Under the pieces are notes generated by a model. The model did no database searches and was not told the origin of the DNA. It saw only the letters and a list, made by a program, of their open reading frames with translations. This document shows positions 1-64,000 of a stretch of 64,000 bases of DNA, in pieces. Where the stretch lies: contig NZ_LMSH01000002.1 of assembly GCF_001428365.1 (NCBI RefSeq), positions 951,505 through 1,015,504 of the forward strand, written 5' to 3'. The stretch's first letter is position 1. Each line of letters begins with the position of its first letter. The translations under genes were made by a program, and so were the position numbers. The DNA comes from Arthrobacter sp. Soil763. Lineage in GTDB: Bacteria; Actinomycetota; Actinomycetes; Actinomycetales; Micrococcaceae.

Positions 1-560
1 TTCCGCCAGAACACGATGTAGACCCGGTCGCGGGACTGCGGGGCGCCGGGCCCGAAGGCTTGGGCGTGCATGGAGTTGAGGCTGATGATCTTGTGCTCGT
101 ACCCCAGGTCGGACATGGACTGCAGCCAGCCACGGAATGGCTTCCATGCGGTGACCTCGACGACGTTCTCGGTCATGATCGCCTCGTACTGGTGGACCTC
201 GGCGAACCGGGGCACGTCGTACATGGTCGCCCGGGACCGCTGCGCCGCCTCGTCCGGGAGGCCCTCCGTGAAGAGCGCGTCCTGGCCGTCCCACTGCTCG
301 CGCTTGACGCCCTTGGCCACTGTGAAGTTGGTGCACTCCGGCGAGGCCCACAGCAGGTTCGTTCGCGGGGTGTACTCGGGCCGGATGTGAGCGATGTCGG
401 CGCAGGCGTGGTCGGTCTTCGGGTGGTTGTAGCCGTGGGTTTCGATGGCGCGTTCCCAGTGGTTGAGCGCCAGCTTTACGTGGAGCCCGGGGACCTGCAT
501 GATGCCGGTGCTGGATCCTCCTGCGCCGCAGAAGAAGTCGGAGACGGTGAGTTCGGACAT
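1..560 (-). CDS. C5 cytosine-specific DNA methyltransferase, partial (phage)
   Basis: This gene runs off the left edge, so only the N-terminal 186 residues are visible. It starts MSELTVSDFFCGAGGSSTG, which is motif I (SAM binding) of the Dcm/M.HhaI family. SPECTNF takes the place of motif IV, where most members have a Pro-Cys pair and this one has Glu-Cys as many phage versions do. ENVVEV is motif VI and QSRDRVYIVFW is motif VIII. The enzyme would methylate cytosine at C5 in phage or host DNA, for protection from restriction or as part of a modification system. The target-recognition domain is outside the window. It is the most downstream visible gene of the leftward prophage early operon, 63 bp after a small hypothetical gene. 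The family call is firm; the biological role is inference. Confidence 0.88.
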   Translation of the reverse strand, partial: MSELTVSDFFCGAGGSSTGIMQVPGLHVKLALNHWERAIETHGYNHPKTDHACADIAHIRPEYTPRTNLLWASPECTNFTVAKGVKREQWDGQDALFTEGLPDEAAQRSRATMYDVPRFAEVHQYEAIMTENVVEVTAWKPFRGWLQSMSDLGYEHKIISLNSMHAQAFGPGAPQSRDRVYIVFWR

Positions 561-623
561 GAGTGGTTCCTTCCAAGGGGTGAGTAGGGTCCCCGCCCGG
601 TGTAGGCGGGGACCCTGATGTGG

Positions 624-896
624 TTAGCGGTGATACGGCCGCTTGATGGGTTCCGCCGGCGCGTCGATGACGACGACCTGGGCGGCCCCGTTCGCGCCGG
701 GCATCCCATGCCCTGGCACGATGTAGCCCTTGCCGGGCCCGGTTATGTGGGCGCGGTGGCGGAGGGCGACGTCTCGGAGGTCCTGGGAAGCTTCGTGGAT
801 GAGTGCTTCCCGGTCTTTTGCCGTGGTCGGCGGTGTGAGGACAGGCCAGATGGCGCGGAACGTATGGGTTGCCAGTGCAGGCTTCGTGCGGGCCAT
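624..896 (-). CDS. small phage protein of unknown function (90 aa)
   Basis: I do not recognise this 90-residue protein. It starts MARTKPALATHTFRAIWPVL, has an acidic/amphipathic middle (EALIHEASQDLRDVALRHRA), and ends in a basic tail (IKRPYHR). No Cys motif, membrane segment or catalytic signature is visible. Its ATG overlaps the TGA of the upstream zinc-ribbon peptide by one base (TGATG), which argues that it is translated by coupling in the phage early operon. It lies between a nucleic-acid-related block (NrdH, SSB, RecT, exonuclease) and the methyltransferase, so a DNA-metabolism accessory role is possible but unsupported. Confidence 0.7.
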   Translation of the reverse strand: MARTKPALATHTFRAIWPVLTPPTTAKDREALIHEASQDLRDVALRHRAHITGPGKGYIVPGHGMPGANGAAQVVVIDAPAEPIKRPYHR

Positions 897-1030
897 CAGT
901 CAGTGCACCCGGCGCATTCACCGGTGCGGTTCAGCGGCTTGTCGCACGAGGTGCACATGGCGATGTCCAACTGCCGGCGGGGGATGTTGATGACGGTCTT
1001 CGGCGGGATGAGGGCGATGGTCTCGGGCAT
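896..1030 (-). CDS. 44-residue zinc-ribbon-like phage peptide
   Basis: This short gene encodes 44 residues ending MCTSCDKPLNRTGECAGCTD, so two CxxC pairs (CTSC and CAGC) sit 11 residues apart, the spacing of a small zinc ribbon. The N-terminal half is hydrophobic and basic (ALIPPKTVINIPRRQ). Start and stop are fixed by one-base overlaps on both sides: its ATG shares a base with the TGA of the NrdH-like gene, and its TGA shares a base with the ATG of the next gene. Such micro-ORFs are common in actinophage early regions. The function is unknown; zinc binding is inferred from the cysteines alone. Confidence 0.68.
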   Translation of the reverse strand: MPETIALIPPKTVINIPRRQLDIAMCTSCDKPLNRTGECAGCTD

Positions 1031-1344
1031 CACGCGGCCGCCTCCTTGCCGAGGATGTGCTCGTCAATCTCTTCGACGTCGAAGCCGGACCAGTGGGCTA
1101 CTGACCCGTCAGGCTTGGCCACGAAGACAACCGGTGCTTGCAGATGCCCGAGGTCCTTGATGAACTCCAGCGCGCCAGGATCCTGGCTGACGTCGACGAC
1201 GGTGTAGTCCTTGCCTTCGATTAGGCCTTCCTTCTTGAACTTCCGCTTGGTCGCGTCGCACTGCACACATGCAGGTTTGCTGTAGAGGACGATGGCCACG
1301 CTGTCGCGGGCTTCGATGCGTGATGTGAGGTCGGTGATGGTCAC
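1030..1344 (-). CDS. NrdH-like glutaredoxin/redoxin (phage)
   Basis: This 104-residue protein has a thioredoxin-fold start with the redox motif CVQC at about residues 26-29 inside SKPACVQCDATKRKF, close to the CVQCTAT signature of NrdH redoxins. The cis-Pro region is APVVFV, and GSVAHWSGFD matches the C-terminal sheet with its conserved W-S/T-G-F-D stretch. NrdH proteins pass electrons from thioredoxin reductase to class Ib ribonucleotide reductase, and phages use them to keep dNTP synthesis running. No ribonucleotide reductase gene is visible here, so it may feed the host enzyme. It lies in the same leftward operon as ssb, recT and the exonuclease. Confidence 0.85.
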   Translation of the reverse strand: MTITDLTSRIEARDSVAIVLYSKPACVQCDATKRKFKKEGLIEGKDYTVVDVSQDPGALEFIKDLGHLQAPVVFVAKPDGSVAHWSGFDVEEIDEHILGKEAAA

Positions 1345-1355
1345 TGCGGGTCTCC

Positions 1356-1847
1356 TTAGAACGGGGGTTCGTTGTCGGCGCCGGCGCCCCAGGCTCCCGG
1401 CGAGTTATTGCCGGTCGAGGCCTGGTTGCCGCCCCAGGAGCCCTGTCCGGACTGGTTCCCGCCGGAACCGGCACCTTCCTGCCGCTGGGTGCGGTTCACC
1501 TTGGCGTTCGCGTAGCGCAGGCTGGGGCCGATCTCGTCGACCTCCAGCTCGATGACGGTGCGCCTCTCGCCTTCCTTCGTGTCGTAGGACCGGGACTTGA
1601 GCCGGCCGGACACGATGACGCGCATGCCCTTCGTCAGGGACTCGGCGACGTTCTCCGCCGCGTCCTTCCACACCGCGGCCCGGAGGAACAGGGTCTCCCC
1701 GTCCTTCCACTCGTTCGACTGCCGGTCGAACGTCCGCGGGGTCGACGCGAGCGTGAAGTTCGCAACCGCAGCTCCGGACGGGGTGAAGCGGAGCTCCGGG
1801 TCGTTGGTGAGGTTGCCGATCACAGTGATCGTGGTTTCGCCTGCCAT
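1356..1847 (-). CDS. ssb: single-stranded DNA-binding protein (phage SSB)
   Basis: The protein has 163 residues with an N-terminal OB fold typical of bacterial [20 protein letters not shown], then [29 protein letters not shown] and [15 protein letters not shown]. The C-terminal third is a Gly/Gln/Ser-rich linker, and the protein ends DNEPPF, the acidic tail with terminal Pro-Pro-Phe through which SSB binds partner proteins. It coats ssDNA in replication and recombination. It starts directly after the stop of the recT-like gene with no gap, which fits a recombination module of exonuclease, annealase and SSB. The host should have its own ssb elsewhere; this copy is phage-borne by position. Confidence 0.93.
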
Positions 1848-2810
1848 CTACTTGGCGCCTTCCTGGTCGAGTCCCCACTGGCCGTCGACGTCGGGGAGGA
1901 CCCCGTCAGCGTCCGCCGGGGGAGTCTCGGCCTCCTCGATGAAGCGGGACGCCTCAGCCTTGGTCAGCGCCTTGGAGGACTCGATGGTCCGGCCGGTGAA
2001 GGTGGACAGCTCGGCGAGACCGGCTTCGCGGTCGCTGGCGCCGAGCTTGCCGAGGATGACGTGGATCTTCGTGAGCTGCGCGCTGGTGGCCAGCGGCTCG
2101 GCCGGCGCCTCTGCCTCGTCCTGCGGTGCGTCGTGGACGACGTCGGGCAGGTCAGGGGCCGGGGCCTTAGCGCGCTGGATGGTGCGCTTGGGCCTCGCCT
2201 CGGCAGCCGGTGCCGCGGGGGCCTGCTCGCCGAGGTCGTCGAGCTCCACCTCTTCGACGGAGGTCGCGGCGATGCCGGTGAGGACGTCGGGGGCGATGAC
2301 GCGGCAGATCTCGGCCTGGCACTTCGCGGTGAGCATACCGATCGGGTCGGTCTGGTACTTCTTGTTCGAGGTGTACCCGGCCTTCTGGGCGCGGGCGATG
2401 GTCCACTCCACACGGGTGAAGGTGGTCTCGCCCTTGCGGCGGCCTTCGTACACGACGCGCTGCTCGGTTGCTTCTACGCGGCGGATGGTGTGGCCGGCCT
2501 GCATGACGAGCGCGGCCATGGTGCGGGCGTACATCGACGGGCGGCCGGAGACGACGAAGATGTTCGCCAGCGCGTTCATCGGGTCGAGTCCGAGGGACTT
2601 CCCGGCGAGGATGGCGGCGGCCGCGGCTTCGGGCTTGCCCCGGAACGATGCCGGGACGAACTCGGTGCTGCAGAGGGCAGTGCCGAGCTGGTGCGCGGCG
2701 GAGAGCTCCTGCGCCCACTCCATGAGGGACACGGTCATGGCCGTCGCCGGCAGGGCGCTGGTGTTGAATGCGGCGACCGGGGCCGCTTGGGGGATAGCTA
2801 CTTCGCTCAT
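1848..2810 (-). CDS. RecT-family single-strand annealing protein (phage)
   Basis: This 320-residue protein has the RecT core: an N-terminal helix-rich segment, then AAAAAILAGKSLGLDPMNALANIFVVSGRPSMYAR in residues about 60-95, the conserved large motif of RecT-like annealases, followed by TDPIGMLTAKCQAEICRVIAPD around residue 165. The C-terminal third is Ala/Pro/Glu-rich and probably disordered. RecT proteins bind ssDNA left by a 5'-3' exonuclease and anneal it to homologous sequence. The partner exonuclease lies immediately upstream, its TGA overlapping this ATG by 4 bases (ATGA), and ssb follows with zero spacing, so the three form one recombination module. Confidence 0.85.
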   Translation of the reverse strand: MSEVAIPQAAPVAAFNTSALPATAMTVSLMEWAQELSAAHQLGTALCSTEFVPASFRGKPEAAAAAILAGKSLGLDPMNALANIFVVSGRPSMYARTMAALVMQAGHTIRRVEATEQRVVYEGRRKGETTFTRVEWTIARAQKAGYTSNKKYQTDPIGMLTAKCQAEICRVIAPDVLTGIAATSVEEVELDDLGEQAPAAPAAEARPKRTIQRAKAPAPDLPDVVHDAPQDEAEAPAEPLATSAQLTKIHVILGKLGASDREAGLAELSTFTGRTIESSKALTKAEASRFIEEAETPPADADGVLPDVDGQWGLDQEGAK

Positions 2811-3658
2811 GCTGCTACTGCTTTCTGTTCGATGGTGATCGGGGCGCCGACGATGGCGTCCCGGAGTTTGGTGGTCTTGTGGGTGTAGGCCGCGGCAAGG
2901 AACATCGCGTAGTGGCCGCGCATCTCGTCGCGGTTCTTCGCCAGCGGGTAGAGGGTGGTGCCGAGCGGGGCGTCACCGTAGCGGGCGTTCTCGCCGTCCC
3001 GGTCCATGGGGGTCACGTGGGCGACGTAGGTCGCGACGATCTCCGGCATGGGCTGCTCGGTCCCGTCCTCGTCCATGTAGAACTCGGCCAGGGAGTACGC
3101 CGCGCACTGCAGGCCGGTCTCGCCGTAGACGAACTTGGAGGTCTTGAGGTCGATCATCACCGGCTGGCCGTCGTTCAGCAGGGGAGAGGTGCCGATCATG
3201 TCGAACTTCCCCGCGAACCAGTCCTTGCGGCTGGCGCACGGCCGCTCCATCAGCAGCGGCGTGATCTGGAACCGGTCGAGGAAGTCCGCGTAGCCCTCGA
3301 CGTATCCGGCCAGCTCTTCGGGGACGTCCTCGACGGTGCCGGTGGTGGCCAGGACTTCGGCGAAGTCGTGCACCGCGGTGCCACGGACGCCGGCGTCGTC
3401 TCGGACCCTGGCCGGCACTGCAGCCAGTTCACGGACCATGTCGACGTCGTCGCGGCTACGGAGGGATTCGATCTCGGCCGGGTTGGCCTCGACGTACTCG
3501 GCCACGACCTTCCCGGCCCAGTAGACGAGGGCGGGCTTCGGGATGCCGCCGCCGAGGATCGTGGTTACGCCGGTGACGGGGAGCCCATCGAGCTTGTACC
3601 GGTGGCCGTTGTGGGTGAAGGTGAGGCCTTTGGGTGCGGCCTTCGTTTTCGTGGTCAT
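2807..3658 (-). CDS. PD-(D/E)XK phage exonuclease (RecE/RecB-like)
   Basis: The protein has 283 residues from the ATG at 3658, chosen because GGAGA lies just upstream and because the preceding small gene overlaps it by ATGA. The nuclease core is visible: KFDMIGTSPLL supplies the first Asp, VMIDLKTSKFVYG contains the D-x-K motif (MIDLKTSK), and LQCAAYSLAEFY matches the downstream Q-x-x-x-Y motif of RecB-like nucleases. An N-terminal helical part carries HDFAEVLA. Paired with RecT, such an enzyme resects dsDNA to expose a strand for annealing. A longer ORF extends upstream to 3733, but that extension is Arg/His-rich and covers the Cys-rich peptide in another frame, so I exclude it. Confidence 0.84.
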   Translation of the reverse strand: MTTKTKAAPKGLTFTHNGHRYKLDGLPVTGVTTILGGGIPKPALVYWAGKVVAEYVEANPAEIESLRSRDDVDMVRELAAVPARVRDDAGVRGTAVHDFAEVLATTGTVEDVPEELAGYVEGYADFLDRFQITPLLMERPCASRKDWFAGKFDMIGTSPLLNDGQPVMIDLKTSKFVYGETGLQCAAYSLAEFYMDEDGTEQPMPEIVATYVAHVTPMDRDGENARYGDAPLGTTLYPLAKNRDEMRGHYAMFLAAAYTHKTTKLRDAIVGAPITIEQKAVAA

Positions 3659-3771
3659 GATTCGTCTCCAAGGGTCTTCGTGGTGGTGTCGGGGTCGCAG
3701 GTGCAGTCCCCGGTGCAGACGTGCTGTTCGCACGTGTCGCAGAGGCCGAAGCCGCGGCAGTAGCAGCTCAT
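3655..3771 (-). CDS. 38-residue cysteine-rich phage peptide
   Basis: This tiny gene encodes 38 residues with seven cysteines in the first 25 (MSCYCRGFGLCDTCEQHVCT, then DCTC), followed by a Thr-rich tail. The pattern CxC...CxxC...C...CxC suggests one or two bound zinc ions. Its TGA overlaps the exonuclease ATG (ATGA) and its ATG overlaps the stop of the next small gene, so it is held in a translationally coupled chain. Function is unknown. Confidence rests on the paired overlaps and Cys spacing, not on homology. Confidence 0.6.
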   Translation of the reverse strand: MSCYCRGFGLCDTCEQHVCTGDCTCDPDTTTKTLGDES

Positions 3772-3848
3772 GAGAGGTCCTCCCCGCAGACCGCGCAGGT
3801 CCTCGCGCCTTTGTCGTAGACGTCGGCGGGGTGCTCGCAGGCGCTCAT
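3768..3848 (-). CDS. 26-residue CxxC micro-peptide (phage)
   Basis: A 26-residue reading frame, MSACEHPADVYDKGARTCAV then CGEDLS, with C-x-H and CAVC motifs that could form a small zinc knuckle. It overlaps both neighbours by four bases (ATGA), the same arrangement as the rest of this operon, which is the main reason to believe it. Many actinophages carry such CEHP...CxxCG peptides, but I cannot name a family. Confidence 0.5.
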   Translation of the reverse strand: MSACEHPADVYDKGARTCAVCGEDLS

Positions 3849-3976
3849 GCCGCGTCCCGCCATTCGGTGTCTGCGGTTTCCGCTTCGGCCGCGGCGTCTG
3901 CCTGGTCCATGCGGATCGCCCATGCGCTCCACACGGCCGCTCCGATCGTCGCGAGCATCAGGAGGAAGGTGGTCAT
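3845..3976 (-). CDS. 43-residue single-pass membrane peptide (phage)
   Basis: The reading frame encodes 43 residues: a hydrophobic N-terminal helix MTTFLLMLATIGAAVWSAWA followed by an acidic, Ala-rich tail (DQADAAAEAETADTEWRDAA). This looks like a small membrane protein with a short N-out or N-in helix. It is linked by ATGA overlaps to the 121-residue gene upstream and the 26-residue gene downstream. The role is unknown; a superinfection-exclusion or accessory role is only a guess. Confidence 0.5.
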   Translation of the reverse strand: MTTFLLMLATIGAAVWSAWAIRMDQADAAAEAETADTEWRDAA

Positions 3977-4338
3977 GCCGCCACCGCCGCCGGTACGAAG
4001 ACCTCGTGGGTGCGGAACTCGGCGACGACGTCGCGGATGGCCATCAGGAGGTCCATTTCGAACCGTTCGACCAGCTCGGCCCGGTTGTCCTCCGTGCGGG
4101 CTTCGTTGAGGTTCAGCGCGTCGTGGGTGCCGTTCTCGACGTTGCGGAGGTCATCGAGGGCCTGCAGGGCGTTCGCGACGTAGGACGGCTGGGGGCGGAT
4201 GCCGAGCATCCCGCTGATCTCGTACGCGAGGACGTCTTCGTCCTGCCACTCGTTCGGGTACCGCTCGTAGTAGTTGATGATCGTCACCCGGGCGGCCTTC
4301 TCGGCCTGGTCCTTGGTGAACTGGAAAAGCTGGTCCAT
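3973..4338 (-). CDS. phage protein of unknown function (121 aa)
   Basis: This 121-residue, helix-rich acidic protein begins MDQLFQFTKDQAEKAARVTI, continues with YYERYPNEWQDEDVLAYEIS and SYVANALQALDDLRNVENG, and ends HEVFVPAAVAA. The regular helical pattern and lack of Cys or membrane segments suggest a small cytoplasmic adaptor. It ends in an ATGA overlap with the membrane peptide gene, so it belongs to the early operon. I do not recognise the family. About 78 bp separate it from the next upstream gene, the largest gap in the operon. Confidence 0.7.
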   Translation of the reverse strand: MDQLFQFTKDQAEKAARVTIINYYERYPNEWQDEDVLAYEISGMLGIRPQPSYVANALQALDDLRNVENGTHDALNLNEARTEDNRAELVERFEMDLLMAIRDVVAEFRTHEVFVPAAVAA

Positions 4339-4416
4339 CGTGTAGCCTCTCTGGTAGATGAGCTTCTTGCTTGTTCTTGGGTCCCGCGATGCTTTGGCCG
4401 GCTGCGGGGCCCTTTT

Positions 4417-4656
4417 CTATTGGGCGAAGATCCGGGTTTCGCGGAGCTGGCGGTTACGGGTCCGGCGCTGCGCTTTGTCCGGGGCTGGGCCCTGGGTGCC
4501 TTTGCGGCGGATCGCTTCGATGTCCTCGGGCCCGAACCGCATCTGCCGGCCGTCCCTCCACGCGGGCCATTTCCCGCCGTTCACCCGGTTGCGGACCGTC
4601 TGTTCGCAGATCTGGAACATCTGTGCGACCTCCGGGACGGTGAGATAGGTGCTCAT
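4417..4656 (-). CDS. excisionase-like helix-turn-helix protein (phage)
   Basis: The protein has 79 residues from the ATG at 4656. It starts MSTYLTVPEVAQMFQICEQT and continues VRNRVNGGKWPAWRDGRQMR, a MerR/excisionase-type winged helix of the kind that selects DNA through a single short recognition helix, then a wing and the acidic helix EDIEAIRR. The last 25 residues are basic (DKAQRRTRNRQLRETRIF). Such proteins act as excisionases or as small operon regulators. No integrase is visible nearby, so which role applies is open. Its start overlaps the stop of the next upstream gene by 4 bases (ATGA). Confidence 0.75.
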   Translation of the reverse strand: MSTYLTVPEVAQMFQICEQTVRNRVNGGKWPAWRDGRQMRFGPEDIEAIRRKGTQGPAPDKAQRRTRNRQLRETRIFAQ

Positions 4657-4910
4657 GCCGCCACCCATTCGCGGAGGATGCCGCCGTGGCGGGACCGGTG
4701 CCGTGAGGTGGAGACCCCGGCCTGGGTGATGAGTCCGCGGGAGCGGGCGATCTTGAACGCGGATCCAACCTTGTTCGGGTGCGGTGCGGGGCGGTGGTTC
4801 CAGCGGAGGTCGTCGGCAGTGACAGTGCCTCCGCGCTTGGCGAGGTCCGCGATCGTTGCGACGGCCTCCTCGGTCCACGTGGTGTCTTCCAGGGCCATTG
4901 ACTGCGTCAT
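4653..4910 (-). CDS. small winged-helix-like phage protein (85 aa)
   Basis: This 85-residue basic protein reads MTQSMALEDTTWTEEAVATI, then ADLAKRGGTVTADDLRWNHR, then PNKVGSAFKIARSRGLI. The layout (helix, TADDL helix, KVGSAFKIARSRGLI helix, strand) is what winged-helix DNA-binding domains look like, and similar proteins sit next to excisionase-like genes in actinophages. I infer DNA binding without a named family. The start at 4910 follows a plausible AAGGA at the expected distance, and the gene ends in an ATGA overlap with the excisionase-like gene. Confidence 0.65.
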   Translation of the reverse strand: MTQSMALEDTTWTEEAVATIADLAKRGGTVTADDLRWNHRPAPHPNKVGSAFKIARSRGLITQAGVSTSRHRSRHGGILREWVAA

Positions 4911-4926
4911 GTCGGCGTGTCCTTTC

Positions 4927-5271
4927 CTAAGCTGCTTGCAGGGTCTTACGGTGCGTGGTTTGCCGCTTGGCAGACGGTGCAACAGGCACGAAAAGAACCT
5001 CGACGGGGACGTTGAGGACCTCCGCGATGCGCGTCGCCGTCTCCGGCTCCAGGCAGCGGCGCCGGCCGCTGGTGAGGTGGTTGATGAAGCTCGGGTGCAC
5101 GCCCACACGGTCAGCCAGCCCCCGCTGGGTCATCTTGTGTGGGATGGGCGTGCCGGCCCGGTGCGCTTCGATGTCTTTCTGGGTGATGAGGAATGCGCGG
5201 AGCGCTTCCTTTGAGACCAGTCGCATGTACGTTCCTTTCGGCCATCGGGCCTTAGTGCGCCAGGGTGACAT
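4927..5271 (-). CDS. XRE-family regulator, first gene of the leftward early operon
   Basis: This is a helix-turn-helix protein of the Cro/CI class: MTQRGLADRVGVHPSFINHL followed by TSGRRRCLEPETATRIAEVLNVPVEVLF. It is the first gene after the leftward promoter (5324-5353) and divergent from the repressor candidate, the place a Cro-like protein takes in lambdoid switches. Two starts are possible. The ATG at 5271 has an ideal AAGGAG five bases upstream and gives 114 residues. The ATG at 5226 has AAGGAA and gives 99 residues starting MRLVSKEALRAF, which looks like the natural N-terminus of this family. I list the longer form because of its ribosome-binding site. A role as the antagonist of the repressor is inference from position. 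Confidence 0.78.
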   Translation of the reverse strand: MSPWRTKARWPKGTYMRLVSKEALRAFLITQKDIEAHRAGTPIPHKMTQRGLADRVGVHPSFINHLTSGRRRCLEPETATRIAEVLNVPVEVLFVPVAPSAKRQTTHRKTLQAA

Positions 5272-5290
5272 GAGCTCTCCTTTTTGGTCG

Positions 5291-5458
5291 GTAGGCGGGT
5301 TGCCTAGTGTCTGCTGCCCTTGAAGTATTGCCTACCGGTAGGCGGCATGTCAAGCACTGACAGTGCGGACTTTCCGCACGGGCGGTGCTCTGCTGCTAGA
5401 TGGGGGGCTTTTTTGGTAGGCGCAAACCTACAATTAGGGGTACCGCCTACCGGTAGGC
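5291..5458. promoter_or_regulatory. phage operator cluster (two perfect 14-bp palindromes plus half-site pairs)
   Basis: GCCTACCGGTAGGC occurs twice without mismatch, at 5330-5343 and 5445-5458, 115 bp apart centre to centre. Related half-sites in outward order occur at 5291-5307 (GTAGGC...GCCTAG) and 5416-5431 (GTAGG-N6-CCTAC). The second of these overlaps TACAAT (5429-5434), a possible -10 for the rightward repressor transcript, though no good -35 precedes it. The arrangement fits a lysogeny switch in which repressor and XRE protein compete. Assignment to a specific protein is inference. Confidence 0.75.
5324..5353 (-). promoter_or_regulatory. leftward early phage promoter
   Basis: On the minus strand, TTGACA (5353-5348) is followed by an 18-base spacer and AATACT (5329-5324). 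This is a near-consensus sigma-70 promoter in otherwise GC-rich DNA, aimed at the XRE gene and the whole leftward operon. A perfect 14-bp palindrome, GCCTACCGGTAGGC (5330-5343), lies entirely inside the spacer, so a bound repressor would cover both hexamers. Predicted transcription start is near 5317, about 46 bases before the ATG at 5271. Confidence 0.82.
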
Positions 5459-5512
5459 ATGCAGCGCACTCTGCGCGTTGCGCTCCACAGCACCCCTAGG
5501 AAAGCTCAGAGC

Positions 5513-6037
5513 ATGAACACGAATTCAAGCCCCAACTTCCAGCAGCTCGTCATGGAGCACAAGAAGGACGACTCGTTCGAGGCCATCTCCAAGCGCGCCG
5601 GCGGCGTCCCCAAAGCCCGGGCCCTGCAGTCCATCGTCAAGGACGGCTTCACCCGGATGCCCTCGCAGGAGACGATCGCTGGACTCTCCCGGGCCCTCCG
5701 CCTCAGCCCCCGGGAGCTCGTCCTGGCAGCCGCCCGAACCCTCGGTATCGACGTCGGAGACGATCAGGAATCCGACCTCGTCCTCTACGGCGCCGGCCGA
5801 CTCCCGCAGGAGTCCAAGGACGTCCTCCGCAACACTGCCGCCGAGCTGCTCAACTGGCAGGAAGGCCGCCGCGGCGGTGCATCCCAGGAAGCCGACAACG
5901 TCGTCCAGTTCCCCGCGCCCAAGAAGTCCCGGCCCGACTTCGAGCGAATGGCCGGCAACACCGAGGCCGAGTCCGAAGGTAAGCACGAAGCCGCCAGGGC
6001 ATCCCGCGCCGGGGAAGAATCTCAAGAGCTCGAGTAA
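5513..6037 (+). CDS. prophage repressor candidate (XRE-like helix-turn-helix)
   Basis: The protein has 174 residues from the ATG at 5513, which AGGAAA precedes; an ATG at 5459 lies inside the operator and has no ribosome-binding site. Residues about 20-80 form an HTH region: SFEAISKRAGGVPKARALQS, then GFTRMPSQETIAGLSRALRLSPRELVLAAARTLGI. The last 60 residues are hydrophilic and probably disordered. Transcribed divergently from the early operon across two identical palindromes and followed by a metallopeptidase gene, it fits an ImmR/ImmA-like arrangement in which the peptidase cleaves the repressor on induction. It lacks a LexA-type Ser/Lys autoprotease domain, which supports that reading. Confidence 0.75.
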   Translation: MNTNSSPNFQQLVMEHKKDDSFEAISKRAGGVPKARALQSIVKDGFTRMPSQETIAGLSRALRLSPRELVLAAARTLGIDVGDDQESDLVLYGAGRLPQESKDVLRNTAAELLNWQEGRRGGASQEADNVVQFPAPKKSRPDFERMAGNTEAESEGKHEAARASRAGEESQELE

Positions 6038-6077
6038 CAGAATCGTCGTTGTCGGAGCCTGCTACTAAGGTTGCGGC

Positions 6078-6476
6078 ATGGATTCTGGGGAGAGACTGGC
6101 GGCCGAGCTCGGCGTGCGCGTCGTCGCCACCCGCCTCCCCGGTCTCCTCGTCGCCGCAACTGACGGCAGGACCATCTACTACGACGAGCGGCTCACCCTC
6201 AGGGAGAAGCGCTGCGCCATCACCCATGAGCTCGTCCACATCGAGGCAGGGCACAGGGAATGCCAGCCGCCGGCGGTCGAGCGGAAGGTCCGCGTACTGG
6301 CAGCGCACCGGCTCGTGTCCTGGGAGGCGGTGTGGGAACACGCCCCCTGGGCCAACTCCATTGACGAGCTGGCCGAGGACGTCATGGTCACCAAGAGCGT
6401 CCTGTCTGACTGGATCGCTTCCCTCCCGGCCGAGACCCGGATGGCGCTGCAGCGGCGCTTTGAATGCTCGAATTAG
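6078..6476 (+). CDS. ImmA/IrrE-family metallopeptidase (phage)
   Basis: This 132-residue protein carries the zinc-peptidase motif HELVHIEAGH (H-E-x-x-H at about residue 50), preceded by RTIYYDERLTLREKRCAI as in ImmA/IrrE (COG2856) proteins. The C-terminal half has KVRVLAAHRLVSWEAVWEH and ELAEDVMVTKSVLSDWIASL, a helical region that usually follows the catalytic domain in this family. ImmA-type enzymes relieve repression by cutting the cognate repressor, here most likely the gene 40 bp upstream in the same direction. It is the last phage gene before the attachment site. No integrase lies between it and the site. Confidence 0.85.
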   Translation: MDSGERLAAELGVRVVATRLPGLLVAATDGRTIYYDERLTLREKRCAITHELVHIEAGHRECQPPAVERKVRVLAAHRLVSWEAVWEHAPWANSIDELAEDVMVTKSVLSDWIASLPAETRMALQRRFECSN

Positions 6477-6478
6477 GG

Positions 6479-6495
6479 TGTGCACTAAGTGCACA
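6479..6495. promoter_or_regulatory. 17-bp perfect dyad beside the attachment site
   Basis: TGTGCACT-A-AGTGCACA is a perfect palindrome starting 3 bases after the peptidase stop and about 90 bp from the att core. It could be an arm-type site for recombination proteins, or the stem of a weak terminator (no T-run follows). Nothing else is visible in 6496-6587. Confidence 0.35.
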
Positions 6496-6587
6496 GAAGC
6501 GTTAAATGAGGTTCAAATCGGTTAGTCTCGTTGGGTACGATCCGCAGAATCTAGGCATTTTCCGGGGCCAATAGTGGCGGCTGGGGC

Positions 6588-6610
6588 GGTTCAATTCCCC
6601 CCATCTCCAC
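6588..6610 (+). other. prophage attachment site in the 3' end of ssrA (tmRNA)
   Basis: GGTTCAATTC followed by CCCCCATCTCCAC has the T-loop (TTCAATT), the 3' half of the T-stem (CCCCC) and the acceptor 3' strand (CATCTCCAC) of bacterial tmRNA, without an encoded CCA. Upstream sequence contains no tRNA or tmRNA body. The 5' half of the T-stem reads GGCGG and leaves one C-C mismatch against CCCCC, as expected if the phage/host junction lies within the stem. A complete ssrA should lie beyond the left end of the prophage. Integration into ssrA is a well-known phage habit. Basis: sequence pattern plus recalled tmRNA consensus. Confidence 0.78.
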
Positions 6611-6614
6611 AACC

Positions 6615-6650
6615 AAAAGGCCGGAAGCTGATGCTTCCGGCCTTTTTGGT
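6615..6650 (+). terminator. rho-independent terminator after the ssrA 3' end
   Basis: A ten-bp perfect stem (GGCCGGAAGC / GCTTCCGGCC) with a TGAT loop lies at 6619-6642 and is followed by TTTTT. It begins nine bases after the tmRNA-like 3' end, where the host ssrA terminator would be. A-run and T-run symmetry makes it bidirectional in principle. Confidence 0.88.
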
Positions 6651-6702
6651 GTGCCCGCCGGCTCCTTGGGCGCCCGACGGCGGTGGTTACGGCGGGTGCC
6701 GG

Positions 6703-6837
6703 TCAGCGCTTCTTGATGTGCGCCACCGGGTCCGTATGCTCGTCCACGATGTGCTTGGCCTTCTTCTCGGCCCGTTTTTCCTTGATGGTTTTGACCGGCT
6801 TCTTGCTCAGGTGCCGGTGCGGCGACTTGTCAGGCAT
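6703..6837 (-). CDS. conserved small basic protein (44 aa)
   Basis: The reading frame encodes 44 residues: MPDKSPHRHLSKKPVKTIKE followed by KRAEKKAKHIVDEHTDPVAH and IKKR. It is very Lys/His-rich, with no membrane segment. AGGGAG lies ten bases upstream of the ATG, which supports translation, and short proteins of this type occur in many Arthrobacter-like genomes. Function unknown; the charge suggests nucleic-acid or ribosome association, which is inference. It is the first host gene after the prophage. Confidence 0.7.
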   Translation of the reverse strand: MPDKSPHRHLSKKPVKTIKEKRAEKKAKHIVDEHTDPVAHIKKR

Positions 6838-6887
6838 GGCGCGCTCCCTAAAAGGTGGGGGCCCGGGATGAGCCCGTGCTTTTAAGG

Positions 6888-7259
6888 CTACGCCTCGGGT
6901 ACGGCGACGTCCACGATGCCGACGAACCGGCTCCCGACGCCTTCGTACTCGCTGCGCACCAGGCCGGCGTCCGGGCCGGGCAGTTCGTACGGCACGTGGT
7001 GGGCGCAGCAGAGATGGGTAAACTCCGGCCACCACTTCTTCGGACGGGCGGTTTCGGAGAAGCCGCAGACCGTGCAGGTCAGTTGCACCCAGACCGGCCG
7101 TTTACCCGTGCGGTTGGCCCGGGACTGCTGCAGCCAGGCGGGCGGAGTGTCCAGTAGTTCGTCCAGTTCGGCGTCGGACAGGCGGGACGGAATGCCGTGA
7201 CGGTTGGCCATTTCCAGCGGGATATCAAGGATTTGGGCAGCTTCACGTCTGGTAACCAT
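6888..7259 (-). CDS. conserved actinobacterial protein with Cys/His cluster (123 aa)
   Basis: The N-terminal part (MVTRREAAQILDIPLEMANR, then LSDAELDELLDTPPAWLQQS) resembles a small helical DNA-binding-like domain of the DUF5997 type. The middle carries LTCTVCGFSE and THLCCAHHVP, giving CxxC and CCxHH groups that could bind zinc. The rest is an ordinary alpha/beta tail. It is divergent from the MFS gene, with 101 bp between starts. The DUF assignment is tentative and from memory; a regulatory role is not shown. Confidence 0.7.
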   Translation of the reverse strand: MVTRREAAQILDIPLEMANRHGIPSRLSDAELDELLDTPPAWLQQSRANRTGKRPVWVQLTCTVCGFSETARPKKWWPEFTHLCCAHHVPYELPGPDAGLVRSEYEGVGSRFVGIVDVAVPEA

Positions 7260-7360
7260 CCTTCAACTTTACGGGATCCGGGCAGGCCTGCGGCCCGGCG
7301 GCGGCCGGTGCTAGGCTCAAGCCACACCCGGCATCCCGGTGCCGGAGGAAGGCAGCAGCC

Positions 7361-8806
7361 ATGTCCGGCAGTCCCGCCGCAGCGTTGACGACCGTCGAAA
7401 AACGCGTGCTGTACGTGGCGATCGTCGCGTCCTTCATGGCGTTCCTCGACGGTTCCGTGGTCAACCTCGCCCTGCCCGCCATCAGCCGGGAACTCGGCGG
7501 CGGCCTGGTGGTCCAGCAATGGGTGGTTGACGCCTACCTGCTTACACTCGGCGCGCTGATCCTGGTCGCTGGTTCGCTCTCGGACCAGTTCGGCCGGGTG
7601 CGCGTCCTGCAGTGGGGCCTGGCCGGGTTCACCGTCACGTCCGTGCTCTGCGGCCTGGCGTGGAACGGTGAATCGCTGATTGTGGCCCGCGGCCTGCAGG
7701 GCATCGCCGGTGCCCTGTTGGTGCCCAGCTCGCTGGCCCTGATCGTCACGGTCTTCAGCGGACCGGCGCAGTCCGCGGCGATCGGCAAGTGGTCCGCCTG
7801 GACCTCCGGTGCGATCGTGGCCGCGCCGGTGCTGGGCGGCATCTCCGTGGACGTCTTTACCTGGCGGGTGATCTTCTTCCTCAACATCATCCCGGCCGCG
7901 GCCGTCTGGCCGGCCCTCCGACGGCTGCGCGCCCTGGACCGGGGCCGGGCCCCCGGCGCCCGGATCGACGCCGCCGGGACCGCCCTTGCGGTCATTGGCC
8001 TCGGCGGTGTCGTCTACGCCTTCATCGAACGCGGTACCCGGGGCTGGGGGTCCCCGCAGGTCTGGCTGCCGCTGGTGCTGGGGCTGGCCGCACTGGGCGC
8101 GTTCCTGCTGCACGAGCATCGTACGCCGGCGCCGATGATGCCGCTGCGGCTCTTTGCGATCCGCAACTTCGGCTGGGGCAACGCCGCCACCCTGGTGATC
8201 TATGGCGCGCTGAACCTTGGCTTCTTCGTCCTCGGGCTCTACCTGCAGCAGGTGGCCGGGCTGGGCGCCACCGCCGCCGGCCTTGCCCTGCTGCCCTCCA
8301 CCCTCCTGTTGCTGCTGCTCTCCGCCCGGGTTGGAACGTTGTCGGGCCGGTACGGGCCGCGCTGGTTCATGACGGCCGGGCCGCTGCTGTGTGCGGCGGG
8401 CTTTTTGATGATGCTGGGCATCGACCTGCCGCTGGACTACTTCGGCCAGGTGCTGCCCGGGCTGGTGGTGTTCGGCGTCGGCCTGGCCGTGACGGTCGCG
8501 CCGCTGACCGCCGCGATCCTCGGGGCCGTGGACCCGGAGGAATCGGGAATCGGGTCGGCGGTCAACAACGCCGTCGCCCGTATCGCGGGCCTGGTGACCA
8601 TCGCCTTCGCCGGGCTCATCACCGGCCCCGTTATTACGACGGCGGGCCTGCATGGCACGGCGGCGGTCACCGCGGGCCTCTTCATCGCGGGCGCCGCGGC
8701 GTCCGCCGTCGGCATCCGGAACCCTCCGCCGGCGCCAGACCCGGACGGGACAGGCCCGGGCGGGACAAGCCCAGGCGGAACGGACCCGGGCGGGCGCGCG
8801 GCCTAA
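7361..8806 (+). CDS. MFS drug exporter, DHA2 (EmrB/QacA) type
   Basis: The 481-residue protein has about 14 hydrophobic segments, the count of the DHA2 family. Motif A-like GSLSDQFGRVRVLQ follows TM2, and ASFMAFLDGSVVNLALPAIS in TM1 carries the L-D-x-T/S-V-V-N-V/L-A-L-P motif of EmrB/QacA proteins. LLVPSSLALIVTVF and the motif C-like GKWSAWTSGAIVAAPVLGG fit TM4-5. The C-terminus is a low-complexity Gly-Pro-Thr/Asp tail (repeats like DGTGPGGTSPGG). Such proteins export drugs or metabolites using the proton gradient. The substrate is unknown. Its stop overlaps the convergent mntR-like stop by three bases. Confidence 0.88.
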   Translation: MSGSPAAALTTVEKRVLYVAIVASFMAFLDGSVVNLALPAISRELGGGLVVQQWVVDAYLLTLGALILVAGSLSDQFGRVRVLQWGLAGFTVTSVLCGLAWNGESLIVARGLQGIAGALLVPSSLALIVTVFSGPAQSAAIGKWSAWTSGAIVAAPVLGGISVDVFTWRVIFFLNIIPAAAVWPALRRLRALDRGRAPGARIDAAGTALAVIGLGGVVYAFIERGTRGWGSPQVWLPLVLGLAALGAFLLHEHRTPAPMMPLRLFAIRNFGWGNAATLVIYGALNLGFFVLGLYLQQVAGLGATAAGLALLPSTLLLLLLSARVGTLSGRYGPRWFMTAGPLLCAAGFLMMLGIDLPLDYFGQVLPGLVVFGVGLAVTVAPLTAAILGAVDPEESGIGSAVNNAVARIAGLVTIAFAGLITGPVITTAGLHGTAAVTAGLFIAGAAASAVGIRNPPPAPDPDGTGPGGTSPGGTDPGGRAA

Positions 8807-9513
8807 GAGGCGACGCTGCAGCCGGCGTGAACGGCGTCGCTGTGCACCCAGAGCGCGGCGGCGACCTCGTCGGCAAGGTCGATCTCACGGGGCGCTCCGC
8901 CGGCGCCGATCCGCACCACCAGCGGCCCGCCGAACGGTTTGCGGCCCAGGACCTCGACGGCGGAGTCGAGGTCGATCTGCTCGGCGGCGAGGTAGCGCAG
9001 CAGCTCGGGGTTCTCGTCGCTGATCCGGGTGATCCGGCCGCTGTGGCCGTCGTCGAGTTCGCTCAGCCGGTGCGCCGGGGGCATCAGCACGGAGCCGTCC
9101 GCCGCCGGAATCGGGTCGCCGTGCGGATCCCGGACCGGGTTGCCGAGTTTGGCGGCCATCCGCTCGATGAAGGTGTCGGAGACCGCGTGTTCGAGCAATT
9201 CCGCCTCGTCGTGGACCTCGTCCCAGCGGTAGCCGAGTTCCTGGACCAGGAACGTCTCGATCAACCGGTGCCGCCGGACCATGGAAAGCGCCAGCCGCAG
9301 GCCGTCGGCGGTCAGGGTGACGGCGCTGTAGGGCTTGTGGTCCACCAGGCCCTGGTCCTTGAGCTTGCGGACCATCTCCGAGACCGAGGAGTTGGCCACG
9401 CCGAGCCGCTGGGCCAGCTGGGTGGAAGTGATGGGCTTGTCCTGCCACTCGGTGAACGAGTAAATGACCTTGACGTAGTCCTCGATCGAGGAGGATGGGG
9501 GACTGGTCTTCAC
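8803..9513 (-). CDS. mntR: DtxR/MntR-family manganese-dependent repressor
   Basis: The 236-residue protein has the DtxR layout: an N-terminal winged helix (SIEDYVKVIYSFTEWQDKPI, TSTQLAQRLGVANSSVSEMV, RKLKDQGLVDHKPYSAVTLT), a metal-binding/dimer domain (RRHRLIETFLVQELGYRWDE, then VHDEAELLEHAVSD), and a C-terminal SH3-like part (GRITRISDENPELLRYL). In the metal site a Glu-His-Ala-Val pattern is present. It sits 10 bp downstream of the Nramp gene on the same strand, so it probably controls manganese import in response to Mn(II). An iron-sensing IdeR role is less likely because of the mntH partner. Confidence 0.87.
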   Translation of the reverse strand: MKTSPPSSSIEDYVKVIYSFTEWQDKPITSTQLAQRLGVANSSVSEMVRKLKDQGLVDHKPYSAVTLTADGLRLALSMVRRHRLIETFLVQELGYRWDEVHDEAELLEHAVSDTFIERMAAKLGNPVRDPHGDPIPAADGSVLMPPAHRLSELDDGHSGRITRISDENPELLRYLAAEQIDLDSAVEVLGRKPFGGPLVVRIGAGGAPREIDLADEVAAALWVHSDAVHAGCSVAS

Positions 9514-9523
9514 AGTCCCAAGC

Positions 9524-10819
9524 CTACCGTCCGGCGGCGCCGGTGAACGTCAGCCACAGCAGCACCAGGTTCAGGGCCACCACCAGGACCACGCTGACGA
9601 CGGCGGCGACCCGCAGCGCCATCCCGTCGGCGAAACCGCCCATCAGGGACTTGCTGCTGGTCAGCACCACGAGCGGCACCAGGACGAACGGGATACCGAA
9701 GCTGAGCACGACTTGGCTGAGCACCAGTCCCCAGGTGGGGTCGAAGCCGACGCCCAACAGGACGACGGCGGGGATCAGGGTGAGCACCCGCCGCAACATC
9801 AGCGGGATGCGGATCTTCAGCAGACCCTGCATGATGGTGCCGCCGGCGTAACAGCCCACCGAGGTGGAGGCCAGGCCGGAGGCGAGCAGTCCGACGGCGA
9901 ACACCGCGCCCAGCACCGGGCCGAGGTTGGCCGTGATGGCGCCGTGGGCGCCCTCGATGGTGTCCGTGCCCTCCTCTCCGCCGAGGGTGGACGCGGCCAG
10001 CAGCAGCATCCCGATGTTGACGATCCCGGCGACAGCCAGGGCCGCGACCACGTCCCAGCGGGTGGCCCTGACCAGCCGGGAAACGGCGTGGGCGGGGACG
10101 TGCACGTGGGGGTTGGGCCGGTGCCGGTCGCGGGAGAGCGCGGAGTGGACATAGATGGCGTGCGGCATCACCGTCGCGCCGAGCATGCTGGCAGCCAGGA
10201 GCACCGTGTCCGGGCCCTGGAAACCGGGCACCAGCCCGGCCGCGACGCCGCGCGGGTCCGGCGGACTGATGAACAGCCCGGCCAGGAAGCCCACCGTGAT
10301 GATGGCCAGCAGGAAGATGATGACGAACTCGAACGGGCGCTGCCGGTTGCGGCTCTGCACGGCGAGCAGGGCCATGGAAATGCCGCCGACAATCACCGCC
10401 CCGAGGGGGAGCGGCAGGCCGAAGAGGAGGTAGAGCGCCACGGCCCCGCCCACCACCTCGGCCAGGTCGGTCGCGGCGGCGACGATTTCGGCCTGGACCC
10501 AGAAGGCGCGGCGCCACAGCGGCCGCAGCCGCTCGCCGAGGATCTCCGGCAGGCTCTTGCCCGTGACGATGCCGAGCTTCGCGGACTGGTACTGGACCAG
10601 GACCGCCATGACGTTCGCCGCGACGAGCACCCAGACCAGCAGGTAGCCGTACTGCGCGCCGGCGGTGAGGTTGGCGGCCACGTTGCCGGGGTCCACGTAG
10701 GCGATGGCGGCCACGAAGGCAGGGCCGAGCAGCCCCAGCAGCGCACGACGGCGGCCGCGCACCCCGCGGGCGGGCGGCAGCGGCGCGGGCTGCTGTTCGG
10801 GTCCGGCGACATCCAGCAC
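9524..10819 (-). CDS. mntH: Nramp-type manganese transporter MntH
   Basis: The 431-residue membrane protein has about 11 transmembrane segments. TM1 carries YVDPGNVAANLTAGAQYGY with the metal-binding DPGN, and TM6 carries GATVMPHAIYVHSAL with the MPH motif, both diagnostic for Nramp. It imports Mn(II) (and possibly Fe(II)) with protons. Translation starts at GTG 10819, nine bases after GGGAGA. The mntR-like gene follows 10 bp downstream, so both are probably one transcript controlled by the dyad at 10844-10866. Confidence 0.92.
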   Translation of the reverse strand: MLDVAGPEQQPAPLPPARGVRGRRRALLGLLGPAFVAAIAYVDPGNVAANLTAGAQYGYLLVWVLVAANVMAVLVQYQSAKLGIVTGKSLPEILGERLRPLWRRAFWVQAEIVAAATDLAEVVGGAVALYLLFGLPLPLGAVIVGGISMALLAVQSRNRQRPFEFVIIFLLAIITVGFLAGLFISPPDPRGVAAGLVPGFQGPDTVLLAASMLGATVMPHAIYVHSALSRDRHRPNPHVHVPAHAVSRLVRATRWDVVAALAVAGIVNIGMLLLAASTLGGEEGTDTIEGAHGAITANLGPVLGAVFAVGLLASGLASTSVGCYAGGTIMQGLLKIRIPLMLRRVLTLIPAVVLLGVGFDPTWGLVLSQVVLSFGIPFVLVPLVVLTSSKSLMGGFADGMALRVAAVVSVVLVVALNLVLLWLTFTGAAGR

Positions 10820-10843
10820 TGTGGTCTCCCTGAATTTCTTGAT

Positions 10844-10866
10844 TGCCTACATATAAAAGTTAGGCA
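10844..10866. promoter_or_regulatory. candidate MntR operator upstream of mntH
   Basis: TGCCTAC (10844-10850) and GTTAGGCA (10859-10866) form an inverted repeat with an AT-rich spacer, in a short AT-rich stretch that also holds a TATATG-like -10 on the minus strand. Half-sites of the type TGCCTAA are typical for DtxR-family repressors. The site lies 25-47 bp upstream of the mntH GTG. The protein-site pairing is inference from position. Confidence 0.65.
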
Positions 10867-10905
10867 CACCGAAATTCTAGGGGTGCGGCGGGATCCGTGC
10901 AATCC

Positions 10906-11664
10906 TCAGGCCCTGGTGGCCCGCCAGCTCTGTGTCAGGTAGGGCAGGGCCAGGAGTTCGCCGTCACTGTGGCCAAGGTGCTCGTGCAGGTACCAATCGA
11001 GGTTCCCGAGCACCTTGGCGCGGGTGGCCTCGCCGGCCCGCAGGTAGTAGCTGCGGGACTTGGCCAGTTCCACGAGGTCCCCGGTGCTGACCGGGTCCTC
11101 CCAGCGGGTGAGGTGGCTCTCCAATCCGGTGAACTCCGGGCCGACCGTCGGTCTGAAGTCCGGTTTGTGGACATCGCCGGCGTGCATGATCCGGGACAGC
11201 CGGTGCACCCACGGGACGGAGGTGTCGAGCTGGTTCCAGACCAGGCCCAGGACCCCGCGCGGCCGCAGGATGCGGGCAGCCTCGGCGCTGGCGGCCAGCG
11301 GGTCGCACCAGTGCCACGCCTGCGCGACCGTGACCAGGTCGAAGGCTTCCGCCGGCAGGCCGGTGTGCTCGGCAGTGCCCTCGACGGCGGTGACGCCCGG
11401 CAGGGAACGGCGCAGTTGCGCCAGCATGTCCAGCGACGGGTCGACGGCCACGGTTGCCAGGCCGCGTTCGACCAGCAGCGCCGTGTATTTGCCGGTTCCG
11501 GCGCCCAGGTCCGCGGCATCCCGCGCCCCGGCCGGGACCAGCCAGTCGGCCGAATCCGCCGGGTAGCCCGGACGGACGCGGTCGTAGTGCTCCCCGCCGT
11601 CCTGGAAGCTCCGGCCCAGCTCCTGCCGGCGTGAATGGTGAAGCTTGGGGCCGCCGCGTGCCAC
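10906..11664 (-). CDS. class I SAM-dependent methyltransferase
   Basis: The 252-residue protein shows motif I of the Rossmann-fold methyltransferases, DAADLGAGTGKYTALLVERG, followed by TVAVDPSLDMLAQLRRSLPG (acidic residue after beta-2) and FDLVTVAQAWHWCD (motif IV region), and ARILRPRGVLGLVWNQLD (motif VI). The N-terminal region (HSRRQELGRSFQDGGEHYDR) is typical of the UbiE/Methyltransf_11-type family. The substrate is unknown. It lies 70 bp downstream of the class V aminotransferase on the same strand, so it may be in the SAM-IV-controlled transcript. Confidence 0.82.
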   Translation of the reverse strand: MARGGPKLHHSRRQELGRSFQDGGEHYDRVRPGYPADSADWLVPAGARDAADLGAGTGKYTALLVERGLATVAVDPSLDMLAQLRRSLPGVTAVEGTAEHTGLPAEAFDLVTVAQAWHWCDPLAASAEAARILRPRGVLGLVWNQLDTSVPWVHRLSRIMHAGDVHKPDFRPTVGPEFTGLESHLTRWEDPVSTGDLVELAKSRSYYLRAGEATRAKVLGNLDWYLHEHLGHSDGELLALPYLTQSWRATRA

Positions 11665-11734
11665 GTGCGATCTCCTTCGGCAGCTCTGGTGGGTACCTGA
11701 AGAATTTACCGCACGGCCGGCGGCCGCGCCGCGC

Positions 11735-13147
11735 CTACTCCACCGTGCAGGGGGCTGCGCCGGCGGTTCCCGGGGTGTTGGGCGCCCAGTGCGGGTAGCT
11801 GCGGGTGTCGTTGGCGGGCACCCAGCGTCCGGCGTCCACGACGTAGTCCCAGCCCAGGCCCTGCCGGCGCAGGTCCCGCAGCCCGGCGAGCAGCCGTTCG
11901 GCGTCCTCGATCCGGGAGCCCAGGCCGAAGCTGGCGCGCAGTGAACCCGCGGGCAGGCCCAGCCGTTTGAGCAGCGGATGGGCGCAGAACCTGCCGTCCC
12001 GCAGCCCGACGCCGTGCTCCGCAGACAGGTACGCGGCCACCAGGCCGGCGTCGTACCCGGCCACGGAGAAGTTCACGACGCCGATCGTGCCGGGGCCCTC
12101 GCCGCGCGCCGTCTCCTCGAAGATGTGGTGCACGCTTACGCCGTCGAGCTCCTGCAGGCCCTGGACCAGGTAGGACCGGATGGCGTCCTCGTGGGCGTGC
12201 CATTCCTGCTCGTCGAGGGCCTCGAGCACCTGCGTGGCACGGGCCAGCGCGGCCGCGCCCAGGACGTTGGGGGAGCCGCCCTCGTGCCGTGCCGGCCCGG
12301 TGGTCCAGCTGACGCTGTCCAGCCTCGCGTCGCGCACCGCGCCGCCGCCGGCCAGGTGCGGGGTGCCGGCGTCGAGCCAGTCCGGCCGTCCCACCAGCAC
12401 CCCGGCCCCGAAGGGGGCGTAGAGCTTGTGCCCGGAGAAGGCGAGGTAGTCGACGTCGTCAACGGTAAGGTCGATCCGCCGGTGCGGCGCCAGCTGGGCG
12501 GCGTCCACGACGATCCGCGCGCCGAATTCGTGGGCCAGGGCGGCCAGCTCGCGGATGGGCAGGATTTCGCCGGTGACGTTCGAGGCGCCGGTGACGGCGA
12601 GCAGGCTGACCCCGCCGCCGGCCAGTTCGGCGCGGAGCCGTTCCACGGTTCCGGCCAGCGTGGGCGCGGCGACGACGCTGCGGTGCGGTACGTTCTGCCA
12701 GGGCAGCAGGTTGGCGTGGTGCTCGATGTCCAGGTAGAGGACTTCTCCGGCCGGCGACCCGTCCGCCGCAGGCAGGCAGCCGGCCAGCAGGTTCAGCGAG
12801 TCGGTGGTGTTGCGCGTGAAAATCACCGCGTCGTCGTCCCGGCCGCCGACGAAGCGCCGGACGATGTTCCGGGCGTTTTCGTACACCGAGGTGCTGAGCT
12901 GGGACGCATAGCCGGCGCCGCGGTGGACGCTGGCGTAAAACGGCAGGATCTCGTTCAGGTAGGCGGAGACCACCGACAGCGCCGGGGCGGAGGCGCCGTA
13001 GTCGAGGTTCGCGTAGCGGACCTGGCCGCCCTGGATCAGCGGTGCCTGGATCTCCGCGCCGGAGACGGCGGACAGCGGCCGGAGGGCAGTGGCCGGGCGG
13101 GCATCGCAGCGCCCGGCGGTGGGGGTGGGAATGGTGGCAGTCGACAT
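11735..13147 (-). CDS. class V aminotransferase (cysteine desulfurase-like, PLP)
   Basis: The 470-residue protein starts at ATG 13147; an in-frame extension upstream covers the riboswitch and is not coding. The PLP lysine is in YLAFSGHKLYAPFGAGVLVG. VIFTRNTTDSLNLLAGCLP and VLYLDIEHHANLLPWQN match the cofactor pocket of the SufS/NifS/selenocysteine-lyase group, and VVDAAQLAPHRRIDL holds the Asp that contacts the pyridine nitrogen. I do not see a convincing SufS-type active-site Cys loop. A SAM-IV-like riboswitch in its leader ties it to methionine/cysteine supply. A plausible role is sulfur mobilisation or transamination in that pathway; the exact substrate is unknown. Confidence 0.83.
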   Translation of the reverse strand: MSTATIPTPTAGRCDARPATALRPLSAVSGAEIQAPLIQGGQVRYANLDYGASAPALSVVSAYLNEILPFYASVHRGAGYASQLSTSVYENARNIVRRFVGGRDDDAVIFTRNTTDSLNLLAGCLPAADGSPAGEVLYLDIEHHANLLPWQNVPHRSVVAAPTLAGTVERLRAELAGGGVSLLAVTGASNVTGEILPIRELAALAHEFGARIVVDAAQLAPHRRIDLTVDDVDYLAFSGHKLYAPFGAGVLVGRPDWLDAGTPHLAGGGAVRDARLDSVSWTTGPARHEGGSPNVLGAAALARATQVLEALDEQEWHAHEDAIRSYLVQGLQELDGVSVHHIFEETARGEGPGTIGVVNFSVAGYDAGLVAAYLSAEHGVGLRDGRFCAHPLLKRLGLPAGSLRASFGLGSRIEDAERLLAGLRDLRRQGLGWDYVVDAGRWVPANDTRSYPHWAPNTPGTAGAAPCTVE

Positions 13148-13184
13148 GGGACCTCGCTCGAAAAGGACCCCGCACACAGGGGAT

Positions 13185-13302
13185 CCGCGCTTGCCGGGTC
13201 CGCTCCGGACCGGCCAGGTCGTCACCCGGGGCACCCCGCCGCGAAAGGAGGGTTGCCGGCCAGCAAACCGGGGTTTAGCGCTGGCACTCGTGACCTGGTT
13301 CG
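13185..13302 (-). promoter_or_regulatory. SAM-IV-like riboswitch
   Basis: Read on the minus strand from 13302, the leader has GGTCACGAGTGCCAGCGCTA, then CCCCGGTTTGCTGGCCGGCA followed by ACCCTCC, then GGCGGGGTGCCCCGGGTGAC and GACCTGG. The kink-turn-free core, the GCTGGCCGGCAACC segment and the closing GGTC/GACC stem match my recollection of the actinobacterial SAM-IV class (Rfam RF00634). The downstream GGTCCGGAGCGGACC hairpin probably supplies the extra pseudoknot arm. It precedes the class V aminotransferase ATG by about 40 bases. SAM binding would be expected to shut off expression. Limits are approximate. Confidence 0.85.
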
Positions 13303-13364
13303 AGCCTAGGACATGGCCCCCGCGCACCGGAAAGGAGGGCCGCAATGTGAAGCGTAGTGTTACG

Positions 13365-13400
13365 CCGCCGGACCGCCGGACCGCCGGACCGCCGGACCGC
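13365..13400. repeat. short tandem repeat, four copies of CCGCCGGA
   Basis: The eight-base unit CCGCCGGA occurs four times without mismatch (13365-13396), followed by a partial CCGC that runs into the stop codon of hisN. It lies between the hisN stop and the SAM-IV leader. Such runs can change length by slippage; no function is visible. Confidence 0.85.
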
Positions 13401-14212
13401 TAGAGCAGGTCGTCGAGGTTGGGGTTCAGGCGCTTGAGGACTTCGGAATGCAGGATCGAGTTGGTGGCCAGGGCGTTGCCGCCGAAGGGGCCGTCCTCGC
13501 CCTCGAGCGAGGTGAAGCGGCCGCCGGCCTCGGTGACGATCGGGACCAGCGCGGCCATGTCGTAGAGGTTCAGCTCGGGTTCGCAGGCGATGTCGACGGC
13601 GCCCTCGGCCACGAGGCAGTAGGACCAGAAATCGCCGTAGGCGCGGGTGCGCCAGACTTCCTCGGTGAGGCCGATGAACTCGTCGAGGTTGCCGCGCTGT
13701 TTCCAGCCGCCCAGGCTGGAGTAGGAGAGGGAGGCGTCCGCGAGCCGCGAAACGTTGGAGACCTTCAGCCGGGTGGCGGCGGCCAGCGAGCGGCCCGTGT
13801 AGGCGCCGGCGCCCTTGGCCGCCCACCAGCGCTTGCCCAGGGCCGGGGCGCTGACGACGCCGACCACCGGCTCGCCCTCGTCGACGAGGGCGATCAGGGT
13901 GGCCCAGACCGGGACGCCGCGGACGAAGTTCTTGGTCCCGTCGATCGGGTCGATGATCCAGCGCCGCGCGCCGTGGCCGGAGCTGCCGAATTCCTCGCCG
14001 AGCACGGCGTCGCGCGGACGGGAGCGGGAGAGCTGGCCGCGGATGGCTTCCTCGGCGGCCTTGTCGGCGTCGGTGACGGGGGTGAGGTCCGGCTTCGTCT
14101 CGATCCGAAGGTCGAGCGCCTTGAAGCGGCTCATCGTCTGGGAATCGACGGAATCGGCCAGTACGTGGGCAAGGCGCAGGTCATCGTTGTAGCTCGAAGC
14201 TGGTTGGCTCAT
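13400..14212 (-). CDS. hisN: histidinol-phosphatase, inositol-monophosphatase type
   Basis: The 270-residue protein has the three metal-binding motifs of the IMPase fold: LGEEFG (about residue 72), [17 protein letters not shown] (about residue 85), and [17 protein letters not shown] near residue 215. [20 protein letters not shown] follows as in actinobacterial HisN. These enzymes need Mg(II) and, in actinobacteria, remove phosphate from L-histidinol phosphate in histidine synthesis. A general inositol phosphatase is the alternative, but close resemblance to the HisN pattern ([11 protein letters not shown]) and length favour HisN. It is 91 bp downstream of rsgA on the same strand. Confidence 0.87.
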
Positions 14213-14303
14213 GCCTCCAAACTACCGCCTAAGTGCCGGGCGGGCCGGGAGGCCACGTCCCCGCGGGCCGGACGGCGGGCAGTTTGAAGGCCCGGGCGCC
14301 GGC

Positions 14304-15419
14304 TCAGGAGACGCTGCCAAGCTCCTTGGTGTCCTGGGCTTCCATCCGCGGGTCGGTCCCGAGCAGGCGGCGCAGGGAGGCCAGCCGGGCCGGGCCGGAC
14401 GGGCCGGCGTGTCCGGCCTGGACCCAGGCGTCCACGCCGCAGTTGACCGCGGTGGCGTCGTGCTTGCAGCCGCGTTCGCAGTCCTCGGTGCCCGGTTCCA
14501 GGTCCGGGAAGGAGTGCAGGATCCGGTCCGGGTCCACGTGGGCCAGGCCGAAGGAGCGGATGCCGGGGGTGTCGATGATCCAGCTGCCGGCCGGAGCGTC
14601 GCTGACTTTCAGCGCCAGCGCGGAGGAGGAGGTGTGCCGGCCGCGGCCGGTGACGGCATTGACGCCGCCGGTGGCCCGTTCGGCGCCGGTGAGCGCGTTC
14701 ACCATGGTGGATTTGCCGACGCCGGAGTGGCCGAGCATGACGGTGACCTTACCGTCGAGGTGCGCCCGGAGCTGGGAGACGGCGTCCCGGTCCAGCCGGG
14801 CGGAGAGGCCGTCGTCGGAGCGGGCGTCGATGCCCGAGGCGGCCGAGTCGGCGGTCTTGGAGATGATCACCGGGAAATCCAGGTGCCGGTAGTTGGCGAG
14901 CAGTTCGGCGGGATCCTTGACGTCGGCCTTGGTGACCAGCAGCAGAGGTTCGATGCCGGCGTCGTAGGCCGCCACCAGGGCGCGGTCGATGAAACCGGTG
15001 CGCGGCTCCGGGTTGGCCGCGGCAACGACGACGACCAGCTGGTCGGCGTTGGCGACGACGGCACGTTCGATCGGGTCGGTGTCATCCGCGCTGCGGCGCA
15101 GGAGCGTCCGGCGGTCCTGGATCTTGACCAGGCGCGCCAGCGTGTCGGGTTCGCCGCTGACGTCCCCGACGAGGGCGACGAAGTCCCCGGCAACCACCGG
15201 ATTGCGACGCAACTCCCGTGCCCGGGCTGCGATGATCTTGCGTTCGTCGGTAGTGCCCTCGTCGACGACGGCGGTGTAGCGGCCGCGGTCCACGGTGATG
15301 ATCCGGCCGGTGACGGCGTCGTCGTAGCTGGGCCGGTCCTTGGTGCGCGGGCGGGAGCCCTTCTTGTTGGGCCGGATCCGGACGTCGGATTCGTCCCAGG
15401 AGTCAGTGCTGCGGGCCAC
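14304..15419 (-). CDS. rsgA: ribosome small-subunit GTPase RsgA
   Basis: The 371-residue protein is a circularly permuted GTPase: G4 appears first ([11 protein letters not shown]), then G5-like [10 protein letters not shown], then G1 GHSGVGKST and G3 [12 protein letters not shown]-terminal zinc-binding segment follows (C-x3-C-x-H-x6-C in [19 protein letters not shown]). An N-terminal OB-like domain precedes ([20 protein letters not shown]). RsgA acts late in 30S assembly. No ATG precedes the conserved N-terminus; I choose GTG 15419, which overlaps the 3' end of aroA by 17 bases, with AAGGAC upstream. The overlap implies coupling to aroA. Confidence 0.9.
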
Positions 15420-16806
15420 CGGTGGCGTCCTTGTCTGCGGTGTTGTCCTGGCCGAGCATGGCCTCCCAGAGCTGCGGGAAGTCAGGCATGGTCTTGGCCG
15501 TGGTGCCGATGTCCTCGACCTCCACCCCGGGGACCGCAAGGCCCCAGATGGCGCCGGCGGTCGCCATGCGGTGGTCGGCGTAGCTGTGCACGACGCCGCC
15601 GTGCAGCGGCGCCGGGCGGATGGTGAGCCCGTCCGCGGTTTCCTCCGCATCGCCGCCAAGCCGGTTGATCTCGGTGACGAGGGCGGCGAGCCGGTCCGTT
15701 TCGTGGCCGCGCAGGTGTGCGATGCCGGTCAGGGTCGAGGGACCGGTGGCCAGGGCGCACAGGGCCGCGACGGTGGGCGCGAGTTCGCTGGTGTCGGCGA
15801 ACCGCCCGCCCGTGATCTGGGGGCCGCCGGTGACTTTGAGGGTGCCGTCGGCCAGCGTGACGGTGGCGCCCATGGCCGGCAGGATGCTCCGCCACAGGTC
15901 GCCCACCTGGGTGGTGCCGACGGGCCAGTTGGGAATGCGGACGGTGCCGCCGGTGGCCAGGGCAGCGGCCAGGAACGGCCCGGCGTTGGAGAGGTCCTGT
16001 TCGATCCGCCGGTCGAAGGCCCGGATGGGCCCGGGGGCGACGCTCCAGTGGTTGGGGACCGAATCGTCAACGTTGACGCCGACGCTGCGCAGCACGGCGA
16101 CGGTCATTTTGATGTGGTCCAGGCTGGGGACCGGGGCGCCGGGGTGCTCGGCGCTGCGGTGCTCTAGGTGGAGTCCGTCGCGGAACCGGGCGCCCACCAG
16201 CAGCAGGGCGGAGACGAACTGCGACGAGGCCCCGGCATCGATCACCAGATGCCCGCCGCGGACCTCCCCGGTTCCCTGCACCGCGAACGGCAGCGACGAG
16301 GCGGGCCCACCCTCGGGTGCGCCCACGGCCACGCCGAGGCCGGCGAGGGCCTCGATGATGGTGCCCATCGGCCGTTTGCGGGCATGCGGGTCGCCGTCGA
16401 ACACCGTCGTGCCGCGGTGCAGTGCCGCCAGCGGGGGCACGAAACGCATGACCGTTCCGGCCAGGCCGCAGTCGATGGCCGCGTCCGCCGCGGCGGCGTC
16501 CGGGGCGATCGGGGTGATCTCCAGGTCCGGGCCGTAGGCGCCGTCGCCGGGGACTTCGGTGATGCCCGCGCCGAGCTGACGCAGCGCAGCGATCATCAGG
16601 GCGGAGTCGCGGGAGTGCAGCGGCGCGCGGAGCCGGGAGGGCCCGTCGGCCAGGGCCGCGAGCACCAGGTACCTGTTGGTCAGCGACTTGGATCCGGGAA
16701 CGGTCACGGTCGCATCGACCGGGCGCTGCGCAAACGGCGCGCGCCAGTGCGGACCGCCCGCGGCCGGCAGGGAAGGGGCTGCTGCGGAGGGGGTGCTGCC
16801 AGTCAT
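15403..16806 (-). CDS. aroA: 3-phosphoshikimate 1-carboxyvinyltransferase (EPSP synthase)
   Basis: The 467-residue protein has the PEP/shikimate-phosphate signature [19 protein letters not shown] near residue 37, the [11 protein letters not shown] segment, [18 protein letters not shown] (which replaces the usual G-N-A/S-G-T core with G-L-A-G-T, as in many actinobacteria), and [20 protein letters not shown] near residue 360. It makes EPSP in the shikimate pathway in the cytosol. It lies 6 bp after the DoxX gene and overlaps rsgA, in an order also known from mycobacteria next to sigH. Confidence 0.93.
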
Positions 16807-16812
16807 GCGGGG

Positions 16813-17361
16813 TTAGGCTCCGACTGCGTGGTCCACGGCCTTGCGGACCGCCTTGTCAGCCTTCTTGAGCTTCTTTTCGGTGCTCTTGCGCGCGTCGGCG
16901 GCCAGGTGCGCGGTGCTCTTGCGGGCATCGGCGGCCAGGTGTTCGGCGCGCCAGGCCAGGCTGGGCTTTCCGGCGGTGTCCACGGAGGCCAGCAGGACGC
17001 CGCCGGTGAGCGTGACGTTCTTCAGCAGCTGCTTGCGGCGGGCGTCACGGCCTTCCTTGGACGTGATGTCGGCGCTGCGCCATTCGACGTACGCGTTGAG
17101 TGCGGAAATTACCGCCAGGACGGTGGCGGCGAGGCGGGCGGACTTGCCGAGCGCCAGGCAGACGCCGGCGCCGACCTGGGTGCCGCCGAGAACGCGGGCC
17201 AGGACCTTCTCGTTGGTCTGGAACGGCAGCGTCTCGGCCGCGCGGCGCAGCAGGGGGGAGAGCTGCGTGGCCGTGTCATCCGCGTTCCGGAGCTTGTCCA
17301 TGCCTGCGAGGACGAAACTGGAGGCGAGCATGGGGCGGGCAAGAAAGCGGACAAACGACAT
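16813..17361 (-). CDS. DoxX-family membrane protein
   Basis: The 182-residue protein has the four-helix DoxX layout: VRFLARPMLASSFVLAGMDK at the N-terminus, KVLARVLGGTQVGAGVCLAL, RLAATVLAVISALNAYVEWR, and LKNVTLTGGVLLASVDTAGK. A Lys-rich C-terminal tail with two copies of LAADARKST follows. GGAGG is well placed before the ATG. DoxX proteins are membrane proteins linked to redox or thiol homeostasis in mycobacteria. This one is divergent from sigH, so a thiol-stress link is plausible but unproven. It precedes aroA by 6 bp. Confidence 0.83.
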   Translation of the reverse strand: MSFVRFLARPMLASSFVLAGMDKLRNADDTATQLSPLLRRAAETLPFQTNEKVLARVLGGTQVGAGVCLALGKSARLAATVLAVISALNAYVEWRSADITSKEGRDARRKQLLKNVTLTGGVLLASVDTAGKPSLAWRAEHLAADARKSTAHLAADARKSTEKKLKKADKAVRKAVDHAVGA

Positions 17362-17430
17362 GAATTTCCTCCTGGATGGACGAACCGCGGACGCTGTGCG
17401 GGGGAACCGGTTCTAGTCTTGCACTTTTGT

Positions 17431-17457
17431 GGAATATTTGCCCGTCCCCGGGGGTTG
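17431..17457 (+). promoter_or_regulatory. SigH/SigR-type promoter of the sigma gene
   Basis: GGAAT (17431-17435) and GTTG (17454-17457) are separated by exactly 18 bases. This matches the GGAA(T/C)-N18-GTT consensus of SigR/SigH regulons in Streptomyces and Mycobacterium and implies autoregulation by the thiol-stress sigma factor encoded just downstream. Predicted start of transcription is near 17463. Confidence 0.8.
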
Positions 17458-17609
17458 TGCATGACAGCTTTGGACGCAAACAGGAAGGCGGAGCTTTGGT
17501 GCTGGTGAACGACGCAGGACTGCTTGACGCGGTCCCCGTGAACCCGTGGGCCGATGCCTTCACGGGTGTCCCGGACGCCCGCCGGAAGGTGACAGTAGAC
17601 TTGAAGGCA

Positions 17610-18371
17610 ATGAGCACCATGGATCCGGCCGTTGCGGCCACGCACGAGGTAGCCGGAAACGACGACGCCAAGCCCGCCGACAGCGCCGCCGCGGAGGCGG
17701 CCGCCGGAGAAACCGTCGCGGCGGATGGCACCGGCCAGCCGCTGGACACCTCCGCCGAAAGCTCCGAAGAGCGCCGCCTGCGGTTCGAACGCGACGCGAT
17801 GCAGTACGTGGACCAGCTGTATTCCGCTGCCATGCGGATGGCCCGCAACCCGGCGGACGCCGAGGACCTCGTCCAGGAGGCCTACACCAAGGCGTTCTCC
17901 GCGTTCCACCAGTACAAGCCGGGAACGAACCTGAAGGCCTGGCTGTACCGGATCCTCACCAACACGTACATCAACCTGTACCGCAAGCGGCAGCGCGAAC
18001 CGCTGCAGTCGAACTCGGACACCATTGAGGACTGGCAGCTGGCGCGGGCCGAGTCGCACACGTCGACCGGGCTGCGCTCGGCGGAGGCAGAGGCGCTGGA
18101 CCACCTGCCCGACTCGGACGTGAAGCGGGCCCTGCAGTCGATCCCGGAGGAGTTCCGCCTGGCGGTCTACTTCGCCGACGTGGAGGGCTTCGCGTACAAG
18201 GAAATTTCAGACATCATGAACACCCCCATCGGGACCGTCATGTCCCGGCTGCACCGCGGCCGGAGGATGCTGCGGGACATGCTGGCCGACTACGCGGCCG
18301 AGCGGGGATTCAGGGCCGCGGGCGGGACTGCCGCAGCGGCCGACGGCAACAATCAGGAGAACAGGAAATGA
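17610..18371 (+). CDS. sigH: ECF sigma factor SigH/SigR (thiol-stress)
   Basis: From ATG 17610 the protein has 253 residues. Region 2 reads [40 protein letters not shown] and [20 protein letters not shown]; region 4 reads [20 protein letters not shown] and [18 protein letters not shown]. These match SigH/SigR closely, and the next gene is a zinc anti-sigma factor. The frame stays open to 17376. GTG 17499 has a much better ribosome-binding site (GGAG five bases away) than ATG 17610 (AAGG, two bases away) and would add 37 residues, similar to the longer SigR' form of Streptomyces. I list the shorter form by family length. The promoter at 17431-17457 suggests self-induction on disulfide stress. 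Confidence 0.88.
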
Positions 18372-18634
18372 GCGACTGCCAGGGACTGGGCGACTGCGAC
18401 GACACCCGGATGCAGCGCATCTACGAATACCTCGACGGCGCCCTGACGCACGATGACATCGCCGAGATCAAGCAGCACCTGGACGAGTGCCCGGAGTGCC
18501 ACGAGCAGTACGACCTTGAGTGCGTCATCCGCGTCATGGTCAAGCGCTCCTGCACGGAGGCCGCGCCGGAGAACCTCAAGAATTCCATCCTCGACCGGAT
18601 CCATTCGATCCGCCCGGTCGACGCCGAGGCCTAG
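18368..18634 (+). CDS. rsrA: RsrA-like redox-sensing anti-sigma factor
   Basis: The 88-residue protein has the ZAS motif H-x3-C-x2-C in [16 protein letters not shown] (about residue 38) with the additional upstream Cys-rich start [20 protein letters not shown] and a later [13 protein letters not shown]. This is the pattern of mycothiol-linked RsrA/RshA proteins: zinc-bound when reduced, holding SigH, and releasing it when the cysteines form disulfides. Its ATG overlaps the sigma TGA (ATGA), as expected for a coupled sigma/anti-sigma pair. Confidence 0.9.
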
Positions 18635-18664
18635 GCGCTGCAGGCTGCTGCCGCCGGCCAAACG

Positions 18665-18700
18665 AAAGACCCCGGGAACCGTGCGGTTCCCGGGGTCTTT
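18665..18700 (+). terminator. terminator after sigH-rsrA
   Basis: A 16-bp perfect stem with the loop GTGC (18681-18684) starts with AAAGACCCCGGG and ends with CCCGGGGTCTTT. It lies 30 bases after the rsrA stop and, being symmetric with A and T ends, can also serve the convergent bL37 gene. Confidence 0.87.
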
Positions 18701-18729
18701 CGCTTAAAGCTGTCTATCCAAGCCGTGGC

Positions 18730-18804
18730 TTAGGTGTTGGGGCGCTTACCGTGGTTCGCGCCGCCACGCTTACGGTCACGACGTTTACGTGCACGCTTGC
18801 TCAT
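18730..18804 (-). CDS. ribosomal protein bL37 (24 aa, AURKAIP1/COX24-like)
   Basis: The reading frame encodes only 24 residues: MSKRARKRRDRKRGGANHGK followed by RPNT. The K/R-rich start and the ANHGKRPN ending match bL37, the actinobacterial large-subunit peptide first seen in mycobacterial ribosome structures. A perfect AAGGAGG lies eight bases before the ATG, which confirms translation. It is too short for most gene finders. It lies convergent to rsrA with the shared terminator between them. Confidence 0.88.
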   Translation of the reverse strand: MSKRARKRRDRKRGGANHGKRPNT

Positions 18805-18897
18805 AGCTGGCCTCCTTAATCTTGATACTCAAAAGAGCTGCCCTCAAGTCTCCCACATCGTCGGAGCCGCCGCGAACCGGGACGCGGCCGCCGCCGC

Positions 18898-19506
18898 TCA
18901 GTCCTCCAGCGAGTTGCGGATGGAGATCCGGGCCTGGTCCAGCACGGTGCGGACCGTTTCCAGGGTCACCGGGCTGACGGGCCGGGCCCCGGCGTGCCGC
19001 CGCAGCTCGATCCTGATGTCATCCCGGAAGGACTGCACCAGCATCTCGGCCTCGCGCAGGCGGCGGTCGCCTTCCTTGGAGTAGCGCACGGCCGCCGGTG
19101 CGGCGCTGCGGGCGGTGGCGCGGGCCGCCTCGGCCGTGGCGGCCAGGTCGGCGCGCAGGCCCTGCATGTTGGCCCGGATGTCCTGGCGCAGCTTGTCCGC
19201 GAGCCGCCGGACCGACGCGGAGATGTCGTTCTCCACATCGGCCAGTTCCCCGCGCCGGGCCTCGAGCTCCACCAGGCCCGCCGGGGTGATGCTGTAGTTC
19301 GTGCGCCGGCCCTCCGTGTGGGTGGCCACCAGGCCTTCCTCCTCCAGCTTCGCCAGCCGGGGGTAGATGGTTCCGGCGCTGGGGGAGTAGGTGCCGCCGA
19401 AGCGGTCGCTGAGGGCCTTGATCAGTTCGTAGCCGTGTTTGGGGCCGGATTCCAGCAGGGCCAGGAGGTACAGCCGCAGCGCGCCGTGGGCGAAGACCGG
19501 GGGCAT
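18898..19506 (-). CDS. PadR-family transcriptional regulator
   Basis: The 202-residue protein has the PadR winged helix at the N-terminus (GALRLYLLALLESGPKHGYE, LIKALSDRFGGTYSPSAGTI, YPRLAKLEEEGLVATHTEGR) followed by a long helical C-terminal domain for dimerisation (RLADKLRQDIRANMQGLRAD). Its ATG overlaps the stop of the DUF4097 gene by one base, so the two are one operon. PadR proteins usually repress their own operon; the palindromes at 20381-20445 upstream of the operon are the likely sites. The ligand is unknown. Confidence 0.87.
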   Translation of the reverse strand: MPPVFAHGALRLYLLALLESGPKHGYELIKALSDRFGGTYSPSAGTIYPRLAKLEEEGLVATHTEGRRTNYSITPAGLVELEARRGELADVENDISASVRRLADKLRQDIRANMQGLRADLAATAEAARATARSAAPAAVRYSKEGDRRLREAEMLVQSFRDDIRIELRRHAGARPVSPVTLETVRTVLDQARISIRNSLED

Positions 19507-20333
19507 CAGAGCCCCGCTTCTGCGTCCGGGCTCGGCTCGCTGTGGAAGATGGAGGTCTTGCCCGAGACCGAATTCGTCCTGACCAGCATCAGCTTGGCAT
19601 CCGGGCCGGCGATGGTCTGGACGTTGCCGGCCGGCTGGGCGTACCGCTGGTCGTCAATGACGACGGCGCCGCTGGCCGACTTCGCGATGATGTCCACGCC
19701 CACGTCGTGCGGCAGCCGGATGGTGACGTCGCCGGAGACGGAGTTGGCACCGAAATCCTGGGTGAAACCGTGCAGGTCGAAGTTCAGGTCGCCGCTGACG
19801 GTGTTGGCCCGGATGTTGCTGAACTCGCCCGAGGCGGTCACTTCGCCGGAGACGCTCTTGGCCGTCAGCACGCCGTGGTGGTTTCGGACGATGACGTCCC
19901 CGCTGACCGTGCCCACGCCGAGTTCGCCGGTGGTGCCGTCGGCCAGGACGGAGCCCGAGACGGTGTTGAGCCTGGTGTGGCCGCTGAGCCCGGAGACCAT
20001 GCCGTCGCCGCTGACCGTGCCGGCCTCGACGTCGACGCCGGCGGGCAGGGCAATGCTGACCACCACGGAGTTGCTGGAGTTGTTGTTGACCGTGCCCATC
20101 AGGTTCTTGAACCAGCCCTGCGGGCCGTGCAGCTGGTGCCGCAGCTCCAGCCGGCCGTCCGTGAGGCTGACCGCCAGCGGGTCGCCGTCGACCTCGGAGA
20201 CCTCCACCCGGGCCACCGCCTCATCGTGGGTGACGATGTCGAAGCGGCCGCGGACGATTCCGAGCTTGAGTGAGCGGACGCCGTCGACGTCGATGGTCTG
20301 GGGACCGGTGACGGTCCACGCATTCTGTTCCAT
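19506..20333 (-). CDS. DUF4097-family beta-repeat protein
   Basis: The 275-residue protein contains eight VSG-type strands about 20 residues apart in the second half: GTVSGDGMV, NTVSGSVLA, GTVSGDVIV, KSVSGEVTA, NTVSGDLNF, NSVSGDVTI, KSASGAVVI and NSVSGKTSI. This periodic pattern is that of DUF4097 (LiaG-like) right-handed beta structures. No signal peptide or membrane helix is visible, so the protein looks cytoplasmic. In many bacteria such genes go with PadR regulators and envelope stress, as here with the PadR gene overlapping its stop. Molecular function is unknown. Confidence 0.87.
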   Translation of the reverse strand: MEQNAWTVTGPQTIDVDGVRSLKLGIVRGRFDIVTHDEAVARVEVSEVDGDPLAVSLTDGRLELRHQLHGPQGWFKNLMGTVNNNSSNSVVVSIALPAGVDVEAGTVSGDGMVSGLSGHTRLNTVSGSVLADGTTGELGVGTVSGDVIVRNHHGVLTAKSVSGEVTASGEFSNIRANTVSGDLNFDLHGFTQDFGANSVSGDVTIRLPHDVGVDIIAKSASGAVVIDDQRYAQPAGNVQTIAGPDAKLMLVRTNSVSGKTSIFHSEPSPDAEAGL

Positions 20334-20380
20334 GGTTCCTCCGGATTGCGGATGGGACGCGGAATCGCTGCATCATCGCT

Positions 20381-20445
20381 TGCGATATATCGCGTTTATG
20401 GTTCCACGATAAGGTGCCGCCGGACAAAGATCAAGATATATCGCG
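20381..20445. promoter_or_regulatory. candidate PadR operators (GATATATC palindromes)
   Basis: GCGATATATCGC is a perfect 12-bp palindrome at 20382-20393, and GATATATC followed by GCGA recurs at 20435-20445, 53 bp away. Both lie just upstream of the DUF4097-padR operon in DNA that is otherwise about 70% GC. The paired AT-rich dyads are likely autoregulatory PadR sites; the second also overlaps the proposed start region of the next rightward gene. Confidence 0.6.
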
Positions 20446-20779
20446 AGTCAATTTTGGGCCGCTGCCGGGCTGTCCGCCGCGGCCTGGATGGGGTCACTGG
20501 GCTCACGACTGGCTTACAGTTTTCGTCCTTCCGACGCCGCTGTTCGACGTCGTGTCCGGCGGCGCGGAAGGCGGGGGCACCGTCGGGCTGTTCGGCCTCG
20601 GTCTGACCCTGCTGGCTGCCGGGCTGGTCCTCGCAGCCGTGGGCATCCGCCTGCGGTCACGCCCCCTGCGGACTCCGCGCAGCTACGACACCCGGGCACC
20701 CGCAGCTTCCGACGCGGACCGTCCGGTGAACCCGCATGCCCTGCCCAAGTCCTACGGGGCCATCCCGCCGGCCGGTTAG
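20414..20779 (+). CDS. possible small membrane protein (up to 121 aa)
   Basis: The frame from GTG 20414 encodes 121 residues with one clear transmembrane helix, GLFGLGLTLLAAGLVLAAVG, followed by a basic IRLRSRPLRTPRSYD stop-transfer segment and a Pro/Ala-rich tail. The helix and the positive-inside pattern look real, but the start is uncertain: the GTG overlaps an operator palindrome and has no ribosome-binding site, and a later GTG would give 74 residues. No family recognised. Confidence 0.45.
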   Translation: MPPDKDQDISRVNFGPLPGCPPRPGWGHWAHDWLTVFVLPTPLFDVVSGGAEGGGTVGLFGLGLTLLAAGLVLAAVGIRLRSRPLRTPRSYDTRAPAASDADRPVNPHALPKSYGAIPPAG

Positions 20780-20796
20780 CCGGCCCGGCCCGTGGA

Positions 20797-21396
20797 CTAC
20801 TCCGGGGCCTCCATGCCAAGCCACTGGAACCAGCCCCGGTGGAGCACGAGCCAGGCCATCAGGCCGTAGCCGGCCTGTCCCGGGGTGCCGCCGTTGGCGG
20901 CGAGGTCCTGGCGCCACTGCTCGTGGTTCAGCAGCGGCGAAAAGGTGTCCACGTAGAGGTGCTTGCGGCGCGTGGTGACGTCGGCAAAGGCGGTGTTCAG
21001 CTCGCCCAACCGCCGGTTCTGGGCCGGGTCCAGGGTTGGCGGCGGCCCGACGACGAACACCTCGATCTTGTGCTGGGACGCCGAGTCCAGGATGTTGGCG
21101 AGGTTGAGCCTGCTGCGGGCGGTGGAGAGCCCGTACTCGATGTCACGCCCGGACAGGCCGATCACCAGCCGGTTGTCGTGCCGGGGGTCGAAGCGCCGGC
21201 CGGCTTCTTCCAGCCAGCGTTCGGCCAGGCCCTCGGTGCCTTCCTCGGGGCAGGGCAGCGGATAGCTCTCCAGGGACCGGCCGTCCTGCGGGGTGCGGGC
21301 CAGCACGCGCCCCAGCCAGCCCAGCGCCCGGGGGTCTCCCAGTCCTGCCAGCAGTTCATCCCCAACGGCCGCGATCCGCAGCTTCCGATCTTCCAC
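20797..21396 (-). CDS. SGNH/GDSL-fold protein with degenerate active site
   Basis: The 199-residue protein has the SGNH block order: LRIAAVGDELLAGLGDPRALGW at the N-terminus (block I), NRLVIGLSGRDIEYGLSTARSRLNLANIL (block III region), KIEVFVVGPPPTLDP, and GGTPGQAGYGLMAWLVL near the C-terminus (block V). In block I, GDSL reads GDEL, so the nucleophile Ser is Glu. In block V the D-x-x-H dyad reads NGGT, so the His is Thr. Both catalytic positions are lost, so it is probably not an esterase. It lies downstream of kgd on the same strand, 118 bp away, past the kgd terminator. Its role may be binding or structural. Confidence 0.75.
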   Translation of the reverse strand: MEDRKLRIAAVGDELLAGLGDPRALGWLGRVLARTPQDGRSLESYPLPCPEEGTEGLAERWLEEAGRRFDPRHDNRLVIGLSGRDIEYGLSTARSRLNLANILDSASQHKIEVFVVGPPPTLDPAQNRRLGELNTAFADVTTRRKHLYVDTFSPLLNHEQWRQDLAANGGTPGQAGYGLMAWLVLHRGWFQWLGMEAPE

Positions 21397-21465
21397 GACT
21401 ACCTCTTCACTCCCGGTACCGGTCGTCCGCCTCCGCCTTCGGGGCGGGAGGCCGGTTTAAACAAC

Positions 21466-21509
21466 GCTGCCCGGCCGGAGTCGTGGAGTTCCACTTCCGG
21501 CCGGGCAGC
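21466..21509 (-). terminator. kgd terminator hairpin
   Basis: A perfect 14-bp stem, GCTGCCCGGCCGGA (21466-21479) and its complement (21496-21509), with a 16-base loop, lies six bases downstream of the kgd stop. On the minus strand it is followed by GTTGTTT, a weak T-rich tail. Confidence 0.7.
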
Positions 21510-21514
21510 CTGAC

Positions 21515-24500
21515 CTACTTACGTGCGAATGCGTGCTTGAGCAGGGCGTCCTGCTCGGCGGCGTGGCGCTTCATCGACCCGGCCGCGGTGGATGCGGAGG
21601 CGGGCCGCGAGACCAGCCGCACGCGGCGGTCCAGGGCGTCCGGCAGGTTCAGGCCGATGAACGGCCACGGTCCCTGGTTGGCCGGTTCGTCCTGCGCCCA
21701 GACGACCTCGGCGTTCGGGTACTTGGCCAGCTCGGCGGCGATTTCCTCGGCGGGCAGCGGGTACAGCTGCTCGACGCGGACGATCGCCGTCGTGGTGTTG
21801 CCGGTCTTCTGCCGGGTGGAGAGCAGATCGTAGTACAGCCGGCCGGAGAGCAGCAGCACGCGGTCGACGGCGTCGGCCTGCAGCTGCTCGTGCTCCGGGA
21901 TGACCGGCCGGAAGGTGCCCGTGGTGAAGTCCTCGACCGAGGACGCCGCGGCCTTCAGGCGCAGGAGCTGCTTCGGGGTGAAGATGATCAGCGGCTTCCG
22001 CGGCCGGCTGTACGCCTGGCGGCGCAGCAGGTGGAAGTGCGAGGCCGGCGTCGTGGGGTTGGCCACGATCATGTTCTCCTCGGCGCACAGCTGCAGGAAG
22101 CGCTCGATCCGGGCCGAGGAGTGGTCCGGGCCCTGGCCCTCGTAGCCGTGCGGCAGCATGAGCACGAGCGAGGACCGCTGGCCCCACTTCTGCTCCGCGG
22201 ACGAGATGAACTCATCGATGATGGTCTGCGCGCCGTTGACGAAGTCGCCGAACTGCGCCTCCCACAGCACCAGGGCGTCCGGGCGTTCGACAGAGTAGCC
22301 GTATTCGAAGCCCATGGCTGCGTATTCGGACAACAGCGAATCGTAGATCCAGAGCTTGGCCTGGTCCTCGGTGAGGTTCGCCAGCGGCATCCACTCTTCG
22401 CCGTTGGCGCGGTCGTGGAAGACGGCGTGGCGCTGCACGAAGGTGCCGCGGCGGGAGTCCTGGCCGGCAAGCCGGACCGGGATGCCCTCCATGGTCAGCG
22501 AGCCGAAGGCCGCCAGTTCGCCGAAGCCCCAGTCGATGCCGCCTTCGCGGGACATCACTTCACGCTTCTCCAGCAGCTGCTTGAGCTTGGCGTGGACCGT
22601 GAAGCCCTCCGGGAACTCGACGTGCGCCTTGCCGATCCGGGCCAGGGTCTCGGCCGAGATCGCGGTGGATTCGGGCGCGCCGGTGCCGGTGTCGGACTGC
22701 TGGGCAGACGGCAGCTCCAGGTCGGAGACCGCGCCGGTGTCCGCGGTGATGACCGGGATCGGGGAGGTCTGGGCGGCGTGCGTCTCGGCGAAGACCCGTT
22801 CGAGGCGTTCCTGGTAGTCGCGGAGCAGCTGCTCGGCTTCTTCCTCGGTGATGTCGCCGCGGCCGATCAGGGCTTCGGTGTAGAGCTTGCGGACCGAGCG
22901 CTTGGCCTCGATGAGGTTGTACATCAGCGGCTGCGTCATCGAGGGGTCATCGCCCTCGTTGTGGCCGCGGCGGCGGTAGCAGACCATGTCGATGACGACG
23001 TCCTTGTGGAACCGCTGGCGGAACTCGTAGGCCAGCTGGCCGATCCGGACCACGGCCTCCGGGTCGTCGCCGTTCACGTGGAAGACCGGCGCCTGGATCA
23101 TCTTGGCGACGTCGGTGGAGTACGTGGAGGAACGCGAGGAGGACGGGGCGGTGGTGAAACCGACCTGGTTGTTGACGACGACGTGGATCGTGCCGCCGGT
23201 GCGGTAGCCGCGGAGCTGGGAGAGGTTCAGCGTCTCCGCCACCACGCCCTGGCCGGCGAAGGCCGCGTCGCCGTGCACCATGATCGGCAGCACGGGGAAG
23301 GTTTCGCCCTGGTCCAGGCGGTCCTGCTTGGCGCGGACGATGCCCTCCAGCACGGAGTCCACGGCTTCCAGGTGGGACGGGTTGGCGGCGAGGTAGACCT
23401 TGGTCTGCTTGCCGTTGTCCGAGGTGAAGGTGCCTTCGGTGCCGAGGTGGTACTTCACGTCGCCGGAGCCCTGCACGGAGCGGGGGTCCTGGGTGCCTTC
23501 GAATTCGCGGAAGACCTGGGCGTAGGTCTTGCCGGCAATGTTGGTGAGCACGTTCAGGCGGCCGCGGTGGGCCATGCCGATCGCGACCTCGTCCAGGCCG
23601 TCGTCGGCGGCGTCGGAGATGATGGCGTCCAGCAGCGGGATCAGCGATTCGCCGCCCTCGAGCGAGAAGCGCTTCTGGCCGACGAACTTGGTCTGCAGGA
23701 ACGTTTCGAAGGCCTCGGCGGCGTTGAGCCGGGAGACGATCCGGAGCTGTTCGTCGCGGCTGGGCTTGGAGTAGGGGTGCTCAAGCTGGTCCTGGAACCA
23801 CTTGCGCTCCTCCGGATCCTGGATGTGCATGTACTCGATGCCGGTGGTGCGGCAGTACGCGTCGCGGAGCACGCCGAGGATATCGCGGAACTTCAGCATC
23901 GGCTTGCCGCCGAAGCCGCCGGTGGGCCACTCGCGGTCCAGGTCCCACAGCGTCAGGCCGTAGGTCAGGACGTCGAGGTCCGGGTGCTTGCGCTGGACGT
24001 ACTCCAGCGGATCGGTGTCCGCCATGAGGTGGCCGCGGACGCGGTAGGAGTGGATGAGCTGCTGGATCCGGGCGACCTTGTTGATCTCGTCGGCCGGGTC
24101 CACCTGCAGGTCCGGGCTCCAGCGCACGGGCTCGTAGGGGATGCGCAGGGATTCGAAGATCTCGTCGTAGAAGTTCTGGGCGCCGAGCAGGAGCTGGTGT
24201 ACGAGCTTGAGGAACTCGCCGCTGCCGGCACCCTGGATGACGCGGTGGTCATAGGTGGAGGTCAGCGTCAGGACCTTGCTGATGGCGTTGTGGGCGATGA
24301 TCTTCTCGCTGGCACCCTGGAACTCCGCCGGGTAATCCAGCGCGCCGACGCCGATGATGGCGGCCTGGCCCTTGGAGAGGCGGGGGACCGAGTGGACGGT
24401 GCCGATGCCGCCGGGGTTGGTCAGCGAGACGGTGGTGCCCGAGTGGTCGTCCGCGGTCAGCTTGCCGTTGCGGGCGCGCTTGATCAGGTCCTCGTAGGTG

Positions 24501-25321
24501 TGCCAGAACTCGGAGAAGTTGAGGGTCTCCGCCTTCTTGATGTTCGGGACCATGAGCAGGCGGGTGCCGTCCGGCTTGGGCATGTCGATGGCGATGCCGA
24601 AGTTCACGTGCGCGGGCTGGACTGCGACCGGCTTGCCGTCGACCTCGTCGTAGTAGACGTTCATCGAGGGGAACTGGGCGAGCGCCCGGATGACGGCGTA
24701 GCCGATCAGGTGGGTGAAGGAGACCTTGCCGCCGCGGGCGCGGGCCAGGTTGGAGTTGATCACGACGCGGTTGTCGATCAGCAGCTTGGCCGGGATGGCC
24801 CGGACGCTGGTCGCGGTGGGGACCTCAAGGCTGGTCACCATGTTTGCGGCGATGGCCTTGGCCGGGCCGCGGAGTACGGAGACGACGTCTTCCTCGGGTG
24901 CCGTGGGGGCCTTGACGTTCTTGGGCAGCTGGGCCGGGATCGGCTGGGTGCCGGCGCCGGGCTCGACGGCCTTGGAACCGTCGCGGGCGACGGTGGCCGG
25001 AGCCTTCTGCTGCGCGGCGGGCGCGGCCGGGGCGGGCGCGGCGGCCGGGGCAGCGGCGGCGGGTGCCGGGGCTGCGGGAGCTGCCGGAGCGGCGGCGGGT
25101 GCCGGCGCGACGACGGGAAGTTCGCGGGTGGACGGGTTGGAAGCCGTTGCCGAGGCTCCGTTGCTGGAAGAACTGTCGCCGGCATCGAAGGATTCGAAGA
25201 GCGGCCACCACTTGGCGTCTACCGTGTTCTTGTCCTGCTGGTAACGCTCGTACAGTTCGTCAACGAGCCACTCGTTTCCGCCAAATTCATCGGGTAGACG
25301 GTGGCTAGGCTGCTCTGGCAC
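21515..25321 (-). CDS. kgd: multifunctional 2-oxoglutarate decarboxylase/dehydrogenase Kgd (SucA with E2 domain)
   Basis: The start is GTG 25321 (GGAAGAGGCG upstream), giving 1,268 residues, close to mycobacterial Kgd. Order: an N-terminal segment ([28 protein letters not shown]), a long Ala/Pro linker, an E2-type acyltransferase domain ending in [17 protein letters not shown] (DHRxxxG catalytic motif) without its own lipoyl domain, then the thiamine-diphosphate E1 part ([49 protein letters not shown]) and the C-terminal E1 domain ([20 protein letters not shown]). It feeds succinyl-CoA or succinic semialdehyde from 2-oxoglutarate in the TCA cycle. In relatives it is inhibited by the FHA protein GarA/OdhI. 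Confidence 0.96.
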
Positions 25322-25568
25322 TTGAAATACGCCTCTTCCATGAGTTTGAATCCCGCTGGTTTCCACGGTGCCGCAGCACGTCAATCGAACCAGTTCTCCG
25401 CGTCCAGTGAACCCAGACCTTTGCCAGTCTAGTGACGATTCCGGCCAAACCGCCAATAAGCGTGACTCAAATCATCCGGGAGCCGCGCGGGCCCTCTGCC
25501 GCGGCTCCGGGAGGCGCCGCCGGCGCGGCCGGGGACTGCCCTAGAATCGCATTTGAGAACCCCTTTAA

Positions 25569-27047
<1,479 letters not shown>

Positions 27048-27055
27048 GTGCCGCG

Positions 27056-27343
27056 GTGGCGGGCAGGCTCTGCCTGTAGACTGAAATCCTTATGGACAGT
27101 AAATCTAGGTGCCGGCCTGGGGGCTGTCAGCGCGGAACGGAAGTTCCCGCCCAGTCCACCCGCAGAGCCGGCAAACCCCGTTCACGCGCCCATCACCGCT
27201 CCGTAGCCCGGAACGCATCGTTCCACGGACAGAGTGCCCGACAGGAAACAGGGTCGGCCGCTGCTGACCATCCTCCGCCGGGACGTTTCCCCCGGCAGCC
27301 GCTCCAGCGCCGCGCCCTTCGCCACTGCAAGGCGGGCCGCTAA
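27056..27343 (+). promoter_or_regulatory. candidate structured 5' leader upstream of the CNNM/CorC pair
   Basis: This 288-bp interval has no credible protein. TAGACT (27077-27082) could be a -10, putting the transcript start near 27089. Nested pairing follows: TGCCGGC (27110-27116) with GCCGGCA (27167-27173), CTGGG (27117-27121) with CCCAG (27150-27154), and inside it GCGGAAC with GTTCCCGC (27132-27150, one bulge). Further short hairpins (GGAACG with CGTTCC near 27210) lie downstream. The leader ends at the RBS (AAGGCGGG) of the first gene. It does not match the M-box, yybP-ykoY, cobalamin or other classes that I can recall. A metal- or ligand-sensing RNA is possible. Confidence 0.5.
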
Positions 27344-28705
27344 ATGGAATGGCTGTTACTCGGAGCCGGCGTGCTCCTTATCCTCGGCACCGGTTTCTTC
27401 GTCGCCGTCGAGTTCTCCCTGGTCGCCCTTGACCAGGCCACCGTCCAGCGCGCGGTGGACAACGGCGACACCGCCGCCGCGCCGCTGCTGAAATGCCTCA
27501 AGTCGCTCTCCACCCAGCTTTCCAGCTGCCAGCTCGGCATCACCCTGACCACGCTGCTGACCGGCTACGTCATGGAACCCTCGGTCGGCCGGCTGCTCGA
27601 GGGCCCGCTGACGGCCCTGGGCCTGCCGGACGCGGCGGCCACCTCGGTCTCGCTGGTCCTGGCCATGGCGCTGGCGACCCTGCTGTCGATGCTGATCGGC
27701 GAACTGGTCCCGAAGAACATGGCGATCGCCCTGTCCTTCCCGGTGGGCAAGGCGCTGGCGAGGCCGCAGCTGGTCTTCACCGCCGTCTTCAAGCCGGCGA
27801 TCATCGTGCTCAACGGCTTTTCCAACAAGGTCCTGAACGTCTTCGGCCTCGAAGCGAAGGAAGAGATCTCCGGGGCCCGCACCCCGGCCGAGCTCGCCTC
27901 GCTGGTCCGCCGCTCGGCCGCGATGGGAACCCTGGACGAACGGACCGCCAACTTCATCTCCCGGACCCTGAAGTTCTCCGGCCAGACCGCGGCCGACGTG
28001 ATGACGCCCCGGATCCGGGTGGAAACGATCGACAGCCACCAGCCGGTCTCGGACATCGTCGAAGCCGCCAAGCGCACCGGATACTCCCGGTTCCCGGTGA
28101 TCGGCGAATCCTCGGACGACATCCGCGGCGTCGTGCACGTCAAGAAAGCCATCGCCGTCCCGTCCGACCGCCGCGCCAACCTGGAAGCCGGGGCGATCAT
28201 GACCGAGGTGCTCCGTGTGCCCGAGACCATCCACCTGGACGGGCTGCTGGCCGAACTGCGCGAGGGAAACCTGCAGCTCGCCGTCGTGCTCGATGAGTAC
28301 GGCGGAACCGCCGGGATCGCCACCCTCGAGGACCTGGTGGAGGAAATCGTCGGCGAAGTCGCGGACGAACACGACAAGGTCCGGCCCGGGCTGCTGCAGA
28401 GCGCCTCGGGGGACTGGTACTTCCCCGGCCTGCTCCGGCCGGACGAACTCTCCGAACAGATCCCGGGGCTGACCGTGCCCGACGAAGCCGCCTATGAAAC
28501 GGTCGGCGGCTACGTCATGAGTCAGCTCGGGCGCATCGCCGCGGTCGGCGACACGGTCGACGTCGGGGGCGGACAACTCAGCGTGACGAGGATGGACGGG
28601 CGCCGGATCGACCGGATCTGCTTCAACCCCGCCCCGCCGGAACACGAACCCCCGGCGGGCACGAACGGGCGCATCGACACCGCCGGAAAGGCCGGTGCGG
28701 CATGA
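27344..28705 (+). CDS. CNNM/CorC hemolysin-family membrane protein (first of pair)
   Basis: The 453-residue protein has an N-terminal CNNM (DUF21) membrane domain of three to four helices (LLLGAGVLLILGTGFFVAVE, LSTQLSSCQLGITLTTLLTG, LATLLSMLIGELVPKNMAIA), two CBS domains in the middle (VMTPRIRVETIDSHQPVSDI, GVVHVKKAIAVPS, LAVVLDEYGGTAGIATLEDL), and a C-terminal CorC_HlyC domain (GDWYFPGLLRPDELSEQIPG). Such proteins are linked to magnesium or cobalt efflux. The ATG lies directly after a TAA, with AAGGCGG upstream. It overlaps the next gene by ATGA. The preceding leader may control both. Confidence 0.88.
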   Translation: MEWLLLGAGVLLILGTGFFVAVEFSLVALDQATVQRAVDNGDTAAAPLLKCLKSLSTQLSSCQLGITLTTLLTGYVMEPSVGRLLEGPLTALGLPDAAATSVSLVLAMALATLLSMLIGELVPKNMAIALSFPVGKALARPQLVFTAVFKPAIIVLNGFSNKVLNVFGLEAKEEISGARTPAELASLVRRSAAMGTLDERTANFISRTLKFSGQTAADVMTPRIRVETIDSHQPVSDIVEAAKRTGYSRFPVIGESSDDIRGVVHVKKAIAVPSDRRANLEAGAIMTEVLRVPETIHLDGLLAELREGNLQLAVVLDEYGGTAGIATLEDLVEEIVGEVADEHDKVRPGLLQSASGDWYFPGLLRPDELSEQIPGLTVPDEAAYETVGGYVMSQLGRIAAVGDTVDVGGGQLSVTRMDGRRIDRICFNPAPPEHEPPAGTNGRIDTAGKAGAA

Positions 28706-29763
28706 GCGACTGGATGGGAATCCTCTGGCTCGCAATCCTGCTGGTCGGCAACGCCTTCTTCGTGGCGGCGGAATTCGCCGTCATGTCCGCCCGCCGCAGC
28801 CAGATCGAGCCGCTCGCGGAGGCGGGATCCAAGCGGGCCCAGACCACGCTGCGCGCCATGGAGAACGTCTCGCTGATGCTGGCCTGCGCCCAGCTGGGCA
28901 TCACGGTGTGCTCGCTGCTGATCCTCCAGGTCGCCGAACCGGCGATCCACCACCTGCTGGCGGTGCCGCTGGAGGGGCTCGGCGTGCCGGTGGAAATGGC
29001 CGACGTCGCCGCGTTCGCCATCGCGCTGCTGGTGGTCACGTTCCTGCATGTCACCTTCGGCGAGATGGTGCCCAAAAACATCTCGGTGTCGGTCGCGGAC
29101 AAGGCGGCCCTGCTGCTGGCGCCGCCGCTGATGCTGATCGCGCGGGCGGTCAGGCCGGCGATTGTGGCCCTCAACTGGTCGGCCAACCACATCCTGAAAC
29201 TGATGCGGATCGAGCCGAAGGACGAGGTCAACTCCTCCTTCACGCTTGAGGAAGTGCAGTCGATCGTGCAGGAGTCCACGCGGCACGGGCTGGTGGACGA
29301 CGACGCCGGACTCATCACCGGTGCGCTCGAGTTCTCCGAACACACCGCCTCGCAGGTGATGGTTCCACTGGGCAAGCTCGTGATGCTCAAGGCCGCCACG
29401 ACGCCGGAGGAGTTCGAGAAGGCGGTGAGCCGGACCGGTTTCTCCCGGTTCCCGATGCTCGACGACGAGGGGATGCTCGCCGGCTACCTGCACATCAAGG
29501 ATGTGCTCTCGATCTCCGACGCCGGCTACCAGCATCCGATCGCGGAGAGCCGGATCCGTTCGCTGGCCAACCTGGCCATGGACGACGAGATCGAGAAGGC
29601 CATGTCCGTCATGCAACGCACCGGTTCGCACCTGGCCCGCGTGATCGGACCCGACGGGCACACCCAGGGAGTCTTGTTCCTGGAGGATGTGATCGAGCAA
29701 CTGGTCGGCGAAATCCGGGACGCCACCCAGGCCACCGGCTACCGCCGGCTCGGACAGGACTAG
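28702..29763 (+). CDS. CNNM/CBS membrane protein lacking the CorC_HlyC domain (second of pair)
   Basis: The 353-residue protein shows the same CNNM membrane domain (WLAILLVGNAFFVAAEFAVM, LMLACAQLGITVCSLLILQV, LHVTFGEMVPKNISVSVADK) and CBS pair (VMVPLGKLVMLKAATTPEEF, GFSRFPMLDDEGMLAGYLHI, VLFLEDVIEQLVGEIRDA), but it ends right after the second CBS domain. The upstream paralog carries an additional 90-residue CorC_HlyC domain. The two overlap by ATGA and probably work as a heteromer, with the first gene supplying the cytoplasmic C-terminal domain. Ion specificity (Mg, Co or other) cannot be seen. Confidence 0.86.
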   Translation: MSDWMGILWLAILLVGNAFFVAAEFAVMSARRSQIEPLAEAGSKRAQTTLRAMENVSLMLACAQLGITVCSLLILQVAEPAIHHLLAVPLEGLGVPVEMADVAAFAIALLVVTFLHVTFGEMVPKNISVSVADKAALLLAPPLMLIARAVRPAIVALNWSANHILKLMRIEPKDEVNSSFTLEEVQSIVQESTRHGLVDDDAGLITGALEFSEHTASQVMVPLGKLVMLKAATTPEEFEKAVSRTGFSRFPMLDDEGMLAGYLHIKDVLSISDAGYQHPIAESRIRSLANLAMDDEIEKAMSVMQRTGSHLARVIGPDGHTQGVLFLEDVIEQLVGEIRDATQATGYRRLGQD

Positions 29764-29781
29764 CAAGCGCGACGCGTCTAT

Positions 29782-29810
29782 CCCTAAATAGGAATGATTC
29801 CCATTTAGGG
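29782..29810. promoter_or_regulatory. 29-bp palindrome upstream of the zinc-uptake operon, likely Zur operator
   Basis: CCCTAAAT at 29782-29789 pairs with ATTTAGGG at 29803-29810, and the centre GGAATGATTCC is itself palindromic, so the whole 29 bp forms a dyad with a single mismatch. It is AT-rich and lies 52 bp before the znuA start. The centre resembles the GAATGATTC-like core of actinobacterial Zur boxes, and a zur gene lies 5 kb downstream. It also lies 19 bp after the previous gene, so a role as a hairpin terminator cannot be excluded. Confidence 0.68.
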
Positions 29811-29861
29811 TTAGACTCGTTGTATTGCTAACGCTTCTCAATAACAGATCCGAGGTTTCCC

Positions 29862-30827
29862 GTGCGCCGATCCGCCACCGCCCTCCTTTTGGCCGGGCTC
29901 AGCAGCCTGCTCCTGACCGCCTGCGGCACAGGGGCCGGCGGCGAACGCCCCGGTGCCGGTGACGGCACCGTTGAGGTGGTGGCCTCCACCAGCGTCTACG
30001 GCGACCTCATCAGCAGCATCGGCGGGGACAAGGTCAAGGTCACCTCGATCATCAACCGCACCAGCCAGGACCCGCACTCCTACGAGGCCACCACCCAGGA
30101 CAAGCTGGCCGTGTCCAAGGCCGAGCTGGTGGTCGAAAACGGCGGCGGCTACGACGACTTCCTGCACAAGCTCGCCGAGGACACCGGCCTCGACGCGAAG
30201 AACCTGGTCAACGCCGTCGACGCGTTGGGGCTGGCGAGCGCTCCGGCGGACTCCGGCGCGGCCCCGTCGTCCGCGGACGCCCACGGCCATGACCACGTGG
30301 CGGCCGGCTTCAACGAACATGTCTGGTACAGCCCGGCCGCGATGATCCGGCTGGCCGACGTCCTGGCCGCCAGGCTGGGCGCCCTGGAGCCGTCCGCGGC
30401 CGGTCAATTCCGGACCAATGCCGACGCCCTGAAGAAGGAGCTCGGCGGCCTGGAAACCCGGCTCGCCGGGCTGAAAACGGCGGCCGCCCACGGCGGCGTG
30501 GCGGTCACCGAGCCGGTGCCGCTCTACCTGCTCGAGGCGGCCGGACTGGAGAACCGGACCCCGGCCGAATACACCTCGGCCATCGAGGCGGGCTCGGACG
30601 TGCCGCCGGCGGTACTGCGCTCCGCCGTCGACGTCGTCAAGTCCGGGAAGATCAGGTTGCTGGCCTACAACCCGCAGACCGAGGGGCCCCAGACACGGGC
30701 GCTCAAGGACGCCGCCGTCGCCGCGGGCGTCCCCGTGGTGGACTTCAGCGAAACCATGCCCGAGGGCAAGAGCTACCTGGCCTGGATGACCGGCAACGTG
30801 GACAACCTGGCCAAGGCCCTGGGCTGA
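29862..30827 (+). CDS. znuA: zinc ABC transporter substrate-binding lipoprotein (ZnuA/AztC-like)
   Basis: The 321-residue protein starts at GTG 29862 with a lipoprotein signal MRRSATALLLAGLSSLLLTA followed by Cys21. The mature part has the cluster A-I fold: VVASTSVYGDLISSIGGDKV, RTSQDPHSYEATTQDKLAVS with the first metal His, a His-rich loop (DAHGHDHVAAGFNEHVW), AVTEPVPLYLLEAAGL, and VDFSETMPEGKSYLAWM. It would bind Zn(II) (or Mn(II)) outside the membrane and deliver it to the permease. The palindrome upstream and the zur gene downstream favour zinc. Confidence 0.89.
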   Translation: MRRSATALLLAGLSSLLLTACGTGAGGERPGAGDGTVEVVASTSVYGDLISSIGGDKVKVTSIINRTSQDPHSYEATTQDKLAVSKAELVVENGGGYDDFLHKLAEDTGLDAKNLVNAVDALGLASAPADSGAAPSSADAHGHDHVAAGFNEHVWYSPAAMIRLADVLAARLGALEPSAAGQFRTNADALKKELGGLETRLAGLKTAAAHGGVAVTEPVPLYLLEAAGLENRTPAEYTSAIEAGSDVPPAVLRSAVDVVKSGKIRLLAYNPQTEGPQTRALKDAAVAAGVPVVDFSETMPEGKSYLAWMTGNVDNLAKALG

Positions 30828-30890
30828 CCGGGCCTAAGATAATCGCATCGGCGTGGCCGCACCGGCCCCCGGGAATTGAGGAAGACCCAG

Positions 30891-31706
30891 TTGACACCCG
30901 TAGTGAGCCTGCGCGGCGCCGCCCTGAAGTTCGGCAACCGGACGCTGTGGGAGGGCCTGGACCTGGATATCAATCCGGGGGAGTTCCTTGCCGTGCTAGG
31001 GCCCAACGGCAGCGGCAAGACCACCTTCCTCAAGGTCCTGCTCGGCCTGCAGGAACTGAGCGCCGGGACCGCCGTCCTGGACGGCCGGCCGATCGCGCGC
31101 GGCAGCCGGCGCATCGGCTACGTCCCGCAGCAGGAATCCTTTGACCCGGACACGCCCCTGCGGGCCCGCGACCTGGTGGGCCTGGGCGTGGACGGGCACC
31201 GCTGGGGGATCCGGCTCGGCGGAGGCGCGGTGCGCCGCCGGATCGACGGCCTGCTCGCCGAGGTGGGCGCGCAGGATTACGCCAAGGTTCCAGTGGGCAA
31301 GCTCTCCGGCGGCGAGCAGCAACGGCTGCGGGTCGCCCAGGCCCTCGCCACCGATCCCAAGGTGCTGCTTTGCGATGAGCCTCTGCTCTCCCTTGACCTG
31401 CACCACCAGCAGGCGGTGAGCGCGCTGATCCACCAGCAGTGCCACGAACAGGACAGCGCCGTGGTGTTCGTGACCCACGAAATCAACCCGATCATGGACT
31501 ACGTGGACCGGGTGCTCTACCTCGCCGGCGGCCGCTTCCGGCTGGGCACGCCCGAGGAAGTCATGACCACGGAAGTGCTGTCCGAGCTCTACGGCAGCCA
31601 CGTGGAAGTCATCCGGGCGAACGGGCGGCTGATCGTCGTCGGACTGCCGGACGCCACGACGCACCACCACGAAGACGCACACGCAGTCGCCGGGGAAGTG
31701 GGCTAA
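30891..31706 (+). CDS. znuC: zinc ABC transporter ATP-binding protein
   Basis: The protein has 271 residues from TTG 30891, which GAGGAAG precedes at a good distance; an upstream in-frame TTG at 30876 overlaps that site. Walker A is GPNGSGKTT, the Q-loop is YVPQQESFD, the signature is LSGGEQQRLRVAQALA, and Walker B is VLLCDEPLLSLDL followed by the switch His in VVFVTHEI. The C-terminal end is His-rich (THHHEDAHAV), which may bind metal. It couples ATP hydrolysis to import through ZnuB, whose gene begins three bases after the stop. Confidence 0.9.
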   Translation: MTPVVSLRGAALKFGNRTLWEGLDLDINPGEFLAVLGPNGSGKTTFLKVLLGLQELSAGTAVLDGRPIARGSRRIGYVPQQESFDPDTPLRARDLVGLGVDGHRWGIRLGGGAVRRRIDGLLAEVGAQDYAKVPVGKLSGGEQQRLRVAQALATDPKVLLCDEPLLSLDLHHQQAVSALIHQQCHEQDSAVVFVTHEINPIMDYVDRVLYLAGGRFRLGTPEEVMTTEVLSELYGSHVEVIRANGRLIVVGLPDATTHHHEDAHAVAGEVG

Positions 31707-31708
31707 CA

Positions 31709-32596
31709 ATGGACCTGGACAGCCTGCTCCACGCAATCTTCAACTTCGAAAACTACGGCGAGCTGCTCGCCCTGGTGCAGAACTCCATCTGGGCCGGCGC
31801 CGTACTGGGACTGCTCGGCGGCCTGGTCGGCACGTTCGTGATGAAACGCGACCTTGCCTTCGCCGTGCACGGCATCTCCGAGCTGTCCTTCGCGGGCGCC
31901 GCCTTCGCGCTGCTGGTGGGCGCCGACGTCGTCCTGGGCTCGCTCGCCGGCTCGGTGGTGGCCGCCCTGCTGTTGGGGCTGATGGGCGTCCGGGCCAGGG
32001 ACAAGAACTCCACCATCGGGGTGCTGATGCCCTTCGGACTCGGCCTTGGCATCCTCTTCCTCTCCCTCTACGAGGGACGTGCCGCGAACAAGTTCGGCCT
32101 GCTGACCGGCCAGATCGTCTCCGTCGGCACCGTGCAGCTGCAGGTGCTGGCCGTCGCCGCCCTCGTCGTCATGCTTGCCCTGATTGCGATCTGGCGGCCG
32201 CTGACCTTCGCCAGCGTCGACCCCCGGGTTGCCGCCGCGCGCGGGGTCCCGGTCCGGGGCCTGGCCCTGGGCTTCATGCTCCTGCTCGGCGTGAGCGTGG
32301 CCCTGTCGATCCAGATTGTCGGGGCGCTGCTGGTCCTGGCCCTGCTGATCACGCCGGCTGCCGCCGCCCTGCGGGTCAGCTCGTCGCCCCGGGTGGTGGT
32401 TGTCCTGAGCGTGGTGTTCGCGGTGACGGCGACCGTGGGCGGCATCCTGCTGGCGCTCGGCGGCCGGCTGCCGATCAGCCCCTACGTGACCACGCTGTCC
32501 TTCCTGATTTACGTTATCTGCCGGATCATCGGCGGCATCCGGGATAAGCGCGGCTCCAACGGACGGACGATGCAGCCCGAGCAGGCACCGGCCTAG
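31709..32596 (+). CDS. znuB: zinc ABC transporter permease
   Basis: The 295-residue protein has eight or so transmembrane segments of the ABC-3 (ZnuB/MntB) family: SIWAGAVLGLLGGLVGTFVM, GISELSFAGAAFALLVGADV, GSLAGSVVAALLLGLMGVRA, then FGLGLGILFLSLYEG, and later LGFMLLLGVSVALSIQIVGA. The charged loop VMKRDLAFAVHGISE (coupling region with a His) is typical. It forms the transport channel with ZnuC and ZnuA in the same operon. ATG 31709 follows the znuC stop within 3 bases. Confidence 0.9.
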   Translation: MDLDSLLHAIFNFENYGELLALVQNSIWAGAVLGLLGGLVGTFVMKRDLAFAVHGISELSFAGAAFALLVGADVVLGSLAGSVVAALLLGLMGVRARDKNSTIGVLMPFGLGLGILFLSLYEGRAANKFGLLTGQIVSVGTVQLQVLAVAALVVMLALIAIWRPLTFASVDPRVAAARGVPVRGLALGFMLLLGVSVALSIQIVGALLVLALLITPAAAALRVSSSPRVVVVLSVVFAVTATVGGILLALGGRLPISPYVTTLSFLIYVICRIIGGIRDKRGSNGRTMQPEQAPA

Positions 32597-32628
32597 GCAG
32601 TGGCACCGCCGGACCGTACAGTGCTGGC

Positions 32629-33522
32629 ATGGGGGAAGACTGTAGAACGTTGCTGCGACGGTGGCTGGGCGCTGCCGCCCTGGCGATCCTTTTGGTACCG
32701 GCCGTTTCGGCTTGCCTCGCGGAGCCGCGGCAGCCGGACCTGTCCACCCGCGAGGAGTTCGCCCGCAGCGTCATGGCCGCCGCGACCTCCGGGTCCGTGG
32801 AACGGGTTGAAGCCCTGGTGGACCCGGTGATGTCCAACCCGCGGCCCGAGGCCCAGCAGCTGGTCGAGACGGCCCGGGGCTGGGCGCCGGACTCCTGGCA
32901 GCTCGGGATCAGCAACGACTTCCCCGAAGTCGCCGACGTGACGGCCACCCGGGCCGGAGGGGCGGAGGCCGTCCGCTACCTGATCTCCTGGAGCGATGAC
33001 CACTGGACCCTGGTGATGGGGGAATCGACGTACCGGCCGGGCAGCAGCTCGAGCACTGCCGCCAAGCCGCTCCGCCCTGGGGCGCACCCCACCGCCGGCA
33101 CATCCGCCACGGCCCGGCCGTCTATGACTCCGTCCTTGAACCCGCCGCCGGCCGCCGGATGCTCCGGCGCGGGGCTGGCCTGCCACTCCTTCACTTCAAC
33201 GTCGGGGTACGCGCGCGGCCAGAACCTGTCCTGGCTGACGTCCACGCCGCTGCATGTGGCGTTCGACCAAGGGAACGGGACATCGGTGCTGGTGGTCCGG
33301 ATGCCGTGCGGGGTGCTGAATGTGCCCGTCGCCGTGGATGACATCGGTGTCGTTCCCGACGCGTCCCGGCTGGTCGAATCGGCCGACGGCTGCGCCGGCC
33401 CGGCGTCGGACCAGCGGCGCTGGGCGACGTCGTTCTTCACACAGCCGATGGTCTACCGGCTCGACTCCGCCGGGCTGGTGCTCACCAACGAGCGCGGCCA
33501 GATCCGTTTCAGGCAGGACTAA
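32629..33522 (+). CDS. lipoprotein of unknown function with META-like C-terminal part
   Basis: The 297-residue protein has a lipoprotein signal (LAILLVPAVSAC, Cys29). A first domain of about 100 residues (REEFARSVMAAATSGSVERV, YLISWSDDHWTLVMGESTYR) precedes a Ser/Thr/Pro-rich linker, and a second domain with CGVLNVPVAVDD, SFFTQPMVYRL and LVLTNERGQIRFRQ recalls the META/HslJ fold. There is no known function. It sits 32 bp after znuB but has a different theme, so operon membership is uncertain. It may be cell-envelope attached. Confidence 0.7.
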   Translation: MGEDCRTLLRRWLGAAALAILLVPAVSACLAEPRQPDLSTREEFARSVMAAATSGSVERVEALVDPVMSNPRPEAQQLVETARGWAPDSWQLGISNDFPEVADVTATRAGGAEAVRYLISWSDDHWTLVMGESTYRPGSSSSTAAKPLRPGAHPTAGTSATARPSMTPSLNPPPAAGCSGAGLACHSFTSTSGYARGQNLSWLTSTPLHVAFDQGNGTSVLVVRMPCGVLNVPVAVDDIGVVPDASRLVESADGCAGPASDQRRWATSFFTQPMVYRLDSAGLVLTNERGQIRFRQD

Positions 33523-34386
33523 CTAGCAGCTTCGGAGTCCGCGGTAGTGCTGTAGGACGCGGAGGAACTCGTCGGCGGACAGCCCTTCGAGGGTCAGCCC
33601 GAAAACGCCCCCTCGTCCGATGAAGAGCTTCGTCACGAGTTCCGCGTCCGAGGGCGACTCGGTGAGGATCCAGCGGGCGAAATGGGGTGTCAGATGTTGG
33701 AGATGCTTGCATCGTTCATGCATCTCGTCCCCCGCTCCGTAACCGGTGTCTATCACCAGGCCCTGCTGCCGGTGGCGCTGGACCGTGCGGAGGGCCTCTC
33801 CGATGAGCAGGAGGTCCTCGACCGCGGACAGCGAGTACTTTTCTGCAGCCAACTCCTTGAGGCCGACGGACCCGGGCAGTCCCAGGGCACGGTACGCGTC
33901 CAGGATAATTTCGTAGTTGTAGGGCTGAAACGTGAGGAAGTCGCGGATGAAGCGCTCGCCCGAGAACTTGGACTGAATGCCGCACACGAGGCTACCGGTC
34001 CTTCCATGCCTATGCCAGCGGCTCGGATGCGGGGTGCCGTCGTGCAGGCTGATTTCCATCGCCGCTGCAAAGGGTCCGTCGGACCGCAGGTCCCGGTCAA
34101 AGGCTGTCAGGGTTTCCGTTGAGAACGTGCCGAAAACCTTTAGCCCCTCCGCTATTTGGGCCCTTCTATGGTTGCGCTCCGTCTCCCGCAGCCACGCTGA
34201 AAACCGGGCTGCTTCGCGGCGACGTTCCGCCGTCACTCCGAGGGCCAAGAGTCTTTCCTCGGTAAAAGCGGCCGACCGCTCGGCCGCAAGCCGGTCCTCT
34301 TCCGCCGTATGCAGCCGGTATTCAGCCCACACCCGGTCAGTCAACTCCGACAGGATCCGGGCCCGCTCGCCATCCAGGTCGCTCAT
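33523..34386 (-). CDS. unrecognised protein (287 aa) between znu operon and zur
   Basis: I do not recognise this 287-residue soluble protein. The first 75 residues are an acidic/basic helical region (MSDLDGERARILSELTDRVW, then AAERSAAFTEERLLAL), likely a coiled coil. The rest is mixed: HDGTPHPSRWHRHGRTGSLV, FIRDFLTFQPYNYEIILDAY, DLLLIGEALRTVQRHRQQGL and GLTLEGLSADEFLRVLQHYR. No membrane segment, signal or catalytic motif is plain. Its base composition is less GC-rich than that of its neighbours, and its stop touches the lipoprotein stop. It may be a later insertion in the zinc region. Confidence 0.68.
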   Translation of the reverse strand: MSDLDGERARILSELTDRVWAEYRLHTAEEDRLAAERSAAFTEERLLALGVTAERRREAARFSAWLRETERNHRRAQIAEGLKVFGTFSTETLTAFDRDLRSDGPFAAAMEISLHDGTPHPSRWHRHGRTGSLVCGIQSKFSGERFIRDFLTFQPYNYEIILDAYRALGLPGSVGLKELAAEKYSLSAVEDLLLIGEALRTVQRHRQQGLVIDTGYGAGDEMHERCKHLQHLTPHFARWILTESPSDAELVTKLFIGRGGVFGLTLEGLSADEFLRVLQHYRGLRSC

Positions 34387-34428
34387 GGACCTGATCCTAA
34401 GGGGCGGCGTCCCTAATAAGGGCGTGCG

Positions 34429-34902
34429 CTAGCTGCCAGCGCGCAGGGCGGTGCATTCGGGGCACAGCCCGAAGATCTCCACGGTGTGCTCGACGGCGGT
34501 GAAGCCGTGTTCGGCGGCGATCCTGGCGGCCCACGCCTCGACCGCTGGCGCTTCGACCTCGACGGCTTTGCCGCAGTTGCGGCAGAGCAGATGGTGGTGG
34601 TGCCCGGTGACAGCGCAGCGCCGGTAGACGACCTCGCCGTCGGCGTTCCGCAGCACATCGACCAGGCCCTCGTCGGCCAGGGACTGCAGGATCCGGTAGG
34701 ACGTGGCCAGAGACACCGAGGTGCCGCGCTCCTGCAGGATCCGGTGCAGCTCCTGGGTGCTGACGAAATCGGCCAGTTCATCCAGGGCCGCGCTGACGGC
34801 CAGCCGCTGCTTCGTAACGCGCTGTTCCTTGCCGGCGGGCTGGTCCTTGGTGCCGGCGGCGGACGGCGCCCGGCTGGCGTCGGAGGTGGCGCCGTGGGAC
34901 AT
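34429..34902 (-). CDS. zur: Fur-family zinc uptake regulator Zur
   Basis: The 157-residue protein starts at ATG 34902 with a 28-residue Ser/Ala-rich lead. The winged helix is KQRLAVSAALDELADFVSTQ, ELHRILQERGTSVSLATSYR, ILQSLADEGLVDVLRNADGE. The metal part has TGHHHHLLCRNCGKAVEVEA and FGLCPECTAL, so two CxxC pairs for structural zinc plus the His cluster of the sensing site. As Zur it would repress zinc uptake under zinc excess; the palindrome 5 kb upstream at 29782-29810 and the znu genes fit. A FurA (iron) identity is less likely by context. Confidence 0.87.
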   Translation of the reverse strand: MSHGATSDASRAPSAAGTKDQPAGKEQRVTKQRLAVSAALDELADFVSTQELHRILQERGTSVSLATSYRILQSLADEGLVDVLRNADGEVVYRRCAVTGHHHHLLCRNCGKAVEVEAPAVEAWAARIAAEHGFTAVEHTVEIFGLCPECTALRAGS

Positions 34903-35004
34903 GGGGAACTCGCTTCGCTGGGGTCTGGCTGGACGTGGGAGGGGTTCCAGATTACCAGCCGGGCATCGTGGACACTGCGGCGGAGGGCGCCCTAGGCTGG
35001 CCCG

Positions 35005-35661
35005 ATGAAGCTGACCAAATTCACCCACGCCTGCGTCCGCCTCGAGAAAGACGGGCGGTCACTGGTGCTGGACCCCGGCACGTTTTCGGAGACGGAGCAG
35101 GCGCTCGCGGGCGCGGACGCCGTCCTGATCACACACGAGCATGCGGACCACATCGACGTCGACGCCGTGTCCGGCGCCCTGCTCGCGGCGCCGGAGTTGC
35201 AGCTCTGGGCTCCCGACGGCGTCGCCGCCCAGCTGCGCCAGAAGGCGGCGGGAGCCGCGGACCGGATTCACACCGTGGCGGCAGGGGAACAGTTCGACGC
35301 GGCCGGCTTTGCGGTCCGCAGCTTTGGCGGCCAGCACGCACTGATCCATCCGCAGATTCCGGTCGTGGCCAACGTCGGCTTCCTGGTGGACTCCAACGTC
35401 TACCACCCGGGGGATTCCTTCGCGGTCCCGGACGGCATCGGGGTGCAGACCCTGCTGGTGCCGATCCACGCACCCTGGAACAAGGTCGGCGAAGTCGTGG
35501 ACTTTGTCATCGGCGTGCGTGCCCCGCGGGCGTTCCCGATCCATGATGCGCTGCTCAACGACGCCGGCCGTGGCCTGGTGGAAGGGCACGTGACCCGCAT
35601 CGGCGCGAAGTACGGCACCGAGTACCGGCACCTCTCCAGCGGCGATACGGTCGACGTCTAG
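35005..35661 (+). CDS. MBL-fold metal-dependent hydrolase
   Basis: The 218-residue protein has the metallo-beta-lactamase fold: LTKFTHACVRLEKDGRSLVL at the N-terminus, the metal motif VLITHEHADHIDVDAV (H-x-H-x-D-H), GGQHALIHPQIPVVANVGFL, NVYHPGDSF with the bridging Asp, and the last His in AFPIHDALL. It resembles the UlaG/RomA-like group with unknown substrates. It has an AGGCTGGCCCG upstream and is divergent from zur by 100 bp. The substrate is unknown. Confidence 0.83.
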   Translation: MKLTKFTHACVRLEKDGRSLVLDPGTFSETEQALAGADAVLITHEHADHIDVDAVSGALLAAPELQLWAPDGVAAQLRQKAAGAADRIHTVAAGEQFDAAGFAVRSFGGQHALIHPQIPVVANVGFLVDSNVYHPGDSFAVPDGIGVQTLLVPIHAPWNKVGEVVDFVIGVRAPRAFPIHDALLNDAGRGLVEGHVTRIGAKYGTEYRHLSSGDTVDV

Positions 35662-35673
35662 TGTTGCCGCAGT

Positions 35674-36768
35674 CTAGGCGGGCCAGGCGCCGGTAGCGAA
35701 GAAGTTCCGGATCGTTGCCTCGTGCGGTGCCGGGTCCAGGCCCTGGGCCCGCAGCCACTCGGGGCTGTAGTAGTTCCCGGCGTAGCGGTCCCCGCCGTCG
35801 CACATGAGCGAAACGATGCTGCCGCGGCGGCCCTCGGCGATCATTCCGGCGATGAGCTGCCAGACACCCCACAGATTCGTGCCCGTGGACGGGCCGGCGT
35901 GCAGCCCGGCGTGGTCGCGCAGGTGGCGCATCGCCGCGACCGAGGCGGCGTCGGGCACCTGGATCATGTGGTCGATCACGGCCGGGACAAAACTCGGCTC
36001 CAGCCGCGGCCGGCCGATGCCCTCGATCCGGGACGGCAGGCCGGCGGCCTCCGCCGCCGCACCGCCGTCGCGGCTGGCCAGCCAGCCGGGGAAGAACGCG
36101 GAGTTCTCCGGGTCGACGACGGCGAGCCGGGTCTCGTGCCGCTGGTAGCGCAGGTAGCGCCCGATCGTGGCGCTGGTCCCGCCGGTGCCTGAGCCGACGA
36201 CGATCCAGCGCGGGACCGGGAACTCTTCCAGCGCCAGCTGCCCGAAGATGGACTCGGCGATGTTGTTGTTCCCGCGCCAGTCGGTGGCCCGTTCCGCGTA
36301 GGTGAACTGGTCCATGTAATGGCCGCCGGTGCGGCGGGCGAGGTCCTCCGCGGCGGCATAGACCTCGGAGGCGTGGTCCACCAGGTGGCAGGAGCCGCCG
36401 AACTGCTCGATCAGTGCGATCTTCTCGCGGCTGGTGGTCCGCGTCATCACGGCGATGAACGGCAGCCCCAGCAGCTGGGCAAAGTAGGCCTCGGAGACGG
36501 CGGTGCTGCCGCTGGAGGCTTCCACGATGGTGGTGCCCTCCCGGATCCAGCCGTTGACCAGGCCGAAGAGAAACAGCGAGCGGGCCAGCCGGTGCTTGAG
36601 GCTGCCCGTCCGGTGGGTCGACTCGTCCTTGAGATACAGCCGGACACCCCAGTGCTCCGGCAGGGGGACTGAATAGAGGTGGGTGTCGGCGGATCGGTTG
36701 TTCTCGGCGTTGATCCGGCGGATGGCTTCGTCGGCCCAGGTCCGGTCGTGCTCGCGCGCTGTGCTCAC
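35674..36768 (-). CDS. PLP-dependent L-cysteine desulfhydrase-like protein (Cds1 type)
   Basis: The 364-residue fold-type II PLP enzyme starts at GTG 36768. The Schiff-base lysine is in [20 protein letters not shown], the phosphate/substrate loop is [20 protein letters not shown], and the Gly-rich cofactor loop is [15 protein letters not shown]. The N-terminal [20 protein letters not shown] pattern and the [13 protein letters not shown] motif resemble mycobacterial Cds1, which releases sulfide, pyruvate and ammonia from cysteine, rather than CysK/CysM, where the lysine motif is different (SVKDR). It is divergent from a sulfurtransferase gene by 48 bp, which supports a sulfur role. Confidence 0.82.
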
Positions 36769-36816
36769 CGCCCCAGCCTACCCGCGGGCGTGCGGGGCCG
36801 CCGTTAGAGTGGGCGC

Positions 36817-37677
36817 ATGGAGACCCTGATGACTGTGGCCGAACTGAAGGACCGGATGGATGCCGGGGCACGGACCGTGCTGCTGGATGTGCGCTGGGCG
36901 CTGGGGGACCCCCACGGCCGGGAGCACTACCTCGCGGCGCACCTTCCCGGTGCAGTCTTCGTGGATCTGCCCACCGAACTTGCCGGCCCCGCCGATCCCG
37001 CCCGCGGCCGCCATCCGCTGCCTGCAGTGGACGAGTTCCAGCGCTCGGCGCGTTCCTGGGGCATCCGGAACGGGGACGTGGTGGTGGCGTATGACGACAG
37101 CGGCACCCTCGCGGCTGCCCGGCTTTGGTGGATGCTGCGGAATGCGGGTTTCACCGAAGTGTGCCTGCTCGACGGCGGCCTGGGCGCCTGGCAGGCGGCC
37201 GGGTTCGACGTCGAAAGTGGCGAACCGGAGGTCGAGACCGGCGACGTGGTGCTCTCAGACGGGGCGATGCCGGCGATCGGGGCGGCCGAGGCGGCCGTGT
37301 GGTCCGGGCGGGGCCTCCTGCTCGACGCGCGCGCCGGCGAACGGTACCGCGGCGAAATCGAACCGGTCGATCCCCGCGCCGGGCACATTCCCGGTGCCGT
37401 CAGCGCCCCGACTACCGCCAACCTGGCGCCGGACGGACGCTTCCTCCCCGCGGACGAGCTGCGCGAGCGGTTCACCTCCCTGGGCGTCAGGGCGGACCTG
37501 CCCACGGCCGTGTATTGCGGCTCCGGGGTCACCGCCGCCCACGAGATCGCGGCGCTGGAGATCGCCGGCTTCCCCGCGGCGCTGTACCCGGGGTCGTTTT
37601 CGGAGTGGTCCACCGATCCTTCCAACGACGTGGTGACCGGCGCGGCTCCCGAGGGCGACGGCGCCCTGGCAGGCTGA
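36817..37677 (+). CDS. sseA: thiosulfate/3-mercaptopyruvate sulfurtransferase
   Basis: The 286-residue protein has two rhodanese domains. The inactive N-terminal one reads TVLLDVRWALGDPHGREHYL, DSGTLAAARLWWMLRNAGF, LDGGLGAWQAAGFDVE. The catalytic C-terminal one reads LLLDARAGERYRGEIEPVDP, RAGHIPGAVSAPT, and the active-site loop VYCGSGVTAAHEIAALEIAG with the CGSGVTA motif of 3-mercaptopyruvate sulfurtransferases. Transfer of sulfur to thiophilic acceptors is expected. The gene is divergent from the cysteine desulfhydrase-like gene with 48 bp between starts. Confidence 0.87.
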   Translation: METLMTVAELKDRMDAGARTVLLDVRWALGDPHGREHYLAAHLPGAVFVDLPTELAGPADPARGRHPLPAVDEFQRSARSWGIRNGDVVVAYDDSGTLAAARLWWMLRNAGFTEVCLLDGGLGAWQAAGFDVESGEPEVETGDVVLSDGAMPAIGAAEAAVWSGRGLLLDARAGERYRGEIEPVDPRAGHIPGAVSAPTTANLAPDGRFLPADELRERFTSLGVRADLPTAVYCGSGVTAAHEIAALEIAGFPAALYPGSFSEWSTDPSNDVVTGAAPEGDGALAG

Positions 37678-37705
37678 GCCCGCTCACCCGTCCCCACGCG
37701 GCCGG

Positions 37706-39121
37706 TCAGGCCGCCGGCTGCCCGGCCGCCCGGGCGCTGATCGCGATCCTGGCCCGGTGCCTGAGGCTCCGGCTGCGGCGCGGACCCGGCGGCGGTGTCG
37801 GCACTCCTGCGTCCCAAGGCAGCTGCCCGGCCGGCCCCGCCATGCTGGTGCCGGGAAGGGGTGGGGCGGTGGAGTGGTAGGTGTGGCCGGTTGGGGTGGT
37901 GAGTTGGAGGGTGTGCCGCCCTGGTCCGGGTCGGGGTTGGGCGTTCCAGCCGGGGGCTTCTTTCGTGTGGTTGCAGTGCTCGCAGAGCCCGGCGCCGTTG
38001 TCGAGGCTCGTGGGTCCGCCGGTGTGCCAGGGGATGATGTGGTCCAGGTGGCGGATGGGGGCGTCGCAGTAGGGCGTGCGACACGTGTCGTCCCGGGCCT
38101 GGATGAGGCGGCGGAGCCCGGCGGGGAAGATGCGGGCGCGGGAGTCCATGGCGGTGAGCTCTCCGGGGGCGGGGGCGGTGTACAGCCGGCGGATCCAGGT
38201 TGTGATCTCTGTTTCGTTGCCCTCGTTCGTGAGGAGGGCCCGTGCCCATCCGGCGGGGACAACGCCGTAGCCCTGGAGGCGGGCGGGTTCGCTGTCGACT
38301 TGGAACAGGGTGCGGTCGGTCAAGACGAGCTGGATGCCGATGCCGCTGATCCCGCCGGGCGTTCCGGTGGTGCGTTCGACGAGGGTGTCGGCCATCAGTT
38401 GGCCGCGTGAGCGTGGGTCTCCGTCGGAGCGGGCGGTGTCGGCGTGCCTGGTGAGGGCGGCGTAGACCGCAACGGCTTGGGGTGCGGGGAGCAGGGCGGT
38501 GAGGTAGCACATGGTGTCCGGTGCGGGGCGGACGCTGACGTACCGTTCTGTCGCGGCGTGGGCGGCGCGTTCGGTGACGGTGCGGGGGTCGCGGCGGTAG
38601 GCGGCCGCCCTCGCGGCGGCGGTGATGGTCCGGTCACCGGCGCCGTCGAAGGTCCCGGTGTCGGGGGCGAGTTCTTCGTCCACGGCGGTGCGGTCCGTGG
38701 CGGTGAGGCCTGCGGTTTCCCGGACCAGCAGCGTGGCGCGCCATTCGTTGAGGTACCCGGTTTCCAGGGCGGCGAGGGTGTGCGGCATTTCGGTCACTAG
38801 CGCTTTGGCGAGGCCCAGGAGGCGGGAGCCTTTGGCGGGGGATTCCCGCCGGGCCAAGGCGATCTCGGCGCCGACCCCGGCACCGAGCTTGTCCGCGGGC
38901 ATCCCGGCGGCAGCCTGCTCCGCGCGCCTCGCCAGGTCGACCGCGACGGCGTTCCGCGCCTGGCGTGCGGACAGGGCGGCTTTGAGGTCCTCCAAGGCGC
39001 GGGTTTCGTCGATGAGGTCCGCGGCGCTGGCCGGGGCCGGGATCCCGGCCAGGATCAAGCGCAGGCCAGCGACCGTCCCGCCTGCCATGAGATCCAGCTC
39101 GGACCCCTGTTTGCCGTCCAT
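37706..39121 (-). CDS. DUF222/HNH endonuclease signature protein (13E12-like family)
   Basis: The 471-residue protein has an N-terminal DUF222 region ([60 protein letters not shown]) and a C-terminal HNH domain: [20 protein letters not shown], then [20 protein letters not shown], with two CxxC-type pairs and the catalytic His in LDHIIPWH. These proteins are abundant in actinobacterial genomes, are related to the mycobacterial 13E12 repeat family and are usually of unknown role. Nuclease activity is likely but the target is unknown. Confidence 0.82.
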
Positions 39122-39223
39122 GGTTCAAGTGTCGCTGCGGGGTACGACATTATTGGCCCGGCCAGCCAACAAGTTGTTGAGCCCTGTCGTTACACTTTCG
39201 GTGATGCCGGACATTAACGGGGT

Positions 39224-39751
39224 ATGAGCTTGCAAGCAGTCCGGAGAGATCCCGGAAATTTGGAACGGGAAAAGCGTTTTTTGGCGGCGCATACGGCCAG
39301 CCATGACCGCATCTACCGCTATTTTCGACGCAGAACAGCGGACGCCGCCACCGCAGAAGATCTTTGTTCCGAGGTTTTCAGGATCGCCTGGGAGAAGCTG
39401 GCCGGTAGCGGCGAACTGTCCGTCATGGTGCTTTTCGGCGTGGCTAAGAACGTCCTCAGGAACCACGACCGCTCCGCGTCCCGATCAGCAGACCTCCTCG
39501 GTGCTCTCCGGGCCGAACGCCGGGACTCAGCGCCCGCCCAGGATTCGGCCGTCCAGGAGGCCCTCGAACGGCTCAGCCCGGACGACCGCGAAGTTTTGCT
39601 CCTGACCTACTGGGATGGTTTCACGCCCCGGGAAGTCTCCGACCTGCTCAATACGAGTGCCACGGCCGTCAGGATGCGACTTCACAGGGCACGCAAGGCA
39701 TTGGGCCACCTCATTCAGACACAGCCACAGGCAGAGGGTGCAGAGCTATGA
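39224..39751 (+). CDS. ECF RNA polymerase sigma factor
   Basis: The 175-residue protein has sigma region 2 (RIYRYFRRRTADAATAEDLC, SEVFRIAWEKLAGSGELSVM, VLFGVAKNVLRNHDRSASR) and region 4 (LSPDDREVLLLTYWDGFTPR, EVSDLLNTSATAVRMRLHRA). It ends in an ATGA overlap with a gene encoding a single-pass membrane protein of the CU044_5270 type, which takes the place of an anti-sigma partner. Its signal is unknown. The upstream gap (39122-39223) may hold its own promoter, but no clear ECF motif was found. Confidence 0.84.
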   Translation: MSLQAVRRDPGNLEREKRFLAAHTASHDRIYRYFRRRTADAATAEDLCSEVFRIAWEKLAGSGELSVMVLFGVAKNVLRNHDRSASRSADLLGALRAERRDSAPAQDSAVQEALERLSPDDREVLLLTYWDGFTPREVSDLLNTSATAVRMRLHRARKALGHLIQTQPQAEGAEL

Positions 39752-40833
39752 ATACGAATTCAACCGCAGACCGGATCCGGCGTCAGCTGTCATCTGTTGA
39801 TCCGGCAGCACACATCACCGACGACGAATTGGCCCGGAGCCGTAATCGCTCCCTGGCGGCAATGCAGCCGGCCACTGAGGTGCTTCCGGAAGCCGACGGT
39901 ATCGCCGTTCCGGGCGAAACATCCACGTACCCGGCGCCAACGAAGCTCTCCGAACGTCGCCCGCGCCGTGCACGGATCATCCTGATGTCGGCGGCAGCCG
40001 CGGCAGTGGTCGCTGCGTTGATCGCGGGAGATGTCATTGGCCTTGCCGGCTGGAGGGGCGGAGCCACCGCCCAGGCTGCGGAAGTTCTCAACAATGCTGC
40101 CCAAATGACCATCAAAACGACTGATCCGAAGGTCTTACCCGGCCAGTACCTGCGGATCAAAAGCACCAATGTTTGGGCTTCGTACACCTCGGAGCAAGAC
40201 GGATCCGAGTATCGGTGGCTCGATACCGAAAAATCCGACATGTATATCCCCGCTGACAGGTCCGGGGAGTGGGTGTGGCAGCGCTCAGGGCGAGTCCCCA
40301 CGACCTTCTTCGACGCGAAGTCCAAGGCGTACGCCCAGAAGCAGGACATTAAGCCTTCCCCGGAGCTGCTGCGCGCACGCAGCGGGGCGTTCTACGGAGG
40401 CCCCGGCTCGTGGACGGCTGCGGACCTATCGAAGCCGCCCCGCGATCCCTACCGGCTGCTGAACAGCATCTACAAACAAACCCTGGGGCGAGGCCAGTCG
40501 GTTGACGGTGAAGCGCTCGTGTTCATAGCGGACCTCCTCAGGACCGGGCTGGTGCCCGCCGACCTGCGGGCGGCTCTCTACAAGGCCGCGGCGATGATCC
40601 CCGGGGTGACAGTCACCGAAGGCCAAGCCAACCTGGACGGCCGCACCGGGGTGGCCATCGGACGCCTCGAGGAAGGCCCGGCTCAAACACGTCAGGAGCT
40701 CATCATCGACCCCAAGACGGGTCTGTTGATCGGCGAACGGTCTGTCCTCTCCCAAGCCCAAATCGGATTTCCCGCGGGAACAGCAACGACCTGGACCGCG
40801 ATTGAAACGTCCGTCAGCAACACGGCACCCTAG
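39748..40833 (+). CDS. CU044_5270-family membrane protein, likely sigma partner
   Basis: The 361-residue protein has a 70-residue cytoplasmic start, a transmembrane helix at about residues 76-100 (ARIILMSAAAAAVVAALIAG), and an extracytoplasmic region of about 260 residues (QYLRIKSTNVWASYTSEQDG, SGEWVWQRSGRVPTTFFDAK, LYKAAAMIPGVTVTEGQANL, LDGRTGVAIGRLEEGPAQTR). The pattern is that of CU044_5270-family proteins, which accompany ECF sigmas in actinobacteria and may act as anti-sigma or sensor. Its start overlaps the ECF sigma stop (ATGA). The classical ZAS zinc motif is absent. Confidence 0.77.
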   Translation: MNTNSTADRIRRQLSSVDPAAHITDDELARSRNRSLAAMQPATEVLPEADGIAVPGETSTYPAPTKLSERRPRRARIILMSAAAAAVVAALIAGDVIGLAGWRGGATAQAAEVLNNAAQMTIKTTDPKVLPGQYLRIKSTNVWASYTSEQDGSEYRWLDTEKSDMYIPADRSGEWVWQRSGRVPTTFFDAKSKAYAQKQDIKPSPELLRARSGAFYGGPGSWTAADLSKPPRDPYRLLNSIYKQTLGRGQSVDGEALVFIADLLRTGLVPADLRAALYKAAAMIPGVTVTEGQANLDGRTGVAIGRLEEGPAQTRQELIIDPKTGLLIGERSVLSQAQIGFPAGTATTWTAIETSVSNTAP

Positions 40834-40860
40834 CTCGCGCGGCATACGGAGGGCGGTCAC

Positions 40861-41514
40861 CTAGTGGCCGGGCTCCAGCGCAAGCTTGAGCCCGAAACCG
40901 ACCAGCACCGTTCCGGTGATCCGGTCAATCACCCGGATACTCCGGGCGTTCTTCAGCCACCGGGATGCGTACCCCGTGGCAAAGATCAGCAGCGTGAACC
41001 AGGCCATGCTGAAAAGGCAATGGACTCCGGCCAGCAGCACGCCCATCAGCAGGGGAGAGGTGCCGGCCGGGATGAACTGCGGGATGGTGGCAATGTAAAA
41101 GACGCCGACCTTGGGATTGAGCAGGTTGGTACCGGCGCCCGTGAGCCAGCCGCGCACCAGGTCCCGCCCCGGATCCACCGCCGGCGGTGGATCCGCAACC
41201 GCCGCGGCCGCTTCAGGGCCCTTGCGCAGCGTCTTCCAGATCAGGGACAAACCGAGCCAGATCATGTAGCCGGCGCCGGCCAGGGTGAGGACCCGGTAGG
41301 CGACCTCGGAGGCTGCCAGCAGCGCGGAAACCCCCACCGCCGCGGCCACACCCCACACCATGGCGCCGGTGCTGATGCCGACGGCGGTGGCAAAGGCGTA
41401 GCCGCGGGACCGGGAGATCGACGAGCGCAGCACCAGCGCCGTGTCGATGCCGGGCACCAGCGTCAACAATCCGGCAACGACGGCAAAAGACAGCAAAGCC
41501 TGGGTAACGGTCAC
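40861..41514 (-). CDS. LysE-family amino-acid/threonine-type exporter
   Basis: The 217-residue membrane protein starts at GTG 41514. It has six transmembrane segments of the LysE/RhtB fold: LLSFAVVAGLLTLVPGIDTA, YAFATAVGISTGAMVWGVAA, VLTLAGAGYMIWLGLSLIW, then GWLTGAGTNLLNPKVGVFYI (the conserved LTNPKA-like loop reads LLNPKV) and LLMGVLLAGVHCLFSMAWFT. It would export amino acids. Its start codon shares bases with a stop codon of another frame (GTGA), in which an upstream lipoprotein would normally end, see the next entry. Confidence 0.84.
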   Translation of the reverse strand: MTVTQALLSFAVVAGLLTLVPGIDTALVLRSSISRSRGYAFATAVGISTGAMVWGVAAAVGVSALLAASEVAYRVLTLAGAGYMIWLGLSLIWKTLRKGPEAAAAVADPPPAVDPGRDLVRGWLTGAGTNLLNPKVGVFYIATIPQFIPAGTSPLLMGVLLAGVHCLFSMAWFTLLIFATGYASRWLKNARSIRVIDRITGTVLVGFGLKLALEPGH

Positions 41515-41971
41515 CGTCCAAGAATAAGACGAGACGACGCCGGGGCAATCGCGGGCCGACCAGGAGGTTGCCCTGGAGTTTCCGCCAGCCCTGGACCTGG
41601 AGTTCCGTCGTGTCGAAACCATCGGCCACCAGCGTCGCCGAAAAGACGCCCCGCCCGGAAACGGACACGATCGGCCCCGCCGTAATCGTGTTGCCGCAAC
41701 CGGCGACGAAATCCGTGCTGCCGGCCGGAACCACCAGCAGGCAGGCGAGCGACCCTCCTTCGGCCTGCGCGGCAAAGTACCGCACCCCGTCGGACTCTGC
41801 CAGGAACCGGCTGTTCTCCAGCGCGGGGTCCTGCGGTTCGCTGCCGGCCGGCAGCCGGTCCTGTGCTGAAGCCTCACGCTGGAAAACAGCCGGTCCGGCG
41901 GGAGCGGAGCAGCCTCCCAACAGAACGGCAAGACCCAACGCTGCAACCACGGCTGACCACCGACGATTCAT
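41213..41971 (-). CDS. lipoprotein with an apparently frameshifted 3' end
   Basis: The open frame begins with a lipoprotein signal (MNRRWSAVVAALGLAVLLGG, Cys21) and has a normal-looking domain to about residue 140 (SRFLAESDGVRYFAAQAEGG, SLACLLVVPAGSTDFVAG, FSATLVADGFDTTELQVQGW). After KLQGNLLVG the frame runs 300 bases into lysE and becomes Arg/Pro-rich shadow sequence. A third frame instead stops at 41511-41513, where its TGA overlaps the LysE GTG (GTGA), the coupling seen elsewhere here. A one-base indel near 41540-41580 would join the two. Real protein is therefore probably about 150 residues; the listed end follows the uninterrupted frame. Confidence 0.55.
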   Translation of the reverse strand: MNRRWSAVVAALGLAVLLGGCSAPAGPAVFQREASAQDRLPAGSEPQDPALENSRFLAESDGVRYFAAQAEGGSLACLLVVPAGSTDFVAGCGNTITAGPIVSVSGRGVFSATLVADGFDTTELQVQGWRKLQGNLLVGPRLPRRRLVLFLDGDRYPGFAVFCRRCRIVDAGARHRHGAGAALVDLPVPRLRLCHRRRHQHRRHGVGCGRGGGGFRAAGSLRGRLPGPHPGRRRLHDLARFVPDLEDAAQGP

Positions 41972-42086
41972 TACGCTGCCCCCTCAGGCTCATGCTCGTT
42001 GCCCCGAGGCTACAGGACGACCCGTGCGCCGGTGCGGTGCCGGCCCAAAGTGGCACAGGAACCGGGCCCGGGGGTAGCGTCAAACC

Positions 42087-43259
42087 ATGACTCCAGGACG
42101 CCCCGTACCGCCGCCCCTCGGCAAGCCGCTGCCCGACCTCACCGCAGACCCCAACGCCGCCGACGCCCGCACCGCCGGAGGCGGCACCCTCGCCGCCGCG
42201 TACGGCGCCACCTCACCCGACAGCGGACTGGTGCCGCTGACCGTGGCCCGGCGCGCGCCCAAGGACGACGACGTCGAGATCGCCATCGAGTTCTGCGGCC
42301 TCTGCCACTCGGACGTGCATGCAACCCGCGGGGAGTGGGGCAGCCCCGACTACCCGCTGGTTCCGGGCCACGAAATCGTCGGCCGGGTCACCCGGGTCGG
42401 CACCGCGGTCGACGACTTCGCCGTCGGAGAGCGCGTCGGCGTCGGCTGCATGGTCGACTCCTGCCGCGAGTGCGAGAGCTGCCTCGACGGCCTTGAGCAG
42501 TACTGCGAGAACGGCAACACCGGCACCTACGGCGCCAAGGACAAGCGCAACGGCGGCGCCACCACCCAGGGCGGCTACGCCACCTCGATCGTCGTGGACC
42601 GCAACTACGTCCTGCGGATCCCGGACGGCATGGACCCGGCCGCGGCGGCGCCGCTGCTCTGCGCCGGCATCACGACCTACTCACCGCTGAACCACTTCGA
42701 GGTGGAGGAAGGCGACGCCGTCGGCGTCGTGGGCCTCGGCGGCCTTGGCCACATGGCCGTCAAAATCGCCAAGGCCATGGGTGCGGAGGTCACGGTGTTC
42801 ACGACGTCGGAGCGGAAGTTCTCGGCGGCGCGCGAGCTCGGGGCGGACCATGTCGTCCTGTCCACCGACCCGTCGGCCATGGACGCCGCCGACCGCAGCC
42901 TCGACGTCATCATCGACACCGTGGCCGCGCCCCACGACCTCAACCCCTACTTCCGGACCCTCCGCGTCGACGGGGCGCTCTTCCAGCTCGGCCTGCCCTC
43001 CGAAGCCATGCCGCCGGTCAGCCCCGGGGCCTTGATCCGGCGCCGGATTGCCTATGCCGGCTCGCTGATCGGCGGGATCGCCGAAACGCAGGAAATGCTG
43101 GATTTCTGCGCCGCGCACGGCGTGGTCTCCGACGTCGAGGGGGTCGGCGTCGACCAGCTCAACGAGGCCTACGACCGGATGGTCGCCGGCGACGTGAAGT
43201 ACCGATTTGTTCTGGACGCCAGCACCCTGGGGTCCCCGGCGGAAAAGGCGGATGCATGA
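42087..43259 (+). CDS. zinc-dependent NAD(P) alcohol dehydrogenase (CAD/YahK type)
   Basis: The 390-residue protein has a catalytic zinc Cys in IEFCGLCHSDVHATRGEWG and a His in PLVPGHEIVGRV. The structural zinc loop is DSCRECESCLDGLEQYC (four Cys). The cofactor fold shows GVVGLGGLGHMAVKIAKAMG. This is the cinnamyl-alcohol-dehydrogenase-like group, which usually prefers NADPH and reduces broad aldehydes; the cofactor cannot be told from the sequence with confidence. A 45-residue lead precedes the conserved part. The HIT gene overlaps its stop by ATGA. Confidence 0.88.
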   Translation: MTPGRPVPPPLGKPLPDLTADPNAADARTAGGGTLAAAYGATSPDSGLVPLTVARRAPKDDDVEIAIEFCGLCHSDVHATRGEWGSPDYPLVPGHEIVGRVTRVGTAVDDFAVGERVGVGCMVDSCRECESCLDGLEQYCENGNTGTYGAKDKRNGGATTQGGYATSIVVDRNYVLRIPDGMDPAAAAPLLCAGITTYSPLNHFEVEEGDAVGVVGLGGLGHMAVKIAKAMGAEVTVFTTSERKFSAARELGADHVVLSTDPSAMDAADRSLDVIIDTVAAPHDLNPYFRTLRVDGALFQLGLPSEAMPPVSPGALIRRRIAYAGSLIGGIAETQEMLDFCAAHGVVSDVEGVGVDQLNEAYDRMVAGDVKYRFVLDASTLGSPAEKADA

Positions 43260-43684
43260 GCACCCTGTTCACCAAGATCATCAACGGCGAGATCCCGGGC
43301 CGGTTCGTCTGGCGCGAGGACGACGTCGTCGCATTCCTGACCGTGGGACCGCTCGCCGATGGGCACACCCTGGTGGTTCCCACCCAGGAAGTGGACCGCT
43401 GGACCGACGCGCCCCCGGAGGTCCTCGGCCGGGTGATGGAGGTGGCCCGGAAGATCGGCGCCGTGCAGGTGGACGTGTTCGACGCCGCCCGGGCCGGCCT
43501 GACCGTGGCCGGCTACGAGATCAACCACCTGCACGTGCACGTCTGGCCGTCGACGTCGATGGCCGATTTCGACTTCGGCACCGTGGACCAGCACCCGGAC
43601 CCGGCCCGGCTGGACGCCAATGCGGAGAAGCTCCGCGAGGGCCTGCGGGCCGCAGGACACGGCAACCACGTCCCGGAAGCCTAG
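43256..43684 (+). CDS. HIT-family hydrolase
   Basis: The 142-residue protein has the HIT fold: TLFTKIINGEIPGRFVWRED, VVAFLTVGPLADGHTLVVPT, and the active site HLHVHVWP (H-x-H-x-H) near residue 93. HIT proteins hydrolyse nucleoside phosphoramidates or dinucleoside polyphosphates. The ATGA overlap with the alcohol dehydrogenase gene suggests coupled translation but no obvious pathway link. Confidence 0.88.
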   Translation: MSTLFTKIINGEIPGRFVWREDDVVAFLTVGPLADGHTLVVPTQEVDRWTDAPPEVLGRVMEVARKIGAVQVDVFDAARAGLTVAGYEINHLHVHVWPSTSMADFDFGTVDQHPDPARLDANAEKLREGLRAAGHGNHVPEA

Positions 43685-43710
43685 GCTGCCCGCGCGCTGG
43701 CCCCGGCCTC

Positions 43711-47736
<4,026 letters not shown>

Positions 47737-47818
47737 GGCTGGAGACAGTCTACTGGCCCCCTGCCGGACATAGGGTTGCCCGGTCCCCGCGGGGGCCGGG
47801 CAGCAGCTGATGTGGGGG

Positions 47819-47986
47819 TTAGAAGAACCGCAGGTTGTAGCCGGTGCTGGGCAGGTCGTGGGCCATCCAGTACTCGTCCGAGCGGACGGGCGGGTTGTGG
47901 CCGAGGCCGTCCTTGCGGAGGACGCGCAGGGTGGCGGCGACGGCGGCGAAGACCAGGACGATGAGGGTGATTCCTAGGAGTTCCAT
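47819..47986 (-). CDS. small membrane protein (55 aa)
   Basis: From ATG 47986 the protein has 55 residues: one transmembrane helix MELLGITLIVLVFAAVAATL, then a basic turn (RVLRKDGLGH) and NPPVRSDEYWMAHDLPSTGY. The helix and positive-inside pattern are clear. GGAGG lies directly before the ATG, an unusually short spacing; the upstream GGAG at about 12 bases may be used. Family not recognised, though similar proteins occur in Arthrobacter. It is divergent from the GlxA-like gene. Confidence 0.65.
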   Translation of the reverse strand: MELLGITLIVLVFAAVAATLRVLRKDGLGHNPPVRSDEYWMAHDLPSTGYNLRFF

Positions 47987-48021
47987 ACCTCCATGGTTCT
48001 CCGGGGACGGGATCGAAAAAA

Positions 48022-48058
48022 GTGGCAGAAACGACCAAAAAGCTAAAATTTCTGCCAC
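48022..48058. promoter_or_regulatory. perfect inverted repeat in the divergent glxA control region
   Basis: GTGGCAGAAA (48022-48031) and TTTCTGCCAC (48049-48058) are exact complements with a 17-base AT-rich spacer. They lie between the divergent small membrane gene and the GlxA-like gene, whose ATG is only 10 bases away. Two AraC-type half-sites about 27 bases apart (left to left) would suit a dimeric regulator such as the GlxA-like protein itself. Confidence 0.65.
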
Positions 48059-48067
48059 ACTGGATAC

Positions 48068-49033
48068 ATGCTCAAATCAGTGGCCATGATCGTCGTTCCC
48101 AACTTCTCGGTCTTCGAATTCGGCACCGCCTTCGAAGTGTTCGGAGTGGACCGCTCAGACCGGGGGACCGGGGTTCCCGCCTTCGATTTCCGCGTCTGCA
48201 CGCCGGAGCCGGGCGACGTTCCGATGAAATCCGGGCTGTCCCTGCACGTGGGCCTGGGGCTGGAGGCGGCCGCCGACGCGGACCTGGTCATCATGACTCC
48301 GTTCGGCAAGGACGCGGACGTGCCCGAATCCGTGCTGGAGGCGCTGCGGGCCGCACACGAACGCGGCGCCTGGGTCATGTCCATTTGCTCCGGGGCGTTC
48401 GCGCTGGCCCGGGCGGGGCTGCTGGACGGCCGACGCTGCACCACCCACTGGCACTACTCGCAGGAGCTCGCAGCCCGCTACCCGGCGGCGCTGGTCGATG
48501 AAAACGTGCTCTACGTCCAGGACGGGCGGATCATCACCAGCGCCGGGACGGCCGCGGGCATCGATGCCAGCCTGCACCTGGTCCGGGTGGAGCTCGGCGC
48601 CAACGTGGCGGCGAGCATCGCCCGGGACATGGTGGTTCCGCCGCACCGCGACGGCGGCCAGGCCCAGTTCATCGACCGGCCCATGCCCCGCTGCGGATCG
48701 CAGCCCATGGAGGAGCTGCTGCGCTGGATGGTCGGAAACCTCGACGAGGAGCACTCGGTCAACGACCTGGCCGCGCGCGTCCACATGTCCCCGCGGACCT
48801 TCGCGCGCCGCTTCCGGGCAGAGACCGGCGCGACTCCCGCCGCCTGGCTGAATTCGCAGCGGGTGCTCCGCGCACAGGAGCTCCTGGAGACGACCGACCT
48901 CAATATCGACGAGATCGCCCGGGAAGCCGGCTTCGGCCATTCGGTGCTGCTGCGGCACCACTTCGCGAAGGTGCTCGACACCAGTCCGCAGTCCTACCGC
49001 CGGACGTTCCGCGGGCACCTGGCGGCGGTCTAG
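48068..49033 (+). CDS. GlxA-family AraC-type regulator with DJ-1/PfpI domain
   Basis: The 321-residue protein joins an N-terminal DJ-1/PfpI-like domain (VAMIVVPNFSVFEFGTAFEV, ADLVIMTPFGKDADVPESV, VMSICSGAFALARAGLLDGR with the nucleophile-elbow Cys) to a C-terminal AraC DNA-binding domain (SVNDLAARVHMSPRTFARRF, RAETGATPAAWLNSQRVLRA, INIDEIAREAGFGHSVLLRH-like). Such regulators control amidase, nitrilase or stress genes. No clear ribosome-binding site precedes the ATG. The stop shares the CTAG bases with the convergent emfourin-like stop. Confidence 0.85.
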   Translation: MLKSVAMIVVPNFSVFEFGTAFEVFGVDRSDRGTGVPAFDFRVCTPEPGDVPMKSGLSLHVGLGLEAAADADLVIMTPFGKDADVPESVLEALRAAHERGAWVMSICSGAFALARAGLLDGRRCTTHWHYSQELAARYPAALVDENVLYVQDGRIITSAGTAAGIDASLHLVRVELGANVAASIARDMVVPPHRDGGQAQFIDRPMPRCGSQPMEELLRWMVGNLDEEHSVNDLAARVHMSPRTFARRFRAETGATPAAWLNSQRVLRAQELLETTDLNIDEIAREAGFGHSVLLRHHFAKVLDTSPQSYRRTFRGHLAAV

Positions 49034-49320
49034 CCGGGGCGGTTCTCGGCCGCGGCGCGGGTGCAGTCCACCAGGGTCCGCCACGGCCCCACCAGCTCCC
49101 GCTCCGGCAGGGTGGCGCGGCGCTGGCCGGCCCGGATGCGGTAGACGAACCGGTCCGGCTGGGGAGCGGATCCCGTCGCGTCCCGGCCGGGCAGTTCATC
49201 CCAGGGACAGGCCTCCACCAGGGGGGCCCACTGGTTCCGGTCATCGTCGGTCAGCGCCTGCACGCTCCAGACGCGCTCCATTCCGGCAATGCCGCCGCTG
49301 CGCTGGACGGTTATCTTCAT
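49030..49320 (-). CDS. emfourin-like inhibitor of M4 metallopeptidase
   Basis: The 96-residue protein begins MKITVQRSGGIAGMERVWSV, the N-terminal pattern of emfourin (protealysin inhibitor) proteins, followed by DDRNQWAPLVEACPWDELPG and RFVYRIRAGQRRATLPEREL. No signal peptide is visible, so it is cytoplasmic. It lies 25 bp downstream of an M4 metalloprotease gene on the same strand, the usual partner order. In protealysin pairs the inhibitor guards the cell from the intracellular protease. Identity is from the start motif and context. Confidence 0.75.
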   Translation of the reverse strand: MKITVQRSGGIAGMERVWSVQALTDDDRNQWAPLVEACPWDELPGRDATGSAPQPDRFVYRIRAGQRRATLPERELVGPWRTLVDCTRAAAENRPG

Positions 49321-49345
49321 CGGTGATCCTCCGGGACGGCGGGGC

Positions 49346-50392
49346 CTACAGCCTCACCTTCACAGTTTCCCACGCCTTCCGGACGGCGTCATGCTCCGCC
49401 GAGTCGGCACCGTAGAGCTCCTTCGCCGACGCCGCGGTGGCCTTGGCGAAGACGCTGAAGGTGGCGGCCGTCGGGAGGGAGCCGCCGGTCAGGGTGTCGT
49501 ACCAGATCCGCCCGGGCGCCTCCCAGGCCTTGCCGCCGAGCGCCGCGGCGACCAGGTAGAAGGCGCGGTTGGGAATGCCCGAGTTCAGGTGCACGCCGCC
49601 GTTGTCCGAGCTGGTGTGCACGTACGAGTCCATCGAGTCCGGCTGCGGGTCCTTGCCGAGCACGTCGTCGTCGTACGCGGTGCCGGGGGCCTTCATGGAG
49701 CGCAGCGCCGTGCCCTGCACCTCGTCGGTGAACAGTCCCTCGCCGATCAGCCAGCTTGCCTCCGCCGCGTCCTGCTGCTTGACGTACTGCTCCACCAGCG
49801 CGCCGAAGACGTCGGAGAGAGACTCGTTCAGGGCGCCGGCCTGGTTGCGGTAGGCGAGTCCGGCGGAGAACTGGGTCACGCCGTGGGCCAGCTCGTGGCC
49901 GATGACGCTCAGCGACGCGGTGAAGCGGGTGAAGACCTGGCCGTCGCCGTCGCCGAAGACCATCTGCCGGCCGTCCCAGAAGGCGTTGTCGTAGCGCTGC
50001 CCGAAGTGCACGGTGGCGTCCAGGGCCAGGCCGTTGCCGTCAATCGAGTTGCGGCCGAAGGCCTCCGCGTACAGCCGGTGCGTGTGGCCCAGTCCGTCGT
50101 AGCCCTCGTCCGCGGCGGGGTCCCCGGTAGCGGGTTCGCCTTCCTTCCGCACCAGCACGCCGGGCAGGTTCTCGGAGGTCTTCGCATCGAAGATGGTCCG
50201 CTGCGGCGGTCCCGGCTGCAGCTGCCGCACCCCGGGAGGGGCGGCGGGGGCCGGCTGCGCCCGGGAGGCCTGGAAGCTCTTGACGTGCTGGAGAGCCTCC
50301 TTCGCGGCCCGGGCGGCGACCAGCAGCCGCGGTTCATGGTGCTGCGCTGCCAGCCGGCGCAACAGGTAGGGAGGAATGATGGAGCAGTACAT
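49346..50392 (-). CDS. M4-family (thermolysin/protealysin-like) metalloprotease
   Basis: The 348-residue protein has the zinc motif VIGHELAHGVTQF (H-E-x-x-H), ALNESLSDVFGALVEQYV with the third zinc ligand Glu, and the His region GVHLNSGIPNRAFYLVA. It begins MYCSIIPPYLLRRLAAQ, the short propeptide start typical for protealysin-like members (P-P-x-x-L), without a secretory signal. It would be an intracellular or non-classically exported peptidase. The emfourin-like gene directly downstream supports the protealysin subgroup. Confidence 0.88.
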   Translation of the reverse strand: MYCSIIPPYLLRRLAAQHHEPRLLVAARAAKEALQHVKSFQASRAQPAPAAPPGVRQLQPGPPQRTIFDAKTSENLPGVLVRKEGEPATGDPAADEGYDGLGHTHRLYAEAFGRNSIDGNGLALDATVHFGQRYDNAFWDGRQMVFGDGDGQVFTRFTASLSVIGHELAHGVTQFSAGLAYRNQAGALNESLSDVFGALVEQYVKQQDAAEASWLIGEGLFTDEVQGTALRSMKAPGTAYDDDVLGKDPQPDSMDSYVHTSSDNGGVHLNSGIPNRAFYLVAAALGGKAWEAPGRIWYDTLTGGSLPTAATFSVFAKATAASAKELYGADSAEHDAVRKAWETVKVRL

Positions 50393-50504
50393 GTGAGACC
50401 CCTTCTCTGTGCCGATGCGAACAGCCTACGAGCGGGTGCCGACAATTGGCAGGGGGAGCCGGGGGAGTGCGCCCCGGCAACAGCCGGCCCGATACGGTAG
50501 GCCC

Positions 50505-51482
50505 ATGGCAGAAACCAGCAAGCGCAAGAAGCCCGGCTCCACCCTGCTGACCGTGATCGTCGCCTTCGCGGCGAATATTCTCGTGGCCGCGGCGAAGTCG
50601 GTGGCGGCGTTCCTTACCGGGTCCGCGTCGATGACCGCAGAGGCGGCGCACTCCTGGGCGGACACCGGCAACCAGGTGTTCCTGTTCTTCGCCGAGCGCC
50701 GGTCGGCCCGGCCGCGGGACAAGAGCCACCCGATGGGGTACGGCCGCGAAGCGTATGTCTGGTCCATGTTTGCGGCCTTCGGGCTTTTCACCGCCGGCGC
50801 TGTGGTGTCCATCATGCACGGCATCCAGCAGATCATCGCCCCGGAGCCGGCCGCCGACTTTGCCGTGGCCTACATTGTCCTGGCCGCCGCCTTCGTCTTC
50901 GAGGGAATCTCCTTCGTCCAGGCGTTCCGGCAGACCCGCAAGGCGGCGCACCAGCTGGAACGGCACACCCTGGAGCAGGTGCTGATCAGCTCCGATCCGA
51001 CCCTGCGTGCGGTCTTCGCTGAAGACGCCGCCGCGCTGATCGGCCTGGTGGTGGCCTTCGCCGGTGTCTTCCTGCACCAGGTCACGGGATCGCCGCTGCC
51101 CGATGCGGTCGGCTCGATCATCGTGGGCGTGCTGCTGGCCGTCGTCGCCGTCGTGCTGATCGACCGCAACCGGCGGTTCCTGGTGGGCCAGGGCGTCACC
51201 CCCGACATCGAACGTTCGATGGGCCGGCGTGTGTTGGAGCATGCGGAGATCGCCCGGCTGACCTACCTGCACCTGGAATTCGTCGGCCCGCGCAAGCTCT
51301 ACCTGGTCGCGGCCGTGGACCTGGAAGGAGACCATCCGGAGCACGAGGTGGCCGTGGTCCTGCGCCGGATCGAACGCGAACTCGAAGACCACGAAACCGT
51401 GGAGGAGGCCGTCCTGACCCTGGCGACGCCGGATGAGAAGGCCCTGGCCTTCGAAGCCGCGGACGCTCCTGCCGGCGCCTGA
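50505..51482 (+). CDS. cation diffusion facilitator (CDF) transporter
   Basis: The protein has 325 residues from ATG 50505; an upstream extension overlaps the divergent promoter region. TM helices include TLLTVIVAFAANILVAAAKS, and the signature SASMTAEAAHSWADTGNQVF with the H-x3-D metal site lies in TM2. Further helices are LFTAGAVVSIMHGIQQ, YIVLAAAFVFEGISFVQAFR, AALIGLVVAFAGVFLHQVTG and VVAVVLIDRNRRFL. The C-terminal domain reads YLHLEFVGPRKLYLVAAVDL. It exports divalent metals (Zn, Mn or others) against protons. The metal is unknown. Confidence 0.87.
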   Translation: MAETSKRKKPGSTLLTVIVAFAANILVAAAKSVAAFLTGSASMTAEAAHSWADTGNQVFLFFAERRSARPRDKSHPMGYGREAYVWSMFAAFGLFTAGAVVSIMHGIQQIIAPEPAADFAVAYIVLAAAFVFEGISFVQAFRQTRKAAHQLERHTLEQVLISSDPTLRAVFAEDAAALIGLVVAFAGVFLHQVTGSPLPDAVGSIIVGVLLAVVAVVLIDRNRRFLVGQGVTPDIERSMGRRVLEHAEIARLTYLHLEFVGPRKLYLVAAVDLEGDHPEHEVAVVLRRIERELEDHETVEEAVLTLATPDEKALAFEAADAPAGA

Positions 51483-51494
51483 CCCGGTCAACGC

Positions 51495-51532
51495 AAAAAC
51501 CCCGCCGCTTCATGGGAAGCTGCGGGGTTTTT
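51495..51532 (+). terminator. terminator after the CDF gene
   Basis: AAAAACCCCGC (51495-51505) pairs with GCGGGGTTTTT (51522-51532) around a 16-base loop, a typical strong terminator 12 bases after the CDF stop. Being symmetric in A and T runs, it also ends minus-strand transcription of tRNA-Arg just beyond. Confidence 0.88.
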
Positions 51533-51535
51533 CGG

Positions 51536-51608
51536 TGCCCTCGGTAGGATTCGAACCTACGGCCTTCTGCTCCGGAGGCAGACGCTCTATCCCCTGAGCT
51601 ACGAGGGC
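51536..51608 (-). tRNA. tRNA-Arg (anticodon CCG)
   Basis: On the minus strand GCCCTCGTAGCTCAGGGGAT opens a 73-nt cloverleaf. The acceptor stem GCCCTCG pairs with CGAGGGC, the D-arm is GCTCAGGGGATAGAGC, and the anticodon stem TCTGC/GCAGA encloses CTCCGGA, so the anticodon is CCG for Arg codon CGG. The T-loop is TTCGAAT, with discriminator A and no encoded CCA. It is followed downstream by the shared terminator. Confidence 0.96.
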
Positions 51609-51815
51609 ATTCAGGGATCCTGCCGTTACCGGCGGGACGTCCTAGAGCTTAGCAGGAAGATGGGCCGCAAAGAAAAACCGCCGCCCCGCGGCCCGGCGGT
51701 CCCCGCCCAACCGGCCGCCGAAGCAGTCCGCCGCGGGCCGGTGGTCAGGTCACGGAACAGGTCACCGGGGCGTCAGAATTCCGCGCTGCTGCAGGCCCCC
51801 CGGTAGGCTGGGAGG

Positions 51816-53480
51816 GTGACCCCAGAAGAACTGTCCCTCGCCATATCCGCCTGCCTCAAGGACGCCGTCGCCGCCGGTGAGATCGCCCTTGCCCCCGCCG
51901 ACATTCCCGACGCGGTCCGGGTGGAGCGACCCAAGAACCGGGACCACGGCGACTGGGCCACTAACATTGCGCTGCAGCTGGCCAAAGCGGCCGGCACCAA
52001 CCCGCGGCAGCTCGCCGGTGTCCTCAGCGAACGCCTCGCGGCGATCAACGGTGTGTCCGGTGTGGACATCGCCGGCCCGGGGTTCCTGAACATCACCGTG
52101 GACGCCGCCGCCGCCGGGGCGCTCGCCAAGGCCATCGTCGAGGCCGGGACCGCGTACGGGACCAACGCGGCGCTCGCGGGCCGGACGGTCAACATGGAAT
52201 TCGTCTCCGCCAACCCCACCGGGCCGCTGCACATCGGCCACACCCGCTGGGCTGCCCTGGGCGACTCGATTGCCCGGGTGCTGCGGGCCTCCGGCGCGGA
52301 CGTCACGGCCGAGTACTACATCAACGACGCCGGTTCGCAGATGGACGTCTTTGCCAACTCGGTCCTGTCCCGGCTGCACGGCCGTGACGTGCCGGAGGGC
52401 GGCTACCCGGGCGAGTACATCGCCGACCTTGGCCATGAGGTCCTGGCCGACCACCCCGGGATCCGGGAACTCACCGACGTCGCTGCCCTGCCGGTGATCC
52501 GCGGCGCGGCCTACCGGGCGCAGCTGCACGACATCAAGCAGACCCTCGCCGAGTTCGGCGTCGCGTTCGACGTCTTCTTCTCCGAGCAGGAACTGCACGA
52601 CGCCGGCGCGATCGCCGACGCCGTCGCCCGGCTCCGCGAGCAGGGCCACGTGTACGACGACGGCGGCGCCGTCTGGCTGCGCACCACCGACTTCGGCGAC
52701 GACAAGGACCGCGTGCTGATCCGCGCGAACGGCGAGCCGACCTACTTCGCCGCCGACGCCGCGTACTACCTGTCCAAGAAGGACCGCGGCTTCACCGAGA
52801 AGATCTACCTGCTGGGGGCCGACCACCACGGCTACATCAACCGGCTCAAGGCGATCGCGGCCGCGGCCGGCGATGATCCCGAGGTCAACATCGAGGTGCT
52901 GATCGGCCAGCTCGTCTCGGTCAACGGCGCCAAGCTGTCCAAGCGGGCCGGCAACATCATCGAGCTCAAGGACCTGATCTCCTGGCTGGGCAAGGACGCC
53001 GTCCGCTACTCGCTGGCCCGCTTCCCGGCCGACTCGCCGTTGACCCTGGACCCGGAGCTGCTGAAGAAGCACAGCAACGAAAACCCGGTCTTCTACGTCC
53101 AGTACGCGCACGCCCGCTCCCGCGGCGCCGCCCGCAACGCGGTGGCCGCCGGCGTCGAGCGCCGGGTGGACGGCCAGGACGCGTTCGACGCGGCCCTGCT
53201 GGACCACGCGACCGAAAACGAGCTGCTCTCGCACCTGGGCAGCTACCCCTCGATCGTGGCCAAGGCCGCCGAGCTGCGCGAACCGCACCGGGTGGCCCGC
53301 CACCTGGAAGTCATCGCCGGCGCCTACCACCGCTGGTACGACGCCTGCCGCGTCGCGCCGCTGGGCGAGGAAGCCATCACGGATCTGAACCGCACCCGGC
53401 TGTGGCTCAACGATGCCACCAGCCAGGTGCTCGCCAACGGACTGGAACTGCTGGGCGTCTCGGCGCCGGAACGGATGTGA
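51816..53480 (+). CDS. argS: arginyl-tRNA synthetase
   Basis: The 554-residue protein has the ArgRS layout: an N-terminal Add1 domain (RVERPKNRDHGDWATNIALQ), the HIGH motif in VSANPTGPLHIGHTRWAALG, YYINDAGSQMDVFANSVL, DRVLIRANGEPTYFAADAAY, and a KMSKS-equivalent VNGAKLSKRAGNIIEL that lacks the first Met as usual in this enzyme. The C-terminal anticodon domain has VFYVQYAHARSRGAARNAVA. The gene starts GTG at 51816 and overlaps nothing upstream. It starts the argS-lysA-hom-thrC-thrB chain. Confidence 0.95.
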   Translation: MTPEELSLAISACLKDAVAAGEIALAPADIPDAVRVERPKNRDHGDWATNIALQLAKAAGTNPRQLAGVLSERLAAINGVSGVDIAGPGFLNITVDAAAAGALAKAIVEAGTAYGTNAALAGRTVNMEFVSANPTGPLHIGHTRWAALGDSIARVLRASGADVTAEYYINDAGSQMDVFANSVLSRLHGRDVPEGGYPGEYIADLGHEVLADHPGIRELTDVAALPVIRGAAYRAQLHDIKQTLAEFGVAFDVFFSEQELHDAGAIADAVARLREQGHVYDDGGAVWLRTTDFGDDKDRVLIRANGEPTYFAADAAYYLSKKDRGFTEKIYLLGADHHGYINRLKAIAAAAGDDPEVNIEVLIGQLVSVNGAKLSKRAGNIIELKDLISWLGKDAVRYSLARFPADSPLTLDPELLKKHSNENPVFYVQYAHARSRGAARNAVAAGVERRVDGQDAFDAALLDHATENELLSHLGSYPSIVAKAAELREPHRVARHLEVIAGAYHRWYDACRVAPLGEEAITDLNRTRLWLNDATSQVLANGLELLGVSAPERM

Positions 53481-53485
53481 CCGCC

Positions 53486-54952
53486 ATGACCGCGAACCCG
53501 AACACCAGCGCCCCGGCGTCCCCGCTCGCCCCGGACTGGCTCGCCGTCCCGGCGGACCTGAACGCCCTGCACGCCCCGATGTGGGCGGCCGGTGTGGCGC
53601 GCAACGAAACCGGCGAACTCGCCATCGACGGCATCGCCGTCAGCGAACTGCAACGCCAGTTCGGCACGCCGCTGTTCGTCATGAGCGAGACCGACTTCCG
53701 GGCCCGCGCCAGGGCGTTCCAGGACGCGTTCAACGAGGCCTTCGCGGACATCTGCGGGGGAGTGGACGTCTACTACGCCGGCAAGTCGTTCCTGTGCACC
53801 GCCGTCGTCCGCTGGGTCGAGGAGGAAGGCCTGCGGCTGGACACCGCCTCCGGCGGGGAACTCGCCGTCGCCGCCCGCGCCGGCATCCCCGGTGCCGCCG
53901 TCGCGCTGCACGGGAACAACAAGTCCGACGCCGAGATCCACCGCGCCCTGGACATGAAGCTGGGCCGTATTGTCGTCGACAGCCTCGCCGAACTCGAACG
54001 GGTCGCCGCCATCGCGCAGAACCGCGGCGAGACGGCGAAGGTCATGCTGCGGCTGACCCCGGGCGTGCACGCGCACACCCACGAATTCATCGCCACCGCG
54101 CACGAGGACCAGAAGTTCGGCCTTTCCATGGCCGGGGACTCCACCGACCAGGCCGGGCTCTCCGCCGCGGAGGAGGCCGTCGCCGCCGCTGCCGGGCACG
54201 ACAGCATCGAACTGCTGGGCCTGCACTGCCACATCGGCTCGCAGATTTTCGAACCCGACGGCTTCGCCCTCGCCGCGGAAAAGCTCCTCGACTTCCTGGC
54301 CGCCATGCAGGCGAAGTACTCGATCGTGCTGCCCGAGTTGGACCTTGGCGGCGGCTACGGCATCGCCTACACACCCGTCGACACGCCGCGCCCGCCGGCC
54401 GAAATCGCCCAGGCGATGGCCGCCGTCGTCCGCGCCAAGGTCGCCGAGCTCGGCATCACCGCGCCCCGGATCTCGATCGAGCCGGGGCGGGCGATCGTGG
54501 GCAGCAGCACCTTCACCCTCTACGAGGTGGGAACGCTGAAGACCGTGCGGGTGGATGCCCCGGGAAGCGGCGCGCAAAACGTTACGTACCCGCGCCGGTA
54601 TGTGTCAGTGGACGGCGGGATGAGCGATAACGCCCGCCCGGTGCTGTACGACGCGGATTATTCGGCCGTTCTGGCCTCCCGCAGTTCCACCGCGGCGCCG
54701 CAGCTGTCCCGCGTGGTGGGCAAACATTGCGAGAGCGGCGACATAGTTGTTAGAGATGTATATCTGCCCGAGGACGTGGCAGCCGGTGATCTGCTCGCTG
54801 TACCGGGGACCGGCGCCTACTGCTGGGCCCTGTCAAGCAACTACAACTATCTGGCCCGGCCGGGCGTTGTCGCGGTGCGCGACGGATCCGCCCGGCTCAT
54901 CGTCCGCGGGGAGACCGAAGAAGACCTGCTGAACCGCGACATGGGAGCCTGA
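53486..54952 (+). CDS. lysA: diaminopimelate decarboxylase
   Basis: From ATG 53486 (488 residues). The PLP lysine is in GGVDVYYAGKSFLCTAVVRW, the substrate/Gly loop is LDLGGGYGIAYTPVDTPRP, and the catalytic Cys is in VVGKHCESGDIVVRDVYLPE. SIEPGRAIVGSSTFTLYEVG carries the PLP-phosphate segment. It makes L-lysine from meso-DAP in the cytosol. A GTG at 53477 overlaps the argS stop (GTGA) and would add three residues; GGAACGGA upstream suits the ATG better. The next gene starts immediately at the stop. Confidence 0.94.
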   Translation: MTANPNTSAPASPLAPDWLAVPADLNALHAPMWAAGVARNETGELAIDGIAVSELQRQFGTPLFVMSETDFRARARAFQDAFNEAFADICGGVDVYYAGKSFLCTAVVRWVEEEGLRLDTASGGELAVAARAGIPGAAVALHGNNKSDAEIHRALDMKLGRIVVDSLAELERVAAIAQNRGETAKVMLRLTPGVHAHTHEFIATAHEDQKFGLSMAGDSTDQAGLSAAEEAVAAAAGHDSIELLGLHCHIGSQIFEPDGFALAAEKLLDFLAAMQAKYSIVLPELDLGGGYGIAYTPVDTPRPPAEIAQAMAAVVRAKVAELGITAPRISIEPGRAIVGSSTFTLYEVGTLKTVRVDAPGSGAQNVTYPRRYVSVDGGMSDNARPVLYDADYSAVLASRSSTAAPQLSRVVGKHCESGDIVVRDVYLPEDVAAGDLLAVPGTGAYCWALSSNYNYLARPGVVAVRDGSARLIVRGETEEDLLNRDMGA

Positions 54953-56269
54953 ATGAGCGAAATGCGAACCTTGAAAGTGGCCCTGCTGGGCTGTGGCAAC
55001 GTCGGAGCCCAGGTCGCGCGGATCCTCATTGACGACGCCGACGCGCTGGCCGCCCGGACAGGTGCCCGCCTGGAGCTCAGCGGCATCGCCGTGCGCAACC
55101 CCGACGCCGAACGCGACGTCGAACTGCCCTCGGGCCTGTTCACCACCGACGCCGAGGCCCTGGCCAAGGGCGCCGACCTCGTCATCGAGCTGATGGGCGG
55201 CATCGAGCCGGCCCGTACCCTGATCCTCACCGCCATCCGGAACGGCGCTTCCGTGGTGACAGGCAACAAGGCACTGCTCGCCCAGGACGGGCCCACCCTC
55301 TACGAAGAGGCGGACAAGGCCGGGGTGCAGCTCTCCTACGAGGCCGCCGTCGCCGGCGCCATCCCCATCCTGCGCCCGATCCGGGACAGCCTCTCCGGGG
55401 ACCGGATCACCCGAGTGCTCGGAATCGTCAACGGCACCACCAACTTCATCCTCGACCAGATGGACACCACGGGCGCCCAGTTTGCCGACGCCCTCGCCGA
55501 AGCCCAGCGGCTCGGCTATGCGGAGGCGGACCCGACCGCCGACGTCGAGGGACACGACGCCGCCGCGAAGGCCGCCATCCTGGCCTCGCTGTCCTTCCAC
55601 ACCCGGTTCGCCCTGGAGGACGTCTACTGCGAGGGCATCAGCTCCGTCACCGCGGCCGACATCGCCGCGGCGAAGGACGCCGGATTCGTCATCAAGCTGC
55701 TGGCGATCGCCGAGAAGCTCAGTGATTCCGAGGGCAACGAAGGCGTCTCCGTCCGCGTGCACCCCACCCTGCTGCCCCGCGAGCACCCGCTGGCCGCGGT
55801 GCACGGTGCGTTCAACGCCGTGTTCATCGAGGCCGAAAACGCCGGCGAGCTGATGTTCTACGGCCAGGGAGCCGGCGGCACCCCGACGGCCTCGGCCGTG
55901 CTGGGCGACCTCGTGTCGGCGGCCCGCCGGATCGTCCTGGGCGGCCCCGGACGCACCGAAACCACCACCGGGCACGTCCCCGCGCTGCCCATCGACGCCG
56001 CCATCACGAGCTACTACATCGGCCTCGACGTCGCGGACCAGCCCGGTGTCCTGGCCCGGATCGCGCAGCTCTTCGCCGAACACGGCGTGTCCATCGAAAT
56101 CATGCGGCAGACCGTCCACCGCGATTCGGCCTCCAACTCGGAGTCCGCGGAGCTGCGGATCGTCACGCACCGCGCGAGCGAAGCCGCGCTGGCAGCAACC
56201 GTCCAGGCCGTCAAGGGCCTGGACGTCATCAATTCAGTCACATCCGTACTGCGGGTAGAAGGGGTCTAA
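54953..56269 (+). CDS. hom: homoserine dehydrogenase
   Basis: The 438-residue protein has the Rossmann start VALLGCGNVGAQVARILIDD, ADLVIELMGGIEPARTLILT, SVVTGNKALLAQDGPTLY with the catalytic Lys, GIVNGTTNFILDQMDTTG, YAEADPTADVEGHDAAAKAA and the C-terminal ACT domain (QPGVLARIAQLFAEHGVSIE, IMRQTVHRDSASNSESAELR) that gives threonine feedback in related bacteria. It reduces aspartate-semialdehyde to homoserine. It starts directly after the lysA stop (TGAATG), so the two are coupled. Confidence 0.95.
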   Translation: MSEMRTLKVALLGCGNVGAQVARILIDDADALAARTGARLELSGIAVRNPDAERDVELPSGLFTTDAEALAKGADLVIELMGGIEPARTLILTAIRNGASVVTGNKALLAQDGPTLYEEADKAGVQLSYEAAVAGAIPILRPIRDSLSGDRITRVLGIVNGTTNFILDQMDTTGAQFADALAEAQRLGYAEADPTADVEGHDAAAKAAILASLSFHTRFALEDVYCEGISSVTAADIAAAKDAGFVIKLLAIAEKLSDSEGNEGVSVRVHPTLLPREHPLAAVHGAFNAVFIEAENAGELMFYGQGAGGTPTASAVLGDLVSAARRIVLGGPGRTETTTGHVPALPIDAAITSYYIGLDVADQPGVLARIAQLFAEHGVSIEIMRQTVHRDSASNSESAELRIVTHRASEAALAATVQAVKGLDVINSVTSVLRVEGV

Positions 56270-57376
56270 GTGGCTCACCAATGGCGCGGGGTCATCCGCG
56301 AATACGCTGAACGCCTGCCGGTCACCGAGGCCACCAAGGTCATCACCCTGGGCGAGGGCGGCACCCCGCTCGTGCACGCGCAGAAGCTCTCCGAGCTCAC
56401 CGGCAGCACCGTCTACCTCAAGGTCGAAGGGATGAACCCGACCGGTTCGTTCAAGGACCGCGGCATGACCATGGCCATGACCGCCGCCGTCGCCTCCGGG
56501 GCCAAGGCCGTGGTCTGCGCCTCCACCGGCAACACCTCGGCCTCGGCCGCGGCCTACGCCACCTCGGCCGGGCTGCAGTGCGCCGTGCTGGTGCCCGAAG
56601 GCAAGATCTCGATGGGCAAGCTCAGCCAGGCGATCGCCCACGGCGCCACCCTGCTGCAGGTCGACGGCAACTTCGACGACTGCCTGGACATCGCCCGGAA
56701 GCTGGGGGAGTCCTACCCGGTGTTCCTGGTCAACTCGGTCAACCCCGCGCGCATCGAGGGCCAGAAGACCGGCGCCTTTGAGGTCGTGGACGCCCTCGGT
56801 GACGCCCCGGACATCCATGTGCTCCCGGTCGGCAACGCCGGAAACATCAGCGCGTACTGGAAGGGTTACAAGGAGTACGCGGCGCCCTACGCGTCGGCCA
56901 CCGCCGGCGAGCTGCCCGCCGTGGCCACGAAGACCCCGGTGATGTGGGGCTTCCAGGCCGCCGGTGCCGCGCCGTTCGTCGCAGGCCACCCGATCACGGA
57001 GCCGGACACCATCGCCACCGCCATCCGGATCGGCAACCCGGCGTCCTGGGACACCGCGGTCGCGGCCCGGGAGGAATCTGGCGGCGTGATCGAGGCCGTC
57101 ACCGACGAGGAAATCCTCTCCGCGCACCGCTGGCTCTCCGCCCGCGAAGGCGTGTTCGTCGAACCCGGCTCCGCCGCCGGCGTCGCCGGGCTGATCAAGA
57201 AGCACGCCGCCGGCCAGGTCCCGGCGGGCAAGACCATTGTCATCACGGTGACCGGACACGGCCTCAAGGACCCGCAGTGGGCCCTGCGGACCGAGGACGG
57301 CAGCGACGTGCAGCCGGTCAAGGTGGCGAACGACGTCGTCACCGTGGCCGCGGAACTGGGACTGGAAGAAAAATAG
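56270..57376 (+). CDS. threonine synthase thrC: threonine synthase
   Basis: The 368-residue fold-type II PLP enzyme starts at GTG 56270, immediately after the hom stop. The lysine motif is [20 protein letters not shown], the asparagine/serine loop is [20 protein letters not shown], and the Gly-rich cofactor loop is [20 protein letters not shown]. It converts O-phosphohomoserine to threonine. The order hom-thrC-thrB is the one known from actinobacteria such as Mycobacterium and Corynebacterium-like lineages. Confidence 0.94.
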
Positions 57377-57378
57377 CC

Positions 57379-58365
57379 GTGGAAACCACCCTCACCGTGC
57401 CGGCCGAATCCGCTGCCGGCGCACCGGCGGTCGCGGCCGGCCAGACGGTCACCGTCCGGGTCCCCGCCACGAGCGCCAACCTCGGCCCCGGCTACGACAG
57501 CCTGGGCCTGGCCCTGTCGCTGTACGACACCCTGACGGTCGAGACCCTCGACAGCGGGGAGCTGGAGTTCGAGCTGAGCGGCGAGGGTGCGGACACGCTG
57601 CCCCGCGACGCCAGCCACCTGGTGGCCCGGGCGCTGACCGAGGCCCTGCACCTGCTGGGCTTCCGGCACGAGGGGCTGCGGATCACCGCGGACAACGTCA
57701 ACCCGCACGGCCGCGGACTGGGCTCCTCGGCGGCGGCCGTGGTGGCCGCCGCGACCGCTGCCAACGCCCTGGTGCCCGAGGAGTCGCGCCGCGGCAGGGA
57801 CTGGGTCCTGCAGTTCACGTCCCGGCTCGAAGGCCACCCGGACAACGTCGCACCCGCCATTTTCGGCGGGCTGGCGCTGTCGTGGCAGGACAGTGACCAG
57901 TACAGCAGCACCTGCGCGACCGTCCACGGCTCGATCGTGCCGGTCGTCGCGGTGCCGGACTTCGAACTCTCCACCGAGGCGGCCCGGGCGCTGCTGCCGG
58001 CCTCCGTCGGCCACCACGCCGCCGCGATGAACTCCGGCCGGGCTGCCCTGCTGATCCATGCCCTCACACAGCAGCCCGAATTCCTGCTCGCAGGCACCGA
58101 AGACTACCTGCACCAGAGCTACCGCGCGCAGGCCATGCGGCCCAGCGCCGAGCTGATCGCAGCGCTCCGGCGGGCCGGGCACGCCGCCGTGGTGTCCGGC
58201 GCCGGACCCACCGTCCTGGTGCTGGCCGCCGGCGAACAGGAGGCGGCCGACGTCGTCGGATTCATCGAGGCGTTCACCGCGGCCAACACGCCGGACACCG
58301 GCTGGCGCGTGATGAAGCTGGCTGTGGACACGGAGGGTGCTAAAGTGGAAGTGCACCGGCGGTAA
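57379..58365 (+). CDS. thrB: homoserine kinase
   Basis: The 328-residue GHMP kinase starts at GTG 57379, two bases after the thrC stop. Motif 1 is RVPATSANLGPGYDSLGLAL, motif 2 (ATP loop) is NPHGRGLGSSAAAVVAAATA, and motif 3 is HAAVVSGAGPTVLVLAAGEQ. It phosphorylates homoserine for threonine synthase. It closes the amino-acid cluster; rho follows after 310 bp. Confidence 0.94.
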   Translation: METTLTVPAESAAGAPAVAAGQTVTVRVPATSANLGPGYDSLGLALSLYDTLTVETLDSGELEFELSGEGADTLPRDASHLVARALTEALHLLGFRHEGLRITADNVNPHGRGLGSSAAAVVAAATAANALVPEESRRGRDWVLQFTSRLEGHPDNVAPAIFGGLALSWQDSDQYSSTCATVHGSIVPVVAVPDFELSTEAARALLPASVGHHAAAMNSGRAALLIHALTQQPEFLLAGTEDYLHQSYRAQAMRPSAELIAALRRAGHAAVVSGAGPTVLVLAAGEQEAADVVGFIEAFTAANTPDTGWRVMKLAVDTEGAKVEVHRR

Positions 58366-58675
58366 TCACGCAAGTTTTTTCTAAGACCGCGATGTTGGCC
58401 CAGTTGCCCTCTCTCATCTTTCACTGCGCAATATTTTCCGGTGCCACCTGCTTTCGGTCTGACGCAGGAATCTGCAGAGTTCCTCTGTACCCCTGAACCG
58501 TCAGCCGGCCGTCCCCCCATTAGCGGGGCGCGTTGCGGTGTAGCAGTAACCGGCCGTGCCGGCCGAAATCCAACCGGCGTGGCCGAAATCCCGGCTGCAG
58601 ATCTGAACTGCAGCCCAGATCAAATCACCGCGCCCAGCTCCTAGCCTGGGTGCCGTCGAGGGGGAAGGATCCTTC
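58366..58675 (+). promoter_or_regulatory. rho leader (310 bp without a protein gene)
   Basis: The gap between thrB and rho begins with a T-run (GTTTTTT at 58375) with no strong hairpin before it. AATATT near 58431 could be a -10 of the rho promoter. Two copies of GGCCGAAATCC lie 20 bp apart (58561 and 58581), and a hairpin GGCTGCAG/CTGCAGCC with a 7-base loop occupies 58593-58615. GGGGGAAGGAT is the ribosome-binding site of rho. A 67-codon frame (58441-58644) lacks an RBS and GC3 bias, so I do not call it. Long leaders before rho fit autoregulation by Rho-dependent attenuation, an inference. Confidence 0.5.
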
Positions 58676-60724
<2,049 letters not shown>

Positions 60725-60772
60725 CTGAGTTGAGGGGCGGGGCCGTCGCATATTTGTGCGGGCTCCGCCCTT

Positions 60773-60888
60773 CGCCGTTCGGTTTTTGCCGCCCCCGCCC
60801 CTCCGCCGGGTGGCTTTCGATCTACGATCGCAAGCCACCCGGCTCCGGCAGGCCCGATGCCACTCCCGGGGCGGCAAAAACCGAACGG
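60773..60888. repeat. 116-bp nested inverted repeat between rho and prfA
   Basis: A 22-bp perfect inverted repeat (60773-60794 with 60867-60888; core GCCGTTCGGTTTTTGCCGCC) encloses a second one, CCGGGTGGCTT with AAGCCACCCGG around 60803-60842 and a 15-bp loop. A further hairpin GGGCGGGGCC/GGCTCCGCCC lies just left (60734-60769). The nested form is that of a REP/BIME-like or small non-autonomous element, or a strong bidirectional terminator. No coding gene is present in 60725-60953. Confidence 0.8.
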
Positions 60889-60953
60889 CTTCGCTGTTTT
60901 CCCACCTTTGTCGTCGCGTTACTAGACTTGTAGAAGTCGAAAGAGGTTTTGAA

Positions 60954-62027
<1,074 letters not shown>

Positions 62028-62045
62028 TACGGACCCTGCGCGTTG

Positions 62046-62945
62046 ATGACACCTGAGACCGGCCTGAGCCTGTCCGACGCCGTCCGCGAGGCCACGGAAG
62101 TGCTCGCCGCCGCGGGCGTACCCAGCCCCAGGATCGACGCCGAACTCCTCGCCGGGCACTTGCTCGGCGTCGGAACCGGCCGCCTCCGTGCCCTGGTCCT
62201 CGGCGACACGCCGGCGCCGGCGGGCTATGCCGAGCTCGTGGCCGAGCGCGCCCGGCGGATCCCGCTGCAACACATCACCGGCGTGGCGCACTTCCGCTAC
62301 CTCGAACTCGCCGTCGGCCCCGGGGTGTTCATCCCGCGGCCGGAGACCGAATCCGTCGTACAGCTGGTGATCGACCACCTGCGGGACCTGCCGCGCACCG
62401 GGCGCGGACCCAGGGTCGCGGACCTGGGCACCGGCTCGGGAGCCATCGCCGGGTCGATCGCCCACGAGGTCCCGGACGCCGAGGTCCACGCCGTCGAGTA
62501 CAGCGAATTCGCGCACGCCTGGGCGGCGAAGAACCTGCTGCCACTGGGCGTCCGGCTGGTCCGCGGCGACCTGCGGACCGCGCTGGCCGACCAGGACGGC
62601 AGCTTCGACGTCGTCGTGTCCAACCCGCCGTACATCCCCGCCGAAGCCGTGCCCAACGAACCCGAGGTGGCGCTGCACGATCCGCCCGAAGCGCTCTACG
62701 GCGGGGGAGCGGACGGCATGGAGCTCCCGACGGCGGCCGCGGCTTCCGCGGCCCGGCTGCTGGTTCCCGGCGGCTACTTTGTCATGGAGCACGCCGAGGT
62801 GCAGGCCGGCTGGGTCGCGGCGATGCTGGAACGCTCCGGCCTCTGGACCGGGGTTGCCACCCACCTGGACCTCAACGGCCGGGAACGCGCCACGAGCGCC
62901 GTCCGTAAGCCGGAGGCCGGCAGCAATGAAAGGATAGGCCAGTGA
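62046..62945 (+). CDS. prmC: release-factor glutamine methyltransferase PrmC
   Basis: The 299-residue protein starts at ATG 62046. Motif I is RVADLGTGSGAIAGSIAHEV and the catalytic NPPY motif is in FDVVVSNPPYIPAEAVPNEP, with the N-terminal helical bundle SLSDAVREATEVLAAAGVPS and FIPRPETESVVQLVIDHLRD as in HemK/PrmC. It methylates the glutamine of the GGQ motif in release factors using SAM. It ends in a GTGA overlap with tsaC. Confidence 0.93.
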   Translation: MTPETGLSLSDAVREATEVLAAAGVPSPRIDAELLAGHLLGVGTGRLRALVLGDTPAPAGYAELVAERARRIPLQHITGVAHFRYLELAVGPGVFIPRPETESVVQLVIDHLRDLPRTGRGPRVADLGTGSGAIAGSIAHEVPDAEVHAVEYSEFAHAWAAKNLLPLGVRLVRGDLRTALADQDGSFDVVVSNPPYIPAEAVPNEPEVALHDPPEALYGGGADGMELPTAAAASAARLLVPGGYFVMEHAEVQAGWVAAMLERSGLWTGVATHLDLNGRERATSAVRKPEAGSNERIGQ

Positions 62946-63688
62946 CGACTAGCTACGATTGCGCGGACGCGGACCAGCGCGCCGCAGGACTTGAACACGC
63001 CCAGCGGGCCATCCGGGCCCACCAGTGCGTGGTCCTTCCGACCGACACCGTCTACGGGATCGGCGCGGACGCGTTCTCGCCGCAGGCCGTGACGCTCCTG
63101 CTCGCGGCCAAGGGGCGCAGCCGGAAAATGCCCCCGCCGGTGCTGATCCCGCGGCTGAACGCCCTCGACGGACTCGCCACCGACGTCCCGGCCGAAGCCC
63201 GCCGGCTGGCCGAGGCCTTCTGGCCCGGCGGCCTGACCCTCATCCTGCACGCCCAGCCCTCGCTCGACTGGGACCTCGGCGAGACCCAGGGTACGGTCGC
63301 CCTGCGCATCCCGGCCGACGACATCGCGCAGGATCTGCTCACCCTCACCGGTCCGCTGGCGGTGTCCTCCGCCAACCGCACCGGCCAGGCTGCCGCGCAG
63401 ACCGCCGCCGACGCCGAGGTGCAGCTGGCGGAGTCCGTCGAGGTCTACCTCGAGGGCGGCCACCGCCCGGCCGAGGGGGAGGGCTCCGAGCCGTCCACGA
63501 TCGTCGACGCCACCGCAGTGCCGCTGCGGGTCGTGCGCCAGGGCGCTATCAGCCTCGAACGCCTGCGCGGCGTCGTCCCGGACGTGCTGGGCCTGGGCGA
63601 GGAGCCCGCGGAAGCCCCCGAGCCCGCAGCAGAAGCCCCCGCGCCCGCCGCGGAGGCACCTTCCGTCGAAGACTCCCCGAGGAACTGA
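62942..63688 (+). CDS. tsaC: L-threonylcarbamoyladenylate synthase (Sua5/TsaC)
   Basis: The 248-residue protein starts at GTG 62942, overlapping the prmC stop. The YrdC-type domain has HQCVVLPTDTVYGIGADAFS, LLLAAKGRSRKMPPPVLIPR (the K-x-R-x nucleotide-binding site), LAEAFWPGGLTLILHAQPSL and GPLAVSSANRTGQAAAQTAA. It makes threonylcarbamoyl-AMP for the t6A37 tRNA modification. A 40-residue low-complexity tail (EEPAEAPEPAAEAPAPAAEA) follows the enzyme domain and is unusual for the family, suggesting a disordered anchor. Confidence 0.92.
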   Translation: MTTSYDCADADQRAAGLEHAQRAIRAHQCVVLPTDTVYGIGADAFSPQAVTLLLAAKGRSRKMPPPVLIPRLNALDGLATDVPAEARRLAEAFWPGGLTLILHAQPSLDWDLGETQGTVALRIPADDIAQDLLTLTGPLAVSSANRTGQAAAQTAADAEVQLAESVEVYLEGGHRPAEGEGSEPSTIVDATAVPLRVVRQGAISLERLRGVVPDVLGLGEEPAEAPEPAAEAPAPAAEAPSVEDSPRN

Positions 63689-63690
63689 AG

Positions 63691-64000
63691 ATGCAGCCGA
63701 AAGTCGCCGTCGCCGCCGTCACCTTCGACCGCCACGAAGAGCTTGGCCTGCTCCTGAAGGGCCTCGCCGCGCAGACCGCCCCCATCCACTCCATCGCGCT
63801 CGTGGACTCCGGCACCGAGCCGGCCACCGACGTCGTGGCCGCCGGGGGAACGAACATCAACTACCTGCGCTCCGAGGCGAACCTCGGGGGAGCGGGCGGC
63901 TTCGCCTACGCCATCCTGGCGGCCATGGCCAGCGGCGCCGAGTGGATCTGGCTGATGGACGACGACGGCCACCCGGAGGACGCGGACTGCCTGGCCGCGC
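63691..64000 (+). CDS. family 2 glycosyltransferase, partial
   Basis: Only the first 103 residues are visible: MQPKVAVAAVTFDRHEELGL, LLKGLAAQTAPIHSIALVDS, INYLRSEANLGGAGGFAYAI, then the metal-binding segment WIWLMDDDGHPEDAD, a DDD-type variant of the GT-A D-x-D. This start and the LGGAGGFAYAI stretch resemble galactofuranosyl/rhamnosyl transferases such as GlfT1. It starts two bases after the tsaC stop. Substrate unknown; cell-wall polymer synthesis is the likely context. Confidence 0.85.
   Translation, partial: MQPKVAVAAVTFDRHEELGLLLKGLAAQTAPIHSIALVDSGTEPATDVVAAGGTNINYLRSEANLGGAGGFAYAILAAMASGAEWIWLMDDDGHPEDADCLAA

Follow-up and report, generated by a model that had tools for sequence, protein, structure and literature searches.

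Four operators sharing one 7-bp half-site very probably control the switch of an Arthrobacter prophage, with Cro as their likeliest reader

In the switches of phages lambda, 434 and P22, the repressor and Cro share their operators, and those of 434 are 14-bp palindromes whose outer four bases vary with specificity. In phage BPs, a perfect palindrome is described between the -35 and -10 elements of the early lytic promoter, with a second operator downstream of P_rep; the BPs operator is a 12-bp sequence, CGACATATGTCG, read by the tetrameric repressor gp33 through paired half-sites, and operators also lie elsewhere in the genome, in a system with integration-dependent control (PMC4557955). An operator within a promoter spacer is therefore not new, since the O_R of BPs is one (PMC4557955). 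For phage CarolAnn, gp45 has been identified by experiment as the immunity repressor, which gives superinfection immunity, and gp46 was called likely Cro-like; the main text of that paper uses neither 'operator' nor 'binding site', and its figure marks putative promoters (PMC6426606). A palindrome between the rep and cro genes has been reported for Weirdo19ES and three phages compared with it (PMC7194413). In the mobile element ICEBs1, the gene for an XRE-type repressor, ImmR, is followed by that for a zinc peptidase, ImmA (PMC10233336).

Here we describe a switch from Arthrobacter sp. Soil763, found in a window (the whole stretch of DNA analysed) of 64,000 nucleotides. It lies close to the right-hand end of a prophage of 38.7 kb and is enclosed by a Cro-like gene that reads leftward and a repressor gene that reads rightward. 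Its features, with those that surround it, are as follows.

4417-4656, minus strand: excisionase-like small HTH_17 protein, downstream in the presumed lytic operon (Pfam HTH_17 2.2e-10; PHROG excisionase 6.6e-7)
4927-5271, minus strand: Cro-like XRE protein, 114 aa (Pfam HTH_3 E 1.2e-10; AlphaFold2 helices 49-56 and 60-68)
5290-5296, minus strand: O1, half-site GCCTACC in the presumed cro leader (half-site search; position kept in relatives)
5324-5329, minus strand: P_cro -10, AATACT (consensus scan)
5330-5343, either strand: O2, palindrome GCCTACCGGTAGGC in the P_cro spacer (motif search and promoter scan)
5348-5353, minus strand: P_cro -35, TTGACA (consensus scan)
5363-5379, either strand: perfect 7-3-7 inverted repeat, GTGCGGA-CTT-TCCGCAC, lying some 10 bp upstream of the P_cro -35 (relatives have TGCGGAA near this place)
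5415-5421, minus strand: O3, half-site GCCTACC (GGTAGGC on the plus strand), in the expected P_rep spacer (half-site search; relatives)
5429-5434, plus strand: presumed P_rep -10, TACAAT, without a recognisable -35 (by eye)
5445-5458, either strand: O4, palindrome GCCTACCGGTAGGC at the presumed P_rep transcript start (motif search)
5513-6037, plus strand: immunity-repressor-like protein, 174 aa (PHROG repressor 5.2e-9; start region common to relatives)
6078-6476, plus strand: ImmA-like metallopeptidase, HELVH (Pfam Peptidase_M78 E 8.6e-6; PHROG metallo-protease 2e-13)
6585-6622, plus strand: attR-like partial tmRNA 3' end, the right end of the prophage (38 columns, 87% to the left-end tmRNA)

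Judged by its phage genes and by its ends, a tmRNA and the copy of the tmRNA end at 6585-6622, the element is a tmRNA-integrated prophage, complete-looking in the parts checked. Between the tmRNA end and the 38-bp partial copy it spans 38,660 bp; the tmRNA at its left end is followed by an integrase (PHROG 8e-60), excisionase-like HTH_17, exonuclease, RecT and SSB genes lie to the left of the Cro-like gene (Pfam/PHROG), and among ten ORFs checked further left, others matched portal, large terminase, head and tail families. An ARAGORN tmRNA call at 261-737 was taken as false, as it carries a '*', and the left-end call was used instead; an Rfam scan of window positions 1-12000 gave no matches. 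The switch proteins of one IMG/VR record of 38,792 bp are identical to those of the window.

The first-pass annotation of this DNA had called the left gene XRE-type and the right gene repressor-like, followed by an HExxH peptidase, with no LexA-type autoprotease present, and these assignments hold. The leftward protein is an HTH_3 match and the HELVH protein a Peptidase_M78 match; the rightward protein is recognised as a repressor by PHROG and reaches just E 0.069 for Pfam HTH_3, under the cut-off, so that by the libraries used it is not recognisably ImmR. No S24/LexA-type peptidase domain, the C-terminal domain of autocleaving LexA/cI-type repressors, is matched in it by Pfam; an NCBIfam search matches it to no repressor family, and a PDB sequence search with it returns no chain at E<=1. 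Its AlphaFold2 model has an N-terminal XRE-like five-helix domain that resembles P22 c2 and 434 Cro (TM to target 0.77 and 0.75, with weak Foldseek E-values of 0.10 and 0.40), and past residue 122 the C-terminus is modelled without structure, at pLDDT mostly <60. The Cro model resembles 434 Cro weakly by score (Foldseek E 0.034, TM 0.62 to target), and a PDB sequence search with the Cro protein gives weak generic matches only.

A window search confirmed the two mismatch-free palindromes that had drawn attention to this locus: GCCTACCGGTAGGC occurs exactly twice, at 5330-5343 and 5445-5458. Allowing up to two mismatches gives three matches in the window against 0.25 expected, and three or more were reached in none of 100 shuffles. 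These two are also the only exact copies in the host genome (3.54 Mb, 9 contigs), in which no version with one mismatch occurs. The lytic promoter P_cro, TTGACA-N18-AATACT on the minus strand at 5353-5324, matches 10 of 12 consensus bases and is the sole promoter-like site from a consensus scan of 4900-6700, where 0.3 were expected. It had been called ideal, with a palindrome exactly filling its spacer; the promoter is there and the palindrome is inside it, but the -10 matches only 4 of 6 bases, and the palindrome covers 14 of the 18 spacer bases, abutting the -10. The presumed P_rep was missed by the same scan of 4900-6700, and the second palindrome starts 10 bp past its TACAAT. Half-site pairs were said to flank both palindromes: one GGTAGGC does stand at 5290-5296 and one at 5415-5421, but a constant partner half found no support, since across relatives it has no fixed place at O3 and at O1 is only partial, an abutting inverted half with a mean of 3.4 of 7 matches. 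A second TTGACA often precedes O1 in relatives (by eye, as TTGACAGATAGGCGCCTACC, for example in L018, L068, L070, L071, L108 and L109), which suggests lytic promoters in tandem whose spacers each hold an operator.

What the palindromes belong to appears once relatives are compared. A scan of viral contigs for close relatives of the repressor found the near-identical prophage alone, and scans with the Cro alignment opened the family: 89 loci with a Cro or repressor match reduce to 53 distinct Cro proteins. The scan patterns lay outside the Cro recognition helix for viral contigs and inside it for genome contigs, which biases eight loci towards His-65. A 7-bp half-site recurs at four places before the cro start codon, about 22 (O1), 67 (O2), 145 (O3) and 180 bp (O4) away, with O1-O2 spaced 45-47 bp in 47 of 51 switches, O2-O3 77-79 bp in 49 of 51 and O3-O4 35-37 bp in 47 of 51. 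Tested against 1000 shuffles, with the spacing windows derived from these same arrays, 36 of the 37 non-redundant ones stood out at p<0.01, the one failure being L068; in a looser test 45 of 53 beat all 60 shuffles, the other eight being L068, L073, L079, L080, L090, L094, L103 and L110. L103, which has no array, was dropped before the covariation analysis, and L110, whose start codon was misplaced by the script, was counted by its own palindrome alone.

The palindrome as the conserved unit was dropped, since an inward second half is clearly enriched at O2 only (a mean of 4.2 of 7 matches versus 0.7-2.2 at the other offsets shown), with means of 2.7 at O4, 2.4 at O1 and 2.0 at O3. A stoperator-like spread was likewise rejected, GCCTACC occurring outside the switch seven times on both strands of the 38,660 bp against 3.7 expected. 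On these comparisons the palindromes are very probably two of four operators that share one 7-bp half-site at fixed spacing, the control sites of the prophage switch; array, spacing and covariation strongly support the earlier suggestion of a lysogeny switch with a real operator.

The half-site itself differs between switches, and the classes GCCTACC, GTCTACC, GATAACC, GTACACC, ATTCACC, GTGTACC and GTCCACC vary in their first four bases, while ACC ends 30 of 38 consensus half-sites. We compared these bases with the linked proteins in 52 arrays, which came down to 38 at an 85% limit on Cro identity. Among Cro columns, residue 65 is the strongest in this non-redundant set, with a partial r of 0.82 controlled for overall Cro distance, followed by column 14, outside the helix (0.49), and residue 60 (0.46); both residues 60 and 65 fall inside the predicted recognition helix, 60-68 (AlphaFold2). 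The four tips without His-65 (Q, R, A and A) are four of the five, among 38, in which bases 3-5 are not CTA (p 7e-5, relatedness ignored), and they stand at separate places on a Cro tree from which the helix was left out. Base 2 follows residue 60, Pro with C in 19 of 19 and Lys with T in 13 of 14, Gly or Ala likewise occurring with C; because this association is essentially one deep split of the helix-free tree, its Fisher p is not independent evidence. There are exceptions: L093 alters bases 3-5 though His-65 is kept, and L090 has Lys-60 with C.

The repressors follow the half-site less closely. In the family of 30 members the best repressor column reaches 0.53, whereas Cro 65 in the same set reaches 0.82; in a family of six, too small for columns to be ranked, the values are up to 0.70 for repressor columns and 0.89 for Cro 65. 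These two families, called unrelated because the profile of the first has no match to the second, share GTCTACC. Conversely, L082 and L099 have an identical repressor helix, SPQTLNSWKKRG, and different Cro helices, and their half-sites are GTCTACC and GTACACC. (For L083 and L101 the script picked a wrong repressor ORF; L083 was placed in the second family in the motif count below and not in the covariation.) Because the half-site tracks the helix of Cro better than that of the repressor, we consider Cro the likeliest reader of the palindromes, ahead of the 174-residue repressor. In the 434 system, residues 28 and 33 lie where, by an alignment made by eye, we take Cro residues 60 and 65 to fall, and the predicted fold and the covariation would fit recognition of the 434 type, through putative contacts with the outer bases of a 14-bp palindrome.

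We read the observed array, spacing, conservation and covariation as a cro/repressor switch in which a Cro dimer reads GCCTACC at four operators, the repressor holds P_cro off and the peptidase removes the repressor, and we consider this scheme as a whole probable. A dimer of the 114-residue Cro-like protein would read the half-site at O1-O4, with O2 inside the P_cro spacer, O1 just downstream of P_cro, O3 in the P_rep spacer and O4 at the P_rep transcript start. Bound Cro would shut both promoters, and the perfect palindromes O2 and O4, one per promoter, would be the strongest sites. In the recognition helix, residues 60 and 65 would determine which bases stand in the outer part of the half-site, while ACC in the inner part stays mostly constant. 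In the lysogen the 174-residue repressor would keep P_cro off, and at induction the ImmA-like peptidase would probably destroy it.

The reading that competes best with this scheme is that repressor and Cro share O1-O4 and compete for them, as in lambda, 434 and P22, with the repressor using the constant ACC or tolerant contacts. Four sites laid over two promoters suit such competition, and the repressor model is XRE-like, with its resemblance (at weak Foldseek scores) to P22 c2 and 434 Cro. The repressor nevertheless tracks the half-site poorly, two repressor families sit on GTCTACC, and the shared helix SPQTLNSWKKRG of L082 and L099 goes with two different half-sites, so that we regard shared operators as possible, with the balance of evidence against them.

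Somewhat more tentatively, we consider that the operators could be split, Cro reading the four-site array and the repressor reading a separate TGCGGA-type repeat upstream of the P_cro -35. The perfect inverted repeat at 5363-5379 is a candidate site for the repressor or for a host factor. Of 37 non-redundant switches, 16 carry TGCGGAA at a distance of 34 or 35 bp from O2 and another carries it at 51 bp; in 100 shuffles no shared 7-mer was found in more than five switches. In the second repressor family, TCCGCA/TGCGGA motifs occur at -43, -34 and +23 from O2, with all three in four of seven non-redundant members, two in L099 and one each in L091 and L093. L082 and L099, whose Cro half-sites differ, both have the -43 and +23 motifs and are one base apart at the -34 motif. 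Persistence of the first two despite the altered half-site would point to a repressor site, but the -34 copy is found beside repressors of either family, as might equally be expected of a host-factor site. An inverted repeat upstream of P_cro is present, in strong or weaker form, in the second family, and among switches of the first family it is outstanding mainly in the window and L031 and less so in L043. In L031 roughly this position, 30 bp upstream of O2, is taken by a different perfect 7-3-7 repeat, CCAATAA-cgc-TTATTGG, in a phage whose repressor helix differs as well.

In the first-pass annotation, the 174-residue repressor was the proposed main reader of the palindromes, with the metallopeptidase removing it. 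The gene order does match the ImmR/ImmA modules described for ICEBs1 (PMC10233336), and an HExxH ORF starts within 61 nt of the repressor end in 18 of 53 switches. However, the covariation favours Cro, the GCCTACC operator serves repressors with quite different helices, and in 23 of 53 switches our scan found no HExxH ORF nearby; together these points make this version unlikely. Counted within 1.8 kb behind the repressor, an HExxH ORF was present in 28 of 53 switches and absent in those 23, with 2 more segments incomplete, in a scan in which several segments were shorter than 1.8 kb and L083 and L101 started from a guessed place. Because the array occurs without a nearby HExxH ORF, array and peptidase are separable. 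Removal of the repressor by the peptidase is itself plausible by analogy with ICEBs1 ImmR/ImmA, from which the window switch differs in its divergent Cro partner and its operator array. Setting this route against RecA-type self-cleavage, as had been done, was a false choice, since the ICEBs1 ImmA peptidase itself can act downstream of RecA (PMC10233336). In two relatives (L009 and L110), two repressor-like genes in tandem precede the HExxH ORF, and the same Cro with tandem genes is found in Arthrobacter luteolus (L107) and A. gandavensis (L110).

Exact copies of GCCTACCGGTAGGC were also sought elsewhere. Among viral contigs it occurs in 32 stretches, six of them at a cro/repressor switch and 26 without such a match adjoining. 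It is present in 12 of 395 family genomes, a reversed-sequence control being present in 10 of 395 (counted by eye), and six of the 12, the window's own included, have it at a cro/rep switch. Copies outside phage switches, named beforehand as a sign against the reading, thus occur in the other six, and with the control at that level they do not refute it. Two copies were found in three of the 395 genomes, in all three at the switch and 114-115 bp apart. The L043 and L031 prophages keep both palindromes at this distance, in the same promoter positions, with repressors 74% and 45% identical overall to that of the window, and in L031, an independent prophage, promoter and gene order are kept too. 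At the genome loci, hosts that carry a name belong to Arthrobacter, Paenarthrobacter, Nocardioides and Geodermatophilus; among named phages, those with a Cro relative have Gordonia, Mycobacterium or Glutamicibacter as hosts. That the palindromes are no phage operator but chance repeats, an RNA hairpin or a host regulator site is very improbable: a perfect 14-bp palindrome can fold as RNA, and copies with no cro/repressor match adjoining occur in both sets, but the only copies in this genome sit at the switch, and neither the fixed four-site spacing nor the covariation with a linked protein would be expected under any of the three.

A rule on the array and on residues 60 and 65 was fixed beforehand, and 14 named, previously unused records were then fetched, leaving out Toast and DumpsterDude, whose Cro is identical to training members. 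In raw scoring, without a shuffle control, the array was present and the two residues gave the observed bases in 11 of 14. Nine of these successes, with Cro 69-88% identical to the nearest training member, are properly independent; the other two, Malibo and prophi91-4, have Cro proteins that match training members at 96-100% identity. Lutum, Morkie and BeeGee yielded only three sites out of four. The failures, prophiFSAT01-1, GrandSlam and Brylie, have no such array, and their Cro proteins are the most distant, at 41-43% identity. In prophiFSAT01-1 (positions 870-1095), five copies of CTACTAG lie between the genes for repressor and Cro, and these may be the array in a diverged form. The Cro-like ORF of prophi91-4 (1201-1467) is unannotated as a gene in the public record; most named records fetched label the pair 'Cro' or 'HTH' and 'immunity repressor'.

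The switch thus differs from the closest described systems in several ways. From 434 it differs in operator sequence, in its array of four and in host range. Unlike BPs, the prophage carries half-site copies outside the switch at a number near chance (7 against about 3.7 expected), where Cluster A stoperators would also be spread, and unlike BPs, in which attP lies in the repressor gene, its attachment core lies in the tmRNA and at 6585-6622, beyond the peptidase gene. CarolAnn, which we presume to be L093, shares a homologous Cro-like protein and has its own version of the array, whereas its repressor belongs to the other repressor family and is followed by no HExxH ORF in our scan. Cro/repressor switches are already known in such phages. 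The array and the specificity pattern seem new: no description of the operator array with its Cro specificity pattern was found in the open-access literature, most subscription papers lying outside the scope of the search, and GCCTACCGGTAGGC was absent from the open-access literature searched. Short motifs match many papers, so that the half-sites cannot be called absent from print.

Records of temperate Gordonia and Mycobacterium phages, as fetched here, label the early regulatory region just 'immunity repressor' and 'HTH protein' or 'Cro', and the array together with two Cro residues could mark operators, lytic promoter and Cro gene from sequence alone. The natural Cro/operator pairs are ready-made for testing how Cro specificity evolves, and the array offers a direct test of a premise of the lambda model, that Cro and repressor must share operators. 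If the operators are indeed split, Cro specificity could drift or be swapped with immunity unchanged, and phages with the same operator could cross-talk through Cro while staying hetero-immune.
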